From Candidatus Delongbacteria bacterium (GTDB lineage Bacteria > UBA4055), in contig JAFGVM010000024.1 in the NCBI GenBank assembly GCA_016937995.1, forward strand, positions 5,026 through 69,025: 64,000 bases of DNA, written 5' to 3'. The translations under genes were made by a program, and so were the position numbers. Shown piece by piece: positions 1-64,000 of this stretch. A model generated the notes under the pieces. The model was not told the origin of the DNA, did no database searches, and saw nothing but the letters and a program-made list of their open reading frames with translations. How positions within the stretch are numbered: the stretch's first letter is position 1; the number at the start of each line of letters is the position of its first letter.

Positions 1-977
1 TTGTTCCAAAGGATAAAATTTATCTTGATGATATGCAGGATCAATTAAAAGATTGTAAAGATATTGTTACGATCGGTGCAGGCTTCATTGGAGTTGAAAT
101 GTCTGATGAACTGAATAAAAACGGTAAGAATGTAACATTGATAGAAAAAATGCCTAATATTCTGGGATTAGCATTTGACAAAGAAATTTCAGAAAAAGTT
201 GAAAAGATTTTAAAGGAAAGAGGAGTTAATCTTCTGACAGGAATAAGTGTTAAAGAAATTGTAGGATCAGAATCAGCTGAAGGTGTGCTACTCGATAATG
301 GTGATATTTTAAAAGCAGATGCCATAATTATTTCGATGGGTTACAGACCAGATGTTAAATTAGCTAAAAAAGCAGATATTCCGTTAAACGATCAAGGATT
401 TATTCGGGTGGATGAATATATGAGAACTTCAGACCCAGATATTTTTGCTATTGGTGACTGTGCTGAAAAAAGAGACTTTGTAACTAGAAAACCAAATCCC
501 GTAATGCTTGCTTCAACTGCTTGTGCGGAAGCTCGTACGGCTGGAATGAATCTATTTAAACTTTCTGTTATTAAAACTTTTAGCGGAACTATCTCTATCT
601 TTTCTACAGCTATAGGAAATAGCGGTTTCGGAGTGGCCGGATTAACAGAATCTCAGGCGATTGCTGAAGGATTTGAAATTGTTACAGGATATGCTGAAGG
701 TATTGACCGACATCCAGGTTCTCTTGCAGATTCACACCAGCAGTGTGTTAAATTGATCGTTGGTAAAGAATCAGGTGTAATTCTCGGTGGAGAAGCTTGC
801 GGTGGTTTATCAACAGGAGAGCTTGTAAATATGATCGGAATTGTTATTCAAAACAGAATGAATATCAATTCACTATTTACTGCTCAAATAGGTACTCACC
901 CACTCCTAACAGCTTCACCTGCAGGATATCCGTTGTTGAAAGCAGTAGAAAATGCATTAATAAAATGGAGAAAGTAA
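1..977 (+). CDS. FAD/NAD(P)-dependent disulfide oxidoreductase, CoA-disulfide reductase/NADH oxidase-like (5' truncated by window edge)
   Basis: The reading frame is open from base 3 with no stop, so the gene begins left of the window; the first ATG seen (33) is internal. What remains is the NAD(P)H-binding Rossmann domain (GAGFIG, about 20 codons into the visible part), the second FAD-contacting motif (IFAIGDCAE) and a full C-terminal dimerisation domain ending near HPLLTASPAGYPLLKAVENA. The first FAD motif and the redox-active cysteine that would separate CoA-disulfide reductase from NADH oxidase or polysulfide reductase are not visible. It is followed after 36 bp by a NifX-like gene and a CGGC-domain gene on the same strand, which suggests one operon concerned with sulfur or metal redox. 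Family is clear; substrate is not. Confidence 0.85.
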   Translation, partial: VPKDKIYLDDMQDQLKDCKDIVTIGAGFIGVEMSDELNKNGKNVTLIEKMPNILGLAFDKEISEKVEKILKERGVNLLTGISVKEIVGSESAEGVLLDNGDILKADAIIISMGYRPDVKLAKKADIPLNDQGFIRVDEYMRTSDPDIFAIGDCAEKRDFVTRKPNPVMLASTACAEARTAGMNLFKLSVIKTFSGTISIFSTAIGNSGFGVAGLTESQAIAEGFEIVTGYAEGIDRHPGSLADSHQQCVKLIVGKESGVILGGEACGGLSTGELVNMIGIVIQNRMNINSLFTAQIGTHPLLTASPAGYPLLKAVENALIKWRK

Positions 978-1013
978 TTATTTAAGATATAATATTTGTA
1001 AATCGGAGACTAA

Positions 1014-1409
1014 ATGGAATTAATAACAGCATTTGCAACTGATGACGGTAAATTATTTATGGACAGGCATTTCGGTGATGCGAAGTACTATGATATTTAT
1101 AGGATTTCTGCATCTGGTATGGAGCTTATTAAAAGAATTGATAATACCACTGAAGAAGAGGAAGAAGAAATTCATGCTGATCCAAGGAAAGCTAAAGACA
1201 TTTCAGGGTTACTGAAAGAAGAAAATGTACAAGTTGTTGTTTCTAAAGTTTTTGGTCCGAATATTAAAAGGATAAAGAAAAATTTCGTTTGTGTCGTTAT
1301 GGAGAAAGAAAAAGAAATTTTTGATAGTATCGCGAAAATGCAAAGTTTTTTTGACATTATTGTTAGGGAATGGGAAAAAGGTGAAGACAGATTGATCTTT
1401 AAAATTTAA
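1014..1409 (+). CDS. Dinitrogenase iron-molybdenum cofactor (NifX/NifB C-terminal) family protein
   Basis: A 131-residue protein. The N-terminal half shows the family signature: a beta strand (LITAFATDDGK), then RHFGDAKYYDIY, matching the HFG-[DxA]-xx(F/Y) pattern of the NifX/NafY/NifB-C fold that carries iron-molybdenum or related metal clusters. Residues about 45-50 form an acidic run of glutamates before IHADPRKAKDI, in place of the usual short loop. A second motif (VQVVVSKVFGPNIKRI) fits the conserved glycine-containing strand-loop. No nif genes are nearby, so a nitrogenase role is not supported; stand-alone members exist widely in anaerobes. It sits 36 bp after the flavoprotein and 13 bp before the CGGC gene. 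Confidence 0.8.
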   Translation: MELITAFATDDGKLFMDRHFGDAKYYDIYRISASGMELIKRIDNTTEEEEEEIHADPRKAKDISGLLKEENVQVVVSKVFGPNIKRIKKNFVCVVMEKEKEIFDSIAKMQSFFDIIVREWEKGEDRLIFKI

Positions 1410-1422
1410 TTCAGGTGACAAA

Positions 1423-1866
1423 ATGAAAACTAAAGTCGGTATTATAATTTGTGACCGGTATAAAAGTTGTGCCGGTGGAAAATGCTTTAGATCTTTACAG
1501 GAAAGAGATGGGGCATTCAGTATTTATCCTAAAGAAGAGGATGTTCAAATAGTTGGATATACTTCTTGCGGTGGTTGTCCCGGTGGGAATATTGAATATA
1601 CTCCTGAAGAAATGATCAAGAACGGGGCAAATGTAATTCATCTTGCAACAGGAATGGTTGTCGGATATCCTCCATGCCCCTTTATTGATCATTTTAGAAA
1701 ATTTATTACTGAAAAATATGGAATAAAAGTTATTGTGGGGACTCATCCGATACCTGAGAAATATTATAAGACTCATCATGAACTGGGTACATGGAATTCC
1801 CCTGAATGGCAGGAGATGATATCTCTTGTTTTACCTGATCAAAAAACCAGATTAAAGTACGATTAA
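1423..1866 (+). CDS. CGGC-domain putative metal-binding protein
   Basis: A 147-residue protein with the defining CGGC motif (YTSCGGCPGGN, residues about 45-55), plus an N-terminal ICDRYKSCAGGKCF segment and a later YPPCPF, giving six cysteines that could bind a metal or cluster. The C-terminal part contains GTHPIPEKYYKTH, also typical of the family. The biochemical function of CGGC proteins is not established. A start at 1423 is preceded by TCAGGTGACAAA, a reasonable ribosome site. It is the last gene of the three-gene operon and is followed by a strong hairpin terminator. The repeated pairing with a flavin oxidoreductase and a NifX-like protein hints at sulfur or metal handling, but this is inference. 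Confidence 0.82.
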   Translation: MKTKVGIIICDRYKSCAGGKCFRSLQERDGAFSIYPKEEDVQIVGYTSCGGCPGGNIEYTPEEMIKNGANVIHLATGMVVGYPPCPFIDHFRKFITEKYGIKVIVGTHPIPEKYYKTHHELGTWNSPEWQEMISLVLPDQKTRLKYD

Positions 1867-1922
1867 GCTAATCTATTAAAATGAATTTGTATTTCAGCAG
1901 AAACAAAAATTGATATTTAGTG

Positions 1923-1951
1923 AAAAAAGCCCGAAACATTTCGGGCTTTTT
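1923..1951. terminator. Bidirectional rho-independent terminator
   Basis: GCCCGAAA (1929-1936) pairs with TTTCGGGC (1939-1946), flanked by six A on the left and five T on the right. The symmetric A/T tracts let it serve both the plus-strand CGGC operon and the minus-strand gene ending at 1977. Confidence 0.92.
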
Positions 1952-1976
1952 GCTATTGCAAATATTTTAAAAATAT

Positions 1977-4900
1977 TTACTTCTCAGAATTTGTAGATTC
2001 TATAACCATTCCTTTACTCGAACTACCGGCAGTAACACGATAAAACTTCTTACTATCGCTATGTGGTTCTGACCACGAATTTGTCGTAAGTTGTAAACCA
2101 ACTGCTGTCCAGCTTGCTGGGAATACTGCTTCAGGATCTTCACTGCTGTAAACGGTGTAAACAATACCTTTTGTATTGATTGGCATCTCATCCCAAGTCA
2201 AGTTCACATTAGCACCATCATCTGTGATGCTGACACCTGAAGGAGGAATAACTGTGATAAAGGACTGGATCGCTGACCAGTCTGAAACCTGAGAATCAGC
2301 ATCAATAGTCTTAATATGGTAATAATATCTGTATCCACCATCTAGAGAGGGAGTTAGCTGAGTAAATGTCTCCCCTGCTTCAGTTGTATCTGAAAATAAA
2401 ACAGAGCTGAAAGTATTTACACTGTCAAGTTCGATCGTATATCTAAGATCTTCTGCATGACCGTCAGGATCAGTCGCATTTCCCCAGCTGATCATAGGAG
2501 AACTGTCTGCAATATCATCATTTGCAGGAGAAAATCCTGAAATAGGAGCATTTGGCAATGACCCACCTGTAGTTGGCTTATATATGAAACTAGCAGGAGT
2601 CTCTGAGAATATCGTAAACCTGTTTATTCCAAGATAAACCGGCTTCATTCTCCAGTAGTAAGTTGTATTATTAACTAAACTGTCGAACTGACTTAGAGAA
2701 TTCAAAGCCTGTCCGATGTAGAATGTTTTACCCTCATTTGTGATCTTACTGCCGGAATTCTTATCAAGCAGCATTGTTTCTTCGATTGGATTTGAAAACT
2801 CAGGATCCTCATCTATCTGAATAACATAATAGTCAAGATACTCGGGATATACATATTCCCATTGAAGCATATCAGCTTCAGTCATTCCATCTTTTGAAGT
2901 GATCTCAAGATCTCTTGGTGATGGAATAACGAAAGTCGGTGATGAAGCGAATTCAGAACCTGCAAAAGCATGATCAATTGCCTGAACTTTCCATGAAACG
3001 GTTTTCCCACCCTGAGGTAAGAATGTGTAAAAGCCATTTATATTGTAGAAGGTATTTTGAGAAGCATTTCCTATATCAACAACTTTTCTATAGCCATCTG
3101 TAAGATCTGACATTCCGGCATTAATACTCTCACCTGTAACTTGTACATCAATGTTGTATGATAATCCGTTTTGAGGTGTTTCGAGATCTAAAGCAGGATT
3201 AAAAGATAATTTTAATGAATCATTTTCAATTTTAGTGATCAATCTACTAGGCTTTGAAGGAATAGTATTTGAAATTTCTGAATTGTTTCTATATATCTTA
3301 GTAATTCTAACATCAGATTCCGTATTTCCTTCAATTAATATGTCAAGGTCACCATCATTATCATAATCTCCCCATAAAGCATGACAACTCCTAATTCCAG
3401 TTATGCCTGTATTGATACCATTAAAAACACCTGAATCATTTCTATACACTTTGGATACATAACCACTGCCTGAATCACCCGCCAATATTATGTCAAGATC
3501 GCCATCGTTATCAAAATCTCCCCAAGCAGCTGAACAAAGGGAAACGCCTGTTAAACCAGCGTTTATGTCGGTAAAAACACCTGAATTATTTTGATAAATT
3601 TCTGAAATACTATATGGATCTGAATTTATACCACCAGCCAACAAAACATCCAAATCACCGTCATTATCATAATCTCCCCATACTGCAGAACCTATAAATA
3701 CACCTGCCAATCCTGCTCCAATATCTGTAAATTGTCCTGAATCGTTGCGATATATCTTTGAAATATACTCAGATCCGGTATTGCCGGTTAATAAAATATC
3801 AAGGTCTCCATCATTATCATAATCGCCCCAGTCTACTGAACTTTTAGAAACTTCAATTAAACCTGCATTGATATCAGTATATGTTCCTGAATCATTACGA
3901 TATACATTCGAAATCATTCCTGAGTTTGCATATCCTGTCAATAAAATATCAAGATCACCATCATTATCATAATCACCCCAGGCAACAGCCCCGACAGTCA
4001 CATCTTCTAATCCTGCATTGATATCAGTAAATACTCCTGAATCATTACGATAAATTTTTGAAACATCTCCAGACCCTGTATATCCGGTCAATAAGATATC
4101 CAAATCTCCGTCATTATCATAATCGCCCCAAGCTACGGAACTCGCATAAACTCCTTCTAATCCTGCATTTATATCGTAAAATAATCCCGAATCGTTGCGA
4201 TAGATTTTTGAAATATCTCCAGACCCTGTATATCCAGTCAATAAAATATCAAGATCACCATCATTATCATAATCACCCCATTCAGTTGATCCGGTTGCTC
4301 CCATTAAACCCGCTTCGATATCATCAAAAGCTCCTACGAATGTAAATGATTGTTCCGTTCCAAAAACTGATCCAGCAAATCCGTTATCCACAGCCTGAAC
4401 ACTCCAATAATATGTTCCTGAACGTAGATCATGGATCGTGTATGATGTATTCTGATTAATATTTCCTAAGCTTACAACTTTTCTGTAACCGTTGGAAGCA
4501 TCGCTCATTGAACTTTTTATTTCATCATTTCCGCTTGTTGTACTAATGTAAAGATTATATGATAGTCCATCCTGAGGAGTTTGTGCATCCGTTGATTTGT
4601 TCCAGGTTAGCGTTGCATCAAATCTGTCCGATACTACAGATAATCCTGTCGGTGCGCTTGGAGGAGTATTCTTTGGTGCAGAATTATTTCTGTATATCTT
4701 AGAAATACTCCCTGATCCTCCTGTATCACCGCTTAATAAAATATCCAGGTCGCCGTCATTATCATAATCTCCCCAGGCAGCAGAACTATACTCAACACCT
4801 ACTAATCCCGCATTTATATCGGTAAATACTCCTGAATTATTACTATATATTTTAGTATAATAAGAACCTGTTAACAAGATATCTAAATCTCCATCGTTAT

Positions 4901-6233
4901 CATAATCTCCCCAAGCAGCTGACCCCTCCCATACTCCTTGTAATACAGCATTTACATCATTAAATATACCTGAATCATTTCTGTAGATTTTTGAAATATA
5001 ATGAGCAGTTCCTTCATAATAATAACCAGTCAGTAAAATATCAAGATCGCCATCATTATCATAATCTCCCCATGAAACTGAACCAGAAGAAACACCTGTT
5101 AATGCAGCATTGATATCTGAGAAAACTCCGTTATCATTTCTATATACCTTTGAAATATTACCGGAAGTTATACTTCCTGTAAGCAATAAATCTAAGTCTC
5201 CATCATTATCATAATCTCCCCAAGATACTGAGCTATAAACAGCACCTTGTAAACCTGCATTTATATCAAAAAAACTACCTGAATCGTTTCTATATATCTT
5301 AGTAATCTTACCTTCAGATTCTGTATAACCTGACAGTACTAAATCAAGATCACCATCATTATCATAATCTCCCCAAGCAACTGATCCGGAAGCAGCTCCT
5401 GGTAATCCTGCATTTATATCTGTAAAAATTCCAGAATCGTTTCTATATATTTTAGAGACATATACTGACCCTGTATAACCTGACAGTACAACATCAAGAT
5501 CTCCATCGTTATCATAATCTCCCCAAGAAACTGAACCAGAAGAAACACCTGTTAATGCAGCATTGATATCTGAGAAAACTCCGTTATCATTTCTATATAC
5601 CTTTGAAATAAATCCTAAATCAGTTATTCCGGTCAATAAGATATCAAGATCCCCGTCATTATCATAATCTCCCCAAGCAACTGAGCTATCACTTACATCA
5701 TCTATTCCAGCTTCTATATCTGTAAAATCTCCAAAATATCCTGTAACTATCACATCATCAATATACCAGTCATCACCATCAGTATTAGCATAATTCCATC
5801 CTAAATACACATCTTGTCCCATATATGCATCAAGTGATATAGTGACCTGCTGATAAGTATCTTCGGGAGGAAGATCTGAATACAGACTTGTCCAATGAAT
5901 CTTATCTGTAGAAACACAAAAATCATGAACATCAGCATGATAATCATAATCAATATTCTCCCAAAATGTCACTTTTACAGAATCATATATATCTATAGAT
6001 ATAAGAGGTGTAGTAACCCAGTCATCACTAGTACCCTGACCAGTATGGATCATTGAATATGTTCCTTTATAAGGTCTGTTCGCACTTTTGGTAAATCCTC
6101 CACCAGTTGTTTGAAGTGACCAACCTGTAGGAGGAAAAGTTCCCTCAAAAGTTTCGAATATCAACTTAGAAGTACCACTTGCCATTAAAAAAGTCACTGA
6201 ACTCATCAGTAGTAGTATTAATGTTTTTTTCAT
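1977..6233 (-). CDS. Large secreted FG-GAP/VCBS-repeat protein with two seven-bladed propellers and fibronectin-III-like domains
   Basis: A 1418-residue exported protein. A signal peptide (MKKTLILLLMSSVTFLMASG) is followed by a choice-of-anchor-J/MAM-like domain (about 22-170; FETFEGTFPPTGW). Then come seven repeats of about 50 residues, each with WGDYDNDGDLD (about 180-490), a fibronectin-III-like domain (about 523-630), seven more WGD[YF]DNDGDLD repeats (about 645-960), and further Fn3-like domains to the C-terminus. The DxDxDGDxD core is a calcium-binding loop as in integrin-alpha FG-GAP blades. The likely role is adhesion or surface binding; the ligand is unknown. No type IX sorting domain is visible at the C-terminus (ends ESTNSEK). 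CGGAG lies upstream of the start at 6233. It is 12 bp downstream of the 6246-7436 gene and probably cotranscribed. Confidence 0.88.
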   Translation of the reverse strand: MKKTLILLLMSSVTFLMASGTSKLIFETFEGTFPPTGWSLQTTGGGFTKSANRPYKGTYSMIHTGQGTSDDWVTTPLISIDIYDSVKVTFWENIDYDYHADVHDFCVSTDKIHWTSLYSDLPPEDTYQQVTISLDAYMGQDVYLGWNYANTDGDDWYIDDVIVTGYFGDFTDIEAGIDDVSDSSVAWGDYDNDGDLDILLTGITDLGFISKVYRNDNGVFSDINAALTGVSSGSVSWGDYDNDGDLDVVLSGYTGSVYVSKIYRNDSGIFTDINAGLPGAASGSVAWGDYDNDGDLDLVLSGYTESEGKITKIYRNDSGSFFDINAGLQGAVYSSVSWGDYDNDGDLDLLLTGSITSGNISKVYRNDNGVFSDINAALTGVSSGSVSWGDYDNDGDLDILLTGYYYEGTAHYISKIYRNDSGIFNDVNAVLQGVWEGSAAWGDYDNDGDLDILLTGSYYTKIYSNNSGVFTDINAGLVGVEYSSAAWGDYDNDGDLDILLSGDTGGSGSISKIYRNNSAPKNTPPSAPTGLSVVSDRFDATLTWNKSTDAQTPQDGLSYNLYISTTSGNDEIKSSMSDASNGYRKVVSLGNINQNTSYTIHDLRSGTYYWSVQAVDNGFAGSVFGTEQSFTFVGAFDDIEAGLMGATGSTEWGDYDNDGDLDILLTGYTGSGDISKIYRNDSGLFYDINAGLEGVYASSVAWGDYDNDGDLDILLTGYTGSGDVSKIYRNDSGVFTDINAGLEDVTVGAVAWGDYDNDGDLDILLTGYANSGMISNVYRNDSGTYTDINAGLIEVSKSSVDWGDYDNDGDLDILLTGNTGSEYISKIYRNDSGQFTDIGAGLAGVFIGSAVWGDYDNDGDLDVLLAGGINSDPYSISEIYQNNSGVFTDINAGLTGVSLCSAAWGDFDNDGDLDIILAGDSGSGYVSKVYRNDSGVFNGINTGITGIRSCHALWGDYDNDGDLDILIEGNTESDVRITKIYRNNSEISNTIPSKPSRLITKIENDSLKLSFNPALDLETPQNGLSYNIDVQVTGESINAGMSDLTDGYRKVVDIGNASQNTFYNINGFYTFLPQGGKTVSWKVQAIDHAFAGSEFASSPTFVIPSPRDLEITSKDGMTEADMLQWEYVYPEYLDYYVIQIDEDPEFSNPIEETMLLDKNSGSKITNEGKTFYIGQALNSLSQFDSLVNNTTYYWRMKPVYLGINRFTIFSETPASFIYKPTTGGSLPNAPISGFSPANDDIADSSPMISWGNATDPDGHAEDLRYTIELDSVNTFSSVLFSDTTEAGETFTQLTPSLDGGYRYYYHIKTIDADSQVSDWSAIQSFITVIPPSGVSITDDGANVNLTWDEMPINTKGIVYTVYSSEDPEAVFPASWTAVGLQLTTNSWSEPHSDSKKFYRVTAGSSSKGMVIESTNSEK
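5074..5610. repeat. Pair of identical 84-bp segments within the FG-GAP gene
   Basis: Bases 5074-5157 and 5527-5610 are identical over 84 bp, offset by 453 bp (151 codons, three blades). They encode the same linker and blade start in blades 2 and 5 (from YRNDNGVFSD through WGDYDNDGDLD), whereas other blades have drifted at synonymous sites. Recent duplication or gene conversion is the simplest reading. Confidence 0.85.
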
Positions 6234-6245
6234 GTCTAGCTCCGA

Positions 6246-7436
6246 TTATTTAATTTCTTCTAGTTCTGTAAGAATGTATTCCAGATCTCCAAAAGGAGAT
6301 GATTTTTCAACTATTGTCTTGGCATATACTCCTGGTTTATCATTTATCATCCAGTATTTCACTTTATCTTCTCCGTTGAATCCTTCAGTTACCGTACAAG
6401 TGAACTTACCTGCCGGAACTTCAACATCCTCTACTCCGATTATCTTGTAGTCATAATCAGTAAGTTTTTCTTCAGGGAAAAAGATATTGTCGGATTCATT
6501 CGATTCATCTTTGATCTTATCTGAGATTTCTGTTGTATCATTTTTTGTTAAACTGAAATTTGTGAAATTAACTCTATAATTTTCTTCATCGACAATGACT
6601 TTAGAAAGAATAGTACTCTTTTTAAAAGCATTAATTTTTTCTATCAATACTCCTCTGCTATACTTTAAATATTTTACACTCTTTAAATAATTTATCATCT
6701 CCTGAAGATCGACCCATGGTAAACTAATCTCGCTGATCTGCTCTTCCTCAAAATCCTCGTAAACAAAAGTTAATCTTTCCAATTCGCCGGCATCTGAATT
6801 ATCCTTCACTGCATTTAAGACAGTACCTTTGCAATCAATAGTCAATTCTGAAGCAGTAATTTTCATTATATTATTCTTCCCTTTCAAATAACTGTTAAAT
6901 CCCAACATTGTAAGAGAATTTTCTTTAGGATCAAAAATCCATGTTCCGTTGGTGGTTGAAGTTTCATTTTCATTGTAACTTATCATAACAAATTCATCAG
7001 GCTCTGTAAATTTCAGCAGATTAGTATATCCGTCATTATCGTTAAACTTCCAAAGACCGAAAAGACCTGATTTTAAATTATTAAGCTTAATTTTATCCTG
7101 ATCGATCTTGATGTAAAATAATTTCGCTTCATCTTTAGTCATTATTAACTCAGCATCGGTGTTTTTAATTATTTTGCTCTCACCGTTAAAATCTTTATCC
7201 AATTCAGATTCAGTAATAATACTATTATCTTCTTTATTGAATTTCCATGTACCGGCATCCATACCCATAATGATCATTTTTCCGTCGACCTGATATTCTG
7301 TAATGTAATAAGGTTCTTGAACATCACCACCTACTTCAGCTTTGGTCATCAACCAGCTTCCAACTATTTTTGCTTCTTGTGCGTTGATCATGACCGCTAA
7401 GATCATTACCGTTAATAGTATTACTGTTTTTTTCAT
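6246..7436 (-). CDS. Secreted protein of unknown function with tandem lipocalin-like segments
   Basis: A 396-residue protein with a cleavable signal peptide (MKKTVILLTVMILAVMINAQ). Two related segments follow: IVGSWLMTK..GTWKFNKEDNSI and LFGLWKFND..GTWIFDPKENSL, each resembling a lipocalin-like strand pattern with G-x-W. The C-terminal part contains VEVPAGKFTCTV..YWMINDKPGVY, a pattern seen in DUF3108-like proteins where a beta-barrel surface protein carries lipid or dye. I cannot assign a function. AAGGATG precedes the ATG at 7436. It is the first gene of the pair with the FG-GAP protein (12 bp gap), and its promoter region holds a CRP/FNR-type site. Confidence 0.72.
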   Translation of the reverse strand: MKKTVILLTVMILAVMINAQEAKIVGSWLMTKAEVGGDVQEPYYITEYQVDGKMIIMGMDAGTWKFNKEDNSIITESELDKDFNGESKIIKNTDAELIMTKDEAKLFYIKIDQDKIKLNNLKSGLFGLWKFNDNDGYTNLLKFTEPDEFVMISYNENETSTTNGTWIFDPKENSLTMLGFNSYLKGKNNIMKITASELTIDCKGTVLNAVKDNSDAGELERLTFVYEDFEEEQISEISLPWVDLQEMINYLKSVKYLKYSRGVLIEKINAFKKSTILSKVIVDEENYRVNFTNFSLTKNDTTEISDKIKDESNESDNIFFPEEKLTDYDYKIIGVEDVEVPAGKFTCTVTEGFNGEDKVKYWMINDKPGVYAKTIVEKSSPFGDLEYILTELEEIK

Positions 7437-7468
7437 TTGTTACATCCTTTTATTAATAATTTTTGAAT

Positions 7469-7474
7469 AATATA
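7469..7474 (-). promoter_or_regulatory. Candidate -10 box for the 7436 gene
   Basis: On the minus strand these bases read TATATT. If it is the -10 hexamer, transcription would start near 7462, placing the centre of the TGTGA-N6-TCACA site at -41.5, the class II activator spacing. The region is very AT-rich, so the box alone is weak evidence. Confidence 0.45.
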
Positions 7475-7495
7475 AATACTTTTATCCCTAAGTCC

Positions 7496-7511
7496 TGTGA
7501 CTTTAGTCACA
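7496..7511. promoter_or_regulatory. CRP/FNR-family operator, perfect TGTGA-N6-TCACA
   Basis: The 16 bases TGTGACTTTAGTCACA form a perfect palindromic match to the CRP consensus half-sites. The site lies 60 bp upstream of the start of the 6246-7436 gene. No other perfect copy was noticed in the intergenic regions of the window. Confidence 0.7.
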
Positions 7512-7654
7512 ATGTTTAGATTATTTTTTTTAAAATAACACATTTTCATTTTAATCAACATTTCGATAATCACACCATCTATCTATATCAATAGGCTGGA
7601 GAATATAAGCATATTTATCAATATTAGGAATTGAAAATTTTAGAATAAATGACA

Positions 7655-7680
7655 TAAAAAATAGCCCCAAATGGAGCTAT
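7655..7680 (-). terminator. Terminator of the mbx-like/CBS operon
   Basis: On the minus strand ATAGCTCCA pairs with TGGGGCTAT (one G-T pair, two-base loop) and is followed by six T. It lies about 115 bp past the CBS gene stop, beyond a block of dispersed repeats, within the 357-bp gap 7437-7793. Confidence 0.75.
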
Positions 7681-7793
7681 TAGAAGTTAGATGTAGGGGC
7701 ACAACATCTTGTGCCCGGAAGCGCAAAGGGTTCAAATTGTTGAACCCGTACATATTATTTAATTGTCAATTGCAAATTGTCCATTATCAATTT
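7681..7793. repeat. Dispersed intergenic repeat block (two hairpins plus ATTGTCAATTG words)
   Basis: This part of the 7437-7793 gap holds GGGCACAA/TTGTGCCC (7697-7716), GGGTTCAA/TTGAACCC (7728-7747) and a tail of AATTGTCAATTG..TTGTCCATTATC words. The same tail words recur at 31451-31490 and 23450-23475. It contains no gene. Confidence 0.7.
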
Positions 7794-8240
7794 TTATATA
7801 TTGATCCCGTAAGGATTTTGAATATATTCCCTGAGTTCTTTCACTTCAGTCTCTGACTGCTCAAGAACCTGTTTTAGAACATCACCGATGGATAATATTC
7901 CAATTAGCTTTCCATCTTCAACTACAGGAAGATGCCTGACTCTCTTGTTGATCATCACATCCATTGCATAGCTTAATCTTTCATCTTTAGTTGCAATGAT
8001 GAGATCCTCTTTCGGAGTCATAATATCTTTGATCTTCATTGTTTCAGGATGACCGTCACATTTGTAAAGAACATCTCTCTCAGTTACGATACCCTGAAGT
8101 TTTGAACTGCCGTCAGTAACAACTAAAGATCCAACTCTATGTTTTCCGAATAACTCAACCGCTTCTTTTGCAGTACTGTTAATATCGATATTAAAAGTCT
8201 CTGTACTTTGTTTCTTCTTTAGTAAATCTGTTAATTTCAT
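7794..8240 (-). CDS. Tandem CBS-domain protein
   Basis: A 148-residue soluble protein made of two CBS domains: the first spans about residues 10-70 (HRVGSLVVTD, GIVTERDVLYK) and the second about 75-135 (RHLPVVEDGKLIGILSIGDVL). CBS pairs bind adenine nucleotides such as AMP, ATP or NADH and act as energy sensors. There is no attached catalytic domain. The gene is 14 bp downstream of the flavoprotein-fused N subunit of the mbx-like operon and shares its strand, so it may sense adenylate or NAD(H) state for the complex; that link is inference from position only. Confidence 0.88.
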   Translation of the reverse strand: MKLTDLLKKKQSTETFNIDINSTAKEAVELFGKHRVGSLVVTDGSSKLQGIVTERDVLYKCDGHPETMKIKDIMTPKEDLIIATKDERLSYAMDVMINKRVRHLPVVEDGKLIGILSIGDVLKQVLEQSETEVKELREYIQNPYGINI

Positions 8241-8254
8241 ATCACATCTCCTGT

Positions 8255-10048
8255 TTATTTACTGCTCAAATATTCATCTATACCTTTTGCTGCAGTATGA
8301 CCGTTTGCAATACCGTTGATAACATCAGGACCTTTTATAATATCTCCACCAACGAATAACCAAGGAAGTGATGATTGATATTTTTCATTAACAACAATCC
8401 TGCCTCTATCGCTGAATTCAAGTTTATCTTTAATAGATTCTAGGTAAGATAAGTCCATACCCTGACCGATTGATTCAACAACCATATCTGCCGGGAAGAA
8501 TTTCTTTTGAGCTTCATCAAATTTAGGACTGAATCTTCCTTCTTCATCGAATACTGAAAGACATTTAACAACATTTAGACCTGTTACTTTACCGTTTTCA
8601 ATTACAATCTCTTTCGGTCCCCATCCGGGATCAATGATACATTTTTCTTCTCTTGCTTCAACAACCTCTTCCCTGTCAGCAGGCATAATATCTTCAGTCT
8701 CAAGTGAAGTTGCAGTCACATCTACCTTACCATATTTTTTATTCTGCAGTCTTGCTAACGATCTGGTGATATCCATCGCAACATTACCACCACCGATAAC
8801 AACTACTTTTTTATCAACGCGGATCTCATTTCCAAGAGATATCTCTCTCAGAAGATCAGTTGCAAAGTAAACATTCTCATGTTCAGAACCCGGTATTCTT
8901 GTACTTCTACCAAGGTGCAAACCTGTGCCTGAGAAGACCGCATCATAATCTTGTTCAAGTTGTTCTATTGTAATATCTTTACCTATACGAACATTATATT
9001 CTATCTCGACACCGCAGGATAAAATATAGTTAATATCTTTATCGATCTGGTCGTAAGGAAGACGATATTCAGGAATACCGTATCTCATCATTCCACCTGC
9101 AGCAGGAAGTGCTTCAAATATCTTAATTGCATATCCCATTCTTGATAAGTAATAAGCAGCTGAAAGGCCTGAAGGTCCTGAACCTATTATTGCTACTTTT
9201 TTACTCTTTGGAGTGATCTCTAAGCCTCGTTCAAGAACTTCTTTATATTTACTCTCAGGAACTTGATCAGCGATATATCTTTTTAACCAACGAATAGATA
9301 AAGGTTCCCCTTTGTGACCGATCGCACAGACAGTTTCACACCTATGAGTACATATTCTACCACATATCTCCGGCAATGGATTAGTTTCATACATTATTCT
9401 GAGACCTTCTTCCATATCGTCATTTCTGATAGCTTTGATATATTCAGGGATAGCCATATGAGCAGGACAAGTTGCAGTACAAAGGCCACAATCAATACAT
9501 CTGTCCGCTTCCGCTTCCGCCTGTTCTTTAGAATAACCTTTTACGAATTCAATGAATGATTTATCCCTTTCTTCAGGATGAAGCTCAGCCATGTCAACTC
9601 TATCGTAATTGTTAAGATCATAATTTTTAGGTTTAGTCCACCCAAGTTCATTATTATCCCACTCTTTTTTGTCATATCCGGGAATAAATCTGAAAACATC
9701 CGGATCAGAATCGATCCAGGTATATTCGTTAGATAAAGTCAGAGAATTTGTCGAACAAACATCAACACATAAAGCACACCAGCAACACCTGCCGTAATCA
9801 ACCATTGGCCTTAATCCACTGTCACCGTCTTTAGTTTCAATACCTTCAACAGGAACCATATCTATAGCAGCATTCTGACAAATCTCTTCGCATGCTCCAC
9901 AACCAATACATTTATCCAGCTCGTTTTTGTGGAATCCTCTATATCTTGGAGCACCCGGTCTGTCATTGAACGGATCTTTAACAGTAACCGGATCCTTAAA
10001 TACTTTCTTCCAAGCTAAAAATGGTGATAATACATCTTTTATACTCAT
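8255..10048 (-). CDS. Fusion of NuoI/MbxN-like 2[4Fe-4S] subunit with GltD-type NAD(P)H flavoprotein
   Basis: A 597-residue fusion. Residues 1-100 resemble the NuoI/MbhN/MbxN subunit with two [4Fe-4S] motifs (Cys47, 50, 53, 57 and Cys88, 91, 94, 98). Residues about 165-597 are a glutamate-synthase small-subunit/NfnB-like module: the cysteine-rich region (CIDCGLCTATCP, 184-194, and Cys229, 233, 237, 241), the FAD motif GSGPSG (289-294) and the NAD(P) motif GGGNVAMD (419-426). It has no GltB partner. Its place at the end of the mbx-like gene order, where mbxN belongs, suggests it lets the membrane complex exchange electrons with NAD(P)H as well as ferredoxin. Direction of electron flow cannot be read from sequence. 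The N-L gap holds repeat words. Confidence 0.9.
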   Translation of the reverse strand: MSIKDVLSPFLAWKKVFKDPVTVKDPFNDRPGAPRYRGFHKNELDKCIGCGACEEICQNAAIDMVPVEGIETKDGDSGLRPMVDYGRCCWCALCVDVCSTNSLTLSNEYTWIDSDPDVFRFIPGYDKKEWDNNELGWTKPKNYDLNNYDRVDMAELHPEERDKSFIEFVKGYSKEQAEAEADRCIDCGLCTATCPAHMAIPEYIKAIRNDDMEEGLRIMYETNPLPEICGRICTHRCETVCAIGHKGEPLSIRWLKRYIADQVPESKYKEVLERGLEITPKSKKVAIIGSGPSGLSAAYYLSRMGYAIKIFEALPAAGGMMRYGIPEYRLPYDQIDKDINYILSCGVEIEYNVRIGKDITIEQLEQDYDAVFSGTGLHLGRSTRIPGSEHENVYFATDLLREISLGNEIRVDKKVVVIGGGNVAMDITRSLARLQNKKYGKVDVTATSLETEDIMPADREEVVEAREEKCIIDPGWGPKEIVIENGKVTGLNVVKCLSVFDEEGRFSPKFDEAQKKFFPADMVVESIGQGMDLSYLESIKDKLEFSDRGRIVVNEKYQSSLPWLFVGGDIIKGPDVINGIANGHTAAKGIDEYLSSK

Positions 10049-10154
10049 GTTAATCCTCTATATAAAAACTTTCTATTCTTGGTTTAGAGTTTTGAGTTGT
10101 TGGTTTTGAGTTATTGGGAACTTATCCTCACAACTCACAACCCGCAACTCACAA
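10049..10154. repeat. Intergenic repeat words (GAGTTGTTGG / AACTCACAAC)
   Basis: The 106-bp gap between the L and N subunit genes contains GAGTT..TTGAGTT words followed by inverted CTCACAACTCACAAC words, allowing an imperfect stem. Related GTTGTGGGTT..GTTGTGAGTT text occurs at 22341-22371. It is an unusual insertion inside an otherwise tight operon. Confidence 0.6.
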
Positions 10155-11333
10155 CTATCTCTCAATTTCCGGTGGGCATGTAGCTAATGATACCATCAAC
10201 GATGAAACATCTGATATATTAGCGTTTACCAATATTTTTTCAAGTAACACCATTGCTGAATTATAACTTGGTCCTCTAAGATTTATTCTTCTAGGGTATT
10301 CAGTACCGTCAGTTACCATATAGAAACCGTATTCACCTCTGGATGATTCTATTCTTTTGTAAGTTTCACCTTTAGGTATTTTCCAATGAAGAACATTCGG
10401 TGTCTTGGCTCTGATCTCACCTTTTTCCGGCATTTTAGCCATGATCTGCCTTATAAGATCTACTGACGCTTGAAGATCATGCCATCTTACCCTTGATCTT
10501 GCATAAATATCTGAATCTTTCTCAGTATGAGGTTCAAAGTCTAATTTATCATATTTCAAATACGGATAATCTTTTCTGACATCTCTCATTATTCCAGCTG
10601 CTCTGGCATTAGGACCAACAACACTGTATTTATCGATCCAATCCTTTTCAATTACTCCAACACCTTTTGTTCTCTTCTTGAAAACAGCATTACTGAACAT
10701 CAAATTATCTATATCAACGACAAATTCATCAATTTTTTTTAATACTTCTTCCATTCTTTCTTTGAATCCGGAAGGTAATAGTCCTCTAACTCCACCAGGT
10801 GCAATATACATGTGATAAACCCTGCCACCTGTAAGTTCTTCAAATCTGTCCAGCATCAGGTCCCTGATATAAACACCCCACTGAACTCCCATTCCAAGAC
10901 TCATAGTCCCACCTTGTCCGGGAACTCCTCTAAGCAGTATAGTTACTCTTGCCATTTCAAGCACTAATGTTCTTAGCCATTCTGCCATCTCTGGGACCTC
11001 AATACCTCCAAGTTCTTCAACAGATGCAGCAAGCAAATATTCATTAATATCAGGCTCGGGAACGCACATTCTGATGCAGATAGGAAAACACTGGATGAAT
11101 TTTCTTCTTTCCATCAATTTTTCAAAAGCTCTGTACAGATAACCTACATGTGTCTTTGATTTAATAACTTCATCACCGGAAACTGTAAGTTCAAGTGCCA
11201 TATTTCCTGTAACTCCAGGATGGTTCGGCCCTTGCCAGATCTTTACATATTTTTGGGAATCAAGATCGAAATCTAATGTTCCGTCATCTTTCATAGTAGG
11301 AAATTTTGATCTGTCTTCTTTTATATTGAACAT
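10155..11333 (-). CDS. NuoD/MbxL-like large subunit of the group-4-hydrogenase-related complex
   Basis: A 392-residue homologue of the 49-kDa complex I subunit/NiFe-hydrogenase large subunit family (GPNHPGVTGNM, HVGYLYRAFEKL, IAPGGVRGLLP). Catalytic [NiFe] hydrogenases need two CxxC pairs; here the N-terminal region has Cys82, Cys86 and Cys90 in a CxxxCxxxC arrangement and the C-terminus ends SLATCPPEIER with one cysteine and no DPCxxC. A NiFe centre is therefore not supported. The same loss is expected of MbxL of the archaeal sulfane reductase and of NuoD. It lies between the N fusion gene and the K subunit in mbx order. Confidence 0.9.
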   Translation of the reverse strand: MFNIKEDRSKFPTMKDDGTLDFDLDSQKYVKIWQGPNHPGVTGNMALELTVSGDEVIKSKTHVGYLYRAFEKLMERRKFIQCFPICIRMCVPEPDINEYLLAASVEELGGIEVPEMAEWLRTLVLEMARVTILLRGVPGQGGTMSLGMGVQWGVYIRDLMLDRFEELTGGRVYHMYIAPGGVRGLLPSGFKERMEEVLKKIDEFVVDIDNLMFSNAVFKKRTKGVGVIEKDWIDKYSVVGPNARAAGIMRDVRKDYPYLKYDKLDFEPHTEKDSDIYARSRVRWHDLQASVDLIRQIMAKMPEKGEIRAKTPNVLHWKIPKGETYKRIESSRGEYGFYMVTDGTEYPRRINLRGPSYNSAMVLLEKILVNANISDVSSLMVSLATCPPEIER

Positions 11334-11364
11334 CTACTGTCCTCTAATTTTGTTTTATTATTAT

Positions 11365-11403
11365 GTGCTGTGAGACGTTGCGGGGCAACGTCTCTACGAG
11401 CAC
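11365..11403. repeat. MITE-like palindrome GAGACGTTGC/GCAACGTCTC
   Basis: GAGACGTTGC (11372-11381) and GCAACGTCTC (11385-11394) form a 10-bp stem, nested inside an outer GTGCT/AGCAC pair (11365-11369, 11399-11403). A half copy (GCAACGTCTCTAC) is at 19314-19327, and a related GTGAGACGC..GCGTC block is near 51695. This is a dispersed element, not a terminator: there is no T tract. Confidence 0.75.
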
Positions 11404-11967
11404 CTAACCCTGATCCGGATACAATTTTGATTTCATGTATTCCTTTGTATCATAACTCTTCCTTCCTTCTCTCGGGAAGAAATTATCTGTAGCATATTTC
11501 AATGTATCAAAATCTCTTCTCATAGGTGGGATATCATCCCAGTCTTCCAGTACAAAATCATCATTAACACCGGGACTGCCGGGAAAATCGATGCCGAATA
11601 ATTCTTTAATTTCTCTCTGATCTGTTTGTGCATGTATCCATAGATGATGAATAGAATCCATAACAGGATTATCTCTGTCAATATCAACTCGGATAGCAAT
11701 ATCATATTTGTTTACAGGATGATTTAAAATGTATGTCAGCTGAAATTTGTTCTCTTCCAGCCAGTCAACACTTGACAGCATTATCAAATGTGTAAAACCT
11801 TCAAGCTCTTTCAGATAATTCAGAATATCGACAAGTAATTTTTTCCCGATAGAAAAAAACAGCAGATCATCCCTTTTCTGAAGAACATCCGTGATCTCAT
11901 ATTTACTTTTTATCTTTTCTAATATTTCATTCATATCTTTTAATCCTATTTTAATTCCTATATCCAT
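11404..11967 (-). CDS. NuoC/MbxK-like 30-kDa subunit
   Basis: A 187-residue homologue of the complex I 30-kDa subunit. The conserved region DQREIKELFGIDFPGSP (about 135-150) matches the family signature ERE..DLFG..F.GHP, followed by LEDWDDIPPMRRDF. The protein belongs to the peripheral arm and contacts the L and J subunits. The start is uncertain: Met1 at 11967 or Met12 at 11934, the latter with AGGA nine bases upstream. It is separated from the J subunit gene by 130 bp of structured sequence, which is unusual in this compact operon. Confidence 0.9.
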   Translation of the reverse strand: MDIGIKIGLKDMNEILEKIKSKYEITDVLQKRDDLLFFSIGKKLLVDILNYLKELEGFTHLIMLSSVDWLEENKFQLTYILNHPVNKYDIAIRVDIDRDNPVMDSIHHLWIHAQTDQREIKELFGIDFPGSPGVNDDFVLEDWDDIPPMRRDFDTLKYATDNFFPREGRKSYDTKEYMKSKLYPDQG

Positions 11968-12097
11968 ATAATCCCAAAATTGCTTTAAACGAAGATTTAC
12001 AAGGAAGAGTGATATTACTTCGAAATGGAGCTTGGTTAACCCAAGTGACTTGAGAAGGAATTCACTCTGACGAAGTAAATCAAAGTTTAAAAAATTT
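11968..12097 (-). other. Structured intercistronic spacer with crossing complementary segments
   Basis: Within the J-K gap, written on the plus strand, the order is GATTTAC (11994-12000), GAGTGA (12007-12012), TTACTTCG (12015-12022), CTTGG/CCAAG hairpin (12031-12045), TCACTC (12062-12067), CGAAGTAA (12071-12078) overlapping GTAAATC (12075-12081). GAGTGA/TCACTC can pair with either GATTTAC/GTAAATC (nested) or TTACTTCG/CGAAGTAA (crossing, pseudoknot-like), not both. It might be an RNA switch, a processing site, or a dispersed DNA element. Confidence 0.5.
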
Positions 12098-12742
12098 TTA
12101 CCAGTTGTAATCGGGCATATCCCATCCTTTGATTACCTTCTTTTGATTAGCCTTATACCAGTCAAATCTCTCAGCATAATCATTTGCACCTTCGGCTTTA
12201 CCTGCTCTGATCCTTTTCTTCAGCTCTACAAACCCTGAAAGAATTGCTTCAGGTCTTGGCATACATCCCGTGATATAAACATCTACCGGAATATAGTGAT
12301 CCAGTCTGTTGATAGTATTAAAACTATCATAATACATTCCACCGTTAATCGTACAACTGCCTAATGCTATTATATACTTAGGACCCTGCATTTGCTCATA
12401 AGCTCTGATAACTCTTTTCAAAGTTTTCACAGCCAAATATCCTGAAATAATAAACACACCTGCTTGTCTTGGAGTAGGTCTCATCTGAACACCGTATCTG
12501 AACATATCAAATCTTGGAGTTGTCAAAGGCGGTAATTCAATACTACCACACCCTGTTCCCCATCCAAGTACCCATAGAGAATTCGATCTTGCCCAGTTGA
12601 AGAATTTTTCAAGTAACGGATGTGCAGGCTCCTGAACTTCAGGTCTTTTATCACAAAAGTATTCTTTCATCGGATCAACTGTAAATACTTCACCATCAGG
12701 TGCGGTTACAGTTCTCTTTTTTAAATCATCCATTCGAGTCAT
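12098..12742 (-). CDS. NuoB/MbxJ-like small subunit carrying the proximal cluster
   Basis: A 214-residue homologue of the PSST/hydrogenase small subunit. NuoB uses CC, C and C to hold the N2 cluster, and hydrogenases use CxxC, C, C. Here only Cys65 (GTGCGSIE), Cys130 (ALGSCTINGG) and Cys160 (ITGCMPRPE) are present, with glycines beside Cys65. Three ligands imply a site-differentiated [4Fe-4S] cluster, the feature reported for the archaeal membrane-bound sulfane reductase. One further cysteine (Cys30) lies in the N-terminal extension. The gene is 15 bp downstream of the NuoH-like gene. Confidence 0.92.
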   Translation of the reverse strand: MTRMDDLKKRTVTAPDGEVFTVDPMKEYFCDKRPEVQEPAHPLLEKFFNWARSNSLWVLGWGTGCGSIELPPLTTPRFDMFRYGVQMRPTPRQAGVFIISGYLAVKTLKRVIRAYEQMQGPKYIIALGSCTINGGMYYDSFNTINRLDHYIPVDVYITGCMPRPEAILSGFVELKKRIRAGKAEGANDYAERFDWYKANQKKVIKGWDMPDYNW

Positions 12743-12757
12743 TTATTTAAACCTCTA

Positions 12758-13678
12758 TTAGTTAATATATGTCGCATAAATCACACCTAAAACACCAATT
12801 ACTAAAGGTACTTTCACGAACCATGCCACTGATTGATCTACTCTGTATCTCGGAAATACTACTCCAACGAACACTGTGGTAAAGTATATGAAGAAAGTTT
12901 TTACTATAAATTCTATCCAGTTCGTAGCTCCACCAAAGAATAAATTCATAAAAAGTGCAGATTCTACAATATGAAGGATAGCTCTGTTGGATTGAAGCAT
13001 TCCAAGATAAGTAGAGTGATATTCAGTTGGTGGACCGATCGGTATTTCCTGAGGTGCCATTACTACATTAAAAGGAGCATGTCGCATAATTCCGAGAAAA
13101 GATAACATTCCTGCTAGAGTCGCAACGGGATTCTGAAATAATGTCCAGTGAAGGATTCCACCTTGTTGTGCTGCTACTATATTATAAACTGATAATGTTT
13201 GATATTGAATTGCAATAGCAATTATAGCGAGTGTAAATGAAATCTCAACAGTCGTAAATTGTGCAAGCCCTCTACTGATCCCGATAGTAGAATTAGGATG
13301 TCCCGCTTCTCCGGCACCTAAAGCCATTCCAAGCATTCCGAAAAATTGGAAGTACATTAGTAATACAATATCACCTGTGAATGAAAAATTCTTAAAATAT
13401 ATTGAACCGAATATCATAGGCATGAATAAGAAAAGTCCTATTCCGCCACCCAATCTGAAAATTGGTCCAAGATAAAACATAATACCATGAGTTATTTGTG
13501 ATCTTTTAGCCAAATTTTTAATAATGTCAAAATATGACTGATATACCGGAATCCCATATCTTCCTGCTACTCTGGCAACTATCTTCCTCATAACCCCTGA
13601 CTGAAGAAGCCCGTAGTTAAAAACTATGAATAAACCTAATAGGGAATATAGTATTCTTGATGTAAGTGTCAATTCCAT
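12758..13678 (-). CDS. NuoH/MbxM-like membrane subunit
   Basis: A 306-residue polytopic protein of the complex I subunit 1/NuoH/HyfC family. Characteristic segments are GIPVYQSYFDIIKNLAKRSQ on the first cytoplasmic loop and the acidic loop MAPQEIPIGPPTEYHSTYLG. It anchors the hydrophilic arm to the membrane arm at the quinone-cavity position; in Mbh and Mbx complexes the site carries no quinone. Its start overlaps the end of the antiporter fusion gene by one base, which points to translational coupling. Confidence 0.92.
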   Translation of the reverse strand: MELTLTSRILYSLLGLFIVFNYGLLQSGVMRKIVARVAGRYGIPVYQSYFDIIKNLAKRSQITHGIMFYLGPIFRLGGGIGLFLFMPMIFGSIYFKNFSFTGDIVLLMYFQFFGMLGMALGAGEAGHPNSTIGISRGLAQFTTVEISFTLAIIAIAIQYQTLSVYNIVAAQQGGILHWTLFQNPVATLAGMLSFLGIMRHAPFNVVMAPQEIPIGPPTEYHSTYLGMLQSNRAILHIVESALFMNLFFGGATNWIEFIVKTFFIYFTTVFVGVVFPRYRVDQSVAWFVKVPLVIGVLGVIYATYIN

Positions 13679-16600
13679 TAAAATATCCCTCCGTTAAGAA
13701 TAAAGTAGAAAAATACGACAAAACCGATTATGTGCATAATATATACCTGTGCATTACCGTTATAGAATTTTCTGAAGAAATCTGAACTCGAATGAAAAAG
13801 ATCAGTTATAAAATTCCAGAAATTTGTTACTAGTGGCAAGACAAGAAAACCAAGAGCTTTTCTGTAATGTGAGAACATATTATATGAAAAATGTGCAGTT
13901 TGAGGACTTTCAGGTCTTTCGGCAGAATATACAATGTTGAACATTTCAACTTTTGTTGCTTTCCTGCTTGCAAATAATAGGAATCCTAATAAAACAGCGA
14001 ACATGACACATACTATTATCATTATATAGAACGGATCCCAAACACCGAATAATTTACCATTTACAAAAGTTGATGCGGCATCACCATTCCAGACAACAGT
14101 GTTCTCAGGTAATATTTCTTTAAAATATAAACCTACTTTCTCCAGTATCATCCTTGGTTTTGATGATAAGACCATCAGAGTAGCTATTATCAAATATTGA
14201 GGTATCAAATACCAAACTGATACTTCTGTCATTTTTCTATGCTTATCTTTTATAGGTCCTAAGAAAATCGAATATATTAGTTTGAAAAGATATAAGAAAG
14301 CTACAACTCCAGAGAAGGCAATAATTGCACCCTGGAAATACCATCCTTTTAAGATAAAAGCGTTATAAAGAAGCCATTTTCCACCGAATCCTGCCAATGG
14401 AGGAACACCTGACAATGCAATTATACCGATAAGAACTGAAATAAAAGACATCGGCATTTTTTTTATCAAACCACCCATTTCATACATTTTATGAGTTTTG
14501 AGTTTTAATACTATCGCACCTACTGCAAGGAATAATAAGGCTTTATACAAGAAATGAGTGATCGAATACCAAATTGCTGCCAGCCAGCCTACATTTGTCA
14601 TTATTGCTAGAGCAAATAAGATATAACCTAACTGAGCTATACTTGAATAAGCCAGTAATTTCTTCGCATCTTCCTGGAATGAAGCTATTAAATTTCCAAG
14701 TAAAGCTGTAATTGCTCCTACCCAGCCTAATATGTAAAATAGATTTGAAACATCGTTATTTCTCATTGCTATGAATAGAATTATCAGTCCGAATACTCCG
14801 GCTTTTAGTAGTACTGCAGAAACCATTGGAGAAACATCACTTTCTGCTTCAGCGTGAGCTCCCGGCAACCAGATATGAAGTCCGATAGAAGCAGTTTTTG
14901 TCATAAAACCCAGTGCAAGAAGTATAAATACCATAGTTGCATAAATATGAACCTCCGACAATGAAGTTAATAAAATACTTCCGGTTTCAGCTCCGGATAA
15001 AGCAAATCCGAATAAGATCAGATAAGCACCACCTGCAGAGAATAATATATAACTCAATGCGTGAGACATTGATCTTTTACCTCTCAGGATCAGGAAGTAC
15101 GAACCTGCTGTCATTATTTCCCAGGCAAAAAAGAATTGAAAGAAAGTTTCAGCTTCGATCAATCCGATCAGTCCTACATACATCATAGCAGCAACAGGAT
15201 AGAATCCTATTCTCTTCCCTTTTACGCTATAACCGGGAATAAATGTTAATATTCCACCGACTAAGAATATCAAAGCGAATATCAGCTTTAAAGTATCTAA
15301 ACCGGGAACAAGTATATATCCATAGTATGATACGGCGATCATAACCAGTGTATTCTTAATATATACTGGTAAGAAGTCTATTAAGAATAGTATTCCCACA
15401 AATGCTAAAGGTATGAAATTAATTGACAGACCAGCATCAAATGATCTGGTAATATAGAACCCTGCGACATAAAGCAATAGAGTAACAATATAGACCGGAT
15501 GTAACTGATGTTGAGGTTTTTCTACTTTTTCTTCACTGTCTTCCAGTTTAAGAATGTAACCGAACCATCTGAATAAATAAAGGACTTCAAGTATCGATGC
15601 TAATATCACCAGACTTATCCATAAGAACGATCCATTCTCAGCCAGTATCATTACTAAAGACCATTTTGCGGCTAAAGATGGAAATGGAGGGAAACCCATC
15701 AGTGCTAAGATAAATGTTCCGAACATGAAAATCAGAATAGGATGTTTCTTTATCTTTACCCAGTCTTGAATTTTCTCAGCTTTTACAATTCCTGACAACC
15801 AGAACAAACCTGCTTTAGCTAAGAAATGACTGATAAGTAATCCAAAGAATATTTTCTCAAAATTATCACCGAGTATATCTTTTGATGCTATTACAAATAC
15901 CAATAATCCGATCTGACCTATCGAAGAATAACCTAACAATCTATTCGTACTCTTCTGCATAATTGCGAAAAGGTTTGATACTACAAAAGTAAGCACACCG
16001 ATTATAACGATCATCTTTGTTAGATCAATTGATGCTAAAGGAAGTACTTTGTATAGAACAAATAACAAAGCCGTTGCAGATGTTGCTGAGATCATTGCAG
16101 AAATGCCTGTATCAGATCCTTCATAAACATCTAAGGCCCAACCGTTAGCAGGGAAAACTTTTAATTCAATTACAACAGAGAATATCAGTATGAATACGCC
16201 AACAAATAATATTTGTGATGAACCTGCAGCTGATACAGCAGCGATCATTCCATCTAAGTTCAAAGTTCCTGTTTTAGAATATATAAGGATTATACCAAGA
16301 AGTAAAAATACTGATGCAATCCCACCTGCAATCATATATTTAAATCCTGCAGACAGAGATTTTAATCTTAAGTCCATACCTATAAGGATATACGTTGCAA
16401 TTGATGTAATTTCCAGGAAAACAAAAATATTGAATATATCTCTGGTCAATACTAATCCGTTCATTCCGAGTATGAAGAGTAAAAATACTACTAATGCCTG
16501 AATTCCGTTCTCTGCAAAATATTTAAACGAATAGATCGCTCCAAGTAAAGCACCAAAATTGATCAATGTAATTAGAACCGCTTCATTTAACCCCATCTGT

Positions 16601-16821
16601 AAATTGATCGACATCGGAGGTTTAAATCCGGCAGTGAAGATCTGTACAGCTTGTTGACCATCGATCAGAAAAGCTGACAACCATTGGTAACTGATCGCAG
16701 TAACTGCTATTATTCCTAAAAAGAATATTGTTACTGTTACTTTTATTCCGGCCTTATTTATTGACGGCAATAAAAATCCAAGACCTAGTAAGATTGCTAT
16801 TATATATATTGGATTTACCAT
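13678..16821 (-). CDS. Fused double Mrp/NuoLMN-type ion pump (MbxH'-MbxH'')
   Basis: A 1047-residue membrane protein made of two complete antiporter-like units in one polypeptide, about 1-510 and 515-1047. Each unit keeps the residues needed for pumping: Glu137 (FLEITS), Lys221, Lys258 and Lys336 in the first; Glu568 (AWEIMTAG), Lys642, Lys673 and Lys760 in the second. The family norm is about 480-600 residues per unit. Archaeal mbx operons encode these as two genes; here they are joined. A C-terminal extension (about 950-1047) adds a last helix. It overlaps the MnhC-like gene by 7 bp and the NuoH-like gene by 1 bp. Confidence 0.92.
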   Translation of the reverse strand: MVNPIYIIAILLGLGFLLPSINKAGIKVTVTIFFLGIIAVTAISYQWLSAFLIDGQQAVQIFTAGFKPPMSINLQMGLNEAVLITLINFGALLGAIYSFKYFAENGIQALVVFLLFILGMNGLVLTRDIFNIFVFLEITSIATYILIGMDLRLKSLSAGFKYMIAGGIASVFLLLGIILIYSKTGTLNLDGMIAAVSAAGSSQILFVGVFILIFSVVIELKVFPANGWALDVYEGSDTGISAMISATSATALLFVLYKVLPLASIDLTKMIVIIGVLTFVVSNLFAIMQKSTNRLLGYSSIGQIGLLVFVIASKDILGDNFEKIFFGLLISHFLAKAGLFWLSGIVKAEKIQDWVKIKKHPILIFMFGTFILALMGFPPFPSLAAKWSLVMILAENGSFLWISLVILASILEVLYLFRWFGYILKLEDSEEKVEKPQHQLHPVYIVTLLLYVAGFYITRSFDAGLSINFIPLAFVGILFLIDFLPVYIKNTLVMIAVSYYGYILVPGLDTLKLIFALIFLVGGILTFIPGYSVKGKRIGFYPVAAMMYVGLIGLIEAETFFQFFFAWEIMTAGSYFLILRGKRSMSHALSYILFSAGGAYLILFGFALSGAETGSILLTSLSEVHIYATMVFILLALGFMTKTASIGLHIWLPGAHAEAESDVSPMVSAVLLKAGVFGLIILFIAMRNNDVSNLFYILGWVGAITALLGNLIASFQEDAKKLLAYSSIAQLGYILFALAIMTNVGWLAAIWYSITHFLYKALLFLAVGAIVLKLKTHKMYEMGGLIKKMPMSFISVLIGIIALSGVPPLAGFGGKWLLYNAFILKGWYFQGAIIAFSGVVAFLYLFKLIYSIFLGPIKDKHRKMTEVSVWYLIPQYLIIATLMVLSSKPRMILEKVGLYFKEILPENTVVWNGDAASTFVNGKLFGVWDPFYIMIIVCVMFAVLLGFLLFASRKATKVEMFNIVYSAERPESPQTAHFSYNMFSHYRKALGFLVLPLVTNFWNFITDLFHSSSDFFRKFYNGNAQVYIMHIIGFVVFFYFILNGGIF

Positions 16822-17177
16822 TTTAAGTCCTTGTAATCGTTAATTGACAATGATTTCTTCTGTTGGTATAATCTTATTACGAAGGTTAGCATCAGAGCAT
16901 TTACCGCCACGCCAATAACAATAGCTGTAAGAACCAGTGCCTGAGGTACAGGATCAACTATTAACGAAGATGCCTTGCTAAGCTCTACCGCAGAGTCTAA
17001 GATAGGAGCAGTTCTTCCGTCTATAAATCCAAAAGCGACCATCACAAGCTGAACACCTGTCTCTACTATTGCTAATCCTAAAATTATCTTTATCATATTC
17101 TTTTGGGTCAACATTCCCCAGAAACCTATCAATATGAGAGCAAATCCTGTTATATGAACTATAGTTGTTATATTCAT
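16815..17177 (-). CDS. MnhC/MrpC (MbxG, NuoK-like) subunit
   Basis: A 120-residue protein with three predicted membrane helices, matching NuoK/MnhC: LIGFWGMLTQKNMIKIILGLAIVETGVQLVMV contains the conserved glutamate of helix 2 (ETGVQ), followed by DPVPQALVLTAIVIGVAVNALML, a hallmark of the MnhC group. The insert between helices 2 and 3 (about 50-70) is longer than in NuoK. It overlaps the MnhB-like gene by 4 bp and the double pump gene by 7 bp. Confidence 0.92.
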   Translation of the reverse strand: MNITTIVHITGFALILIGFWGMLTQKNMIKIILGLAIVETGVQLVMVAFGFIDGRTAPILDSAVELSKASSLIVDPVPQALVLTAIVIGVAVNALMLTFVIRLYQQKKSLSINDYKDLKW

Positions 17178-17875
17178 TCAAGCTCCCCCTTCATATTGTC
17201 CAATATACTCGCCAGTTCAGTTCCTACTTTCAATCCTACAAGTGTATAGATCAGTGGTATAGTTCCAGCACTTAAAATAGTTCCAAAAGTTCCAAGTGGT
17301 AAAATTCTATTATCCAGGAAGTTATCTGCTCCGAGTATAACGAGACCTAAAACACCGATAAGGACATAGAAGATTCCCGAAAATGATTCTATTAAAACAA
17401 ATACTTTATGATTGATCTTAAATGAACTATCTGCCAAGAACATTAACATTACAGCAGATGCTATAGCTGCTCCACCCTGAAATCCACCACCAGGTGATAA
17501 ATGCCCATTTATGAATATATATGCACCAAACATTGTTATTATTGGTACCAACAGTTTTGAACCTGTCTTCAATATTTCACTGGCTGCTCTATTCTTTATT
17601 CCTGAATCATTTTTCTTTTTCTTTCTTCTGAGTAATAAAGCAATACCAGTTCCTGCCATAAATAATACAGTAACTTCACCCAGTGTATCTAAGCCTCTAT
17701 AAGTTACAACAATTGCAGTAACCAGATTCATTGCTCCAAGATCTGATGCTCCCTGTTCTGCATAAGTCTTTGCAACACCTGTCAGATCATAATTCGGTGC
17801 AACATTCGTCGCTACTTTTAATAATATGAAAAACAGTGATATTACTAATAATAAAGGTATCAGTCTTTTAATCAT
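17174..17875 (-). CDS. MbhE-MnhB fusion (MbxF-like) antiporter subunit
   Basis: A 233-residue membrane protein when begun at 17875, where GGAGG lies six bases upstream of the ATG; an upstream in-frame ATG at 17911 would add 12 residues and has no such site. The N-terminal part (to about 80, TYRGLDTLGEVTVLFMAG) is MbhE/MrpA-C-terminal-like, and the rest is MnhB (ILKTGSKLLVPIITMFGAYIF, NGHLSPGGGFQGG). Joining E and F into one subunit is how mbx operons differ from mbh. The start overlaps the MbhD-like gene by 8 bp. Confidence 0.88.
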   Translation of the reverse strand: MIKRLIPLLLVISLFFILLKVATNVAPNYDLTGVAKTYAEQGASDLGAMNLVTAIVVTYRGLDTLGEVTVLFMAGTGIALLLRRKKKKNDSGIKNRAASEILKTGSKLLVPIITMFGAYIFINGHLSPGGGFQGGAAIASAVMLMFLADSSFKINHKVFVLIESFSGIFYVLIGVLGLVILGADNFLDNRILPLGTFGTILSAGTIPLIYTLVGLKVGTELASILDNMKGELE

Positions 17876-18128
17876 TTTCTTCCTCCACATCTTTTGTTTT
17901 GTGAAGTGCATATAAAAATATCAAAGTAGATAAACCTGCACCGATAGCAGCTTCTGTCATTGCAACATCAGGTGCCTGCATCAATAGATACAATATACTT
18001 GCAAATAAACTTACTACTCCTACTGCGATGATCGAAGATATCAAATCCTTCACATGCATTGCTAATACTGCCGCAATGATCATTGCTAAACCCATCAGTA
18101 TGAAAATGCCTTGTTGTAATTCCATCAA
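17868..18128 (-). CDS. MbhD-like (DUF4040) antiporter subunit
   Basis: An 86-residue protein with two or three membrane helices. LLMQAPDVAMTEAAIGAGLSTLIFLYAL is the conserved DUF4040/MbhD core, which corresponds to part of the MrpA C-terminal region and to NuoJ. It overlaps the MnhG-like gene by 4 bp. In the Mrp-Mbh scheme it helps form the ion path between pump units. Confidence 0.9.
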   Translation of the reverse strand: MMELQQGIFILMGLAMIIAAVLAMHVKDLISSIIAVGVVSLFASILYLLMQAPDVAMTEAAIGAGLSTLIFLYALHKTKDVEEEND

Positions 18129-18469
18129 TCTACCTCCACTTCGGTACTTTCTTTCTCTTTCAGCTTATCAGCTACAGAACCTTTTGTCAAAGGAATTCCT
18201 TTGAAATGTGCTGCTCTAGCTAATGCATGACTTGAAATAGGATTTGTTAAAGCTATGAACATTATTATTACGAGTATCTGACCGATCCATTCGTAATGAC
18301 AGATTCCGATTCCTAATAATGTTAAAATTGTTCCTAAAGTAGTTGCTTTAGTTCCTGCCTGCATCCTGTTGTAAAGATCTGGCATTCTAAATACTCCCAA
18401 AGCTCCGAGAAATAAGAATATTGAACCTATTAATGTTATTATTGATCCTAAAATTCTGTACCATTCCAT
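18125..18469 (-). CDS. MnhG/MrpG (MbxC-like) antiporter subunit
   Basis: A 114-residue protein. Three helices are predicted, with the typical MnhG pattern LGALGVFRMPDLYNRMQAGTKATTLG and later FIALTNPISSHALARAAHFKG. The C-terminal tail is charged. It starts 1 bp from the end of the MnhF-like gene and overlaps the MbhD-like gene by 4 bp, in the fixed order E-F-G of Mrp modules. Confidence 0.92.
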   Translation of the reverse strand: MEWYRILGSIITLIGSIFLFLGALGVFRMPDLYNRMQAGTKATTLGTILTLLGIGICHYEWIGQILVIIMFIALTNPISSHALARAAHFKGIPLTKGSVADKLKEKESTEVEVD

Positions 18470-18470
18470 T

Positions 18471-18740
18471 TTATAGCCCCCCTTCTAAATAACGGGCTAC
18501 TGCGACTACACCTATGAAACTTAAGATAGCATAGACCATTCCTACATCCAGGAATATCACCCTTTCTGACATACACGCTATCAGTGTAATTAATGAAATG
18601 GAAATCACTGTAAATGTATCCAGCGCTACGACTCTATCTGCCATACTTGGACCTATGATCAGTCTCAGTGTCGCAAGTATTATCCCTGCTGATACAAAAT
18701 AAGTTGATATTTGTAATAATATCTCCGGTAAGTTAGCCAA
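18471..18740 (-). CDS. MnhF/MrpF (MbxB-like) antiporter subunit
   Basis: An 89-residue protein with three helices and the family signature LRLIIGPSMADRVVALDTFTV followed by DVGMVYAILSFIGVVAVARYLE. It overlaps the MnhE-like gene by 8 bp. It belongs to the Mrp-derived sodium/proton module of the complex. Confidence 0.92.
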   Translation of the reverse strand: MANLPEILLQISTYFVSAGIILATLRLIIGPSMADRVVALDTFTVISISLITLIACMSERVIFLDVGMVYAILSFIGVVAVARYLEGGL

Positions 18741-19221
18741 AGATCACCTCCAGATATTTTTCGAAATTTGCCACGATTTTCTCTGTTGCTGTTTTTTCAT
18801 CGATATTAGTAACATCGATCCAGTGTATATATAATATATCTTCATCTATATCTACTGTCAAAGTTCCGGGAGTTAATGTTATTGAATTTGCCAATATCAT
18901 TCGACCCATTGCTGATTTCAATTTTGTTTTCACTGTAACTATCCCTGGATTGATAGGGATCTTAGGAGAAACAACTCTTCGAGCTACATCGAAATTTGCC
19001 TTTATTATTTCAATGAATAGGAATATTACATACCAGATAGAATATATCCACTTTTTGGGAGACAACATTGGTTTGAACAACGATCTGTTATAGATAATAC
19101 TGATAACTAAAGCTATGAAGGCAATTATCAATATATTATACAAATCAGTAGTACCTGTCCAAATAAAATAGAACAATGTGAGAATCCCCGTCGAAAATAT
19201 CACCTTTATAATTCTATCCAT
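18733..19221 (-). CDS. MnhE/MrpE (MbxA-like) antiporter subunit
   Basis: A 162-residue protein when begun at the ATG at 19221, which follows AGAGG; a longer in-frame start at 19359 would read through a dispersed repeat and is unlikely. The N-terminal helices are followed by the MnhE core: KANFDVARRVVSPKIPINPGI, LANSITLTPGTLTVDID and LYIHWIDV. It is the first structural gene of the mbx-like operon, downstream of the MarR-type regulator. Confidence 0.9.
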   Translation of the reverse strand: MDRIIKVIFSTGILTLFYFIWTGTTDLYNILIIAFIALVISIIYNRSLFKPMLSPKKWIYSIWYVIFLFIEIIKANFDVARRVVSPKIPINPGIVTVKTKLKSAMGRMILANSITLTPGTLTVDIDEDILYIHWIDVTNIDEKTATEKIVANFEKYLEVIFG

Positions 19222-19327
19222 ATATACCTCTAAATCGTTATTTGTTGTTTTGTCATTGCGATCCCGATAAATCGGGAGTGGCAATCTTGTTTTCGTAATT
19301 GTAAGACCTTGCAGCGCAACGTCTCTA
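19222..19327. repeat. Dispersed repeat block GTCATTGCGA..GGCAATCTTG plus half palindrome
   Basis: The MarR-MnhE gap holds GTCATTGCGA and GGCAATCTTG around a CCCGAT/ATCGGG hairpin (19263-19276), then CTTGCAGC followed by GCAACGTCTCTAC, half of the palindrome at 11372-11394. GTCATTGCGA..GGCAATCTT also occurs at 23379-23410, and CCCGAT..ATCGGG at 21717-21730. Confidence 0.75.
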
Positions 19328-19813
19328 CTAACAATTATCGTTTCCTGACAAATTCTCACTGAATTTTTCTTTGTCCCTTTGCAACTTTGATGACCACACT
19401 TTATTAAGAAGATTTAGACCATTATATATTGTATCCTGATCTTGTTCATTAACTTCATCAAAGAGATCTTTGCAATAATTTATGGTTATCTTTTTTAATT
19501 CTTTAACAAATACATTTCCTTTATCGGTCAGAGTAACATTTATTCCTCTTCTGTCATCTGGGGCCATATCTCTGCGCAATAGACCTGCTTCTTCCAAAGC
19601 AGCAACGATCCTTGTAACTCCACCGGAAGTTATATTCAATCTCTCGGCCAGATCCTTGACAGATATACTTTCTGATTCAAAATACTGCTTCAGACAATTT
19701 AATTCAGAGCAAGTAAGATCCATTGATCTTGCAACTTTTTTATCTTTTAATTGACAATAAAGCTTCATTGAGCTTATTATGTTTGAAATTTCGTTTACCC
19801 GACTTTGATTCAT
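19328..19813 (-). CDS. MarR-family transcriptional regulator
   Basis: A 161-residue winged-helix protein. The DNA-binding region spans about residues 35-105: LTCSELNCLKQYFES, SVKDLAERLNITSGGVTRIVAALEEAGLLRR, then the wing DMAPDDRRGINVTLTDKG. Flanking helices would form the dimer interface. It is the promoter-proximal gene ahead of the mbx-like operon, so it probably controls both itself and the complex. The start at 19813 follows AAGGTG, and the promoter TTGACA-17-TAAATT overlaps an ACAATTGT palindrome. A ligand cannot be inferred. Confidence 0.92.
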   Translation of the reverse strand: MNQSRVNEISNIISSMKLYCQLKDKKVARSMDLTCSELNCLKQYFESESISVKDLAERLNITSGGVTRIVAALEEAGLLRRDMAPDDRRGINVTLTDKGNVFVKELKKITINYCKDLFDEVNEQDQDTIYNGLNLLNKVWSSKLQRDKEKFSENLSGNDNC

Positions 19814-19839
19814 TTTAGCACCTTAATTATTTACCAACT

Positions 19840-19868
19840 AATTTATTGATCTGCTCAACAATTGTCAA
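19840..19868 (-). promoter_or_regulatory. Promoter of marR-mbx operon with overlapping palindrome
   Basis: On the minus strand TTGACA (19868-19863), a 17-base spacer and TAAATT (19845-19840) form a near-consensus promoter 27 bases before the MarR start codon. The -35 box lies within TTGACAATTGTTGA, an imperfect palindrome centred on ACAATTGT, the kind of site MarR proteins bind. Confidence 0.7.
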
Positions 19869-19916
19869 GTTTTTATTTTACTTTTTTTAATTGTTGTTTT
19901 GAAAATATTTTCACAC

Positions 19917-19945
19917 TTGTAAAATTCATACTTAAGAATTATATT
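19917..19945 (+). promoter_or_regulatory. Candidate promoter for the sigma-54 activator gene
   Basis: TTGTAA (19917-19922), 17 bases, then TATATT (19940-19945), 43 bases before the start codon at 19988. The composition is AT-rich, so this is moderate evidence. No -24/-12 (GG..GC) element was noticed here. Confidence 0.5.
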
Positions 19946-19987
19946 ACATACCTTACTTATCGCGACAATTAAAATTAGAGAAACAAC

Positions 19988-21142
19988 ATGGCTCACGATT
20001 CATCGAATACAGATTTTGGTAAAAATTTCAATGATCTTGATATAATCGGAAAATCCGAACGTATTAACGAGGTTGTAACTATAGTGAAAACTATAGCACC
20101 AACTGATATTTCTGTACTCATTACAGGTGAAAGTGGAACAGGTAAAGAAGTTTTTGCTAACTTGATCCATAAATTAAGTCCCAGAAAAAATGAAAAATTC
20201 ATCCCTATCAACTGTGGAGCCATACCGGAGGGATTAATTGAAAGTGAACTTTTCGGTCATGAAAAAGGATCTTTTACAAGTGCATCGGATAAAAGAAAAG
20301 GTTATTTTGAGTCTGCTGACAAAGGAACGATCTTTCTTGATGAGATAAGTGAGCTCCCTCTTGCAAGTCAGGTCAAACTTCTACGTGTTCTGGAGAATGG
20401 TTCCTTTATGCGTGTTGGAGGTTCAACGAACATCAATGTTAATGTAAGGATCGTAGCAGCTTCAAACAAAGTTCTTGCCAGAATGGTGGAAAAAGGTACT
20501 TTTAGAGAAGACCTTTATTTCCGTTTAAAAGCTGTTTCGATCGAATTACCTCCATTGAGAGAAAGACTTGAGGATATACCGTTATTTGTAAGTATTTTTT
20601 CAAAATTCTCTGCAGAAAAGCACAACCGTAATCAACTTATTTTCGAAATGGATGCTATATCAGAACTTGTAAACCATCCCTGGAAAGGTAATATCAGAGA
20701 ATTGAAAAATTTTGTTGATATGCTCACTGTAATGGAAACAATGAAAGTAATAAACGGTGATACTATTAGAAAATATTTCAAAGGTAGGCCGAACTCTTCA
20801 AATCTTCCCGTAAAGCTTAATAAATTTGGTGAAGAGAATGAGAGAGAACTTATTTTCAGAACTTTGCTGGAAATCAAGAACGATCTCAACCAGATCAAAA
20901 GGTATATTTTAAAATCAGGTAAAAAAGAAATCATTTCTGACTATTCATATGAAGATGAACTTAATGGTTATTCAGATGATAATGTTATTATAACTCCCTA
21001 CGAACATGGAGACAGTGAGAAAGAGGAAATTATCTCACTTCTGAAAAAATATCGTGGCAACAGAAGAAAGACTGCTGAAGAGATGAATATATCTGAAAGA
21101 ACACTTTACCGTAAGATCACTAAACACGGGATCACTTTATGA
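19988..21142 (+). CDS. Sigma-54-dependent AAA+ transcriptional activator without receiver domain
   Basis: A 384-residue activator. The AAA+ domain begins near residue 14: Walker A GESGTGKE, Walker B GTIFLDEI, sensor RIVAASNK, arginine-finger region FREDLYFRL. The C-terminal Fis-type helix-turn-helix is GNRRKTAEEMNISERTLYRKI. No receiver, GAF or PAS domain precedes the ATPase. The sigma-54 contact loop, normally GAFTGA, reads GSFTSA (residues about 94-99), a change at the second glycine that could weaken sigma-54 contact. The stop overlaps the lptE-like start by 4 bp (ATGA); the same pairing is common in Bacteroidetes. Confidence 0.93.
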   Translation: MAHDSSNTDFGKNFNDLDIIGKSERINEVVTIVKTIAPTDISVLITGESGTGKEVFANLIHKLSPRKNEKFIPINCGAIPEGLIESELFGHEKGSFTSASDKRKGYFESADKGTIFLDEISELPLASQVKLLRVLENGSFMRVGGSTNINVNVRIVAASNKVLARMVEKGTFREDLYFRLKAVSIELPPLRERLEDIPLFVSIFSKFSAEKHNRNQLIFEMDAISELVNHPWKGNIRELKNFVDMLTVMETMKVINGDTIRKYFKGRPNSSNLPVKLNKFGEENERELIFRTLLEIKNDLNQIKRYILKSGKKEIISDYSYEDELNGYSDDNVIITPYEHGDSEKEEIISLLKKYRGNRRKTAEEMNISERTLYRKITKHGITL

Positions 21143-21639
21143 GATCTGTAATTCCAGTAATAATTTTCATGATCTTTCTTCAATCGTGCACATACTATTC
21201 TTTCACGGGTAAAAGTATTCCGCCTCATGTAAAAACCGTTCAAGTTCTTCTTTTTGATGATAATACAAGCAGGTATGATCTATCACTCCCACAGGTCATC
21301 AATGAAAAAATACTTTACTACATAGATGATTACAGATTAATGGACATCGATGATTCTAAAGATGCTGACTCTAAGGTTTTTGGTACTATTCAATTATTCG
21401 ATGAATCAATAGCATCCCAGACAGATGATGAGGTTGCTCAACAAAGATCTTTGAGAATAAGGTTGTCAATAAGCTTTTATGATAATATCAAAGAGGAATT
21501 TATTGTAAAGGACTATTCAGTAACACATACAGAGAATTATGACGAAAATGGTGGAGATACTGCAAGAGAAGAAGCATTTCAAGAGCTAATCGAGAGAATT
21601 GGAGAGAACTCAGTAATTGCACTCAGTTCGAATTGGTAG
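21139..21639 (+). CDS. lptE: LptE-like LPS-assembly lipoprotein
   Basis: A 166-residue lipoprotein with a signal peptide and lipobox FLQSC (cysteine at about 17). The segment TYYSFTGKSIPPHVKTVQVLLFDD, then LPQVINEKILYYIDDYRLMDID and a late ARLRISISFYD-like strand, fits the Bacteroidetes-type LptE fold that plugs LptD during LPS transport to the outer leaflet. Overlap with the sigma-54 activator (ATGA) indicates translational coupling. The secG gene that often follows in Bacteroidetes is absent here. Identification rests on context plus general pattern. Confidence 0.75.
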   Translation: MRSVIPVIIFMIFLQSCTYYSFTGKSIPPHVKTVQVLLFDDNTSRYDLSLPQVINEKILYYIDDYRLMDIDDSKDADSKVFGTIQLFDESIASQTDDEVAQQRSLRIRLSISFYDNIKEEFIVKDYSVTHTENYDENGGDTAREEAFQELIERIGENSVIALSSNW

Positions 21640-21857
21640 TCATCTGTCACGATGGCATAAGTATTATCACCCTGAATTTATTTCAGGGTCTAAACGATTT
21701 AAAAGATAGATACTGTCCCGATGTATCGGGATCAGCATGTCAGAACAGTAAATCCAACTGTCATCCTCGTGCTTGACACGGGGATCCACTTTTTTATGGA
21801 TATCCGGATCTAGTCCGAATATGACAAACATTAACTACATCACAAAGGAGTCAAACC
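21640..21857. repeat. Mosaic of four hairpins between lptE and the adenosine-specific kinase
   Basis: The 218-bp gap holds CCCTGAA/TTCAGGG (21670-21688), CCCGAT/ATCGGG (21717-21730), a CGTG/CACG stem in CATCCTCGTGCTTGACACGG (about 21762-21782) and ATATCCGGA/TCCGAATAT (about 21799-21821). GTCAT words start several units. The last bases (AAAGGAG) are the ribosome site of the next gene. No gene is present. Confidence 0.7.
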
Positions 21858-22340
21858 ATGCATACAGAAATTGTTAAATTAGATTTCCCTGAAGATGCAA
21901 ACATCATCCTGGGCCAATCACATTTTATTAAAACTGTCGAAGATATTTATGAAGCTATGGTAAATACAGTACCAAATATAAAGTTCGGTGTTGCTTTCTG
22001 TGAAGCTTCAGGTGAATGTCTGGTCAGATATCACGGAAATGATGAAGAACTTACAAAGATAGCTACAGATAATGCTTATAAAATTTCAGCCGGTCACAGT
22101 TTCATAATTGTTATGAGAGATGGTTTCCCGATAAATGTTTTAGGTAGGATCAAAGATGTACCTGAGGTATGCAGGATATTCTGTGCAACTGCTAATCCAA
22201 CCGAAGTGATAATTGCTTCTACTCATCAAGGTCGTGGAATTATGGGAGTTATTGACGGTTTTGCACCAAAGGGTATTGAAAAGGAAGATGGGAAAAAATG
22301 GCGAAAAGATTTTTTGAGAACTATCGGGTATAAATTATAG
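21858..22340 (+). CDS. Adenosine-specific kinase family protein (PF04008-like)
   Basis: A 160-residue protein matching the small adenosine-specific kinase family across its length: [34 protein letters not shown], then [39 protein letters not shown] and [11 protein letters not shown]. The family is known mostly from archaea and thermophilic bacteria; adenosine binding was seen structurally, but the physiological role is little studied. AAAGGAG stands seven bases before the ATG. It is monocistronic, with a palindromic terminator after the stop. Confidence 0.88.
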
Positions 22341-22372
22341 TTGTGGGTTATGGATCTTTGGTTGTGAGTTTA

Positions 22373-22397
22373 GGTTGCATTAATGCAACCTTTTTTT
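22373..22397 (+). terminator. Rho-independent terminator after the adenosine-specific kinase gene
   Basis: The perfect 18-base palindrome GGTTGCATTAATGCAACC (22373-22390) is followed by seven T. It lies in the convergent gap before the metF stop at 22399. Confidence 0.9.
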
Positions 22398-22398
22398 A

Positions 22399-23355
22399 TT
22401 AAAAAATCGCTTTAGCTATCTTTTTAATATTCCGACTCATCCCCAAAGTATAATAATGCAACCCCGGAACACCAGCCTCAGCCAATTCCTTCGACTGCAT
22501 AATAGCCCATTCAACTCCTACGACTCTGGCTTCTTTATTCGTCTTGCACTTCTTTACCTCAGAAACAAGTTCTTCAGGTAGATGTATCTTAAAAGTAGGT
22601 TCAAGTAAATTAATATCATTTATAGCTGAAATAGGCTTAATGCCAGGTATAATAGGAACAGTGATCCCGATATCTCTGCAGGCTTTTACAAAATTGAAAT
22701 AATCTTTATTATCAAAGAACATCTGAGTTACAATATAATCAGCACCTTTCTCAACTTTCATTTTAAGAAATTCAAGATCAGATTGCATATCCAAAGCTTC
22801 TTTATGTATCTCAGGGTAACCCGCAACACCGATGCAGAAATCAGTTTTGATCATATCAAATATTTCTTTTGTGAGATATTCACCATTATTCATCTTAACG
22901 ATCTGCTCAACAAGCTCACTTGCGTTTGAATAACCATTTTTCTCAGGTATAAACTCAGCACTTCTTTTTGAATCACCTCTCAATGCAAGTATGTTTTTTA
23001 CTCCGAGAAAATTGAGATCGATTAAAGTATCTTCAGTTTCATCCTTATTAGTTCCGCCGCAGATCAAATGAGAAACGACAGGGATTGTATATTTGTTCTG
23101 TATAGCTGCAGCTATAGCTACAGTCCCCGGTCTTTTTCTTATCAGTTTATTTATGACCGAACCGTCATTTTGTGTGACCTGCATTATTTCTGCCTGATGG
23201 TAAGTAATGTTTATATAAGCAGGGTTAAATTCTATGAGAGGATCAATTGAATTATAAAGTTTCTCAATACTATGACCTTTCACAGGAGGCAATAACTCAA
23301 ATGTAAATAACGGTTTTCCGGAATTATTATTATTTATTAGATCGATCACTTTCAT
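22399..23355 (-). CDS. metF: 5,10-methylenetetrahydrofolate reductase
   Basis: A 318-residue TIM-barrel flavoprotein. Recognisable parts are FTFELLPPVKG with the catalytic glutamate near the N-terminus, NITYHQ, HLICGGTNKDE, NILALRGD (substrate loop), FCIGVAGYPEIHKEA, KVEKGADYIVTQMFFDN and PIIPGIKPI. It reduces methylene-THF to methyl-THF, the methyl donor for MetH encoded upstream on the same strand. The 121-bp gap between metH and metF contains a dispersed repeat. No cysteine-rich MetV-type partner is adjacent, so electron donor choice (NADH or ferredoxin) is open. Confidence 0.95.
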   Translation of the reverse strand: MKVIDLINNNNSGKPLFTFELLPPVKGHSIEKLYNSIDPLIEFNPAYINITYHQAEIMQVTQNDGSVINKLIRKRPGTVAIAAAIQNKYTIPVVSHLICGGTNKDETEDTLIDLNFLGVKNILALRGDSKRSAEFIPEKNGYSNASELVEQIVKMNNGEYLTKEIFDMIKTDFCIGVAGYPEIHKEALDMQSDLEFLKMKVEKGADYIVTQMFFDNKDYFNFVKACRDIGITVPIIPGIKPISAINDINLLEPTFKIHLPEELVSEVKKCKTNKEARVVGVEWAIMQSKELAEAGVPGLHYYTLGMSRNIKKIAKAIF

Positions 23356-23476
23356 TTTAATGCCTTGTTTTTCTTGTCATTGCGAGGATATTTAATCCGT
23401 GGCAATCTTTTTTTAAAAGAGGGGACGACTTGAAGGCGTCCCCTACATTTTTAATTATTCATTATCAATTATTAAT
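23356..23476. repeat. Dispersed repeat block in the metH-metF gap
   Basis: Contains GTCATTGCGA..GGCAATCTT (23379-23410), an AGGGGACG/CGTCCCCT hairpin (about 23420-23444) and ATTATCAATTATTAATT text. The first unit matches 19252-19290. Confidence 0.7.
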
Positions 23477-26400
23477 TTATTTTCCCCTTACGGTAAAATA
23501 TTTTGCTTCTTTATTTGCAAGGTACAATCCACATACAGACGAAACCGGATCCATTGCGTAATTTTCTGTCAATGTCACACCTAAATTCTCTGTTACACCT
23601 AAGAGATCAAATATTTTTCGCTTTTCACTATGGTCTGGACAACTTGGATAACCGTAAGCGGGACGAATTCCCTGCTCTTTATTTGGGGAATATCCCCATA
23701 TCTCTGTTCTTATCTTTGTAAAAAGCAACTCTGAGAATGCTTCAACTAATCTATCTGCCAATGTTTGAAGCAATAGTGCTTTGTAGTTGTCGTTATCAGC
23801 CTTAAATTTATTTATCCATTTATCTAAACCTAAGCCCGTAGTGATAACAAATGCACCTATGTAATCTTTTTTATTTGCATCTACTGGTGCAACAAAGTCA
23901 GATAAGCATAAATTCGGTTTGTCAACCAGAAACTGCTGATCCCTTTGATTGCTCAACACTGTTATAACCTTATCTCTATTCTCATCTTTGAATATTTTAA
24001 TATCATCTTCATCTGAGTTTGCAGGAAACAACCCGTAAACTGCATCTGCTGTTATCATATTATTTTCAATTATTTCAGAGAACATTTTATTTGCATCATT
24101 GATCAGTTTTGCAGCCTCTTCCCACTTAGCCGGGTCCTGTAGTATTTCAGGATATTTTCCATTTAATTCCCAGGCATGCAGAAACTGAGTCCAGTTGATA
24201 TGTTCTGAAATTTCTTTCAGATCATAATTTCTATGTATTTCAATTCCTAGTGGAGGTGTTTTTATTGAAAAATCATCCCAATTTATCTTAAATCTGTTAT
24301 CTCTTGCTTCTGAGATAGTAATATATTTCTTATCCTGTTTTGAAAAGTAGTTTTCTCTGATATGTTTGTATTTGACCGCAAGATCCTGAATATACTTATC
24401 TCTGTTAAAAGACATCAGTTCATTTACAACATTCACTGCCTGTGTTGCATCTCTAACATAGACTACAGGAGCATCATAAAGTGGATCGATCTTGATTGCT
24501 GTATGTATCTGAGAAGTTGCAGCACCACCTATCATCAAAGGTATATTTAAATTTGCTCTTTGTAATTCTGAAGCAAGGTGTGACATCTCATTTAGAGATG
24601 GTGATATTAATCCGCTTAAACCGATAACATCCGGTTGTTCTCTGACAGCAGATTCGATTATCTTATCAGAAGTGACCATCACTCCAAGATCAATAATTTC
24701 ATAGTTGTTACAAGAGAGCACAACTCCTACTATATTCTTCCCAATATCGTGAACATCTCCTTTCACAGTTGCCATTAATATCTTACCTGAAGTACTTGAC
24801 TCCTTTGTTGATGATCTTTCAAGCTCGATCAAAGGAGTTAAATAAGCAACAGCTTTCTTCATAACTCTTGCACTTTTAATTACTTGTGGAAGGAACATCT
24901 TCCCTGTCCTGAACAGATCTCCGACCTTGTTCATACCATCCATCAAAGGTCCTTCTATGACAGCATTGGAATCATTTAAACTGTTATATATTTCGTCAAG
25001 ATCCTCCTCAATATGCTCAGTTATTCCACTTACCACTGAGTGAGCTATTCTATCATTAACTGTAAATGATCTCCATTCTTTTATCTTTTCCTCAGCAGAA
25101 GCAGCTATGTCAATATTATTGGCATAAGATACAAGCCTTTCAGTAGCATCTTTTCGTTTATTGAGGACAACATCTTCAACCAGATTTAAAAATTCTACAG
25201 GGATATCATCGTAAATAGTGAGAGACTCAGGATTTACGATTCCCATATCAAGACCTGCCTTTATGGCATGATGAAGAAATACTGAGTGCATCGCTTCCCT
25301 GACAACGTTATTTCCTCTAAAAGAGAAAGATAGGTTACTGACCCCGCCACTTACTTTTGAATAAGGAAGATTTTCTTTTATCCATTTAGTGGCTTCAATG
25401 AAATTCACAGCATAATTATTATGTTCTTCCATACCTGTTGCTATTGAAAGTATATTCGGATCAAAAATTATATTTTCAGGTGGGAATTTTATCTTTTCTG
25501 TTAGTAGTTTATATGAACGTTCCGCAATTTTAATTTTTCTTTCATAACTGGCAGCCTGCCCATTTTCATCAAAGAGCATAACAACTATTGCCGCACCGTA
25601 GTTATGGATCTTTTTTGCTCTATCCAAAAATACCTTCTCTCCTTCTTTCAGGCTGATGGAGTTTACTATAGACCTACCCTGAACACATTTTAATCCTGCT
25701 TCGATCACTGACCACTCGGAAGAATCTATCATTACCGGAAGTCTGGACACTTCATGTTCAGTAGCTAAAAGATTTAGAAACTCTATCATTTTAGTCTCGG
25801 AATCAAGCATTGCATCATCCATGCAGATATCAATGACCTGTGCCCCGCCTTCGACCTGATCCCTGGCTACTGAAATGGCTTTTTCATAATTCCCTTTGGT
25901 GATCAATTTGAGAAATTTCTTAGATCCTGCAACGTTCGTTCTCTCCCCGATATTAACAAAATTACTTTCATGAGTAACATTCTGTGTCTCAAGACCGCAA
26001 TATCTGCTTATTCTATTTTGTTGAGGGATCTTTCGCGGTTTATATTTTTTTGCTACGGATGCTATCTCTTTGATATGCTCCGGTCTTGTTCCACAACATC
26101 CACCGATTATGTTAACAAATTCATTCTGCATATAGTCTTCGGCAATAGCAGCCATTTCTTTACCGCTTTGGCTGTAATTACCAAGCTGATCAGGAAATCC
26201 TGCGTTAGGGTGAGCGCTAACATAACATTTGGCTATCTTTGACAATTCTTCAACATAAGTTCTAAGCTCTTTGGCACCGGTCGAGCAGTTCAGGCCAATG
26301 CTGAATAGATTTGCATGTTCAAGTGAATAATAAAATGCATCCAGAGTCTGACCTGCCAGTGTTCTACCTTCTGTCAGAGTACCTGATACCATTATGGGTA

Positions 26401-27004
26401 ATTCAATATTTTTCTCTGTAAAAATATCAGTAATGACACTTAAGACCGCTTTTGCATTAAGTGTATCAAAAACAGTTTCAACAAGCAGAACATCAACACC
26501 TCCATCGATCAGTCCCTTTAACTGATCAGAGTATGCTTCCTTCACATCATCGAAAGTAAGATCCCTTTTTATCGGATCATCACTTCCGGTCGCGATTGAT
26601 AATGATTTACTTGAAGGTCCAACCGATCCTGCGACAAATTTACTTTCTCCGGGATTATCTTTGAGATAATTTTCAACAGATCTCCTTGCCAATAGAGCAG
26701 ACTCGTAGTTTATTCTATAACACTGATCCTCTACCTTATATTCAAGCAAAGATATCTTATTGGAATTAAAAGAATTTGTTTCAATAATATCAGCACCCGC
26801 TGACAAATATTTACTGTGGATCTCACAGATTATTGCTGGCTGAGTGATACTTAAAAGATCATTATTCCCTTTCTGATCTATTGGGACATCTGAAAATTCA
26901 TCTCCACGAAAGTCTGGTTCTGTTAATTTATAAGATTGGATCATTGTTCCCATAGCTCCATCAAGAACAAGGATCCTTTTCTGTATTTCATCCCTAATAT
27001 TCAT
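23477..27004 (-). CDS. metH: Cobalamin-dependent methionine synthase
   Basis: A full-length enzyme of about 1175 residues. Domains in order: homocysteine/zinc domain ([36 protein letters not shown] with the zinc cysteines), pterin domain ([16 protein letters not shown]), cobalamin cap and Rossmann domains ([20 protein letters not shown], the DxHxxG cobalt-ligand motif) and the AdoMet reactivation domain ([12 protein letters not shown]). It transfers the methyl of methyl-THF to homocysteine. An in-frame ATG at 27031 is an alternative start; neither has a clear ribosome site. It overlaps the upstream lipoprotein gene, so there is no room for a cobalamin riboswitch. Confidence 0.96.
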
Positions 27005-28121
27005 AGACACTGATCTTTTTCGTGACATCATTGGTTACATAAAGCCTATTTCCAGAAAGCAGGAATGACTCATCCCGTCCTACAACATCAAGAATAATTC
27101 TGTTCAGAAAGACTCCATCTTTAAAAAGATCAACATAATGAGTAGTTTCATTTTCCGCAGTTCTATTCAGAGAAGGGAGTGCCCATATACGGTCATATTT
27201 ATCAACATAAATCATATTTACAGCTTTTTTATAATATGTTTTTGTAGTGTCAACAGGTGAACCACCGATTCTCGATATAAATTCGTTCATTTGCCCGACT
27301 TCATAAGAATTATAAGGTAATTTTTCATATTCCTTTTCGATGACATACTGCATATTACCTCTCGAATTTTTCACTTCTATTGAATAACTGTCACTCTCAT
27401 TATTTGCAATGTAGAAATTTCCATCTTTCTGAAAATAAGTCGTGAACATATCCGGAATGAAAAAATCAGGGTCTTCAATTGCATATTTGATCTCTTTTAT
27501 CACTTTTGTAACTTTAAATCTGTCGGATAATATGCATATATCGTTGTTCATATATCTTAAACTGTCGCTTTTATCTACATACTTAACTGATTGAAATGAA
27601 GCTAGATTTGTTTTCCCGTCAGATGTCATATATTGAGGAGTATTCGTACTCATCAGTATTTGAGCACTTATATATGTTCCATTAGTTAGATAACGGATAA
27701 ACCTTCTGGGATTTTCATCATAAACGACCAAAGTATCATACATCAGGGCCATTTCAGTAGGATTAAAAAAATGTTCAACGTTCTTTCCTTTATTACCGAT
27801 CAATTTATCAAATTTGCCAGAGTTATTATACTTCTTTATAACCGCTTTCTCTTTATCCAGAACATATATGTTCTCATTGTAGTCTGTTATGATCTTAGTT
27901 ACAGCTTCAAAGCCTGAGCTTGAATCCGGTAAGCTTGGATCAGTACCGTCTATTTCGAACAGTTTAACAGGATCAATATTTACCACTTCGGTTCCTTTGG
28001 CTTTGTTGTAATAATGTTTTACACCGTTGATTTCTTTAACAGTGTAATTAGGTTCAACAGAACATGACAAAACTAGCAATAAAGCTATAGCAGAAAAAAT
28101 TATCAATAGGTTCTTATACAT
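26994..28121 (-). CDS. 6-bladed beta-propeller lipoprotein
   Basis: A 375-residue lipoprotein. The start at 28121 is chosen because AAAGGAG lies seven bases upstream; an earlier ATG at 28148 lacks a site and adds nine residues before the signal. The signal ends at a lipobox LVLSCS. The body shows propeller strands such as [41 protein letters not shown] and [14 protein letters not shown], the NHL-like pattern of Bacteroidetes 6-bladed propeller proteins. A paralogue is encoded at 42289-43455. Ligand unknown. Its 3' end overlaps metH by about 11 bp. Confidence 0.85.
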
Positions 28122-28228
28122 GATCCAACTCCTTTTAATTTTGTTCAAATATATTCAAACTTGCCGATTTTTTCAAGTAAACAATTATTTAAAGGGTAAT
28201 ACAAGATATTCGGGAAATGGTACAGATC

Positions 28229-31200
28229 TTAAAATTCCATCCTGATCTCTATTCTCAGTTCATGAAACGGTTTAGTATCATAGGAATAGTATCTACCTGT
28301 ATAATAAAAATTTCCTTTGATACTTTTGCTGAAGTTATAGTTCGCAGTTGAATTCCAGCTGTAACTCAAACCTTTACCCAAACCGCTATTCATCATGTAA
28401 GGAATATTTGCAGAATCCGTTGTGATATTGATAATTTTAAATGAGGATCTGATTATACCATTTCTGTGAAATGAAAATTTTATCGAAGGGTTTAAGCTGA
28501 CCTCCTGAGTTGTTATCTTTCTTATTAGTTCCTCTTCCAGTCCATATCCAAGATCGAACAAAAGTCTTATTTGCTTGTTGATATCATAAAAAGTACTGAT
28601 GTTCAATTTATTCCTGCTCAATTCATCGGTGATAAATCTGGGATTGATCTGATATTTTAAGTAATTGGATCTCTGAAAGTTCAAATTTATGCTGAGATCA
28701 GAAATTTTTGTTCTAAATTCTAATGTTTGATCGGTAATTTCGTCTTTTTCACCAGAGTATACATACTCATTCATAAGTTTTCGAAGGAATTTTACACTGT
28801 AATTAATTCCGGTCGTACCTTTTTTAATAAAATACAGTTTTGTATCAGATTCAATGATCCCGAAAACTGTCGAATCATTCTGAAATGTGGGTATTTTCAA
28901 TAATACGATATCCAAAGGTGTTTCTGTCAGTGACCTTTCTTCAATATTAACATTTTGCTCCAGATCTATCCTGGATAACCAGTACATTATGTTATCGTTA
29001 TTCGCAATATCCGGTATGTCAAAAAAAGTTCTGAGGTTGAATTTTACTCCGGTCGCAGCCTTTGGATCATCTAAACTGATTATATAAAAATTATAATTTC
29101 CAAATTCATCCGGTATATATTCACCATCAACATACCTGTAATCTCCTGTACCATCCTCAACCTCGTAAAAATGTCTGATCTTGTTATAGACAAGCGTTCT
29201 CTCTGTCTCATAGCCCAAGAATATCCTGTAATTACTCTTATAGTTGTAGTTTGATCTGGCACTGATCAGATTATAGTAGCTGTCCGAGGAATCTTTAACT
29301 GTGTTCGAGACCCAGTTCCACATAACTTCAGATATAAGATTTGTACTGTATCTTCCCTTGTATTCCATCAAATTAGATATCTGATATTTTTGCTCTTTCC
29401 AGGCATGGTCTTGTTCGCTGAAAATATTATACTCGATTCTGTTCTTCAAATTGTGTGAATCATGAGTAAAGTTCGTCAACAATCCATATTTATCCTCCAT
29501 ACTCCCTGCTGTTAAAGTATCATTAACATTCAACTTCTTTTCTTTACCTGTGAAAGGGGTGATCCTGAATTGAAATAGGTCAAAGTAAATACCGGTATAG
29601 TATTTTTCTAAAGTATCTTCGTCGGTTCCAGACTTACTTATCCTGTTCGTATAGGCTAATTGGTAACCATACTTTTTAAAATCCCCCAAAAGGTCTAGAT
29701 CCGCTTTCTGAGTCTCAATAGCTTCGGATAGTTTGTAGTAGGAAAGATCTATTTTATTATTAAGGAAAGTACCTAGGGTATGCTCTACAGAAAACATATA
29801 TTTTTCATAGCTGATAGAATCCTGATCAATATCAATACCGAAATTATCATTAAAATTTGAATCAGATAATCTTTCAGGAAGAATTAATTTATTATTGTAA
29901 TATTTTCTTGAAATTGAAAATTTGTATTTACCTGTATTTTTATCAAATATTTTCAGATCTTTAGTTCGTAATGATATCTTTTCGTGATCACCGAAACCGT
30001 CAAAATTTACTTTTGAATTCTTTGCCAGCTTGTTTTTTTGATAGCTTGAAGATACTGTTTCAGCTGTAAAAGAAAAAACTTCTCCTTCGTAATTCAGATT
30101 TGCATGCAGTGTGCTTAGATCAGTAGGTAAAGGTAAATGCTTCAATGGTAAGTAATTACCGTTCAAAGGATCGTAAACGTAGTATACAGTTCCAGTGCTG
30201 TCATATTCCATCACATAATCACCAGAATCTTCGAATCTGGAAAATACGATATCATACTCCCCCAGGTCTTTACCTGTATATTCGTAATATAATGAATCAG
30301 GTGAAATATTATAATCCCCTTTGTTCAAACCAAGAAAGGTTATTCCTGAGATATACGAATTATTCAAATCCGTTCCTGCATCTCTAATTATTTGTATTTC
30401 TTCTTCTGTACCATCGAAAGATAATGGATTTTTTTCATCATCGGTCTCGGTATAATAGTCTGTCTGAACAGTTAACTTATCGTTTATGAACTTGTTCTCT
30501 GAATATATTCCGTAAACATACTTTTTGTAATCCACACTGGTGAACTCGATATCCACTGTTACTTTGTCTCCCTGATGGACAGGTCTCAGAGGTGTGAAAA
30601 ATATCTGATTACTGAAATAATCAATGTAGTAATCCGAACCTTTGATAAGCTTAACACCGTTCAGATAAACATCTTCACTTCCCGGGATGATCTCTTTCAG
30701 ATCGATTATGTTATTATCCAGATCATACGGTCCCTGTATACCTTCAAGAACCGTAAGTTCAATACTCTTGTAAGAAGAACTCTCTGATGAAACAAAAGCA
30801 TCCAAATTATTACTTTTATAGTTAGTCTTAAACAGCACTCCTGAAAGATCTTTATTGATATCCCCGAACTCACCTCTTGAGCTGTATTTTAAATTATAAT
30901 TTCCCATCCTCGAGATAAAGTTAGGATGTTTGAACTGGATATAAATATTATCGATCTCTGATAAGATCTCACTTGTTCCCTCCTCGGTCATTGCAAGATT
31001 ATCATCACTCAGAACTGCCTCAGCTTCTAAATTTTCACTCAACTCTCCATTAAGATTTAAATTAAACCCGGATACTATGTCCACACCGGAATCAGCATTA
31101 AATTTCACACCTCTGTAAATTAAACCTGAGCGCTTCAATTTACTTTCACTCTGTTCATCTTCGGTCACGATAGAGAATTCCTCCTGTGACAGTGGGTCAT

Positions 31201-31336
31201 TCAGAATTATCTCTTTGATCTCATACCTGCGGTATATTTTGTCAAAGTCAAGACCTACAACACCGGTGGAATCATTTTCACTTGCAATTGCAGATATCAG
31301 GTGGAATAAAATATTTAGAATGAATAATCTCTTCAA
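28229..31336 (-). CDS. Large outer-membrane beta-barrel-like protein of unknown function
   Basis: A 1035-residue exported protein with a signal peptide (MKRLFILNILFHLISAIAS). The first third includes EIIPGSEDVYLNGVKLIKGSDY, DYFSNQIFFTPLRP and VDIEFTSVDY, a strand-turn pattern found in large FCB outer-membrane proteins (SprA-like N-terminal regions share it). The rest is a long series of alternating aromatic/polar strands, and the chain ends LRIEIRMEF, a C-terminal aromatic typical of outer-membrane barrels. No enzyme motif was seen. Its start codon has no obvious strong ribosome site. Function, possibly export or adhesion, cannot be assigned. Confidence 0.75.
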   Translation of the reverse strand: MKRLFILNILFHLISAIASENDSTGVVGLDFDKIYRRYEIKEIILNDPLSQEEFSIVTEDEQSESKLKRSGLIYRGVKFNADSGVDIVSGFNLNLNGELSENLEAEAVLSDDNLAMTEEGTSEILSEIDNIYIQFKHPNFISRMGNYNLKYSSRGEFGDINKDLSGVLFKTNYKSNNLDAFVSSESSSYKSIELTVLEGIQGPYDLDNNIIDLKEIIPGSEDVYLNGVKLIKGSDYYIDYFSNQIFFTPLRPVHQGDKVTVDIEFTSVDYKKYVYGIYSENKFINDKLTVQTDYYTETDDEKNPLSFDGTEEEIQIIRDAGTDLNNSYISGITFLGLNKGDYNISPDSLYYEYTGKDLGEYDIVFSRFEDSGDYVMEYDSTGTVYYVYDPLNGNYLPLKHLPLPTDLSTLHANLNYEGEVFSFTAETVSSSYQKNKLAKNSKVNFDGFGDHEKISLRTKDLKIFDKNTGKYKFSISRKYYNNKLILPERLSDSNFNDNFGIDIDQDSISYEKYMFSVEHTLGTFLNNKIDLSYYKLSEAIETQKADLDLLGDFKKYGYQLAYTNRISKSGTDEDTLEKYYTGIYFDLFQFRITPFTGKEKKLNVNDTLTAGSMEDKYGLLTNFTHDSHNLKNRIEYNIFSEQDHAWKEQKYQISNLMEYKGRYSTNLISEVMWNWVSNTVKDSSDSYYNLISARSNYNYKSNYRIFLGYETERTLVYNKIRHFYEVEDGTGDYRYVDGEYIPDEFGNYNFYIISLDDPKAATGVKFNLRTFFDIPDIANNDNIMYWLSRIDLEQNVNIEERSLTETPLDIVLLKIPTFQNDSTVFGIIESDTKLYFIKKGTTGINYSVKFLRKLMNEYVYSGEKDEITDQTLEFRTKISDLSINLNFQRSNYLKYQINPRFITDELSRNKLNISTFYDINKQIRLLFDLGYGLEEELIRKITTQEVSLNPSIKFSFHRNGIIRSSFKIINITTDSANIPYMMNSGLGKGLSYSWNSTANYNFSKSIKGNFYYTGRYYSYDTKPFHELRIEIRMEF

Positions 31337-31616
31337 ATAAAACCTTGTTAAATTTCATTGATTCTGTCGGTATAGAGTATAGGAAACCTGTTTTAGTTTT
31401 GTATTATTGCCTATTTAACTTACAAAGTTCACGGTTTGTTTGTATATTTAATCCTTAATTGTAAATTATCCATTCCGTATTGTCAATTATTTTAACTTAA
31501 TTTCTGATTTTAATTTTTCCTTGCTAAAAAAATAAAATTGAACTATTTTTGTCATGGAATAGTAATAGCATTAGCTACTGGCTCAAAATAATCAATAATG
31601 AATTAGAGGAAAAAAC

Positions 31617-32819
31617 ATGTTGAAACGAATATTATTACTGGCATTGATAACTGTTTCTATAGTATCTGCAAAAGTAAATGTGGGATTTTATTCCTTATCA
31701 CAATCTTCCGGTAACCCAAACGGACAGTGGATGGGTTATGCTTTGATGGATATTATCACAGATAAGTTTTCTGGGATAGAAGGGATCAATATTGTAAGAG
31801 ATGACGACATCTATGCTTTCTTGAAACAAAATGGTACTCCTTTTGTCAATACCGGCAATATTGCTTCTTTCGATACTGTGAAAGAACACTTTAAACTTGA
31901 TTTCATTGTAACTGGAAGCTATACTCTAAACCCTGATCAAAGCTTACCTGTCAATATCTTAGTTCACAGCTTTCAAGACACAACTACCTCAAGTCCAATT
32001 GTAATACAGGGTTATTCAAATGACCTTTTCACAATAGTTTCATATGTAGTTATGCCTATCGGAAAGAATTTAAAAATGGAACTTAATCCTACTCAGGTCG
32101 CTAAACTTAAAACTATTGACCTAACTTCAAACAAAGGAAACCTTTCAAATGTTTATAAGGGAAAAATGGCAATGAGACAAAACCAGCCTCAAATTGCAAT
32201 GTCTTTCTTTGAAGCAGCTTACAAGGAAAATCCTGAAAGCACTTTAGCAAAAAAACAATTTACTGAAGCTTTGGGAGCTTCTTACGGAACAGGATTCTTT
32301 GCTTTTAACTTAATGGAAGCTGAAGGTGGAAATGTTTCAGGATTCAGAAAACAATTTCTATTATCAAATAAAATAATTCAGGGATTCAGTGCTTTCGTAA
32401 AAGGATCTAATCTGATTCCTAAGAACGGAGCAACATATTTTGATATAGAATTAAACATTGGAATAGATCTTTCTGACTACGCTTATCAAATGGCAAAAAC
32501 AACTATCCAGAATTTTTCAAGCGGAACAAGTGAGATCGATGATGGAGTCTATAATCCTAATGCTGGTAATATGACCAATGAGACTGAAATGTTCGTAAAA
32601 AATATTTCAGCTGCAAAAATAGTTGTGACCCTACTGGACAATAAAGGCAATGCAATCTTAGCTTCTGAAAGATCGTTTGGTACAGCATTTAATTTGACAA
32701 ATATTGTTACCGTTAAGGACTTTGTTAAAAACACTAACCGTCAGGCAACTATTTATTTCCCTTCTATCGCACGCGAAGTTGTTAAAAATATTGACAAAGT
32801 GGAAGTCACCGTAAAATAG
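31617..32819 (+). CDS. Secreted CsgG/FlgO-like protein with a TPR-like middle
   Basis: A 400-residue protein with a short signal peptide (MLKRILLLALITVSIVSAK). Residues about 20-120 follow the CsgG/FlgO/TolB-N pattern: a strand (VNVGFYSLSQ), YALMDIITDKF, GINIVRDDDIYAFLKQNG, and LDFIVTGSYTL. A helical TPR-like unit follows (VYKGKMAMRQNQPQIAMSFFEAAYKENPES). The C-terminal part looks like a beta-rich domain. Such proteins usually take part in outer-membrane assembly or secretion, but the specific job is unknown. TAGAGGAAA lies upstream of the start, and a strong terminator follows the stop. Confidence 0.65.
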   Translation: MLKRILLLALITVSIVSAKVNVGFYSLSQSSGNPNGQWMGYALMDIITDKFSGIEGINIVRDDDIYAFLKQNGTPFVNTGNIASFDTVKEHFKLDFIVTGSYTLNPDQSLPVNILVHSFQDTTTSSPIVIQGYSNDLFTIVSYVVMPIGKNLKMELNPTQVAKLKTIDLTSNKGNLSNVYKGKMAMRQNQPQIAMSFFEAAYKENPESTLAKKQFTEALGASYGTGFFAFNLMEAEGGNVSGFRKQFLLSNKIIQGFSAFVKGSNLIPKNGATYFDIELNIGIDLSDYAYQMAKTTIQNFSSGTSEIDDGVYNPNAGNMTNETEMFVKNISAAKIVVTLLDNKGNAILASERSFGTAFNLTNIVTVKDFVKNTNRQATIYFPSIAREVVKNIDKVEVTVK

Positions 32820-32832
32820 TTTTTTATAATCT

Positions 32833-32868
32833 GGACCGTTCATGTTTGTGAACGGTCCTTTTTTTTTA
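32833..32868 (+). terminator. Rho-independent terminator after the CsgG/FlgO-like gene
   Basis: GGACCGTTCA (32833-32842) pairs with TGAACGGTCC (32849-32858), six-base loop, followed by a run of ten T. Confidence 0.93.
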
Positions 32869-33066
32869 GAGTATACAATGAAAATCCGTAACTCATCATA
32901 CTGCAGATCGGTCAAAAAGTCGCGAAGACTGAAAAAAATAAGATATCCTTAAGTATATTCCTCAATTAAATACACCTGCAAAAACAAGCAATTTTTCTTT
33001 GTTCATTTATATATGATGATCAGAGATTTTCATAAACAATTTTAAATTTAATAAACGGAGTAAAAA

Positions 33067-34602
33067 ATGGCTTTAGTAATTGATGGTTCAGGATTAACTA
33101 TTGATAAAGTAGTAAGTGTTGCAAGATTCAATGAAAAAATTGAACTTCACCCTGATGCGATCGAAAGGATCAATGTTTGTAGAGCAATGCTTGAAAGAAA
33201 GATAGATGCTCACGAGATAATGTACGGGGTTAACACAGGTATCGGAGAATTTTCAGAAGTTGTACTGAACGATGATCAGGTTCAGGATTTTCAAAAATAT
33301 TTGATCTATAACCATGCTGCTGGTATAGGTGATCCTGCCCCTATCGAATATGTTCGTGGTGCAATGCTTGGAAGAGTCAATGTTCATGCTCACGGAAACT
33401 CAGGTTGCCGTTTAGTGATAACTCAGACTTTGGTGGATCTATTAAATAAAGGTGTAACTCCATTCGTATGTCAGAAAGGTTCAGTCGGTGCATCAGGTGA
33501 CCTTGCTCCAATGTCTCAGGTAGCTCTGCTTATGATGGGTGAAGGAAAAGCTTATTATCAGGGTGAATTAATGCCTGCAAAAGAAGCAATGGAAAAAGCT
33601 GGAATACCTGTTCCCGGTCTTCATGCAAGAGACGGATTGGCAACTATCAATGGATCGAACCTTTTAACTGCAATGAGCGCTATCTTCTTATATGATGCTA
33701 AAAGATGGTTAAAACAGGCTGAAATAGCTGCTGCAATGTCTTTAGAAGCTCTAAAAGCTAATATGAAGCCTTACTCAAGATTATTACATGAAGTAAGAGG
33801 TTTCAGTGGCGCTGTAAGAAGTGCTGAATCGATCAACAAGATAGTTTCAGGTGGTGATCTTAAAGAGCAAAAAGTAAAATGTAAAGTTCAGGATGCATAT
33901 TCAATGAGATCTACTCCACAGGTTATCGGTGCTGCTCATGACGCACTTGCATATGCTCAGTCTCAAGTTGAGATCGAATTGAACGGTGTCGGTGATAATC
34001 CTATCTTCTTCCCTGACAAGAATCTTCAACTGTCAGGTGCTAATTTCCAGGGAACTCCTGTTGCGGTCCCAATGGACATGGCAGGTTATTGTATCACTAT
34101 GGTAAGTGTAATGTCTGAGAGAAGAATGAACCGACTTAACAATCCTGCTTTAAGCGTTGGTCTTCCTGCTTTCTTGACAAAAGGTGCTGGAATGTTCTCA
34201 GGTCTTATGCTAAGTCAGTATACAGCTGATATGCAGATCGTAGAGCAAAGGATTCTTTCAGCTCCTGCTTGTATCCAGTCTATCCCTGCTGCTGCTGATC
34301 AGGAAGATTTCGTTTCTATGGGTATGAACACAGCAATCAAGAACTTCCAGATACTTGATAATGCTTATGGTATTCTTGGTATTGAATTCATGGCAGCTGC
34401 ACAGGCCCTTGATTTCAGAAAAGAAGAATATTCATTCGGTCACGGAACTCAGAAAGCTAAAGATATAATCAGAAAGTATGTTGATTTCCTTGATATTGAC
34501 AGACCTCTTTATGATGATCATACCAATATGAAAGAACTTGTTAAGTCAGGTGAGATCCTTGATGAAGTTGAAAAAGTTACAGGTGATCTGGCAAAATACT
34601 AG
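33067..34602 (+). CDS. MIO-dependent aromatic amino acid ammonia-lyase/aminomutase, histidine ammonia-lyase-like
   Basis: A 511-residue enzyme. The Ala142-Ser143-Gly144 triad (GSVGASGDLAPMSQ) forms the MIO electrophile; Tyr53 (MYGVNTGIG), His83 and Asn195 (TINGSN) fall at the same numbers as in Pseudomonas HutH, and the later YSMRSTPQV and DQEDFVSMG segments match the catalytic Tyr/Arg and Glu region. Differences from typical HutH are Asn82 for Ser, Ser-Thr in place of Cys-Gln after the Arg, and Phe in QEDHVSM. No other hut gene is near. Histidine is the first guess as substrate; tyrosine, phenylalanine or an aminomutase role remain possible. CGGAG precedes the start. Confidence 0.88.
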   Translation: MALVIDGSGLTIDKVVSVARFNEKIELHPDAIERINVCRAMLERKIDAHEIMYGVNTGIGEFSEVVLNDDQVQDFQKYLIYNHAAGIGDPAPIEYVRGAMLGRVNVHAHGNSGCRLVITQTLVDLLNKGVTPFVCQKGSVGASGDLAPMSQVALLMMGEGKAYYQGELMPAKEAMEKAGIPVPGLHARDGLATINGSNLLTAMSAIFLYDAKRWLKQAEIAAAMSLEALKANMKPYSRLLHEVRGFSGAVRSAESINKIVSGGDLKEQKVKCKVQDAYSMRSTPQVIGAAHDALAYAQSQVEIELNGVGDNPIFFPDKNLQLSGANFQGTPVAVPMDMAGYCITMVSVMSERRMNRLNNPALSVGLPAFLTKGAGMFSGLMLSQYTADMQIVEQRILSAPACIQSIPAAADQEDFVSMGMNTAIKNFQILDNAYGILGIEFMAAAQALDFRKEEYSFGHGTQKAKDIIRKYVDFLDIDRPLYDDHTNMKELVKSGEILDEVEKVTGDLAKY

Positions 34603-34625
34603 AAAATTATCCTAAAAATACAAAA

Positions 34626-34650
34626 GCCGCAATTTGCGGCTTTTTTTTTT
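34626..34650 (+). terminator. Rho-independent terminator after the ammonia-lyase gene
   Basis: GCCGCAA (34626-34632) pairs with TTGCGGC (34634-34640) and is followed by ten T. Confidence 0.93.
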
Positions 34651-34760
34651 AATACAATACCTTTTATTATCACTTATAAAAAATCATTGCTCACTATATT
34701 GGCTTGTTAAAAGAAATTATTTCCTTCCATTTCACCTTAAATTCATTATATTTAATCCTG

Positions 34761-35351
34761 ATGAAAAACGAAACTCTAAAATATATTATACCAATTATTT
34801 TTCTTTATATTGTATGCTTATCTGCTTTATCATTCCCTGATAATACAGGAAAGATCGTATTCAATGAAGATGATATGATCGTACGTCTTATTGAGAAAAA
34901 AGGCTCAGACATTAAAACTGCTGAGGCATTATTTCTGGTTGATTCGTCACCGATAAAATGCCACAAGATCATTAATAACGTTCTTAATTACCCCAGCTTC
35001 ATGCCTGATATTGAAAAGACCACATTTGTAAAAAAAACTGCCCGGGGTACAGAATACGACTTTGTTTACGATGCTCCAATATTCGACATAGAATATACTC
35101 TGCTGCTGAAAGATTCTCTTAAGAACGGAATTTACCATATTGAGTGGAGTTATATCAAAGGTGAACTGAATGAGAATAACGGAAGCTGGGAAATTATGAC
35201 AAATCCGGAAGACAGCACTGAAACTTTGATCAAGTACAAAATATACCTTGACCCCGGAACTATCCTCCCTGACTGGCTTATGAACCGGTTAACTGCAGGT
35301 TCAATACCAGATATGATCTATTCGATAAGAAAAAAGGTGAAGCAGAAATGA
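34761..35351 (+). CDS. START/SRPBCC-domain secreted protein
   Basis: A 196-residue protein when begun at 34761 (MKNETLKY), where a hydrophobic signal-like segment (YIIPIIFLYIVCLSALSF) follows directly; an earlier start at 34704 is less likely. The mature part matches the lipid-binding START/polyketide-cyclase fold: SSPIKCHKIINNVLNYPSFMPDIEKTTFVKK, then IEYTLLLKDSL, YHIEWSYIKG and YKIYLDPGTILPDWLMNRLTAGSIPDMI. The likely role is binding a lipid in the periplasm. Its end overlaps the first PAP2 gene by 4 bp, suggesting that it hands lipid substrate to, or takes product from, the phosphatases. Confidence 0.8.
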   Translation: MKNETLKYIIPIIFLYIVCLSALSFPDNTGKIVFNEDDMIVRLIEKKGSDIKTAEALFLVDSSPIKCHKIINNVLNYPSFMPDIEKTTFVKKTARGTEYDFVYDAPIFDIEYTLLLKDSLKNGIYHIEWSYIKGELNENNGSWEIMTNPEDSTETLIKYKIYLDPGTILPDWLMNRLTAGSIPDMIYSIRKKVKQK

Positions 35352-36157
35352 ATTTCAAGACCTTAATTATAACTCTGATCATTTTCAATTCAGTATATTC
35401 CCAGAAAAAAGACCCTTATCTGGATAAATATGCTATGATATCACCTGATTATTACAAGAATTATCTTTTTGATAGCGGAGATCTTATTATTTCTCCTCTT
35501 GACTGGTCTTGGAAAAATTATGCAGTTCTCGGGCTTGTTACAGGTGCAGCTATGATAACTTATAACAATGATGAATATATTTCGGATATTTTCCGTTCAA
35601 ATAAGAACGACATCAATGATAATATCGCTTTTGCAGCAGAAAAACTCGGGAACGGGTTCTATGTTACCGGAGGATTGGTAACATCATATTTAGTATCCAA
35701 CATGATCGATAATGATAGACTAAGAAGAACTTCTTTACTTGCTTTGGAAAGTTTTGCAATTACAGGTATATTCGCTCAATCATTTAAACATTTGATCCAC
35801 AGGCACAGACCTTATGAAAATGACGGTCCCTATGAATTCGATGGTCCATCATTTTCAAACAGTTCACTTTCACTTCCTTCCGGTCACTCAGCAACTGTTT
35901 TCTCAACTGCAAAGATCATAAACGGATGCTATAGTGAGAACAAGTTTTTACCGTATATAACTTACCCTTTGGCATTTATTACAGCTGTATCAAGGATTTA
36001 TGACAATAAGCACTGGCCTTCGGATATTCTTCTGGGTGCAGCATTCGGGTATTATTCAGCATCAGTAATTCTCGATTCACAGAAAAAGAAAGCTTTTCAG
36101 TTTGCTCTGATCCCTTCCACTGAAAATGTAACATTAAACCTCAGCTATAATTTTTAA
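35348..36157 (+). CDS. PAP2-family phosphatase (first of a tandem pair)
   Basis: A 269-residue exported or membrane protein with the three PAP2 motifs: KHLIHRHRP (K-x6-RP), LPSGHSATVFS (PSGH) and SRIYDNKHWPSD (SR-x5-H-x3-D), so it should dephosphorylate a lipid phosphate or diphosphate. A signal peptide (FKTLIITLIIFNSVYSQ) leads a chain with fewer strong helices than PgpB, as in outer-membrane-associated PAP2 proteins of FCB bacteria. The C-terminal segment (KKAFQFALIPSTENVTLNLSYNF) ends in an aromatic. It overlaps the START gene by 4 bp and is 3 bp ahead of its paralogue. Confidence 0.9.
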   Translation: MNFKTLIITLIIFNSVYSQKKDPYLDKYAMISPDYYKNYLFDSGDLIISPLDWSWKNYAVLGLVTGAAMITYNNDEYISDIFRSNKNDINDNIAFAAEKLGNGFYVTGGLVTSYLVSNMIDNDRLRRTSLLALESFAITGIFAQSFKHLIHRHRPYENDGPYEFDGPSFSNSSLSLPSGHSATVFSTAKIINGCYSENKFLPYITYPLAFITAVSRIYDNKHWPSDILLGAAFGYYSASVILDSQKKKAFQFALIPSTENVTLNLSYNF

Positions 36158-36160
36158 GAT

Positions 36161-37147
36161 ATGAAAAGAGCTTCGATAATTCTAATATTCTTTACTGTTT
36201 TACTTTCTGGACAACTACTGAAAACAGTTGACAGATCGATGCTTTACAGACTATCCGACAACGAATATTACTCATATAATAAACCCAACTGGGGCACTCC
36301 TTTCTCAAATGTTCCTGTTGATTTTGTAAAATTCTATGAAATTGGGTTCACTAAAAAGAATATTCCCGCTATGGTGCTGATCGGCGTTTCCACTGCTTTT
36401 ATGATCATTAATGATGAGGACATTCTGGTAAGTGTTCAGGAATTCAGTGAAGATATTGGCCTTGACAGGGAAAATAATCTTAAGACCCTGATATCTATCG
36501 ATGGTAAAAACATATTCCGGGCACCAACAGACCTTAGCTCTTCTTTATATTACATTGGTGACGGATGGTTGCATATTTCAATTGCGGCAAGCTTCCTGAC
36601 TTACGGATCAATAACAAGTGATAACAGAGCACTGCAGACTGCAAGTCAGCTGGCTGAAGGACTGATGACCACAGGCATAACAACACAATTCCTTAAACAT
36701 ATCACCGGAAGAGAAAGTCCTTCTGTGCGAACTCGGGATGGTGGTAGATGGATACCGTTCCCGAATCAGATCGATTATCATGAAAATGTACCTCATTATG
36801 ATGCTTATCCTTCAGGACATCTGGCTACTGCAATGATGACCTACACCGTTATTCATGAAAATTATCCTGAGTATAAATTCATTAAACCGTTATCTTATAT
36901 TGCAATGGGACTTCTATCTTATCAGATGATAAATAACGGGGTTCACTGGATAAGCGATTATCCTCTTTCAATTGGAATAGGGTATCTTTTCGGGAAAATA
37001 GCTGTTGATAGAGGCCGGAGATCTGTAGCTGCAAATGAAATAAATGGTCGAAAGGTCGAAAATGAAGCACATTATGGGATAAAATTGTTCCCTTACTTAA
37101 GCCCTTATGGTGATCTCGGTATCACTGCCACTTATTCTCTGCATTAG
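36161..37147 (+). CDS. PAP2-family phosphatase (diverged second copy)
   Basis: A 328-residue paralogue of the preceding protein. Motif 2 is intact (YPSGHLATAM), motif 1 reads KHITGRESP (RP replaced by ESP with the lysine and arginine kept), and motif 3 keeps the histidine and aspartate in GVHWISDYP, but the leading SR is replaced by MINN. Loss of the arginine in motif 3 may reduce or change activity. N-terminal signal peptide (IILIFFTVLLSGQ). The gene is separated from the first PAP2 gene by 3 bp; the pair plus the START protein forms one operon. Confidence 0.82.
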   Translation: MKRASIILIFFTVLLSGQLLKTVDRSMLYRLSDNEYYSYNKPNWGTPFSNVPVDFVKFYEIGFTKKNIPAMVLIGVSTAFMIINDEDILVSVQEFSEDIGLDRENNLKTLISIDGKNIFRAPTDLSSSLYYIGDGWLHISIAASFLTYGSITSDNRALQTASQLAEGLMTTGITTQFLKHITGRESPSVRTRDGGRWIPFPNQIDYHENVPHYDAYPSGHLATAMMTYTVIHENYPEYKFIKPLSYIAMGLLSYQMINNGVHWISDYPLSIGIGYLFGKIAVDRGRRSVAANEINGRKVENEAHYGIKLFPYLSPYGDLGITATYSLH

Positions 37148-37162
37148 AATCATCTAAAATTA

Positions 37163-37819
37163 TTAAACCACATCCCAGATCGGCACTTCTAAAAACTCAG
37201 CCAATAAATTCGCATCTTCTCTTAACTTTGCAAGATTTCCATGATCGACCACGTTTATCCTGCTGCTGTCCTTTAGAACAAGATTCAGTTCATAGCTGTA
37301 ATAATGACTTTTGTCTGTGTGACAATATTCTGATAATATCTGAATTGCATGAATCTGATCTAGCTCCGAGTGTACTTTGATCGAATCAATATTGAAAACT
37401 TCTCTGGGACTTTTCCTTCCCTTCCAGAAATATCCCTGATTTTTATCAAAAACTATCGGAGCCGTCATATGCCTGTACATAAAATAACCTACTATAGTAA
37501 AAATAGTTCCAAATATAAATGGAATGATCATAGGGACTTCAAACTCAGTTTTACTAGTACTCATAAATACAGAAAAACCAATGAGTACACCAAGACCCGC
37601 CATGGCAAATACTAATGAAAATATTATTGCTGCTACAGAACCCTTAAATTCATACCTCTGATTTCCATAATTAATCAGTTTATGAGTTCTGAAGTTAGAC
37701 CCACCTCTTTTGGCCGGTCCCCACTCCGTTCTGTCAGCTACAGGATCTGCAAACCTTGAAGGATCAATAATAACTTTTTCACGACGTCTAAGTAACGCTT
37801 GTTTTATCTTTTCAAACAT
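37163..37819 (-). CDS. Membrane protein of unknown function
   Basis: A 218-residue protein with two membrane helices near the middle (AAIIFSLVFAMAGLGVLIGF and IPFIFGTIFTIVGYFMY), a cytoplasmic N-terminal part rich in basic residues (RRREKVIIDP) and a C-terminal soluble part (SEYCHTDKSHYYSYELNLVLKDSSRINVVDHGNL), resembling small bacterial DUF-type integral proteins. I do not recognise the family. It converges with the second PAP2 gene, which ends 15 bp away, with no evident terminator between them. Confidence 0.7.
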   Translation of the reverse strand: MFEKIKQALLRRREKVIIDPSRFADPVADRTEWGPAKRGGSNFRTHKLINYGNQRYEFKGSVAAIIFSLVFAMAGLGVLIGFSVFMSTSKTEFEVPMIIPFIFGTIFTIVGYFMYRHMTAPIVFDKNQGYFWKGRKSPREVFNIDSIKVHSELDQIHAIQILSEYCHTDKSHYYSYELNLVLKDSSRINVVDHGNLAKLREDANLLAEFLEVPIWDVV

Positions 37820-37923
37820 AATTTCTCCTTAAAATTAATGTAATAATTTATCGAACTGAAATAATATATTCTATTTAGTACTCATAGTCAAAATCATAAT
37901 AATAAAATTTTCATAAATATATG

Positions 37924-37952
37924 TTGCGTTTATTTATTTCATGATTTATATT
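37924..37952 (+). promoter_or_regulatory. Candidate rpmB promoter
   Basis: TTGCGT (37924-37929), 17 bases, TATATT (37947-37952), 72 bases before the rpmB start. The spacing matches sigma-70-type promoters; the -10 box is identical to the one proposed for the sigma-54 activator gene. Confidence 0.5.
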
Positions 37953-38024
37953 ACACGCTCGATGGGCTTAGGCATAAATTCCATCCGAAAGGTAATTAAT
38001 AATTTGAATAAATGAGGTTACAAA

Positions 38025-38255
38025 ATGTCAAAAGTATGTGATATTTGCGGAAAAGGACCTGTTTTCGGTGGTTCTGTTTGCAGAAGAGGTATGGCAAAGA
38101 AAAAAGGTGGTGTTGGTATAAATATCACAGGAAGATCAAAAAGAATGTTCTACCCGAATATTCAGACCGTTAGAGTTATGCAGGAAGATTCAAGAGTAAA
38201 ATTAAATGTTTGTACAAGTTGTGTTAAAGCAGGAAAAACAATAGTAGTTAAATAA
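38025..38255 (+). CDS. rpmB: 50S ribosomal protein L28
   Basis: A 76-residue ribosomal protein, normal length for L28. It has two CxxC pairs (CDICG at the start and VCTSCVKAG near the end), so this is the zinc-binding form, plus the L28 core GGVGINITGRSKRMFYPNIQTVRV. ATGAGG is upstream. It stands alone; rpmG is not adjacent. Its stop is 1 bp from the end of the convergent lpxL-like gene. Confidence 0.97.
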   Translation: MSKVCDICGKGPVFGGSVCRRGMAKKKGGVGINITGRSKRMFYPNIQTVRVMQEDSRVKLNVCTSCVKAGKTIVVK

Positions 38256-38256
38256 T

Positions 38257-39168
38257 TTATTGCGGTCTTGTTTTATATCTTTTATGGATCCACCAGTATT
38301 GTGTTGGATCCTTTTTTATTTCAACTTCTATCATCTTTGTGTACCTGGTGACAAGTCTAAGTACTTTTTCATCTTTATCAATATCCATATTTAAAATATC
38401 ATCATACTTGACTTCAATAAAGTAATTATCATGCTTTGTAAGATCATCCTTCCTTCTTCTGGTTACCGCAAGTAACATGGGAAGTGAATATTTTATGGCC
38501 AGAACCGCAGGATTCTGATGAGTTGAGGCAAGTTTACCGAAAAATGGAACGAACATACCTTTTCTTCCTGCATTCTGATCGGATAGAAGTGCTATAAAAT
38601 ATTTTTCTTTGATCGCTTTTATCAGAGTTCTCATTTCTTTTCTATGTATGACCAAGAAACCTGAATTCTTTCTTGGAATATCAATTAATTCCTCTGTTAA
38701 TTTGTTCTTCTGATTTGCAACAACAACAGCTGAGAGCAGACCTATACATGTTCCGTAATGTGCCCCACCTTCAAAGAATCCGTAATGACCTCCCACAACA
38801 ATACACGATCTGTCAGTTTTAAGGACTTTATCCACATTTTCTCTACTTTGTTCATCCGTCAAAATATTTTTTAACTTTTCTTCTTTGGAAAGGTACATAT
38901 ATTTATAACTTTCGAACATGCTCATAAGTATCTGCTGATACATTTCATTTCTTATCTTTTTTTTAGATAAAATATCCATTTCAGGATAAGCAGTGGTAAG
39001 ATTATCCAAAACCACTTTGTCTCTGACCTTATACAGAAAAGTTATCATCACAGCTAAATATTTTGCACTAAATACAACTAATTTTAAAGGTAATACTCTT
39101 ATCATCCACTGAAATATAAGCATTACATAATATTCAAAATAATGAGAGGTTCTATACTTCATATTCAC
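38257..39168 (-). CDS. LpxL/HtrB-family lipid A acyltransferase
   Basis: A 303-residue lysophospholipid-acyltransferase-like enzyme with one N-terminal membrane segment. The H-x4-E active site is in GGHYGFFEGG (residues about 125-135), followed by IALLSDQNAGRKGMFVPFFG, the conserved substrate pocket DQxxGxxG..V.FFG of the LpxL/LpxM group, and late YWWIHKRYKTRP, the usual W-x-H-x-R-(F/W) ending. It adds a secondary acyl chain to lipid A at the inner membrane. Which acyl chain cannot be told. It lies downstream of gcvPA on the same strand across a terminator hairpin. Confidence 0.88.
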   Translation of the reverse strand: MNMKYRTSHYFEYYVMLIFQWMIRVLPLKLVVFSAKYLAVMITFLYKVRDKVVLDNLTTAYPEMDILSKKKIRNEMYQQILMSMFESYKYMYLSKEEKLKNILTDEQSRENVDKVLKTDRSCIVVGGHYGFFEGGAHYGTCIGLLSAVVVANQKNKLTEELIDIPRKNSGFLVIHRKEMRTLIKAIKEKYFIALLSDQNAGRKGMFVPFFGKLASTHQNPAVLAIKYSLPMLLAVTRRRKDDLTKHDNYFIEVKYDDILNMDIDKDEKVLRLVTRYTKMIEVEIKKDPTQYWWIHKRYKTRPQ

Positions 39169-39170
39169 CT

Positions 39171-39203
39171 ATAAACAAAGAGAGCAGGTCGTTACCTGCT
39201 CTC
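39171..39203 (-). terminator. Terminator after gcvPA
   Basis: GAGAGCAGGT (39180-39189) pairs with ACCTGCTCTC (39194-39203) and, on the minus strand, is followed by TTTGTTTAT. It separates gcvHPA from the lpxL-like gene. Confidence 0.8.
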
Positions 39204-39211
39204 CTTAATCC

Positions 39212-40558
39212 TTAAAGTCCGTTCGACACTTCTTTTAAATATTTAACATAATCATCAATTTCTTCTTTGCTTCTTTTTTCAGTAACAGCGACCAGAAATT
39301 CATCATTGTTCATTTTGAAATCCTCTAGAGGGATTCCTGCAAAGATACCTTTTTCCACCATCTGAGCCATCAGTTTTTTAACCGGGAATTTTGTCTTGAC
39401 TACAAATTCTTTAAAGAAAGGCTTCTTATATTTAATTTCAAAACCATCCACCTTCGCTATCTCGTTTGCAAGATAATGACTTCTCCAGTAACAATTCTCA
39501 GCAACCTCTTTCAGACCTTCCTCACCCATTGTACTTAGGTAAATACCCGCTGTTAATGCACAAAGGGCCTGATTAGAACATATATTTGAGGTAGCTTTAT
39601 CTCTTCTGATATGCTGCTCTCTGGTTTGCATTGTCAGAACAAATCCTCTTTTACCATCGGTATCTTCAGTAACACCTACAACTCTTCCAGGTATTTTTCT
39701 CATAAGTTGCTTTGTAGTGGCAAATATGCCTAAGTAAGGACCTCCAAAACCCTGAGGCAGACCCAAACTTTGTCCCTCTGCAACAACTATATCTGCACCA
39801 TATTTACCCGGATTTTTGAATAATCCGATACTAATAGGATCAATGGATACAATTAATATCGCTTTATGTGAATGAACAAGATCAGCAAGACCTTCCATGT
39901 CTTCCAGATTACCATAAAAATTAGGTGTCTGAACGATCACACAAGCAGTTGTATCATCGATCTTATTTTCATAACTTTTCAAGAGAACAGTTCCCTCGTT
40001 CTCTTCTACGAATTCTATCTTATAATCCATTGAACTTGTAAAAGTTTTAACAACCTCAATATTGGCTGGGTTTACTGTGGATGCGATCAATATTTTGGTT
40101 CTTTTTGTTTGTCTGCAAGCTAATATAGCAGCTTCAGCCATTGAAGAAGCTCCATCATACATTGATGCGTTGCTAACATCCATACCGGTAAGGTTACAGA
40201 TCATTGTCTGATATTCATAGATCGATTGAAGTGTTCCCTGACTAACTTCAGCCTGATAAGGTGTATAGGCTGTTTGGAATTCAGGACGACCTGCAATTGT
40301 ACCTGTTATTGACGGAATGTAATGATCGTAAGATCCACCACCAAGATACGAAGTAATATTTGCAGTATTTAAATTTTTACCGACTAACCTCCGCATTTCC
40401 TTTGTGATCTCATATTCACTTATACCATCAGGTAAATTGATCTTACACTCTTTTTTAAATTCTTCAGGGATATCCTTAAGTAGATCGTTAAAATTTGAAA
40501 CTCCGATAGCTTCGAGCATTTCTTTTCTGTCTTTGTCTGTGTTTGAAATATATGGCAT
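39212..40558 (-). CDS. gcvPA: Glycine dehydrogenase (decarboxylating) subunit 1
   Basis: A 448-residue protein, the length of the split P-protein subunit 1 (the fused form is about 950). Family segments are SFLGGGSYDHY-like YLGGGSYDHYIPSI, YTPYQAEVSQGTLQSIYEYQTMI, and AEGQSLGLPQGFGGPYLGIF. The pyridoxal-phosphate lysine resides in subunit 2, which is not encoded in this window. It works with GcvH encoded directly upstream (28 bp). GcvPB, GcvT and lipoamide dehydrogenase must lie elsewhere. Confidence 0.95.
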   Translation of the reverse strand: MPYISNTDKDRKEMLEAIGVSNFNDLLKDIPEEFKKECKINLPDGISEYEITKEMRRLVGKNLNTANITSYLGGGSYDHYIPSITGTIAGRPEFQTAYTPYQAEVSQGTLQSIYEYQTMICNLTGMDVSNASMYDGASSMAEAAILACRQTKRTKILIASTVNPANIEVVKTFTSSMDYKIEFVEENEGTVLLKSYENKIDDTTACVIVQTPNFYGNLEDMEGLADLVHSHKAILIVSIDPISIGLFKNPGKYGADIVVAEGQSLGLPQGFGGPYLGIFATTKQLMRKIPGRVVGVTEDTDGKRGFVLTMQTREQHIRRDKATSNICSNQALCALTAGIYLSTMGEEGLKEVAENCYWRSHYLANEIAKVDGFEIKYKKPFFKEFVVKTKFPVKKLMAQMVEKGIFAGIPLEDFKMNNDEFLVAVTEKRSKEEIDDYVKYLKEVSNGL

Positions 40559-40586
40559 TTCTATTACCTGCTTTATGAATTTTAGA

Positions 40587-40964
40587 CTATCCTATTTTTT
40601 CTTCGTAAGCATCTGCTTTCAACAACCCTTCAAGTTCAGAAGTATCAGAAAGTTTGATCTTTACGATCCAACCACCTTCGTAACAGTCACTGTTCACTAA
40701 TTCAGGACTGTCTTCAAGATTTTCATTGATCTCAACAATTTCTCCCGAAACAGGAGAATAAATATCAGAGGCAGCTTTTACTGCTTCGATAACTCCAATG
40801 CTGTCACCTTTTGAAAAAGTATCTCCTACTGCAGGAAGTTCAACGTAAGTAATATCACCTAATTGCTCCTGAGCATATTCTGTAACTCCGATTACTGCAA
40901 CATCACCTTCAACTTTACAATATTCATGATCCTCAGTGTAAAGAAGTCCCTGTGGAAAATTCAT
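40587..40964 (-). CDS. gcvH: Glycine cleavage system H protein
   Basis: A 125-residue lipoyl carrier of standard length. The lipoylated lysine is in [15 protein letters not shown] (about residue 64). It carries the aminomethyl group from glycine decarboxylase to the T protein. First gene of the gcvH-gcvPA pair; 28 bp separate it from pilT upstream, so it could share the pilT transcript, and there is no room for a glycine riboswitch. Confidence 0.96.
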
Positions 40965-40992
40965 TTTTTACTCCTTAAAAATTAATTTATTA

Positions 40993-42108
40993 TTACTTTG
41001 AACCGTAATCACCTAATTCATAGTTATTACCGTCTGACGAATCAAGACCCTTTAATCTTCTTTCAAAATCGGTTGGTGTTGAAGATGCTTTCAAAGCTTC
41101 TTCATAGGATATTAATCCCTTGTCATACAATCTGAATACACTCTGATCGAAAGTATGCATTCCATAAATTGTTTCACCTTTTTCAATGGACATTTTAATG
41201 TCTGCTGCTTTTTCAGGATCGATTATAGCTTCTTTGATAGTTTCATTTGTTATCAATATTTCTGTTGCAGGAACACGGCCGTCACCATCTCTTGTCTGGA
41301 TCAATCTTTGAGAAACGATCGCTTTTAATGTTACTGCTAAAAGATTTCTGATCTCATTCTGAAGATCACCCGGGAAGAATGATAGTATCCTGCCAATGGT
41401 TTGAGCAGCATCAGTTGTGTGTAAAGTTGTAAATACCAGGTGACCGGTATTTGCAGCTCTTATAGCTGTATACATACTTTCACTGTCCCTTATCTCACCG
41501 ATCATAATGATATCAGGGTCCTGTCTTAGCAAATATCTTAATGAACCTTCATATGATTCTGTATCACTTCCAACTTCTCTCTGATGGATAATTGATTTAT
41601 TATCTCTGAATAAAAACTCGATCGGATCTTCAATAGTTATAATATTTGCTCTTTTATTCTGGTTGACATATTCCAGCATGGCAGCAATAGTTGTGGATTT
41701 ACCGGATCCAACCGTTCCTGTTACTATGACCAGACCTCTCTGGTTCATAGACACTTTTTTCAATACATCAGGTAAATGTAATTCATCTATGGTCTTAATG
41801 TCAAAAGGTATAGCCCTGATAGCGATTGCAATAGTACCTCTTTGCTTATAAACATTTACTCTGAATCGTCCAACTCCTTTTACACCGAATCCGAAATCGA
41901 CCTCTTTCTTTTCTGCAAAAACCAACTTTTCCTTTTTACCCATAAGTTCATTTGCGATCGTGATCATTTCATCCATATTGACTGATTCCTCACCCCAGTC
42001 AATAAGTTCACTGTTAACTCTGAAGATAGGCTTGATACCAACCTTTAAATGAATATCAGATCCACCATTTTCTAAAAGTGCTGCGAACATTCTATTAAGA
42101 TCTATCAT
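40993..42108 (-). CDS. pilT: Type IV pilus retraction ATPase PilT
   Basis: A 371-residue hexameric ATPase. Walker A GTVGSGKST, Walker B IMIGEIRD and the His box TTLHTTDAAQT are clear; the AIRA motif (AIRAIPFDIKTI) and GGSDIHLKVG at the N-terminus are PilT-like. The start is taken at 42108 (MIDLNRMF), which follows GGGAG; an upstream TTG at 42120 would add four residues. No other pilus gene lies in the window, so the pilus or secretion machine it drives is encoded elsewhere. It heads a block with gcvH-gcvPA. Confidence 0.94.
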   Translation of the reverse strand: MIDLNRMFAALLENGGSDIHLKVGIKPIFRVNSELIDWGEESVNMDEMITIANELMGKKEKLVFAEKKEVDFGFGVKGVGRFRVNVYKQRGTIAIAIRAIPFDIKTIDELHLPDVLKKVSMNQRGLVIVTGTVGSGKSTTIAAMLEYVNQNKRANIITIEDPIEFLFRDNKSIIHQREVGSDTESYEGSLRYLLRQDPDIIMIGEIRDSESMYTAIRAANTGHLVFTTLHTTDAAQTIGRILSFFPGDLQNEIRNLLAVTLKAIVSQRLIQTRDGDGRVPATEILITNETIKEAIIDPEKAADIKMSIEKGETIYGMHTFDQSVFRLYDKGLISYEEALKASSTPTDFERRLKGLDSSDGNNYELGDYGSK

Positions 42109-42205
42109 ATGGACTCCCAATAAGGTTATTACTTAGAATACTGAATATAAATTCATATTAAACATTAATCAATGATATTTTATTAAATTATGCACATAGT
42201 TAAAA

Positions 42206-42232
42206 TAAAAAAAAGAGCACTTTTTGTGCTCT
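42206..42232 (-). terminator. Terminator after the 42289 lipoprotein gene
   Basis: AGAGCAC (42214-42220) pairs with GTGCTCT (42226-42232) and, on the minus strand, seven or eight T follow. Confidence 0.9.
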
Positions 42233-42288
42233 TAAATTCCACAATTGAACAATTAAAGATCTATGATTCTGAATTTATACTCCCGTTT

Positions 42289-43455
42289 TTAGAAGTCATA
42301 TATTTTTACAGAGTTTGATTCCGTATCTGTTGAATAGATTCTGTTACCTTTGATCTGGATCATTCCTGTGATCATATTTCCTTCTGAATCCCTAAGTTCG
42401 ATAGTATTCTGATATATTCCATCTTTAAATATTTCAAGCTTAACAAGTTCGATATCGTCACCATCTTTGATCTCCTGTGCTTTTGCCACCCATAACCTTC
42501 CTGCGCCATCAAAATACATACCGCTTATAACTTTTTTATAGGTTTCCTCGAATTTTACATCTTTCATAAATTGTTTCACATTTTCATCACCAAATGACTG
42601 TATCCTTTCATTTGCCATCTCAAGTTCTTTCTCGGTATATTTAACTTTTCTGTAAGGAGAGTGTATCTTGTATTTTTCATTTCCTGACAGATCGTAAGCT
42701 ACGATCTCAAAATCATCGAGCCCGCTTTTTGCGACGAATATTTCCCTGTCGTTAAAAGCAATTGACGGAAAATCGTTACCCATTGTCATCATCTTTGACA
42801 TATCTGTTGGATCAAAATCTATGTCTTTTCCCCAGATCTTTTTCTTCTCATCAAAATTATCGCTCAATATCTTCAATGAATTTTTCAGAATGATCTTTCC
42901 ATCCTTTTGTTCTACCTGGGTAACATAGCTTAAAATATCATCCGATGTCATTACCACAGGCATTGTCATCATACCTATACCTTTTGACATGGTATTGACC
43001 TTTTCGATAAAATTGCCGTCTGTATCGAATACATTAACTGATTGTGTCATCGGATCTGGTACATAGACCTTATTTTTACCTGCAGCAAAACCAACATTGA
43101 ACATACTGAATTCACCTGGGCCTTTGCCCTGCTTGCCGAATTTTGTTACGAGCTTACCTTCTGTGTTAAACTTTCTTATTGAAAAAGTTCCTGCATCACC
43201 TGCGTAAATACTTCCATCATCAGATACGCTGATCATCTGTAATCTCTGAAAATTCTCAGTGCTGTCTTCAGCGATATCATTAATCGTGATAATCAGTTCA
43301 GGTATAATTTTCAGGTCCGGATCAGCAGGTTCCAACGTATTTTTAAATACTTCTGTTTCACTAGCAACTTTCTTATTTTCTGAACTATTTTTGTTACCGT
43401 TACTGCAGCTCATAATAAAAGCTATTATGCTTATGACAATTACAATTCTCTTCAT
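42289..43455 (-). CDS. 6-bladed beta-propeller lipoprotein (second paralogue)
   Basis: A 388-residue lipoprotein with signal peptide and lipobox FIMSCS. Propeller strand units include GSIYAGDAGTFSIRKFNTEGKLVTKFGKQGKGPGEF and NKVYVPDPMTQSVNVFDTDGNFIEKV, the classic repeated VxD..xxxxxFdxxGkfxxxfGxxGxGPgEF pattern of the 6-bladed family. Met-rich linkers lie in the middle. It is unrelated in position to the paralogue near metH. Ligand unknown. Confidence 0.87.
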   Translation of the reverse strand: MKRIVIVISIIAFIMSCSNGNKNSSENKKVASETEVFKNTLEPADPDLKIIPELIITINDIAEDSTENFQRLQMISVSDDGSIYAGDAGTFSIRKFNTEGKLVTKFGKQGKGPGEFSMFNVGFAAGKNKVYVPDPMTQSVNVFDTDGNFIEKVNTMSKGIGMMTMPVVMTSDDILSYVTQVEQKDGKIILKNSLKILSDNFDEKKKIWGKDIDFDPTDMSKMMTMGNDFPSIAFNDREIFVAKSGLDDFEIVAYDLSGNEKYKIHSPYRKVKYTEKELEMANERIQSFGDENVKQFMKDVKFEETYKKVISGMYFDGAGRLWVAKAQEIKDGDDIELVKLEIFKDGIYQNTIELRDSEGNMITGMIQIKGNRIYSTDTESNSVKIYDF

Positions 43456-43571
43456 TTTTTTCCCTGTTTTTTTTAGGCTTTCAATAAGCTAATAATTCCC
43501 GCGTCACAAATCAAGATAATTATGTTTTAAGATCGTGTGTATATTTTATTGCACAGGTCAATAAAATATTA

Positions 43572-43600
43572 TAAAAAAAGGCAGAATGATCTCTGCCTTT
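43572..43600 (-). terminator. Terminator after the TlpA-like lipoprotein gene
   Basis: AAAGGCAGA (43578-43586) pairs with TCTGCCTTT (43592-43600); on the minus strand a T run follows. Confidence 0.9.
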
Positions 43601-43621
43601 TATCTTAAAAGTTTTCGTCAT

Positions 43622-45106
43622 CTACTCACTCAAAAGTTTGTTCACACTGTCAAGAAGAAGTTTTTTACCTCTGATGTTCTTGTATCGAATAATTCCATTC
43701 TTATCAACAAGGAATGTTGAAGGAATACCTGAGACCTTGAAATTTGCAACATTAGGATCCTTCCATGCCTGACCACTATAAATATGCTTCCACATAATTT
43801 TATTTTCGGTAACGTATTTATCAGCATCCTCTTTTGCATTATCAAGGTTTACACCGATAACTTCAAACCCTTTTTCATTCAATTCTGTATACACTTCTAT
43901 AACATTCGGCATTTCCATTTTACAAGGGCCACACCATGCTGCCCAGAAGTCGATCAAATAAACTTTACCCGCAAAAAAATTCTCATCGTATTCTGTCGAG
44001 TCTAAAAGTGTACCTGCTAATGATGGAACCTTTTCACCAATGGTCGGTGCACTGTTCTCAATCTCTTTCAGCATGTTTATATACTTCATTTCTTTGTAAA
44101 GATTTTCTGCAAAGATCGCTTCAGTAACTCTGTATGATAAATATCTGTCCCCGGATGAAACATTAACATACTTTTCCAAAGAGTTCAATCCCTGTTTGAT
44201 ATTACCTAAAGACACCTGTATCTTGGCATCAACATAATCTATCAACGGGTTTAACTCATTATTTGCTTTTGCCTGATCGATATAGTTTATAGCCTTGTCC
44301 GGCAGATCAAGATCAACATAATACTCTGCTATATCAGAGTTAGTTAAAGCATCAGGATTGTTCTTCATAAAAGTTTCCATCAGATCCTGAGCTTTTACCT
44401 TGTCCTCTTTTTCAATATAATAACTGAAAAGAGCTGCAAAAGCATTGGTATTTGCAGGATTTTTTACAAGAATAATGCCGTTCAGCAAAGCAGATTCTTC
44501 CGGTTTGTTAAGCATCTTGAAAAGATAGCTTAAAATATCAAAACTGTAATTGTTAGTAGGGTCTTTGATTATTGACAGATATATAAGTTTTGCAGGTTTG
44601 AAAAGGTCATCTTTCTGACCGTCAAGATAGATCATTGCAAGACCTAAATAGTTGTAAGCGTTCTCTTTGTCCTTCTTTAACTCACTTACGAAATAATCTT
44701 TACCAAGATCAAAACCAAGGCTCATACCGTAAAGGTACTTATTGACAGCGTTCGTACTGTCTTTTTCGTAAGTTTCATTCGTAAATTTCTTTACTGCATC
44801 GTTACCCATTCTGCTCAAAAACTGAAGTTTTACTACTTTGAAAATATATGAGTCAGGATATTTTTCTAATAATGAGTCCAGGTCCTTATCAAGTTTTGCG
44901 TAGTCATCTTTGTAGCTTTCGAAGATAATCTGATCTTCGGGCACGACCATTAATTCTGTGTTTATTTTTGAAAGATCTATTTCGATATCACTAAGAAGTT
45001 TATCGATATACTGATCTGTTGTTAATGCAGACTCTTTTTTAGAACAACCGATTACCATTGTGATCAACAACAAAGTAACCAACATTCCTGTTAAAATATT
45101 TTTCAT
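43622..45106 (-). CDS. TPR lipoprotein with C-terminal TlpA-like thioredoxin domain
   Basis: A 494-residue protein begun at 45106, where CGGAGAAAAA stands before the ATG; 45130 gives an unlikely eight-residue extension. Lipobox MVIGCSK. The middle (about 60-330) is a series of helical TPR-like units. The last about 140 residues form a thioredoxin/TlpA domain with active site WCGPC (VYLIDFWAAWCGPCKMEMP) and a cis-proline loop (VSGIPSTFLVDKNGIIRY). It would reduce or isomerise disulfides of exported proteins. Fusion of TPR and thioredoxin is common in Bacteroidetes-type lipoproteins. Confidence 0.9.
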   Translation of the reverse strand: MKNILTGMLVTLLLITMVIGCSKKESALTTDQYIDKLLSDIEIDLSKINTELMVVPEDQIIFESYKDDYAKLDKDLDSLLEKYPDSYIFKVVKLQFLSRMGNDAVKKFTNETYEKDSTNAVNKYLYGMSLGFDLGKDYFVSELKKDKENAYNYLGLAMIYLDGQKDDLFKPAKLIYLSIIKDPTNNYSFDILSYLFKMLNKPEESALLNGIILVKNPANTNAFAALFSYYIEKEDKVKAQDLMETFMKNNPDALTNSDIAEYYVDLDLPDKAINYIDQAKANNELNPLIDYVDAKIQVSLGNIKQGLNSLEKYVNVSSGDRYLSYRVTEAIFAENLYKEMKYINMLKEIENSAPTIGEKVPSLAGTLLDSTEYDENFFAGKVYLIDFWAAWCGPCKMEMPNVIEVYTELNEKGFEVIGVNLDNAKEDADKYVTENKIMWKHIYSGQAWKDPNVANFKVSGIPSTFLVDKNGIIRYKNIRGKKLLLDSVNKLLSE

Positions 45107-45313
45107 TTTTTCTCCGATTAATTTTTTCATATTGGCACAATATAAAACAACGTAGCGTATTATACAAAGGAAAAAGAAGTAAATTAGTGGATAGTGCCCT
45201 TCTAAGACAAAAAAATAATTTTATGTTCTTGCCGCAATATTTCTTCTTTTTACCCTTTCTAATCACATATATATTATATATATTCTCCTAATAATAAAAC
45301 TAAGGGGGCAATT

Positions 45314-45469
45314 GTGTCTTATCGTAGAGAAACCATTAAAACTGGTATCAGCTTTGGTTCAGCTTTAGCTATCGCTATTTCGTTCACAGTTAATAAGTCG
45401 ATATTATGGGCAATCCTTCACGGAATTTTCTCATGGTTCTATGTGATTTATTATGCGATAGTTTACTAA
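45314..45469 (+). CDS. 51-residue conserved small membrane protein
   Basis: A short gene with a GTG start, five G (AGGGGGC) five to nine bases upstream, and 51 codons before TAA at 45469. The translation begins MSYRRETIKTGISFGSALA and ends WFYVIYYAIVY, with one membrane helix and the motif SILWAILHGIFSWFYVIYY. I recall similar very short proteins with this WAxxHGxxxWFYVIYY ending in diverse bacteria, but have no database check. It lies 23 bp before the amidase gene and could be cotranscribed. Strong ribosome site, unbroken frame and conserved-looking motif argue that it is real. Confidence 0.8.
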   Translation: MSYRRETIKTGISFGSALAIAISFTVNKSILWAILHGIFSWFYVIYYAIVY

Positions 45470-45492
45470 CATAACCCAAGAAGAATCAGTCA

Positions 45493-47442
45493 ATGAAATT
45501 TATAAAATTTTTATCCGCTGTAATCTTATTAACAATAGTGTTTCTTTCCTGTACTCCAATGTCAGGAGAAAGACCTTTCTATAAAAAGAATGAATTAGAG
45601 ATCCAGAACGATAAGTCCAATGATATTGTCAATCGGAACGGCCGGAACAGTATAGAGAAAGACCTTTTGCTTTCACTTAGGGAAGATCCTGAGAATCTTG
45701 ATATCAAGAAAAAACTTGGACTGCTTTATTATAAAAAAAGCAATTATAAGACTTCCATGAAACTGTTCCAGTCAATTTTCAGTAAAGACAGTTCAGTATT
45801 CGATATAACATTGTCTCAGAAAAATTTTGACCATTACTATTGCTTCGTATCATCATTAATCAGACTGGGCAAGTATAATTCAGCAAGAAAATACCTTTTC
45901 AACAACTTGAACGTTGAGCTGTTGAACGAGGAGAACCTTGTAAAATATAACTTCCTTCTGATCGAACTGGATTATAAGACAGGTGCTTATTCAAATATTG
46001 CCGAGAGAATAAATTCGATACTATCAAAACAGTCTGTCAACAAAGACCTTAAACTCAACCTTTACTATATTCTTGCTGATTCAGAATTAAAAAGCAATAA
46101 TCACTTACTCTCTCTAGACAACATTGATTACCTTATCGGGAACGATAAAAACGGTACTTATTTGAAGAAAGCAAAGAGGTTACTTGACTCAATAGTCAGC
46201 AGTTCAACGGATTATTTTCTTAAAGTGTGGCAGGGCAGAATTACTGACACATACCGTCTGATAGCCTCAAAATCGGAAGCAAATATTAGCTTTAAGAACA
46301 AAGTCATGAGAGCTATCAATATCCTGGAAAATTCTTCAGTTTCAGTAGAGACAAAGGTTGAAAATACTGACCGTTCACAACTTTCTAAGATCAGAATTTA
46401 TACTGATAAAGATTACACAACGGTAATGTTCGCCTCCAATGATACAATTAACTATGTAAATCCTCCACATTTTGATGGTAAAACTCTGACCTTAAAATTG
46501 AAGGATAAGGATATTTTCTCAGACAAGAAATCTATCACACCGCCTGAAGGTTCAGGAATAACAAAATTTACATGGACTGAAGAAAATAATTTGATCGTAT
46601 TTAAGATCGAACTTTCCGAAAATTCTGAGATGAGCCTTGAACAACTTTCAGGTTATTTTGAAGAAAAAAAAGACGCAGATGATAAATTCGCATTAAAATT
46701 AAGTATCAAACTTCCTGAGATGAACTATGCTGATGATCTTGATCCTGCATATCAGAACGATGACAGATATACAATAGTACTTGATCCTGGACACGGTGGA
46801 GATGATTATGGGGCAATGGGTGTGCTAACTAAGGAAAACGGTGAAAAATATTCCGAGAAAGAAATGAACCTTATGCTTTGTCAGGAATTTAAAAAATATT
46901 TGGAAGCGAAAGGTTATCGGGTTTTCCTTACACGTGATAAAGATTATTATCCAAGTCTTCATGAAAGGAACAGGATCGCTCAGAACAGGAATGCTGATAT
47001 GTTCCTGTCTATTCATTTAAACTCAGCGCATAAAAAATATAAGAAATACTGGCAGAGCGACCGTTATTACGGTTGTGAAATGATCGTAAGGAATACCGAG
47101 GGTGTACAACCTCAATTTATAAATTTTGAAAATCTGAGTAAAAATGAATGGCAGAAGAAAAGGTCAAAAGCATTAAAAGAACACAAAAGACTGTCAACTA
47201 TTCTTAACAGAACTATCCCCGGAACACTTGATAAACCTTTTAACAAGCAGAGAAAAATAAAATACAAGAACCTGAGCATCTTCTCCGGAATGACAATACC
47301 CCATGCTTTGATAGAAACCGGATTTATAATAAATAACAAAACGGTGAAATATCTTTCATCAGAAAAAGGTCAGGAGAAACTGTTCCGTGGGATATTGAAG
47401 GGAATTGAGGAATACAGAAATACTTCCTTTGCTCAAAAGTAA
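45493..47442 (+). CDS. N-acetylmuramoyl-L-alanine amidase lipoprotein (Amidase_3)
   Basis: A 649-residue lipoprotein (lipobox FLSC). The N-terminal 230 residues are helical, TPR-like (LLSLREDPENLDIKKKLGLLYYKKSNY). A beta-rich AMIN-like region follows (about 290-410). The catalytic domain starts at TIVLDPGHGGDDYGA (zinc His), then Glu in EKYSEKEMNL, His in FLSIHLNSAH and Glu in HALIETGFI. It cleaves the amide between muramic acid and the peptide stem in the periplasm, splitting daughter cells. An insert of about 60 residues precedes the last motif. First gene of the amidase-cinA-lpxH-PBP1A group. Confidence 0.93.
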   Translation: MKFIKFLSAVILLTIVFLSCTPMSGERPFYKKNELEIQNDKSNDIVNRNGRNSIEKDLLLSLREDPENLDIKKKLGLLYYKKSNYKTSMKLFQSIFSKDSSVFDITLSQKNFDHYYCFVSSLIRLGKYNSARKYLFNNLNVELLNEENLVKYNFLLIELDYKTGAYSNIAERINSILSKQSVNKDLKLNLYYILADSELKSNNHLLSLDNIDYLIGNDKNGTYLKKAKRLLDSIVSSSTDYFLKVWQGRITDTYRLIASKSEANISFKNKVMRAINILENSSVSVETKVENTDRSQLSKIRIYTDKDYTTVMFASNDTINYVNPPHFDGKTLTLKLKDKDIFSDKKSITPPEGSGITKFTWTEENNLIVFKIELSENSEMSLEQLSGYFEEKKDADDKFALKLSIKLPEMNYADDLDPAYQNDDRYTIVLDPGHGGDDYGAMGVLTKENGEKYSEKEMNLMLCQEFKKYLEAKGYRVFLTRDKDYYPSLHERNRIAQNRNADMFLSIHLNSAHKKYKKYWQSDRYYGCEMIVRNTEGVQPQFINFENLSKNEWQKKRSKALKEHKRLSTILNRTIPGTLDKPFNKQRKIKYKNLSIFSGMTIPHALIETGFIINNKTVKYLSSEKGQEKLFRGILKGIEEYRNTSFAQK

Positions 47443-47452
47443 TTTAATATTT

Positions 47453-48694
47453 ATGAAAAGTGCTATAATAATAAATATCGGGGATGAACTTCTTTCTGGT
47501 CATACAGTTAACACCAATGCTTCCTTCATCAGTCTGAAATTATATAATGCCGGTATTATCACTTCTGAGATAAGGGTCCTACCTGATACTGAGGATGCTT
47601 TATTAGACATTATAGCTGAGGTTGTTGGAAATTTCTCAACAATAATAATAAGCGGAGGACTTGGTCCGACCCATGATGATAAGACTAAGAGCATTCTTTG
47701 TAAATTTTTTGGATCTGAATTAAAATTCAATGATGAAATTTGGGACAATATACGATCTTTGTTCGCCAACAGAAATATCAAGATATCAGAGATAAATAAG
47801 GAACAGGCATTATTCCCACACAACGCAAAACCGCTAAATAATATTTACGGAACAGCTCCGGGTATTCATTACTCTGCTAAGGGTTCAGAAATCTTCGCAC
47901 TGCCTGGAGTACCGACTGAGATGAAAGCAATGATAACCGGTCATGTACTCCCTTTTTTGGTTAAGAGCAACAAGAATTATATAGTTTTCAGGGATATCAA
48001 TACATACAACATTCCGGAAAGCACCCTTTACGAAATATTGTCGTCATACAAGGAATTCCCTTTCGGTACTGAGATCGCATTTCTGCCTAAAGGATATGGA
48101 GTTACCGTACGGATCAAAGCAATGGGAACCGATAAAGAACTCATTACTCACAAAGTTGATTCCGCAGTTAAAATAATTTCTTCAAGGATAGGCAACAATA
48201 TAATTGGCTATAATATCGAAGAACCTGCATTAAGAGTTTATGAAATTTTGTCGGAAAGAGCTTTGACTATCAGTTTTGCTGAAAGCTGTACCGGCGGTCT
48301 GGTTTCTAAAAAGATCACTGACATACCAGGATCAAGCAGAGTTTTCAAAGAAGGTTTTATAACATATTCAAACGACAGTAAATTCAAACAATTATCAGTT
48401 AATCCGGTTACTCTATCCCAGAATGGAGCGGTCAGTTATGAAACTGTGGATGAAATGCTTGACGGCTTACTTGCTGTGACCGAAGCAGATATTGTTTGTG
48501 CAATTTCAGGTATAGCCGGTCCGGATGGAGGAACTCCTGAGAAACCGGTGGGTACAATCTATATCGGTTGTGCTCTTAGAAAGAATAATAAAAGAACTGT
48601 TAAACTTCATTCTGTTCTTGGTGACAGAATGTCCATCAGGGAAAGATCAGCAAATAAATTGTTCATACAGGTAATAGAACTGCTAACAAAATAA
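47453..48694 (+). CDS. cinA: CinA-family nicotinamide-nucleotide amidase / ADP-ribose pyrophosphatase-like protein
   Basis: A 413-residue two-domain protein. The N-terminal MoCF-like domain holds NIGDELLSGHTVNTN, ISGGLGPTHDD and APGIHYSAKG..ALPGVPTEM; the C-terminal PncC domain holds SFAESCTGGLVSKKITDIPGSS and ISGIAGPDGGTPEKPVGTIYIG. It recycles nicotinamide mononucleotide to NaMN. Translation from 47453 places the conserved IINIGDELL at the N-terminus; 47405 would run back into the amidase gene. It is 10 bp after the amidase stop. Confidence 0.95.
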   Translation: MKSAIIINIGDELLSGHTVNTNASFISLKLYNAGIITSEIRVLPDTEDALLDIIAEVVGNFSTIIISGGLGPTHDDKTKSILCKFFGSELKFNDEIWDNIRSLFANRNIKISEINKEQALFPHNAKPLNNIYGTAPGIHYSAKGSEIFALPGVPTEMKAMITGHVLPFLVKSNKNYIVFRDINTYNIPESTLYEILSSYKEFPFGTEIAFLPKGYGVTVRIKAMGTDKELITHKVDSAVKIISSRIGNNIIGYNIEEPALRVYEILSERALTISFAESCTGGLVSKKITDIPGSSRVFKEGFITYSNDSKFKQLSVNPVTLSQNGAVSYETVDEMLDGLLAVTEADIVCAISGIAGPDGGTPEKPVGTIYIGCALRKNNKRTVKLHSVLGDRMSIRERSANKLFIQVIELLTK

Positions 48695-48701
48695 GAGTAT
48701 T

Positions 48702-49427
48702 ATGAAAAAAATATATTTCATATCAGATGTGCATCTGGCTCTGGACAGAGAGAAAGATACTATTGATAGAAAAAATAAACTGCTCTCGTTCCTGGAATAC
48801 ATAGAGGATGAAGCATCAAAGATAGTCTTTGCCGGTGACCTGTTTGATTTCTGGTTTGAATGGTACTATGTTATTCCCGGATTCCATTTTGATCTCTTTT
48901 CTAAATTTAAAGAAATGATAAAAAATGGAATAGAAATTGTTTATCTAACAGGAAATCACGATTTCCATTTAAGTGATTTTTTAACCAAAGAAATAGGTAT
49001 GAACTGTATTGATGAGACTTATACCTTTGAAGTTGGAGAAAAAAAATTCTTTGTCGCACATGGTGACGGTTACGCTAAAGTGGACTCAGGATACAGGTTC
49101 CTTAAAAAGATATTAAGAAGTAAAATTTCAAATTTCCTTTTCAAAACCTTAATCCATCCCGACCTGGGTATTCTGTTCGCAAAATTAACATCAGGATCAA
49201 GCAGAAAATACAGAACTATTGACAGATCAAAATGGAGAGATGAATACCTTGATTTTGCAAAGACCAAATTTATGGAAAATTTCAATTATGTTATACTGGG
49301 ACATCTGCATGATCCTGTTATAGAAGAGGTAAATGGTAATTTTTATCTGAACACCGGTGACTGGATCAACCATTTTTCATATGGAGTCTTTGACGGTGAA
49401 GAACTGGAATTGAAATACTATAAATAA
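48702..49427 (+). CDS. UDP-2,3-diacylglucosamine diphosphatase, LpxH-like metallophosphatase
   Basis: A 241-residue calcineurin-like phosphoesterase. Metal ligands are in FISDVHLAL (D-x-H), FAGDLFDFWF (GD), LTGNHDFH (GNHD), FVAHGDGY and ILGHLHDP (GHxH). LpxH-type proteins cleave UDP-2,3-diacylglucosamine in lipid A synthesis. FCB bacteria usually carry this form. It begins 7 bp after cinA. Function could also be that of LpxG-like or another phosphoesterase, but the length, the D-x-W-x-E pattern after GDLFD and the LPS genes nearby favour LpxH. Confidence 0.85.
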   Translation: MKKIYFISDVHLALDREKDTIDRKNKLLSFLEYIEDEASKIVFAGDLFDFWFEWYYVIPGFHFDLFSKFKEMIKNGIEIVYLTGNHDFHLSDFLTKEIGMNCIDETYTFEVGEKKFFVAHGDGYAKVDSGYRFLKKILRSKISNFLFKTLIHPDLGILFAKLTSGSSRKYRTIDRSKWRDEYLDFAKTKFMENFNYVILGHLHDPVIEEVNGNFYLNTGDWINHFSYGVFDGEELELKYYK

Positions 49428-49429
49428 TT

Positions 49430-49475
49430 ATCCCGGCGGGATATGACAACATAAACCGCAGGTTTAGATCTGCGG
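49430..49475 (+). other. Two hairpins in the LpxH-PBP1A spacer
   Basis: ATCCC/GGGAT (49430-49442) and CCGCAG/CTGCGG (49456-49475) lie in the 64-bp gap just before AAGGAA and the PBP1A start. No T tract follows, so they are not clear terminators; they may affect mRNA stability or translation. Confidence 0.4.
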
Positions 49476-49491
49476 AGATAAAGGAAAAACC

Positions 49492-51684
49492 ATGGCAGTA
49501 GAAAAAAAGAAGAAAGTAAATGTAATTAAAGCACTATTGGTAATGTTCTCGGGAGCAATAGTTCTGTCAGCTATATCAGTTTTAGCACTCTACATCTATA
49601 TTTCAAGCCTGATGGCGGATCTACCTGAATTCAAAAAACTTGAAAAATATGAACCAAACCTGATCACTAAATTGTATTCTTCAGACGGTGTACTCATTAA
49701 AGAGCTATACTCTGAGAATAGAAATCCGGTTGACCTTGATAGTATACCTAAGCATGTAACTCAGGCTTTAATATCAACTGAGGACAGAGCTTTCGGTGAG
49801 CATTGGGGCTTTAATACAAGAAGGACCGTACAGGCGGCCATGATGGCAATTCCCAGAAAGCTTGTAGGTAAAAATGTTCATGGTGCTTCTACCATAACAC
49901 AGCAGCTAGCAAGAAACCTTTACAATGAGATCGGCTTTAAGAAAAATGTTGAAAGAAAGATCAAAGAGCTTCTAACATCTATTGAGCTTGAGAAAATGTA
50001 TTCAAAGAAAGAGATCATGGAGATGTATCTGACCCAGTGTCTTTTTGGAGAAGGAACTTACGGAATTCAGTCTAGTGCAAAGAGAATGTTCGGTAAAAAC
50101 GCCTCTGAATTACTTGTTGAGGAATCTGCTCTTTTGATAGCACAATTAAAAGCTCCGGCACACTATAATCCTTTCAAAAAACCTGAAAATGCTCTTAACA
50201 GAAGAAATCTTGTTCTCTACAATATGCTGACAATGGGATATATCGGTGAAGATGAGTACGACTCTGTGAAGCAGTTACCGATAGTTCTTAATGAAATAAC
50301 GAGAAAAGAGATCGGCATTGCCCCTTATTTCACTGAGAATATCAGAAAAAAATTGAGGGATATGCAGGATGAATATGATTTTGAATATCTCAGGGACGGA
50401 CTTAAGGTCTATACAACTTTGGATTCAAGGATCCAGGCAATAGCCGACACATGCGTTCAGGCTTATATTCCTATCGTTACATCAAGTACTAAACAAAGGT
50501 TCATAAAAGATACCCGTAAGGGTCTTAAGAAATACGTTCATGCGAATTATGATTCAACAAGATGGAAATTCAAAATGAGCGACAGCCTGATGATAGACTC
50601 TCTGGTAGAGGCAAAACTTAAACCTCAAATGGCTCTGATGGCCATAAATCCAAAGAACGGTAATATTCTGGCAATGGTCGGTGGAACTGACTTTAAAAAT
50701 CATAAATTCAATACAGCAACTCAGGCATGGAGACAACCCGGTTCGATCTTTAAACCAATAGTATATCTTACCGCTCTGGATAACGGTTATTCTCCTGCAA
50801 CAACTTTGATAAATCAGCCTGTTGTAGTTACGATGCCCGATGGTTCAAGATGGCAGCCTGGAAACTATGATAAGACCAACATGGGCGGCTATATATCACT
50901 GAGAGAAGCTTTAAGACAGTCACTCAACCTTATATCTGTAAGACTGATAATGGAGCTTATTACTCCAAGGGAAGTTATTACTTACGCAAGAAAACTTGGA
51001 ATTAATACAAAATATGTTATGGCGTATAATTCAATTGCACTTGGAGCAGGAGCTCTGAGACCGCTGGATATTCTGACTGCTTATTCTACCATTGCAAACC
51101 GGGGAACACATATCAAACCTCTTGACATTTTAAAGATAGAAGACAAGAACGGAAATACAATTAGAGAATTCCAACCTGACAGGAACGTCGCTATTTCAAA
51201 GGAAACCGCTTACATGATAACCAACATGATGGAAGATGTTGTTAATGCAAGTGACGGAACCGGTAGAAGACTTAGATTCATGTATGATTTTAGAAGACCT
51301 GTAGCAGGTAAAACAGGTACGACCAACGATTTTACTGATGCCTGGTTCTGTGGATTTACTCCACAGATAGCAGTAGTGGTCTGGGTCGGATTGCTGGATC
51401 CCGCTTTTAAGCTCGGGAACGGGGCTACTGGTTCTAATACGGCTTTACCTTTGTGGGGAAAATTTATAAAACAGCTTTATGATGAGATGAACTGGCCCGT
51501 TGAAGATTTTCAGGTACCTGAAGGAATTGTTGAAGTAGAGGTTTGCAAAGACAGTATGAAACCTGCCGGTCCTTATTGTCCTAGAACATACAAGGAAATA
51601 TTCAACGAAAAATATATTCCGTCTGAGAAATGTGATATACATACTCCAAGGAATATTGACAGCGACGATTCGGGTAGATTCTAA
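49492..51684 (+). CDS. Bifunctional penicillin-binding protein 1A
   Basis: A 730-residue class A PBP. A short cytoplasmic tail (MAVEKKKKVNVIKALL) and one helix precede the glycosyltransferase domain (catalytic Glu in ISTEDRAFGEHWGFN, GASTITQQLARN, GQGTYG-like FGEGTYGIQSSA). The transpeptidase domain has SIFK (RQPGSIFKPIVYL), SLN (RQSLNLISV) and KTGTTNDFTDAW. It polymerises and cross-links peptidoglycan. The C-terminal tail (CPRTYKEIFNEKYIPSEKCDIH) carries paired cysteines. Last gene of the envelope operon. Confidence 0.96.
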   Translation: MAVEKKKKVNVIKALLVMFSGAIVLSAISVLALYIYISSLMADLPEFKKLEKYEPNLITKLYSSDGVLIKELYSENRNPVDLDSIPKHVTQALISTEDRAFGEHWGFNTRRTVQAAMMAIPRKLVGKNVHGASTITQQLARNLYNEIGFKKNVERKIKELLTSIELEKMYSKKEIMEMYLTQCLFGEGTYGIQSSAKRMFGKNASELLVEESALLIAQLKAPAHYNPFKKPENALNRRNLVLYNMLTMGYIGEDEYDSVKQLPIVLNEITRKEIGIAPYFTENIRKKLRDMQDEYDFEYLRDGLKVYTTLDSRIQAIADTCVQAYIPIVTSSTKQRFIKDTRKGLKKYVHANYDSTRWKFKMSDSLMIDSLVEAKLKPQMALMAINPKNGNILAMVGGTDFKNHKFNTATQAWRQPGSIFKPIVYLTALDNGYSPATTLINQPVVVTMPDGSRWQPGNYDKTNMGGYISLREALRQSLNLISVRLIMELITPREVITYARKLGINTKYVMAYNSIALGAGALRPLDILTAYSTIANRGTHIKPLDILKIEDKNGNTIREFQPDRNVAISKETAYMITNMMEDVVNASDGTGRRLRFMYDFRRPVAGKTGTTNDFTDAWFCGFTPQIAVVVWVGLLDPAFKLGNGATGSNTALPLWGKFIKQLYDEMNWPVEDFQVPEGIVEVEVCKDSMKPAGPYCPRTYKEIFNEKYIPSEKCDIHTPRNIDSDDSGRF

Positions 51685-51789
51685 TTTTATCCGTTGTGAG
51701 ACGCAAAGTGCTGCGTCAATTCGGAAACCCTTGAAAATTGGACATTCGTAAAGGAACGCATTCCTGCGTTCCCTACTGTCCACTAGTCA
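51685..51789. repeat. Dispersed repeat block with GGAACGCA/TGCGTTCC hairpin
   Basis: Contains GTGAGACGC..GCGTC words (related to 11372-11394), CCTTGAAAATTGGACATTC, the hairpin GGAACGCA/TGCGTTCC (51753-51772) and TGTCCACTAGTCACT. CCTTGAA..TATTGGACATTC and TGTCCACTA recur at 59595-59640. Confidence 0.7.
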
Positions 51790-54700
51790 CTATTTAATAA
51801 TTACAAATTTCCCGACAAATTCATAATCACTATCCACATCCTGTACGCTGAATAGATATATCCCAGATACTACTGCCTGATTGTTATCATTTATCAGATT
51901 CCAGTAAGCTCCGTTCTCTCCAAACATCCACTGAGCATTTATTCTTGCATTACCATTATGCCCTATAGTTTTTACCAGATCCCCAGCTAAAGTATAGATT
52001 TTTATAACACAATTCAACGGCAGGTTCATAAACACAATTTTTCTATCCTGCTCAACCCAGTAATCCTGACCGTCAAAGTTCTCCCATCCTAAATTTTCAT
52101 AATCTGCATCATCACGATAAGGATTCGGTACAACTATGACTTCCTTTCTTCCTGATATCTTCGTTGGAATGATAGATATCCCGTTTATAGCTGGACTGGA
52201 TTTTAATGCAGGAACTCCGCTCTTCGGTTCACCGTTATCTGAAGCTGTAACCGCAATAAATTTCTCTTTTGCATATAGCTGATCATGCAGTATGAACTTA
52301 TATCTGTGGAATTTTATCATCCGGACAGAATCAGAAATATTTATCTCAACAGAGTCAGGAGAAGATGAGTAGGAATACATCTGATTAACGCTATGGTCTG
52401 AGTACAATGATGTGTTATCTCCGTAAGGAACAAGCTGCCATATCTTCCCTTCAGAGGAAAAGGTCCGAGGGTAATTATCGGGATGAGCTGTCAGGCTGTC
52501 TTCGGGAAAAGGAATATCAAAGAATTCTTTATCATCCACAACATTGCTGTAGACATAATTTATTTTATCAACACCAAATATATCAACATAGTTAATTGAA
52601 TTGGAATTTGGTGATATCATTATCTGATAACCTTCAAAGTCTTTTCTTCTTGAGAAAGTATCGGTAAAATGCTCAGGTCCGGATAATCCATAGCTTCCAT
52701 CGTCTTTTAAATTGAATTCATGTGATGACCATTCAACTATTACATCATTTTTATCATAAGAAATTTTTATCTTGGGTGAAGGTGGAGGTGGCGGCCCTGT
52801 AAAATCAGGCACTCCGTCACCTGTATCTATTTTATCATTACCATAACCGTATCGAACCCATGTTCCCTGTGGTTGAAGACCATTCAATTTATCATACTTT
52901 ACCATATATCCATAACCATCACCGTTAAAGGAAGAACCCGTGATACCAAAGATACCTTCAGGATCTTCCGTTTTTCTTCCAAAAGGTAATAATTCGTCCT
53001 CATTATTTGCAGTATTCCCATAAATATCTGTAAATTCTGAAGAGAAAGTCGTGAGTTCAAAATCACCCTCTCCCTCATCTGCACCTGTATAATTCCTTCC
53101 CAGCCACCAGCAGTATGTATCCTCAGATAACATAACATCCGAGAAAAGCCCGTCCTTACCAACATCTTCACCGAACCAGCCGTCAGTCTTTGTCGATCCA
53201 TATTTTGTTACAGGTGTATCGAACATAGGAATATCATATACTCTTTCAGCCCATATAACGTTATTCAGTGCATCATACCAGCCTTTATCGTAAAGAGAAA
53301 CATCCAGACCGTCATCAAGATCGACAATATTCTCATTGGCATAGTTAGGGTCCTGATCCAGAGAAGTATGGAAATTTTCATTGACGATAAATGCCAAAGT
53401 AAGTTTTAGAGAGTCTCCGTAAGCAAACCGCCATGCTACTTTATCCAAAACTTCATCGACAACACCGTTCCGGTCAGAATCCTTTGCAACACTTATCGTT
53501 GATTCTGTACCTAATGGACCGAATGACAGCAGATATCTTTCATCCATACCGTTCGCAATATCATTTAGATCACTAATATCACCGTCGGGAACTTCACCTG
53601 CCTGCTCATCACCCGAAACTATCCATTTTTGCCATTTTGCTGCTTGAGCAAACGGAGTATTTTCCATATATGACGGGTCATTGTACGATCCATTATACAC
53701 TTCCCTTATCTTCGTCTGATCATAATCGAACTCATCGTTCGACATTACCATATATTTACCACGGTCAGCTATTGGTCTTCCCTCAGTTCTCCCGTTATAC
53801 ATGAATTGACCTGCATCATTTACAAGACCGTCATAATTTGTATCATCATATCCTTTATGCTTAGGAGTAAGATCATAATTCCAGTCAGAATGCAATCCTG
53901 TTTTCCAGTGAGGACCCCAGTCCAAACTTTCATCATCAGAGTCATAAACGAATATATTGAATGAATATCTTAATGAAGGATTAGGATTTCTCAATACTCT
54001 AAGAGTTGCTACTCCGGTTGCACCGTCAAGAACAGAACCGGAACCCGGTTCAATAGGATTGTCATAACCACCTGTATAATTCCTGCCGTCGTTATCTGCT
54101 GACCATGCAAAGTTTAGATCAACAGTTTTTCTATCACTGGTGGCAGGATCAATGTAATTATCCCATTTTTGAATAAAACCGCATAGATCATCTGCATGCC
54201 TCCAGTCCCAGTCTCCACCGATCATACCAATATCAGAATCAACGTACATGCCCATAAAAAAGTCATAAATATCCTTTCCATCCTGATTTCTATTGTAAAG
54301 TGTATAATCTATTATCACGAATTTTTTTGCATAATTGTATGACCATGCATAACTTTTCTGCCTTATTTCAAGACCCAAAGGAATATGGTCCCTTTTATCA
54401 TAGTCATCCTGACCGGTATAAGGATCCCGGAGAACGTATTTATCCGTGTACATTGTATTGAACTGCTCCTCTGCTGTCGCAGCAGGATCATAAACATCCT
54501 GGAACAAACAATTGATCTTTCCCTCAACATTGGATGTTTCTCTGATATGCCCTAAAGTTGTCCCGGCCGGATCCTCCTCGAAATTTATCGGCCACATTTC
54601 CCTTGGCATTGGGTCTCCTTGCCATCCCTCATATGAAGTAGATACGAGAGGACCCTGAAAAACAGTTGCATCAACACCGTTAATATTAACAGTTAATGAA

Positions 54701-55026
54701 TCCAGATAACCTCCGCACCACAATGATCCCACCCAGATAAAATTAGTACCTGAACCACCGGGCATTTCTCCCATTACAACAGGTTTACCGGTACATGGAT
54801 CATCATAATACAACCACGGGTCTCCGAACCAGCCTGAGTTCGATACATTCAACCATAATAATCCTGCTCTGTGAACACGGTATTCATGAACCGGTTTAAT
54901 GGCTTTTAATGAAAGTTCATTCCCGGAAATTACTTTTTTGTCAATGAGTTCAGATCTGTCAGCTACTCCTGACAGGTTATATATAAAGAATAATAAAAGC
55001 AGTATAGTTGTCTTCAAAACATTCAT
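51790..55026 (-). CDS. Large secreted protein with FlgD/type IX-like C-terminal sorting domain
   Basis: A 1078-residue exported protein begun at 55026, where AGAAGG precedes the ATG; the upstream in-frame start at 55089 adds a cytoplasmic-like leader and is rejected. A signal segment (TTILLLLFFIYNLSGVA) is followed by Trp- and Asp-rich beta domains with no enzyme motif I recognise. The C-terminal 100 residues contain VVPNPYRDDA, KIYTLAGDLVKTI and a terminal SGIYLFSVQD..GKFVIIK, the pattern of FlgD-Ig/T9SS type A sorting domains, so it should reach the cell surface through the type IX system. It is the best direct evidence for that system in the window. Confidence 0.85.
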   Translation of the reverse strand: MNVLKTTILLLLFFIYNLSGVADRSELIDKKVISGNELSLKAIKPVHEYRVHRAGLLWLNVSNSGWFGDPWLYYDDPCTGKPVVMGEMPGGSGTNFIWVGSLWCGGYLDSLTVNINGVDATVFQGPLVSTSYEGWQGDPMPREMWPINFEEDPAGTTLGHIRETSNVEGKINCLFQDVYDPAATAEEQFNTMYTDKYVLRDPYTGQDDYDKRDHIPLGLEIRQKSYAWSYNYAKKFVIIDYTLYNRNQDGKDIYDFFMGMYVDSDIGMIGGDWDWRHADDLCGFIQKWDNYIDPATSDRKTVDLNFAWSADNDGRNYTGGYDNPIEPGSGSVLDGATGVATLRVLRNPNPSLRYSFNIFVYDSDDESLDWGPHWKTGLHSDWNYDLTPKHKGYDDTNYDGLVNDAGQFMYNGRTEGRPIADRGKYMVMSNDEFDYDQTKIREVYNGSYNDPSYMENTPFAQAAKWQKWIVSGDEQAGEVPDGDISDLNDIANGMDERYLLSFGPLGTESTISVAKDSDRNGVVDEVLDKVAWRFAYGDSLKLTLAFIVNENFHTSLDQDPNYANENIVDLDDGLDVSLYDKGWYDALNNVIWAERVYDIPMFDTPVTKYGSTKTDGWFGEDVGKDGLFSDVMLSEDTYCWWLGRNYTGADEGEGDFELTTFSSEFTDIYGNTANNEDELLPFGRKTEDPEGIFGITGSSFNGDGYGYMVKYDKLNGLQPQGTWVRYGYGNDKIDTGDGVPDFTGPPPPPSPKIKISYDKNDVIVEWSSHEFNLKDDGSYGLSGPEHFTDTFSRRKDFEGYQIMISPNSNSINYVDIFGVDKINYVYSNVVDDKEFFDIPFPEDSLTAHPDNYPRTFSSEGKIWQLVPYGDNTSLYSDHSVNQMYSYSSSPDSVEINISDSVRMIKFHRYKFILHDQLYAKEKFIAVTASDNGEPKSGVPALKSSPAINGISIIPTKISGRKEVIVVPNPYRDDADYENLGWENFDGQDYWVEQDRKIVFMNLPLNCVIKIYTLAGDLVKTIGHNGNARINAQWMFGENGAYWNLINDNNQAVVSGIYLFSVQDVDSDYEFVGKFVIIK

Positions 55027-55175
55027 AAAATAACCTTCTTCATCTATTATGGTGGGTATATAAACAAATCTATGAAAACAAAAGAACAATTCAAATTAAA
55101 AAATCCATCATGTTAATAGTTGTAAAATAATTATATTAGTTGTATATTTTAAAAAAATATATTGGAATAGTAAAT

Positions 55176-56126
55176 ATGAAAATCAACCCGATTGTTCAAG
55201 TAATTAAATATATTTATGCCTCTTTCAGAAAGGATATACGTACAAAGTTCATTTTTTTTATCATCGGTATAATCCTTTGGTTGAACATAAATCTGGAAAA
55301 GGATTTTGAAACTAATATTGTTGTGCCTATTAAGGTCACTAATCTTCCGTCAAATAAAACTCTATTGCATCCCATACCACAGCTTGCCAAGATCAAAGTC
55401 CGCTCAAAAGGAAAATCTCTGGTAATGACCGATATTAAGAATTCTTTATACTTTGAGATAGATCTTTCATCGAACAAAGATACTGTTATTCAAAGACTGA
55501 ACTCTGACCTTTTTGTTAATCTTACCTCCAAAGAACTTGAACCTTTATTCATATTCTATCCGCAAGAAGTTGTAGTAGTTCTCGACGATCTTTTAAAGAA
55601 GAAGGTCCCGGTAAAGTGCAATACAAAATACACTCTTGCTCCAGGTTATGTTTTCTCAGGTAAATTTAAACAGGATCCTGATTCGATCATAATTTCCGGA
55701 CCTGAAGAAAAGGTCAGGCTGATAAACAATGTTCAAACCAAACTTGATATATCCGAACAACTTACTACTGATTATTCAAAAAATGTAAATCTGATCCTAA
55801 GAGATACAAATTCGATCAAATATTCAAGAAAGACAGTTTCTCTGTTCCACAGGATCGTAAGGAAAGGATTCTACACTTTCAAAGTACCGGTTAAAATAGT
55901 TAACAAACAGCTTAACCAGAATGTTATTGTTAATCCTGTTGCAGTAGAAATTGAGATCTCAGGTCCTGTCAACGAACTTCAGAAGATAAATTCGAAGGAC
56001 TTTGTAATCTTAGCCGATCTTAACAATATCGATGAAATATCCGAAACAGTCCCTCTTACTATCGAAACAGGGATCGAGCTTGAATGGATAGCAAAAACTA
56101 AGGTGGCAAAAATAATCAAATATTAA
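55176..56126 (+). CDS. YbbR/CdaR-domain membrane-anchored protein
   Basis: A 316-residue protein when begun at the ATG at 55176. A single N-terminal helix (FIFFIIGIILWLNINLEKDFE) anchors extracytoplasmic YbbR repeats: ETNIVVPIKVTNLPSN, KVRSKGKSLV, VPVKCNTKYTLAPGYVFSG, IIISGPEEKVRLINNV and FKVPVKIVNKQ. In Firmicutes such proteins regulate the CdaA diadenylate cyclase; no cdaA gene is next to it here. The in-frame TTG at 55140 would add 12 residues and is less likely. Confidence 0.88.
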   Translation: MKINPIVQVIKYIYASFRKDIRTKFIFFIIGIILWLNINLEKDFETNIVVPIKVTNLPSNKTLLHPIPQLAKIKVRSKGKSLVMTDIKNSLYFEIDLSSNKDTVIQRLNSDLFVNLTSKELEPLFIFYPQEVVVVLDDLLKKKVPVKCNTKYTLAPGYVFSGKFKQDPDSIIISGPEEKVRLINNVQTKLDISEQLTTDYSKNVNLILRDTNSIKYSRKTVSLFHRIVRKGFYTFKVPVKIVNKQLNQNVIVNPVAVEIEISGPVNELQKINSKDFVILADLNNIDEISETVPLTIETGIELEWIAKTKVAKIIKY

Positions 56127-56169
56127 ATGTCAATACGGTCTTGACATTTGTCAATTTTTTGTTTAACTT
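56127..56169 (+). promoter_or_regulatory. nfeD promoter with overlapping inverted repeats
   Basis: TTGACA (56141-56146), 17 bases, TAACTT (56164-56169) makes a promoter 39 bases before nfeD. It overlaps TTGACATTTGTCAA (56141-56154), and the preceding ATGTCAA (56127-56133) can instead pair with TTGACAT (56141-56147), giving competing hairpins. The palindrome resembles TTGACAATTGTTGA at the marR promoter. Confidence 0.55.
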
Positions 56170-56208
56170 ACTGTCGTATCTAAGTTAGATCTTAATTTTG
56201 GAGGTAAT

Positions 56209-57513
56209 ATGAACAAAATATTTACACTGTTTGTAATGATACTTTCTTTTTCGCTTTTCGCAGAAAAGATTTACTGGGTGAATGTGAGTGGAATGATCGA
56301 TAATGGGGTTTCAACTTACATTGACAGAAGTATTGTGAGCGCAAAAGCAGATGATGCTGACTACATTATCTTTGAGATCAATACATTTGGTGGTAGAGTT
56401 GATTCTGCAACAAAAATTAAAGACAGTATCATCAATTCGCCTATCCCCACAATTGCATACGTTAACAAAAGAGCGATCAGTGCTGGAGCTTTGATCGCAT
56501 TAAGTTGTAAAACGATCATAATGACTGACGGCAGTTCTATTGGGGCGGCAACTGTAGTTGATGATAAAGGTGAAAAACAATCGGAAAAAGCACAGTCATA
56601 CTTCAGGTCCGAGATCGGTTCTACCGCTGAGACAAATGGAAGAAGCAAGGAGATCGCAAGAGCTATGGTGGACGAGGATATCGAGATAGACAGTGTGATC
56701 ACGAAAGGAAAATTACTCACTTTAACCTCCAAAGAAGCATTTAAATTATCAATGTGTGATACTATCGTCAAGAATACCGAAGATCTTTACTCTTTCTTGA
56801 ACATTTCGGATCCCACAGTGATAAAGGTAGAAATGACAATGGCTGACAGGATAGTAAGATTTTTAACAAATCCTATCGTCAGTTCATTACTGATGACCCT
56901 GGCTTTTTTAGGTTTGATCTTTGAAGTTAAAACAGCTGGTTGGGGTGTGGGTGGAACCGTAGGTATCATAGCACTTGTTCTCTTCTTCGGATCTCACTAC
57001 ATTTATAACCTAGCAGACCATATTGAGATAATAATCTTCCTTGTAAGTATAATACTGCTGTCACTGGAGGTATTCGTTATCCCGGGATTCGGAATTGCCG
57101 GAATTCTTGGTATCCTGGGAATATTCACTTCATTTTTTCTTACTCTTGTCGGATCAGATCCTTCAGGTGATGAACTTATAAATGCCGGAGCTACGCTAAG
57201 TGGATCGTTCATTCTGTCAATAGTGGGAATATATATGATGACCAAATATCTGCCTGAGTCCAAATTCCTTGATTTCATTATAATAAGGAACAAAGAGAAA
57301 CGCGGTGACGGAGTTAAGAACACCAAACATTTTGAAGAGCTTATAGGTAAGAGCGGTATTGCTACAACAGATCTTCGGTTAGCAGGTAAGATAAAGATCG
57401 ACGACACGGTATACCAAGCTGTTTCCAAGCATGAATATATTAACGCAAATGAATCTGTTACGGTCTCAAAAGTAGAAGGAAATAAAATTTTTGTAATAAA
57501 AAAAGAAAATTAA
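56209..57513 (+). CDS. NfeD-family membrane serine protease (long form)
   Basis: A 434-residue protein. A signal peptide precedes a ClpP-like protease domain (about 20-200) with FEINTFGGRVDSA and the nucleophile serine in VNKRAISAGALIALS, and GSSIGAATVV. Four or five helices follow (about 220-340, KTAGWGVGGTVGIIALVL), then an OB-fold (about 360-430, GKSGIATTDLRLAGKIKIDD). Long NfeD proteins partner with flotillin-like proteins in membrane quality control, and here the floA gene follows 15 bp downstream. Confidence 0.93.
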   Translation: MNKIFTLFVMILSFSLFAEKIYWVNVSGMIDNGVSTYIDRSIVSAKADDADYIIFEINTFGGRVDSATKIKDSIINSPIPTIAYVNKRAISAGALIALSCKTIIMTDGSSIGAATVVDDKGEKQSEKAQSYFRSEIGSTAETNGRSKEIARAMVDEDIEIDSVITKGKLLTLTSKEAFKLSMCDTIVKNTEDLYSFLNISDPTVIKVEMTMADRIVRFLTNPIVSSLLMTLAFLGLIFEVKTAGWGVGGTVGIIALVLFFGSHYIYNLADHIEIIIFLVSIILLSLEVFVIPGFGIAGILGILGIFTSFFLTLVGSDPSGDELINAGATLSGSFILSIVGIYMMTKYLPESKFLDFIIIRNKEKRGDGVKNTKHFEELIGKSGIATTDLRLAGKIKIDDTVYQAVSKHEYINANESVTVSKVEGNKIFVIKKEN

Positions 57514-57528
57514 ACAAAGGAGAACAAA

Positions 57529-58503
57529 ATGCCAACACCAGTTCTAATTATCATCATTGGCGTAGTTTCACTGATCGGTTTCTCGATATTTATTTCATTC
57601 GTACCGATCCCGTTGTGGATCAACGCTCTCTTCGCAGGAGTTAAAGTATCTCTTGCATCTCTAGTGGGAATGAGATTAAGAAAAGTACCTCCATTCATAA
57701 TCGTGAATGCCCTGATCACTGCTGTCAAAGCAGGATTGACGTTAACTACTAATGATCTTGAGACACATTATCTTTCAGGTGGAAATGTTCCGAGAGTTGT
57801 TAATGCATTGATCGCAGCTGATAAAGCAAATATCGAACTTGATTTCGGTATGGCCTGCGGTATTGACCTAGCAGGTAGAAACATTCTTGAAGCAATTCAG
57901 ACTTCAGTAAACCCGAGAGTTATCGATGCTCCTGTTACAGGCAAGATCGGTGCTGTTGCAAAAGACGGTATCCAGCTTTTTGCAAAAGCAAGGGTTACTG
58001 TAAGAACTAATATCCAGACATTGGTCGGTGGTGCTACAGAAGAGACTATCATTGCCCGTGTTGGTGAAGGTATCGTTTCTGCTATCGGTTCATCAGAATC
58101 CTATAAAGTCGTTCTCGAGAATCCTGACAATATTTCAAAGAAAGTTCTTGCTAGAGGATTAGACGCCGGTACAGCATTTGAGATCCTGTCGATTGATATT
58201 GCAGACGTTGATGTTGGAAAGAACGTTGGTGCTGAACTTCAAGCTGATCAGGCTACTTCTGACCTGAAAGTTGCACAGGCGAAAGCTGAAACAAGAAGAG
58301 CTATGGCAGTTGCTGAGGAGCAGGAGATGCAGGCAAGAGTGGTTGAGATGAAATCTAAAGTTGTAGAAGCTGAAGCTGAAGTTCCAAAAGCTATGGCTCA
58401 GGCTTTCAGAGAAGGTAATCTCGGTATCATGGATTATTATAAAATGAAAAATATTCAATCAGATACTAACATGAGAGATAACATCGCAGATGTTAAAAGT
58501 TAG
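57529..58503 (+). CDS. floA: Flotillin-like protein FloA
   Basis: A 324-residue band-7-related protein. An N-terminal hairpin membrane segment ([21 protein letters not shown]) is followed by the YqfA/FloA-specific PHB-like domain ([36 protein letters not shown]) and a coiled-coil Glu/Ala-rich tail ([27 protein letters not shown]). It organises membrane microdomains and pairs with NfeD. AAAGGAG precedes the ATG. The NfeD-FloA order is the same as yqeZ-yqfA in Bacillus. Confidence 0.95.
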
Positions 58504-58520
58504 GGATCAGTGATATTTCA

Positions 58521-58549
58521 GGTAAGGGTGGAATACCTCTGCCCTTACC
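58521..58549 (+). terminator. Hairpin after floA, possible weak terminator
   Basis: GGTAAGGG (58521-58528) pairs with CCCTTACC (58542-58549) around a 13-base loop. The following bases CGTCTTGTTT are only partly T-rich. Confidence 0.45.
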
Positions 58550-58580
58550 GTCTTGTTTAAACTTATTAGAAGGTTCTATC

Positions 58581-59186
58581 ATGGAAAAAATAGTAATATT
58601 TGTAATAATAATGATCATTTCATCATATTTTTCAAAGAAAAAAAAGCAGGCACAGGTATCGAGACATGAATCCAGTACTACATTCTATGATAGCAATGGT
58701 AATATAATTTCCAAACCTCATACATCATCAAAACAGCAGCATTCATATCCTTCCAAAACGGTAAAATCTAATACTCAGCAACCTCAAAATATGAGTGAAG
58801 CTTTGAACGAACTTAAAAACATTTTCACAAATACAACACAGCAAAAACCTGTTCATAAACCTACTTCGGTATTTGAGAATTCTGATACGGTTTACGAAGT
58901 ACATAATCATCCAGTTTCAATTGAAGATAATAATTCAGAGTATTCCGAAAATAAATATCAACAAGTTGAGTCTAACTACGATACTTATATGCAGAAAAAC
59001 AAAACAGACAGGATCAACAAAGAAAATTCTGCATTTAATCCTCCCATTAAAGAAAAAAATAGTTCATACACTATTAAGGCTAAAAGCGTTACTCATAAAA
59101 AAGATATCCTTTCTAATTTATTTGACAGTAGAAACAACCTGAAAAAAGCGGTTATAATTACTGAAGTTTTCAACAAAAAATATTAG
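58581..59186 (+). CDS. Low-complexity protein with N-terminal membrane segment, unknown function
   Basis: A 201-residue protein: an N-terminal hydrophobic helix (IVIFVIIMIISSYF), a basic stop-transfer (SKKKKQ), then a Ser/Thr/Asn/Gln/Lys-rich stretch with little predicted structure, ending in DILSNLFDSRNNLKKAVIITEVFNKKY, probably an amphipathic helix. AGAAGG precedes the start. It takes the position occupied by yqfB downstream of floA in Bacillus, but no similarity is visible. Composition suggests a disordered linker that reaches from the membrane. Confidence 0.6.
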   Translation: MEKIVIFVIIMIISSYFSKKKKQAQVSRHESSTTFYDSNGNIISKPHTSSKQQHSYPSKTVKSNTQQPQNMSEALNELKNIFTNTTQQKPVHKPTSVFENSDTVYEVHNHPVSIEDNNSEYSENKYQQVESNYDTYMQKNKTDRINKENSAFNPPIKEKNSSYTIKAKSVTHKKDILSNLFDSRNNLKKAVIITEVFNKKY

Positions 59187-59197
59187 GAATTGACATA

Positions 59198-59539
59198 ATG
59201 TACATTGAAGAGAGACCATGGGGATCGTTCACCATTCTGGAAGATACCGATACTTACAAGACCAAAAGGATTACAGTAAGACCAAAACAGAGGCTCAGCT
59301 ACCAGTCCCATGAGAAAAGAAATGAGCTCTGGATCATAGTTGCCGGCAAGGCAAAGATCACTCTTGACGGAATTGATCATATTCTTTCCTACGGGGAAAA
59401 CATAGTTATTTTAAAACACCAGAAACACCGGATTGAAAATATTGGTGAATCTGACGTTATTTTTATAGAGGTTCAGACCGGAACCTATTTTGGAGAAGAT
59501 GATATCGTCCGTTACTCTGATGATTATAAAAGAAGTTAG
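59198..59539 (+). CDS. Cupin domain protein, mannose-6-phosphate isomerase type
   Basis: A 113-residue single cupin. ERPWGSFTILEDTDTYKTKRITV, the metal-binding SYQSHEKRNELWIIVAGKAKI (His and Glu ligands) and GTYFGEDDIVRYSDDY match the C-terminal isomerase domain of type II mannose-1-phosphate guanylyltransferases. As a stand-alone protein it may isomerise mannose-6-phosphate for surface polysaccharide synthesis. It starts 11 bp after the preceding gene. Confidence 0.88.
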   Translation: MYIEERPWGSFTILEDTDTYKTKRITVRPKQRLSYQSHEKRNELWIIVAGKAKITLDGIDHILSYGENIVILKHQKHRIENIGESDVIFIEVQTGTYFGEDDIVRYSDDYKRS

Positions 59540-59742
59540 AAGTTAGAAGTTGGAAGTCAGAAGTTAGAAGTTAGAAGTGTTTTGATCTTTTCCCTTGAAT
59601 ATTGGACATTCAACTTTTTATCTGTCCACTGTCCACTAACATTATTATTCGCTTGACTAAATCAGTGTAAATAATTATTTTTAGCAGTCTAATAATATAC
59701 GCAGTATGAGATTATTAATTTAATATAAAATTCGGAGGAACA
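59536..59742. repeat. TTAGAAG tandem words and shared TATTGGACATTC element
   Basis: Right after the cupin gene, AGAAGTTAG units are repeated about six times (59536-59578), then CCTTGAATATTGGACATTC and TGTCCACTGTCCACTA (59595-59640), the latter shared with 51728-51789. The remainder up to the EF-G-like start is AT-rich and has a ribosome site CGGAGG. Confidence 0.65.
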
Positions 59743-61824
59743 ATGAAAGCATATCATGCTAAAGATATCAGGAATATCGCGATCGTTGGGCATAATTCAG
59801 TAGGAAAAACCATTCTTACTGAAAGTATCGCGTTCTACACTGGTGCAATAACAAGGCTTGGATCAATTGATGAGGGAACAACTCTTTCTGACTACTCACC
59901 AAATGAGATCGAAAAAAAATATTCTATCCGTTCAGCTGTAGTAGCTTTAGAGCACAAGAACACAAAATTAAACCTTATCGATTGCCCTGGATATGCTGAT
60001 TTTATAGGTGAAACTTATGGTGCAATAAAAGTAAGTGACACAGTTTTAGTAACTGTTTCAGCAGCAAGTACTCAAGGAACAGAAGTTGGAACAGAGAACG
60101 GTTTTGAAATTGCAGCACAAATGAATAAACCTGTTGCTATATTCGTTAATAAGTGTGATTATGAAAATGCTGATTACGACAAAGTGATCGGTAATTTAAA
60201 AACAGCTTTTTCAAGTTCAGTTACAGAATTCCAGTTCCCTGTTGGATCCGGAGAGAATTTCAAGGGTATCGTAGATGTTCTTGATATGAAAATGTATGTG
60301 AATGAAAACGGAAAATCAGTAGCTCATGACATACCTGGAGATATGGTTGATAAAGCTCAGGAGATAAGATCAGCTCTGGTTGAGAACATTGCAAGTACAG
60401 ATGAAGCTCTAATGGAAAAGTTCTTCGAAGAGGAAGACCTTTCACCTGAGGATTTCAATAACGGATTCAGAAAAGCTTTTCTTGAAGGTATGATAAATCC
60501 TGTATTCTGCGGTAGTGCTATCAAAGGAACAGGAATCGGACTTTTAGTAAATAAATTCATTGATATTTTCCTCTCACCTCTCGAGCACAAAACATTATGT
60601 GTTCAGAAAGGTGAGGATATTGAAGTTGCTGTTGATGAAAGTAAGCCTTTCTCAGCATTCATCTTTAAAACTGTAGCTGAGGCACACGTTGGAGATATGT
60701 CATATTTCAAAGTGATCACAGGAAAATTAAGCGGTGCAACTGACGTTAAGAATAATGAAGCAAATTCTGAAAGGATCGGACAGGTTTCTATCTCTACAGG
60801 CAAATCAAGAAATGAAGTACCTGAAATATATGCCGGAGATATTGGGGCAGTTGTAAAGCTTAAGTACAGTAAGACCAATGACTCATTATTCGACAAATCA
60901 GTAAATTATACTATTAAACCTATAGAACTTCCAAACCACCTTATCTGGGAAGCAGTTAGAACAAAGGATAAAAAAGATGATGCAAAGATCGGTCAGGCAC
61001 TGACTGCACTTTCTAATGAAGATCCTACTTTCGGATATGAGATCAATCCTGAGTTACATCAAACTATTATCCACGGTCAGGGTGTAAAGCATATTGATAC
61101 TATCATTGAAAAACTTAGGGACAGATTCGGTATAGAGATAGACGTGATGGAACCAAAGATCCCTTATAGAGAGACTATCACTTCAACTTCTGAGGGTTCT
61201 TACAGACATAAGAAACAATCTGGTGGTAAGGGTCAGTTCGGTGAAGTTCACATGAGATTGAGACCTAGAAAAAGAGGTGAAGGATACAATTTTGTTGACG
61301 CTATCGTAGGTGGTTCAATACCTTCAAGATTTATACCTGCTGTTGAAAAAGGTGTTAATGAAACTCTTGTAGATGGAGTTATTTCAGGATCAAAAGTTAT
61401 CGATCTTGAAGTTGAACTTTTCTTCGGTAAGTTCCATGACGTTGATTCATCTGAGATGGCTTTCAAAATTGCATCAAGAATGTGTTTTAAAGACCTTTTC
61501 AAAAAAGCTACACCTATCCTTCTTGAACCTATCAACACACTTGTTGTTACCTGTCCAGAAGATTATACAGGTGATATCATGGGAGATATTTCTTCAAAAA
61601 GAGGAAGACCTGAAGGAATGGAAGCTAAAGGCGGAAAGCAGGTTATTACTGCAAAAGTACCTTTAAGTGAGCTGTACAGATATTCTACAACTCTTAAGAC
61701 AATGACACAGGGAAAAGGATCTTTCGTGACTGAATTCAGTCATTATGAAGTGGTCCCTTACGATGTTCAAGCTAAGATCGTAGAGAAATATGAGGCTTCA
61801 AAAGGTCAGGAAGAAGAAGAATAG
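59743..61824 (+). CDS. Elongation factor G-like GTPase (FusA2-type paralogue)
   Basis: A 693-residue translational-GTPase-fold protein of normal EF-G length. G1 is GHNSVGKT in place of AHIDAGKT, switch I lacks the usual RGIT (KKYSIRSA instead), G3 is DCPGYADF and G4 NKCD. Domains II-V follow (KGGKGQFGEVHMRLRPRKRGEGY-like IV, PLSELYRYSTTLKTMTQGKGSF in V). Such divergent EF-G-like proteins occur beside canonical EF-G in many anaerobes and FCB bacteria; what they do on the ribosome is not settled. The ribosome site is CGGAGG. It is followed by its own terminator. Confidence 0.92.
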   Translation: MKAYHAKDIRNIAIVGHNSVGKTILTESIAFYTGAITRLGSIDEGTTLSDYSPNEIEKKYSIRSAVVALEHKNTKLNLIDCPGYADFIGETYGAIKVSDTVLVTVSAASTQGTEVGTENGFEIAAQMNKPVAIFVNKCDYENADYDKVIGNLKTAFSSSVTEFQFPVGSGENFKGIVDVLDMKMYVNENGKSVAHDIPGDMVDKAQEIRSALVENIASTDEALMEKFFEEEDLSPEDFNNGFRKAFLEGMINPVFCGSAIKGTGIGLLVNKFIDIFLSPLEHKTLCVQKGEDIEVAVDESKPFSAFIFKTVAEAHVGDMSYFKVITGKLSGATDVKNNEANSERIGQVSISTGKSRNEVPEIYAGDIGAVVKLKYSKTNDSLFDKSVNYTIKPIELPNHLIWEAVRTKDKKDDAKIGQALTALSNEDPTFGYEINPELHQTIIHGQGVKHIDTIIEKLRDRFGIEIDVMEPKIPYRETITSTSEGSYRHKKQSGGKGQFGEVHMRLRPRKRGEGYNFVDAIVGGSIPSRFIPAVEKGVNETLVDGVISGSKVIDLEVELFFGKFHDVDSSEMAFKIASRMCFKDLFKKATPILLEPINTLVVTCPEDYTGDIMGDISSKRGRPEGMEAKGGKQVITAKVPLSELYRYSTTLKTMTQGKGSFVTEFSHYEVVPYDVQAKIVEKYEASKGQEEEE

Positions 61825-61835
61825 ACACAAATTCA

Positions 61836-61861
61836 GGGCGTATTCATACGCCCTTTTTTTT
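61836..61861 (+). terminator. Rho-independent terminator after the EF-G-like gene
   Basis: GGGCGTAT (61836-61843) pairs with ATACGCCC (61846-61853), two-base loop, followed by eight T. Confidence 0.93.
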
Positions 61862-61883
61862 ATAACTTATTAAGGATATCAGA

Positions 61884-62981
61884 ATGAAAATTCAAATGGT
61901 TGATATGGTCAAGCAGTATGCCCAGATCAAAGAAAAAGTTGAACCGAAGGTTCTTGAAGTATTATCCGGGGGTTGGTATATTGGAGGTCCTGAACTTAAG
62001 AACTTTGAGGAGAAAGCAGCAGAATATATAGGTGTAAAACATGCTATCGGTTGTGCTAACGGAACCGATGCTCTTCAGATCACAATGATGGCAGCCGGTA
62101 TTGAGCCGGGTGATGAAGTTATAACAACTCCATTCACATTCATTGCCACTGCTGAAACAATTAAAATACTGGGTGCAAAACCTGTATTTGTAGACGTAAA
62201 GCCTGATACTTACAATATTGACGCAGACCTGATAGAAAGTGTTATTACAGAAAAAACAAAAGCGATAATTCCTGTACACCTTTACGGACAGTCTGCCGAT
62301 ATGGATAAGATAATGGCAATTGCTGTTAAATATGATCTGAAAGTTATAGAGGACAATGCTCAGGGATTCGGGGCTAAATATAAAGGAAAACAATTAGGGT
62401 CTATCGGACACATGGCAACAGTTAGTTTCTACCCGGCAAAAAATCTTGGAGCAGCGGGTGACGGCGGACTAATTCTAACGAATGATGATGAACTGGTCGG
62501 CAAACTTAGAATGATCGCTAATCACGGTCAGAACGAAAGGTATAAGCATCAGGTAGTAGGAGTGAACTCAAGACTTGATTCGATCCAGGCTGCTATACTT
62601 GCAATAAAACTTGAATATCTGGATGAATGGAACAGCAGAAGAAGAATAAATGCCGAGAAATATAAGAAAGCTCTGAGTGAAGTAGCAATTCTGCCTTATG
62701 AGGATAAAGACAATTACCATATTTATCATCAGTTCTCTATCCAGGTAAAAAACAGAGATGAATTACAAAAACATTTATTCGATAATAATATCCCGAATGC
62801 TATCCACTACCCTATTCCTTTACATTTACAGGTGGCGTTCAAGGACAATAACTATCCTGCAGGAAGTTTCCCGGTTTCTGAAAAGGTAGCTGAGAATATA
62901 ATTTCATTACCAATGCATCCTGATCTGACGGATGAGGAAATTAATTATATCACAGAGAAAGTGATCGAATTTTACAAATAA
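61884..62981 (+). CDS. DegT/DnrJ/EryC1/StrS-family aminotransferase
   Basis: A 365-residue PLP enzyme. The Schiff-base lysine is in VSFYPAKNLGAAGDGG; other family parts are NGTDALQITMMAAGIEPGDEVI, FTFIATAETI, PVHLYGQSADM, EDNAQGFGA and GVNSRLDSIQAAIL. These enzymes add an amino group to nucleotide-linked keto sugars for LPS or surface polysaccharide. Its exact sugar cannot be read from sequence. Preceded by a terminator, followed by another, so it is likely monocistronic. Confidence 0.93.
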   Translation: MKIQMVDMVKQYAQIKEKVEPKVLEVLSGGWYIGGPELKNFEEKAAEYIGVKHAIGCANGTDALQITMMAAGIEPGDEVITTPFTFIATAETIKILGAKPVFVDVKPDTYNIDADLIESVITEKTKAIIPVHLYGQSADMDKIMAIAVKYDLKVIEDNAQGFGAKYKGKQLGSIGHMATVSFYPAKNLGAAGDGGLILTNDDELVGKLRMIANHGQNERYKHQVVGVNSRLDSIQAAILAIKLEYLDEWNSRRRINAEKYKKALSEVAILPYEDKDNYHIYHQFSIQVKNRDELQKHLFDNNIPNAIHYPIPLHLQVAFKDNNYPAGSFPVSEKVAENIISLPMHPDLTDEEINYITEKVIEFYK

Positions 62982-63008
62982 AAAAAGGGCTTCATGCCCT
63001 TTTTTTTA
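62981..63008. terminator. Bidirectional terminator between aminotransferase and lipoprotein genes
   Basis: GGGC (62987-62990) pairs with GCCC (62996-62999) with A and T tracts extending the stem; eight T follow on the plus strand and six A precede it. Confidence 0.9.
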
Positions 63009-63032
63009 CTTACATAAATATAATACTTAACT

Positions 63033-63371
63033 TTATTCCTTATCTTTTATCACATAACCTTTTGGCAACACCAGATTATATTTTAACTCCAGCACATCTT
63101 TAGTTCCGCGTAATTCATTCACACTTGCTTTCTCAGTGATGATCAGTATAGGGTCATAAATTGATGATTCTTCTGTAATTTCTATTTCATCTTCTTTATC
63201 TGTTATTTTTGCACCTTTAAATTCATCTTTAAGATAATAAACAATTAATATTCCATCCTGCTTGTAAAGTTGTTTAACTCTAACATTATAACGCTGGGTT
63301 TCAACGTTAACATATTTACTTCCACAGGATATTACGATCAGGGATATTAAAATTATGATAAAGTTCTTCAT
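63033..63371 (-). CDS. Small lipoprotein of unknown function
   Basis: A 112-residue lipoprotein with signal peptide and lipobox VISCGS. The remainder is short, with a strand-rich pattern (VKQLYKQDGILIVYYLKDEF, ILIITEKASVNELRGTKDVLELKYNLVLPKG). No family recognised. It lies between the aminotransferase and the CRISPR array and is convergent with the former. Confidence 0.72.
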   Translation of the reverse strand: MKNFIIILISLIVISCGSKYVNVETQRYNVRVKQLYKQDGILIVYYLKDEFKGAKITDKEDEIEITEESSIYDPILIITEKASVNELRGTKDVLELKYNLVLPKGYVIKDKE

Positions 63372-63525
63372 AAGCTACACTGCTTTAATTAATGAACACG
63401 GTCAATAATAATGCCGGTACCTATTATTATGAACTTATAAGCTAAATTGTTTTCTTACAATCGTTAAAATAAGCTATAAATATAAAAATGTCAATATTTA
63501 GGGATTTAAAAAAGATTTACTACCG
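63372..63525. other. AT-rich flank of the CRISPR array
   Basis: This 154-bp stretch is very AT-rich, without a clear gene. It borders the first repeat. Because the repeat orientation argues that the array is read on the minus strand, this is more likely the leader-distal trailer than the leader; a leader here cannot be excluded, since the first repeat is not degenerate. Confidence 0.45.
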
Positions 63526-64000
63526 GTTTCAATCCTTGTTTTAGTGGATTCTGGACTCGAAGTTTTTTTGGTACTGATTTTAATTTTGTTACGTATTGTT
63601 TCAATCCTTGTTTTAGTGGATTCTGGACTCGAAGCTGGTATTGTCGAGATGTTAAAGATAGAGAGGAGTGTTTCAATCCTTGTTTTAGTGGATTCTGGAC
63701 TCGAAGCATTTTGTTACCCCTTTATTAGTCATAGCTTAGTAAGTTTCAATCCTTGTTTTAGTGGATTCTGGACTCGAAGTGCATTTGTCTATTACTTTAT
63801 ATACTTTTTTACCGTTGTTTCAATCCTTGTTTTAGTGGATTCTGGACTCGAAGAAGACTGGAGAAATATTCTCTATACGTAGACTTTGGTTTCAATCCTT
63901 GTTTTAGTGGATTCTGGACTCGAAGTGGATCGAGAAAGAAAGACAAAGAGACAGAGATAGGTAGTTTCAATCCTTGTTTTAGTGGATTCTGGACTCGAAG
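63526..64000 (-). CRISPR. CRISPR array, seven 37-bp repeats, six spacers, open at right edge
   Basis: Repeats at 63526-63562, 63598-63634, 63670-63706, 63743-63779, 63817-63853, 63889-63925 and 63964-64000, all identical (begin GTTTCAATCC, end GGACTCGAAG). Spacers are 35, 35, 36, 37, 35 and 38 bp. Inside the repeat AATCC (6-10) pairs with GGATT (21-25). The reverse complement ends in GGATTGAAAC, the usual crRNA 5' handle of type I and III systems, so transcription is probably leftward. No cas gene lies in the window; the array certainly continues to the right. Open frames across the array are artefacts of the repeats. Confidence 0.98.

Follow-up and report, generated by a model that had tools for sequence, protein, structure and literature searches.

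A bacterial Mbx/MBS-lineage operon with an NfnB-like flavoprotein fused to its N subunit may encode an NAD(H)-driven sulfane reductase

The closest described relative of the operon reported here is the membrane-bound sulfane reductase of P. furiosus (MBS/Mbx, PDB 6U8Y), in which the proximal cluster of MbsJ is held by three cysteines, C28, C93 and C123 (Yu 2020, PMC7684303). The lineage is also established in bacteria: T. maritima has an MBX of 13 subunits (PMC9431562; PMC2246101), likened to our complex from published descriptions. Its operon is sulfur-induced and belongs to the same lineage, and the literature treats the complex as ferredoxin-driven. An operon of this type in a bacterium, as a sequence-only reading of the DNA had described it, is thus already on record; what appears to be new is the variant with a fused nicotinamide flavoprotein. 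Parts of this variant resemble three other systems. NfnB/NfnL (SudA) carries two [4Fe-4S] clusters, FAD and a nicotinamide domain. Type 1 DsrL combines an NfnB-like flavoprotein with a ferredoxin domain and plays its role with a sulfur enzyme. Respiratory complex I bears an NAD(H) dehydrogenase arm, NuoEFG, upon an Mrp/Mbh-derived core.

We analysed a window of 64,000 nucleotides from a Candidatus Delongbacteria bacterium (contig JAFGVM010000024.1), and all positions are counted from its first letter. All genes of the operon are open and lie on the minus strand in the order MarR, E, F, G, D, E+B, C, H'H'', M, J, K, L, N-like and CBS, which bears out the mbx-type order proposed from E to N. The first gene encodes a MarR-family regulator (19328..19813, Pfam PF01047); in three Delongbacteria relatives, too, a MarR gene stands ahead of the operon. 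The Mrp-like genes encode an MnhE-like subunit (MbsA type; 18733..19221, proposed ATG start at 19221, PF01899, E=3.8e-40), an MrpF-like subunit (MbsB type; 18471..18740, PF04066), an MnhG-like subunit (MbsC type; 18125..18469, PF03334), an MbhD-like subunit (17868..18128, PF13244), a single protein fusing MbhE and MnhB (17174..17911, PF20501 and PF04039) and an MnhC/NuoK-like subunit (16815..17177, PF00420). These are followed by a double antiporter-like fusion, H'H'' (13678..16821, 1047 aa), the NuoH-like M subunit (12758..13678, PF00146), the NuoB-like J (12098..12742), the NuoC-like K (11404..11967, PF00329), the NuoD-like L (10155..11333) and a 597-aa protein that we call the N+G fusion (8255..10048). 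The Pfam families found along the operon are MNHE, MrpF, MnhG, MbhD, MbhE+MnhB and NuoK-like, then two Proton_antipo_M stretches, NADHdh, Oxidored_q6, 30 kDa and 49 kDa. A protein with a pair of CBS domains (7794..8240, PF00571 twice) is probably the final product of the operon; its gene adjoins the operon in many relatives, and 3' of it a consensus scan alone marks a terminator-like hairpin (7660..7681). No sulfur-metabolism gene lies within the operon. Dozens of loci belonging to other phyla show the identical gene order, so it is not due to chance. The order, the fused E+B subunit and the presence of two antiporter-like units are shared with P. furiosus MBS.

The catalytic core belongs to the Mbx/MBS (sulfane reductase) lineage, judging from its sequences. 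The best PDB match of J is 6u8y_J (211 bits, the next 139 bits), and that of L is 6u8y_L (292 bits versus 175). In the trees, both subunits form a clade with the respective 6u8y chain (support 97/97 for J and 100/100 for L), with Nuo, Mbh and Hyc outside; an origin of J or L from complex I or from Ech/Mbh is ruled out by these trees. Cys65, Cys130 and Cys160 of J align exactly with the MbsJ ligands C28, C93 and C123. The motif here is GTGCG, with Gly at the position of the non-ligand MbsJ C25, a residue that is missing in comparison with P. furiosus. The alignment leaves no fourth cysteine within reach of the cluster, and J contains neither CxxC nor CC; its extra cysteine, Cys30, is N-terminal and outside the conserved region. 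The site-differentiated cluster predicted by the sequence-only reading is therefore not the product of an overlooked cysteine. That reading had also noted the loss of both [NiFe] CxxC pairs from L, and the alignment agrees: only Cys90 and Cys386 are kept, equivalent to MbsL C85/C385, one for each former pair as in P. furiosus. As L has no CxxC pairs, J has no CxxC, and the genome has no match to PF00374 ([NiFe]), a group 4 [NiFe] hydrogenase (Mbh, Ech, Hyc) is ruled out. The quinone-head ligands of complex I, Nqo4 His38 and Tyr87, are replaced by Thr and Val in the window's L. They are likewise absent from MbsL and from practically all relatives, and a quinone reductase was rejected on the strength of these residues.

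The antiporter-like part agrees less fully with MBS. In the window, H' and H'', which had been listed as subunits and are not fused in P. furiosus MBS, form one gene, and this fusion is kept in most of the operon-bearing loci. Compared with PDB chains, the two halves match 6u8y_H and 6u8y_X best. MBS is defined as having two antiporter units that each carry the Glu-Lys-His channel residues; the second half here retains the Glu and both Lys, whereas the first keeps its Glu and has Thr in place of the TM8 lysine (MbsH K250). This lysine is missing in 50 of 50 fused homologues, which makes ion pumping by the first half doubtful. The earlier expectation of pumping by two units thus holds as far as both units are present, with the activity of the first in question.

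The largest departure from P. furiosus MBS concerns the gene read earlier simply as N. Its product is a single polypeptide joining an MbsN-like domain with two [4Fe-4S] clusters (residues 6-123, 9680..10033) to an NfnB/GltD-like FAD/NAD(P) flavoprotein (residues 149-596, 8261..9604), so that MbsN of the window is not free-standing. Over its full length, the protein matches NCBIfam NF010590/PRK13984 with 908 bits, under the cut-off of 946, and its PDB matches are 6u8y_N and NfnL 5jca_L. Among NuoI-type chains, the MbsN-like part matches 6u8y_N best (84 bits versus 52), and its eight ligand cysteines are kept in 81 of 81 rows, leaving both clusters intact. The NfnB/GltD-like part, which as the C-terminal two thirds of the protein resembles NfnB/NfnL throughout, matches 5jca_L with 266 bits, and a Foldseek search with the model gave E=3e-44. 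Because of this fusion, we assign only the core to the MBS lineage and call the whole complex an MBS variant. Some 80 relatives, spread over several anaerobic phyla, share the fusion, and one of 14 control genomes, most likely that of T. maritima, exceeded the PRK13984 cut-off. Our search found no literature on Mbx-Nfn fusions, and an earlier description may exist; the Adams and Boyd groups have reportedly reviewed Mbx-Nfn gene associations in Thermotogales.

Two sites set the flavoprotein apart from NfnB. The NADPH-binding Tyr-Arg-Arg (YRR, 310-312) of NfnB is replaced by Ser448-Leu449-Glu450 (SLE; 8699..8707), directly behind strand E444-447 in the model. Among the homologues, 62 have xLE and 18 have YRR, with no third state, and the switch maps to a single change on the tree. 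In DsrL, kinetics tie YRR to NADP(H) and S/T-L/...-E-type triplets to NAD(H) (PMC7596348). By this motif and the analogy with DsrL, which carries an NAD-type triplet at the equivalent site, the pocket is probably of the NAD type. DsrL differs in that its ferredoxin domain is C-terminal and its partner is the soluble DsrAB, with no membrane complex. The second site is NfnB Glu117, a residue that binds the proximal cluster in the bifurcating enzyme and is Lys in 80 of 80 homologues (Lys256 in the window, 9281..9283); in StnC, an equivalent change has been described alongside its non-bifurcating FAD (PMC10482914). The Arg at NfnB position 187 is present in all homologues (Arg329 in the window). 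The operon has no gene for an NfnA-like partner, and, again unlike NfnB, the flavoprotein here is joined to MbsN as part of a membrane complex. With an NfnB-like fusion that has an NAD-type pocket, the electron donor is most likely NAD(H) and not ferredoxin. Of the function suggested before, sulfane reduction or electron transfer between ferredoxin and NAD(P), the MBS-type core stands and the donor probably has to be changed.

The host genome contains a second complete operon of the same kind, whose flavoprotein carries YRR (NADP type). The window's operon is a chimera of a native Mrp-like half and a Bacteroidota-like catalytic half. The Mrp-like half of the second operon is near-identical to that of the window. 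An assembly collapse is unlikely as the cause, because nucleotide identity, taken in steps of 200 bases, is about 60-96 per cent and not 100, although the contig of the second operon breaks off a short way upstream of the E gene. Among the other loci, L004 shows seven premature stops across H'H'', M, N+G and the surroundings of M, one more in a neighbouring gene, and no frameshifts. An altered genetic code was rejected there, since the stops stand for Ser, Glu and Gly and no codon is consistently reassigned.

We see a roughly even chance that this Mbx/MBS-lineage complex uses its nicotinamide arm for NAD(H)-driven sulfane reduction coupled to ion translocation. The core lineage, the three-cysteine motif, the loss of the [NiFe] and quinone ligands, the fusion, the NAD-type pocket and the Glu-to-Lys change are read from the sequence; the direction of the reaction, the substrate, the coupling and the ion are what we infer. 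Hydride would be exchanged between NAD(H) and FAD in the NfnB/GltD-like domain, and single electrons would travel along four [4Fe-4S] clusters, two in this flavoprotein domain and two in the MbsN-like one, to reach the proximal [4Fe-4S] cluster that three cysteines of J hold. Inside the J/L chamber, the iron of this cluster that has no cysteine ligand would cleave a sulfane bond, be it of polysulfide or of a related disulfide. The energy set free would move ions by way of M, the Mrp-like subunits and the second antiporter half, with the first half perhaps impaired or using another route. The ferredoxin-accepting MbsN would thus have become a nicotinamide dehydrogenase arm on a membrane complex of this lineage. 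As an electron donor for polysulfide, NADH is weak; pumping would have little energy to draw on except at a high NADH/NAD ratio or with a better acceptor. We found no report of measured sulfane reduction for any complex with an N+G-type fusion.

An unlikely alternative is an ion-translocating ferredoxin:NAD(P)+ oxidoreductase, in which reduced ferredoxin supplies the iron-sulfur chain, the flavoprotein reduces NAD+ or NADP+, ion export is coupled and no sulfur substrate takes part. The NfnB-like domain does have an NAD(H)/NADP(H) pocket, NAD-type and NADP-type paralogues would suit redox balancing in a fermenter, and PMC6349859 cites an older proposal along these lines for P. furiosus Mbx. However, electrons would then presumably be confined to the N-G protein and bypass the J/L chamber, the superfamily's coupling site, leaving the strictly kept three-cysteine site of J useless. 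Moreover, Rnf, which catalyses that reaction, is present in the host and over the cut-off in 44 of 48 genomes, counted among fusion genomes alone. Less probable still is a sulfane reductase fed by both ferredoxin and NADH, with the flavoprotein as a side door or confurcating site. The intact clusters of the MbsN-like domain, the retained Arg329 and the 4.4-fold rise of T. maritima mbxA with sulfur, where MBX is proposed to be ferredoxin-driven (PMC9431562), would fit two entries; the universal Lys at the bifurcation-linked Glu and the missing NfnA-like partner gene speak against them, and the fused domain probably hides the ferredoxin face of the MbsN-like part. We think it improbable that a different small disulfide or thiol-type compound, such as a low-molecular-weight disulfide or an organic trisulfide, serves as acceptor in place of inorganic polysulfide: dimethyltrisulfide is the model substrate of MBS, the mechanism requires an S-S bond alone and nothing in the operon names the substrate, but the J site matches the one in the sulfane reductase. 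An NADH:quinone oxidoreductase resembling complex I, suggested by the common superfamily and by an NAD(H) module on a NuoBCDHI-like core with antiporter subunits, is very improbable given the lost quinone ligands and the absence of the CC pair of NuoB from J. The NfnB-like flavoprotein and the three-cysteine cluster are further differences from complex I.

MBS has been used as an intermediate step between hydrogenase and complex I. A widespread MBS branch with its own nicotinamide arm would mean that the donor shift from ferredoxin to NAD(P)H occurred more than once. Tentatively, and as somewhat less than an even prospect, the fusion may represent a second, independent route to an enzyme like mitochondrial complex I: an NfnB-type arm on a sulfane-reductase core, whose NAD(H) pocket arose once from an NADP(H) pocket and spread across anaerobic phyla, with NAD-type and NADP-type versions in one cell that reduce sulfane sulfur and pump ions. 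On that reading, the ferredoxin-driven picture of bacterial MBX would be wrong for the fusion-bearing group. The YRR/xLE split provides a simple sequence rule that bears on the annotation of bacterial MBX. The complex would add a membrane route for the oxidation of NADH, and of NADPH through the sister operon, in many uncultured anaerobes.

The operon runs from 19813 to 7794 on the minus strand. It opens with a MarR gene, followed in order by MnhE-, MrpF-, MnhG- and MbhD-like genes, a fused MbhE+MnhB gene and an MnhC-like gene, then by genes for a 1047-aa double antiporter-like protein (HH), a NuoH-like subunit (M), J, K, L and a 597-aa protein, and finally a CBS-domain gene. A consensus scan alone placed a terminator-like hairpin 3' of the CBS gene. 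This is the archaeal mbx gene order, as the sequence-only reading had claimed. Directly upstream of the MarR gene lies a divergent sigma-54 activator (19988-21142) in which no receiver domain was found. The window also encodes a 1418-aa protein with many WGDYDNDGDLDILLTG-type repeats, FG-GAP/VCBS-like by eye (1977-6233), and an adenosine-specific kinase family protein (PF04008; 21858-22340).

On sequence grounds, the operon core belongs to the sulfane reductase lineage. Among solved structures, L matched P. furiosus MbsL (6u8y_L) best, with 292 bits against 175 for complex I and 121 for Mbh, and J matched MbsJ best (211 bits; next, 139). In trees with named anchors, J grouped with the MBS chain (97/97) to the exclusion of NuoB, HycG and MbhJ, and L likewise (100/100) to the exclusion of NuoD, HycE and MbhL, which separates both subunits from complex I and Mbh/Hyc; the anchors' branches are long, so the branching order beyond the MBS clade is unsure. 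In MbsJ, only C28, C93 and C123 ligate the proximal cluster (Yu 2020, PMC7684303). These align exactly to Cys65, Cys130 and Cys160 of the window J, the three cysteines already proposed for that cluster. The GTGCG motif of this J is common to nearly all relatives, whereas the same site reads CC in complex I and CxxC in Mbh; MbsJ C25, unused there, is Gly here. The window L retains Cys90 and Cys386, counterparts of MbsL C85 and C385, which catalysis does not need (PMC7684303). At the positions of His38 and Tyr87, which ligate the quinone in complex I, it has Thr and Val, as do 79 of 81 and 81 of 81 Mbx-type L subunits, respectively.

The last structural gene, previously read simply as N, does carry an MbsN-like part, but a fused nicotinamide arm had been overlooked. 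The protein matched NCBIfam PRK13984 over its full length (908 bits, slightly below the cut-off of 946), and its closest named record (92 per cent identity across the 597 aa) marks the host as a relative of Candidatus Delongbacteria. Residues 6-123 matched MbsN best among NuoI-type proteins (84 bits vs 52) and residues 149-596 matched P. furiosus NfnL (266 bits), also the structural match of the AlphaFold model (E=3e-44; mean pLDDT 85.6). All 16 ligand-type cysteines are conserved in practically every homologue. Dozens of loci in Bacteroidota, Spirochaetota, Fidelibacterota, Cloacimonadota, Fermentibacterota and Chlorobiota share the gene order and the fusion, which served as the search bait, so that locus numbers do not measure its frequency among all Mbx operons. 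Two spirochaete operons with plain MbsN were met (L144, 6384-7936; L145, 419-9790), with the MnhE gene shifted to the end; they are possibly ferredoxin-type MBS in genomes that hold the fusion type too.

At the site of T. maritima NfnB Y310-R311-R312, which bind the extra phosphate of NADPH (PMC7596348), the window protein has S448-L449-E450, which the model places immediately behind a strand. In the related flavoprotein DsrL, kinetics on three model enzymes linked YRR to strict NADP(H) use and S/T-L/...-E-type triplets to NAD(H) (PMC7596348). The 80 fusions comprised 62 xLE and 18 YRR proteins with no third state, a split explained by one change on the tree (SH-aLRT 98). Moreover, all 80 carry Lys at the site of NfnB Glu117, an unusual ligand of the cluster beside the bifurcating FAD; StnC, in which the FAD is non-bifurcating, is also reported to have Lys there (PMC10482914). 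From the SLE triplet and this Lys, we infer that the flavoprotein would be a simple NAD(H) dehydrogenase arm. A Cloacimonadota locus (L051) combines a distant core, split H genes and a CTGCG J motif with an xLE fusion that shares 64 per cent identity with that of the window, which suggests that the arm moves between cores. A Fermentibacterota locus (L146) also pairs CTGCG with an xLE fusion, and its L has Asn and Val at the sites of the retained cysteines.

Another contig of the same genome (C36) holds a second complete operon of this kind (L079, 4597-15730) with the NADP-type YRR motif, and xLE and YRR fusions occur together in at least 10 of 48 other genomes. Protein identity between the two operons is 70-99 per cent in the Mrp-like half but 46-63 per cent in the catalytic half, and the nucleotide profile likewise places the Mrp-like halves much closer. 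The half-operon trees conflict strongly: E to C joins other Delongbacteria operons (five rows, 100), while M to L is nested in a Bacteroidota clade (24 rows, 100). The simplest reading of these sequences would be a Bacteroidota-type catalytic half joined to a native Mrp-like half in the window operon. At a further locus (L004, 3060-12777), HH, M, the fusion and the next gene are interrupted by premature stop codons, all TAA but for one TGA, and show no frameshift. A new genetic code was rejected, since Ser, Glu and Gly are all among the residues replaced; damaged or decaying sequence is the more likely explanation.

Pumping by two units had also been proposed. Each HH half indeed matched its own MBS counterpart best, and in the second half the Glu and Lys residues are intact. 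In the first, Glu137 is present, but Thr occupies the MbsH Lys250 site; Lys occurs there in none of 50 fused homologues and in five of eight unfused ones, which makes the presence of two working pumps doubtful.

Bacterial Mbx as such is already known: T. maritima gained a sulfur-induced one from Thermococcales (PMC2246101, PMC9431562), and another has been reported in a deep-branching thermophile (PMC10356935). In the literature searched, we found no description of the fused NAD-type arm or of its having arisen once, of NAD- and NADP-type operons in pairs, of the operon's chimeric make-up or of the altered first pump half.

The genome also encodes an Rnf cluster, a Stn-like transhydrogenase, a group A6 [FeFe] hydrogenase, a 1486-aa HdrA2-GltD fusion (L161 on contig C11, 3523-7983) and a c subunit of V-type length; no [NiFe] hydrogenase and no complex I NuoD were found in it. 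This gene set fits a fermenting anaerobe that already has a means of handling ferredoxin:NAD, and so mildly favours another job for the Mbx complex. Rnf exceeds the cut-off in 44 of 48 fusion-bearing genomes, but an RnfC-like match turned up in every one of the Delongbacteria searched, with or without the fusion, so this co-occurrence proves little.

In this superfamily, the coupling site is where electrons reach the J/L chamber. Electrons exchanged solely between ferredoxin and NAD(P) would bypass that chamber, and we therefore prefer flow from NAD(H) to a sulfane substrate. The energy gap from NADH to polysulfide is small, and the direction of flow could be reversed. In the preferred direction, the complex would pass electrons from NAD(H) to the three-Cys cluster of J, whose site alone suggests that the substrate reduced there may be a sulfane.
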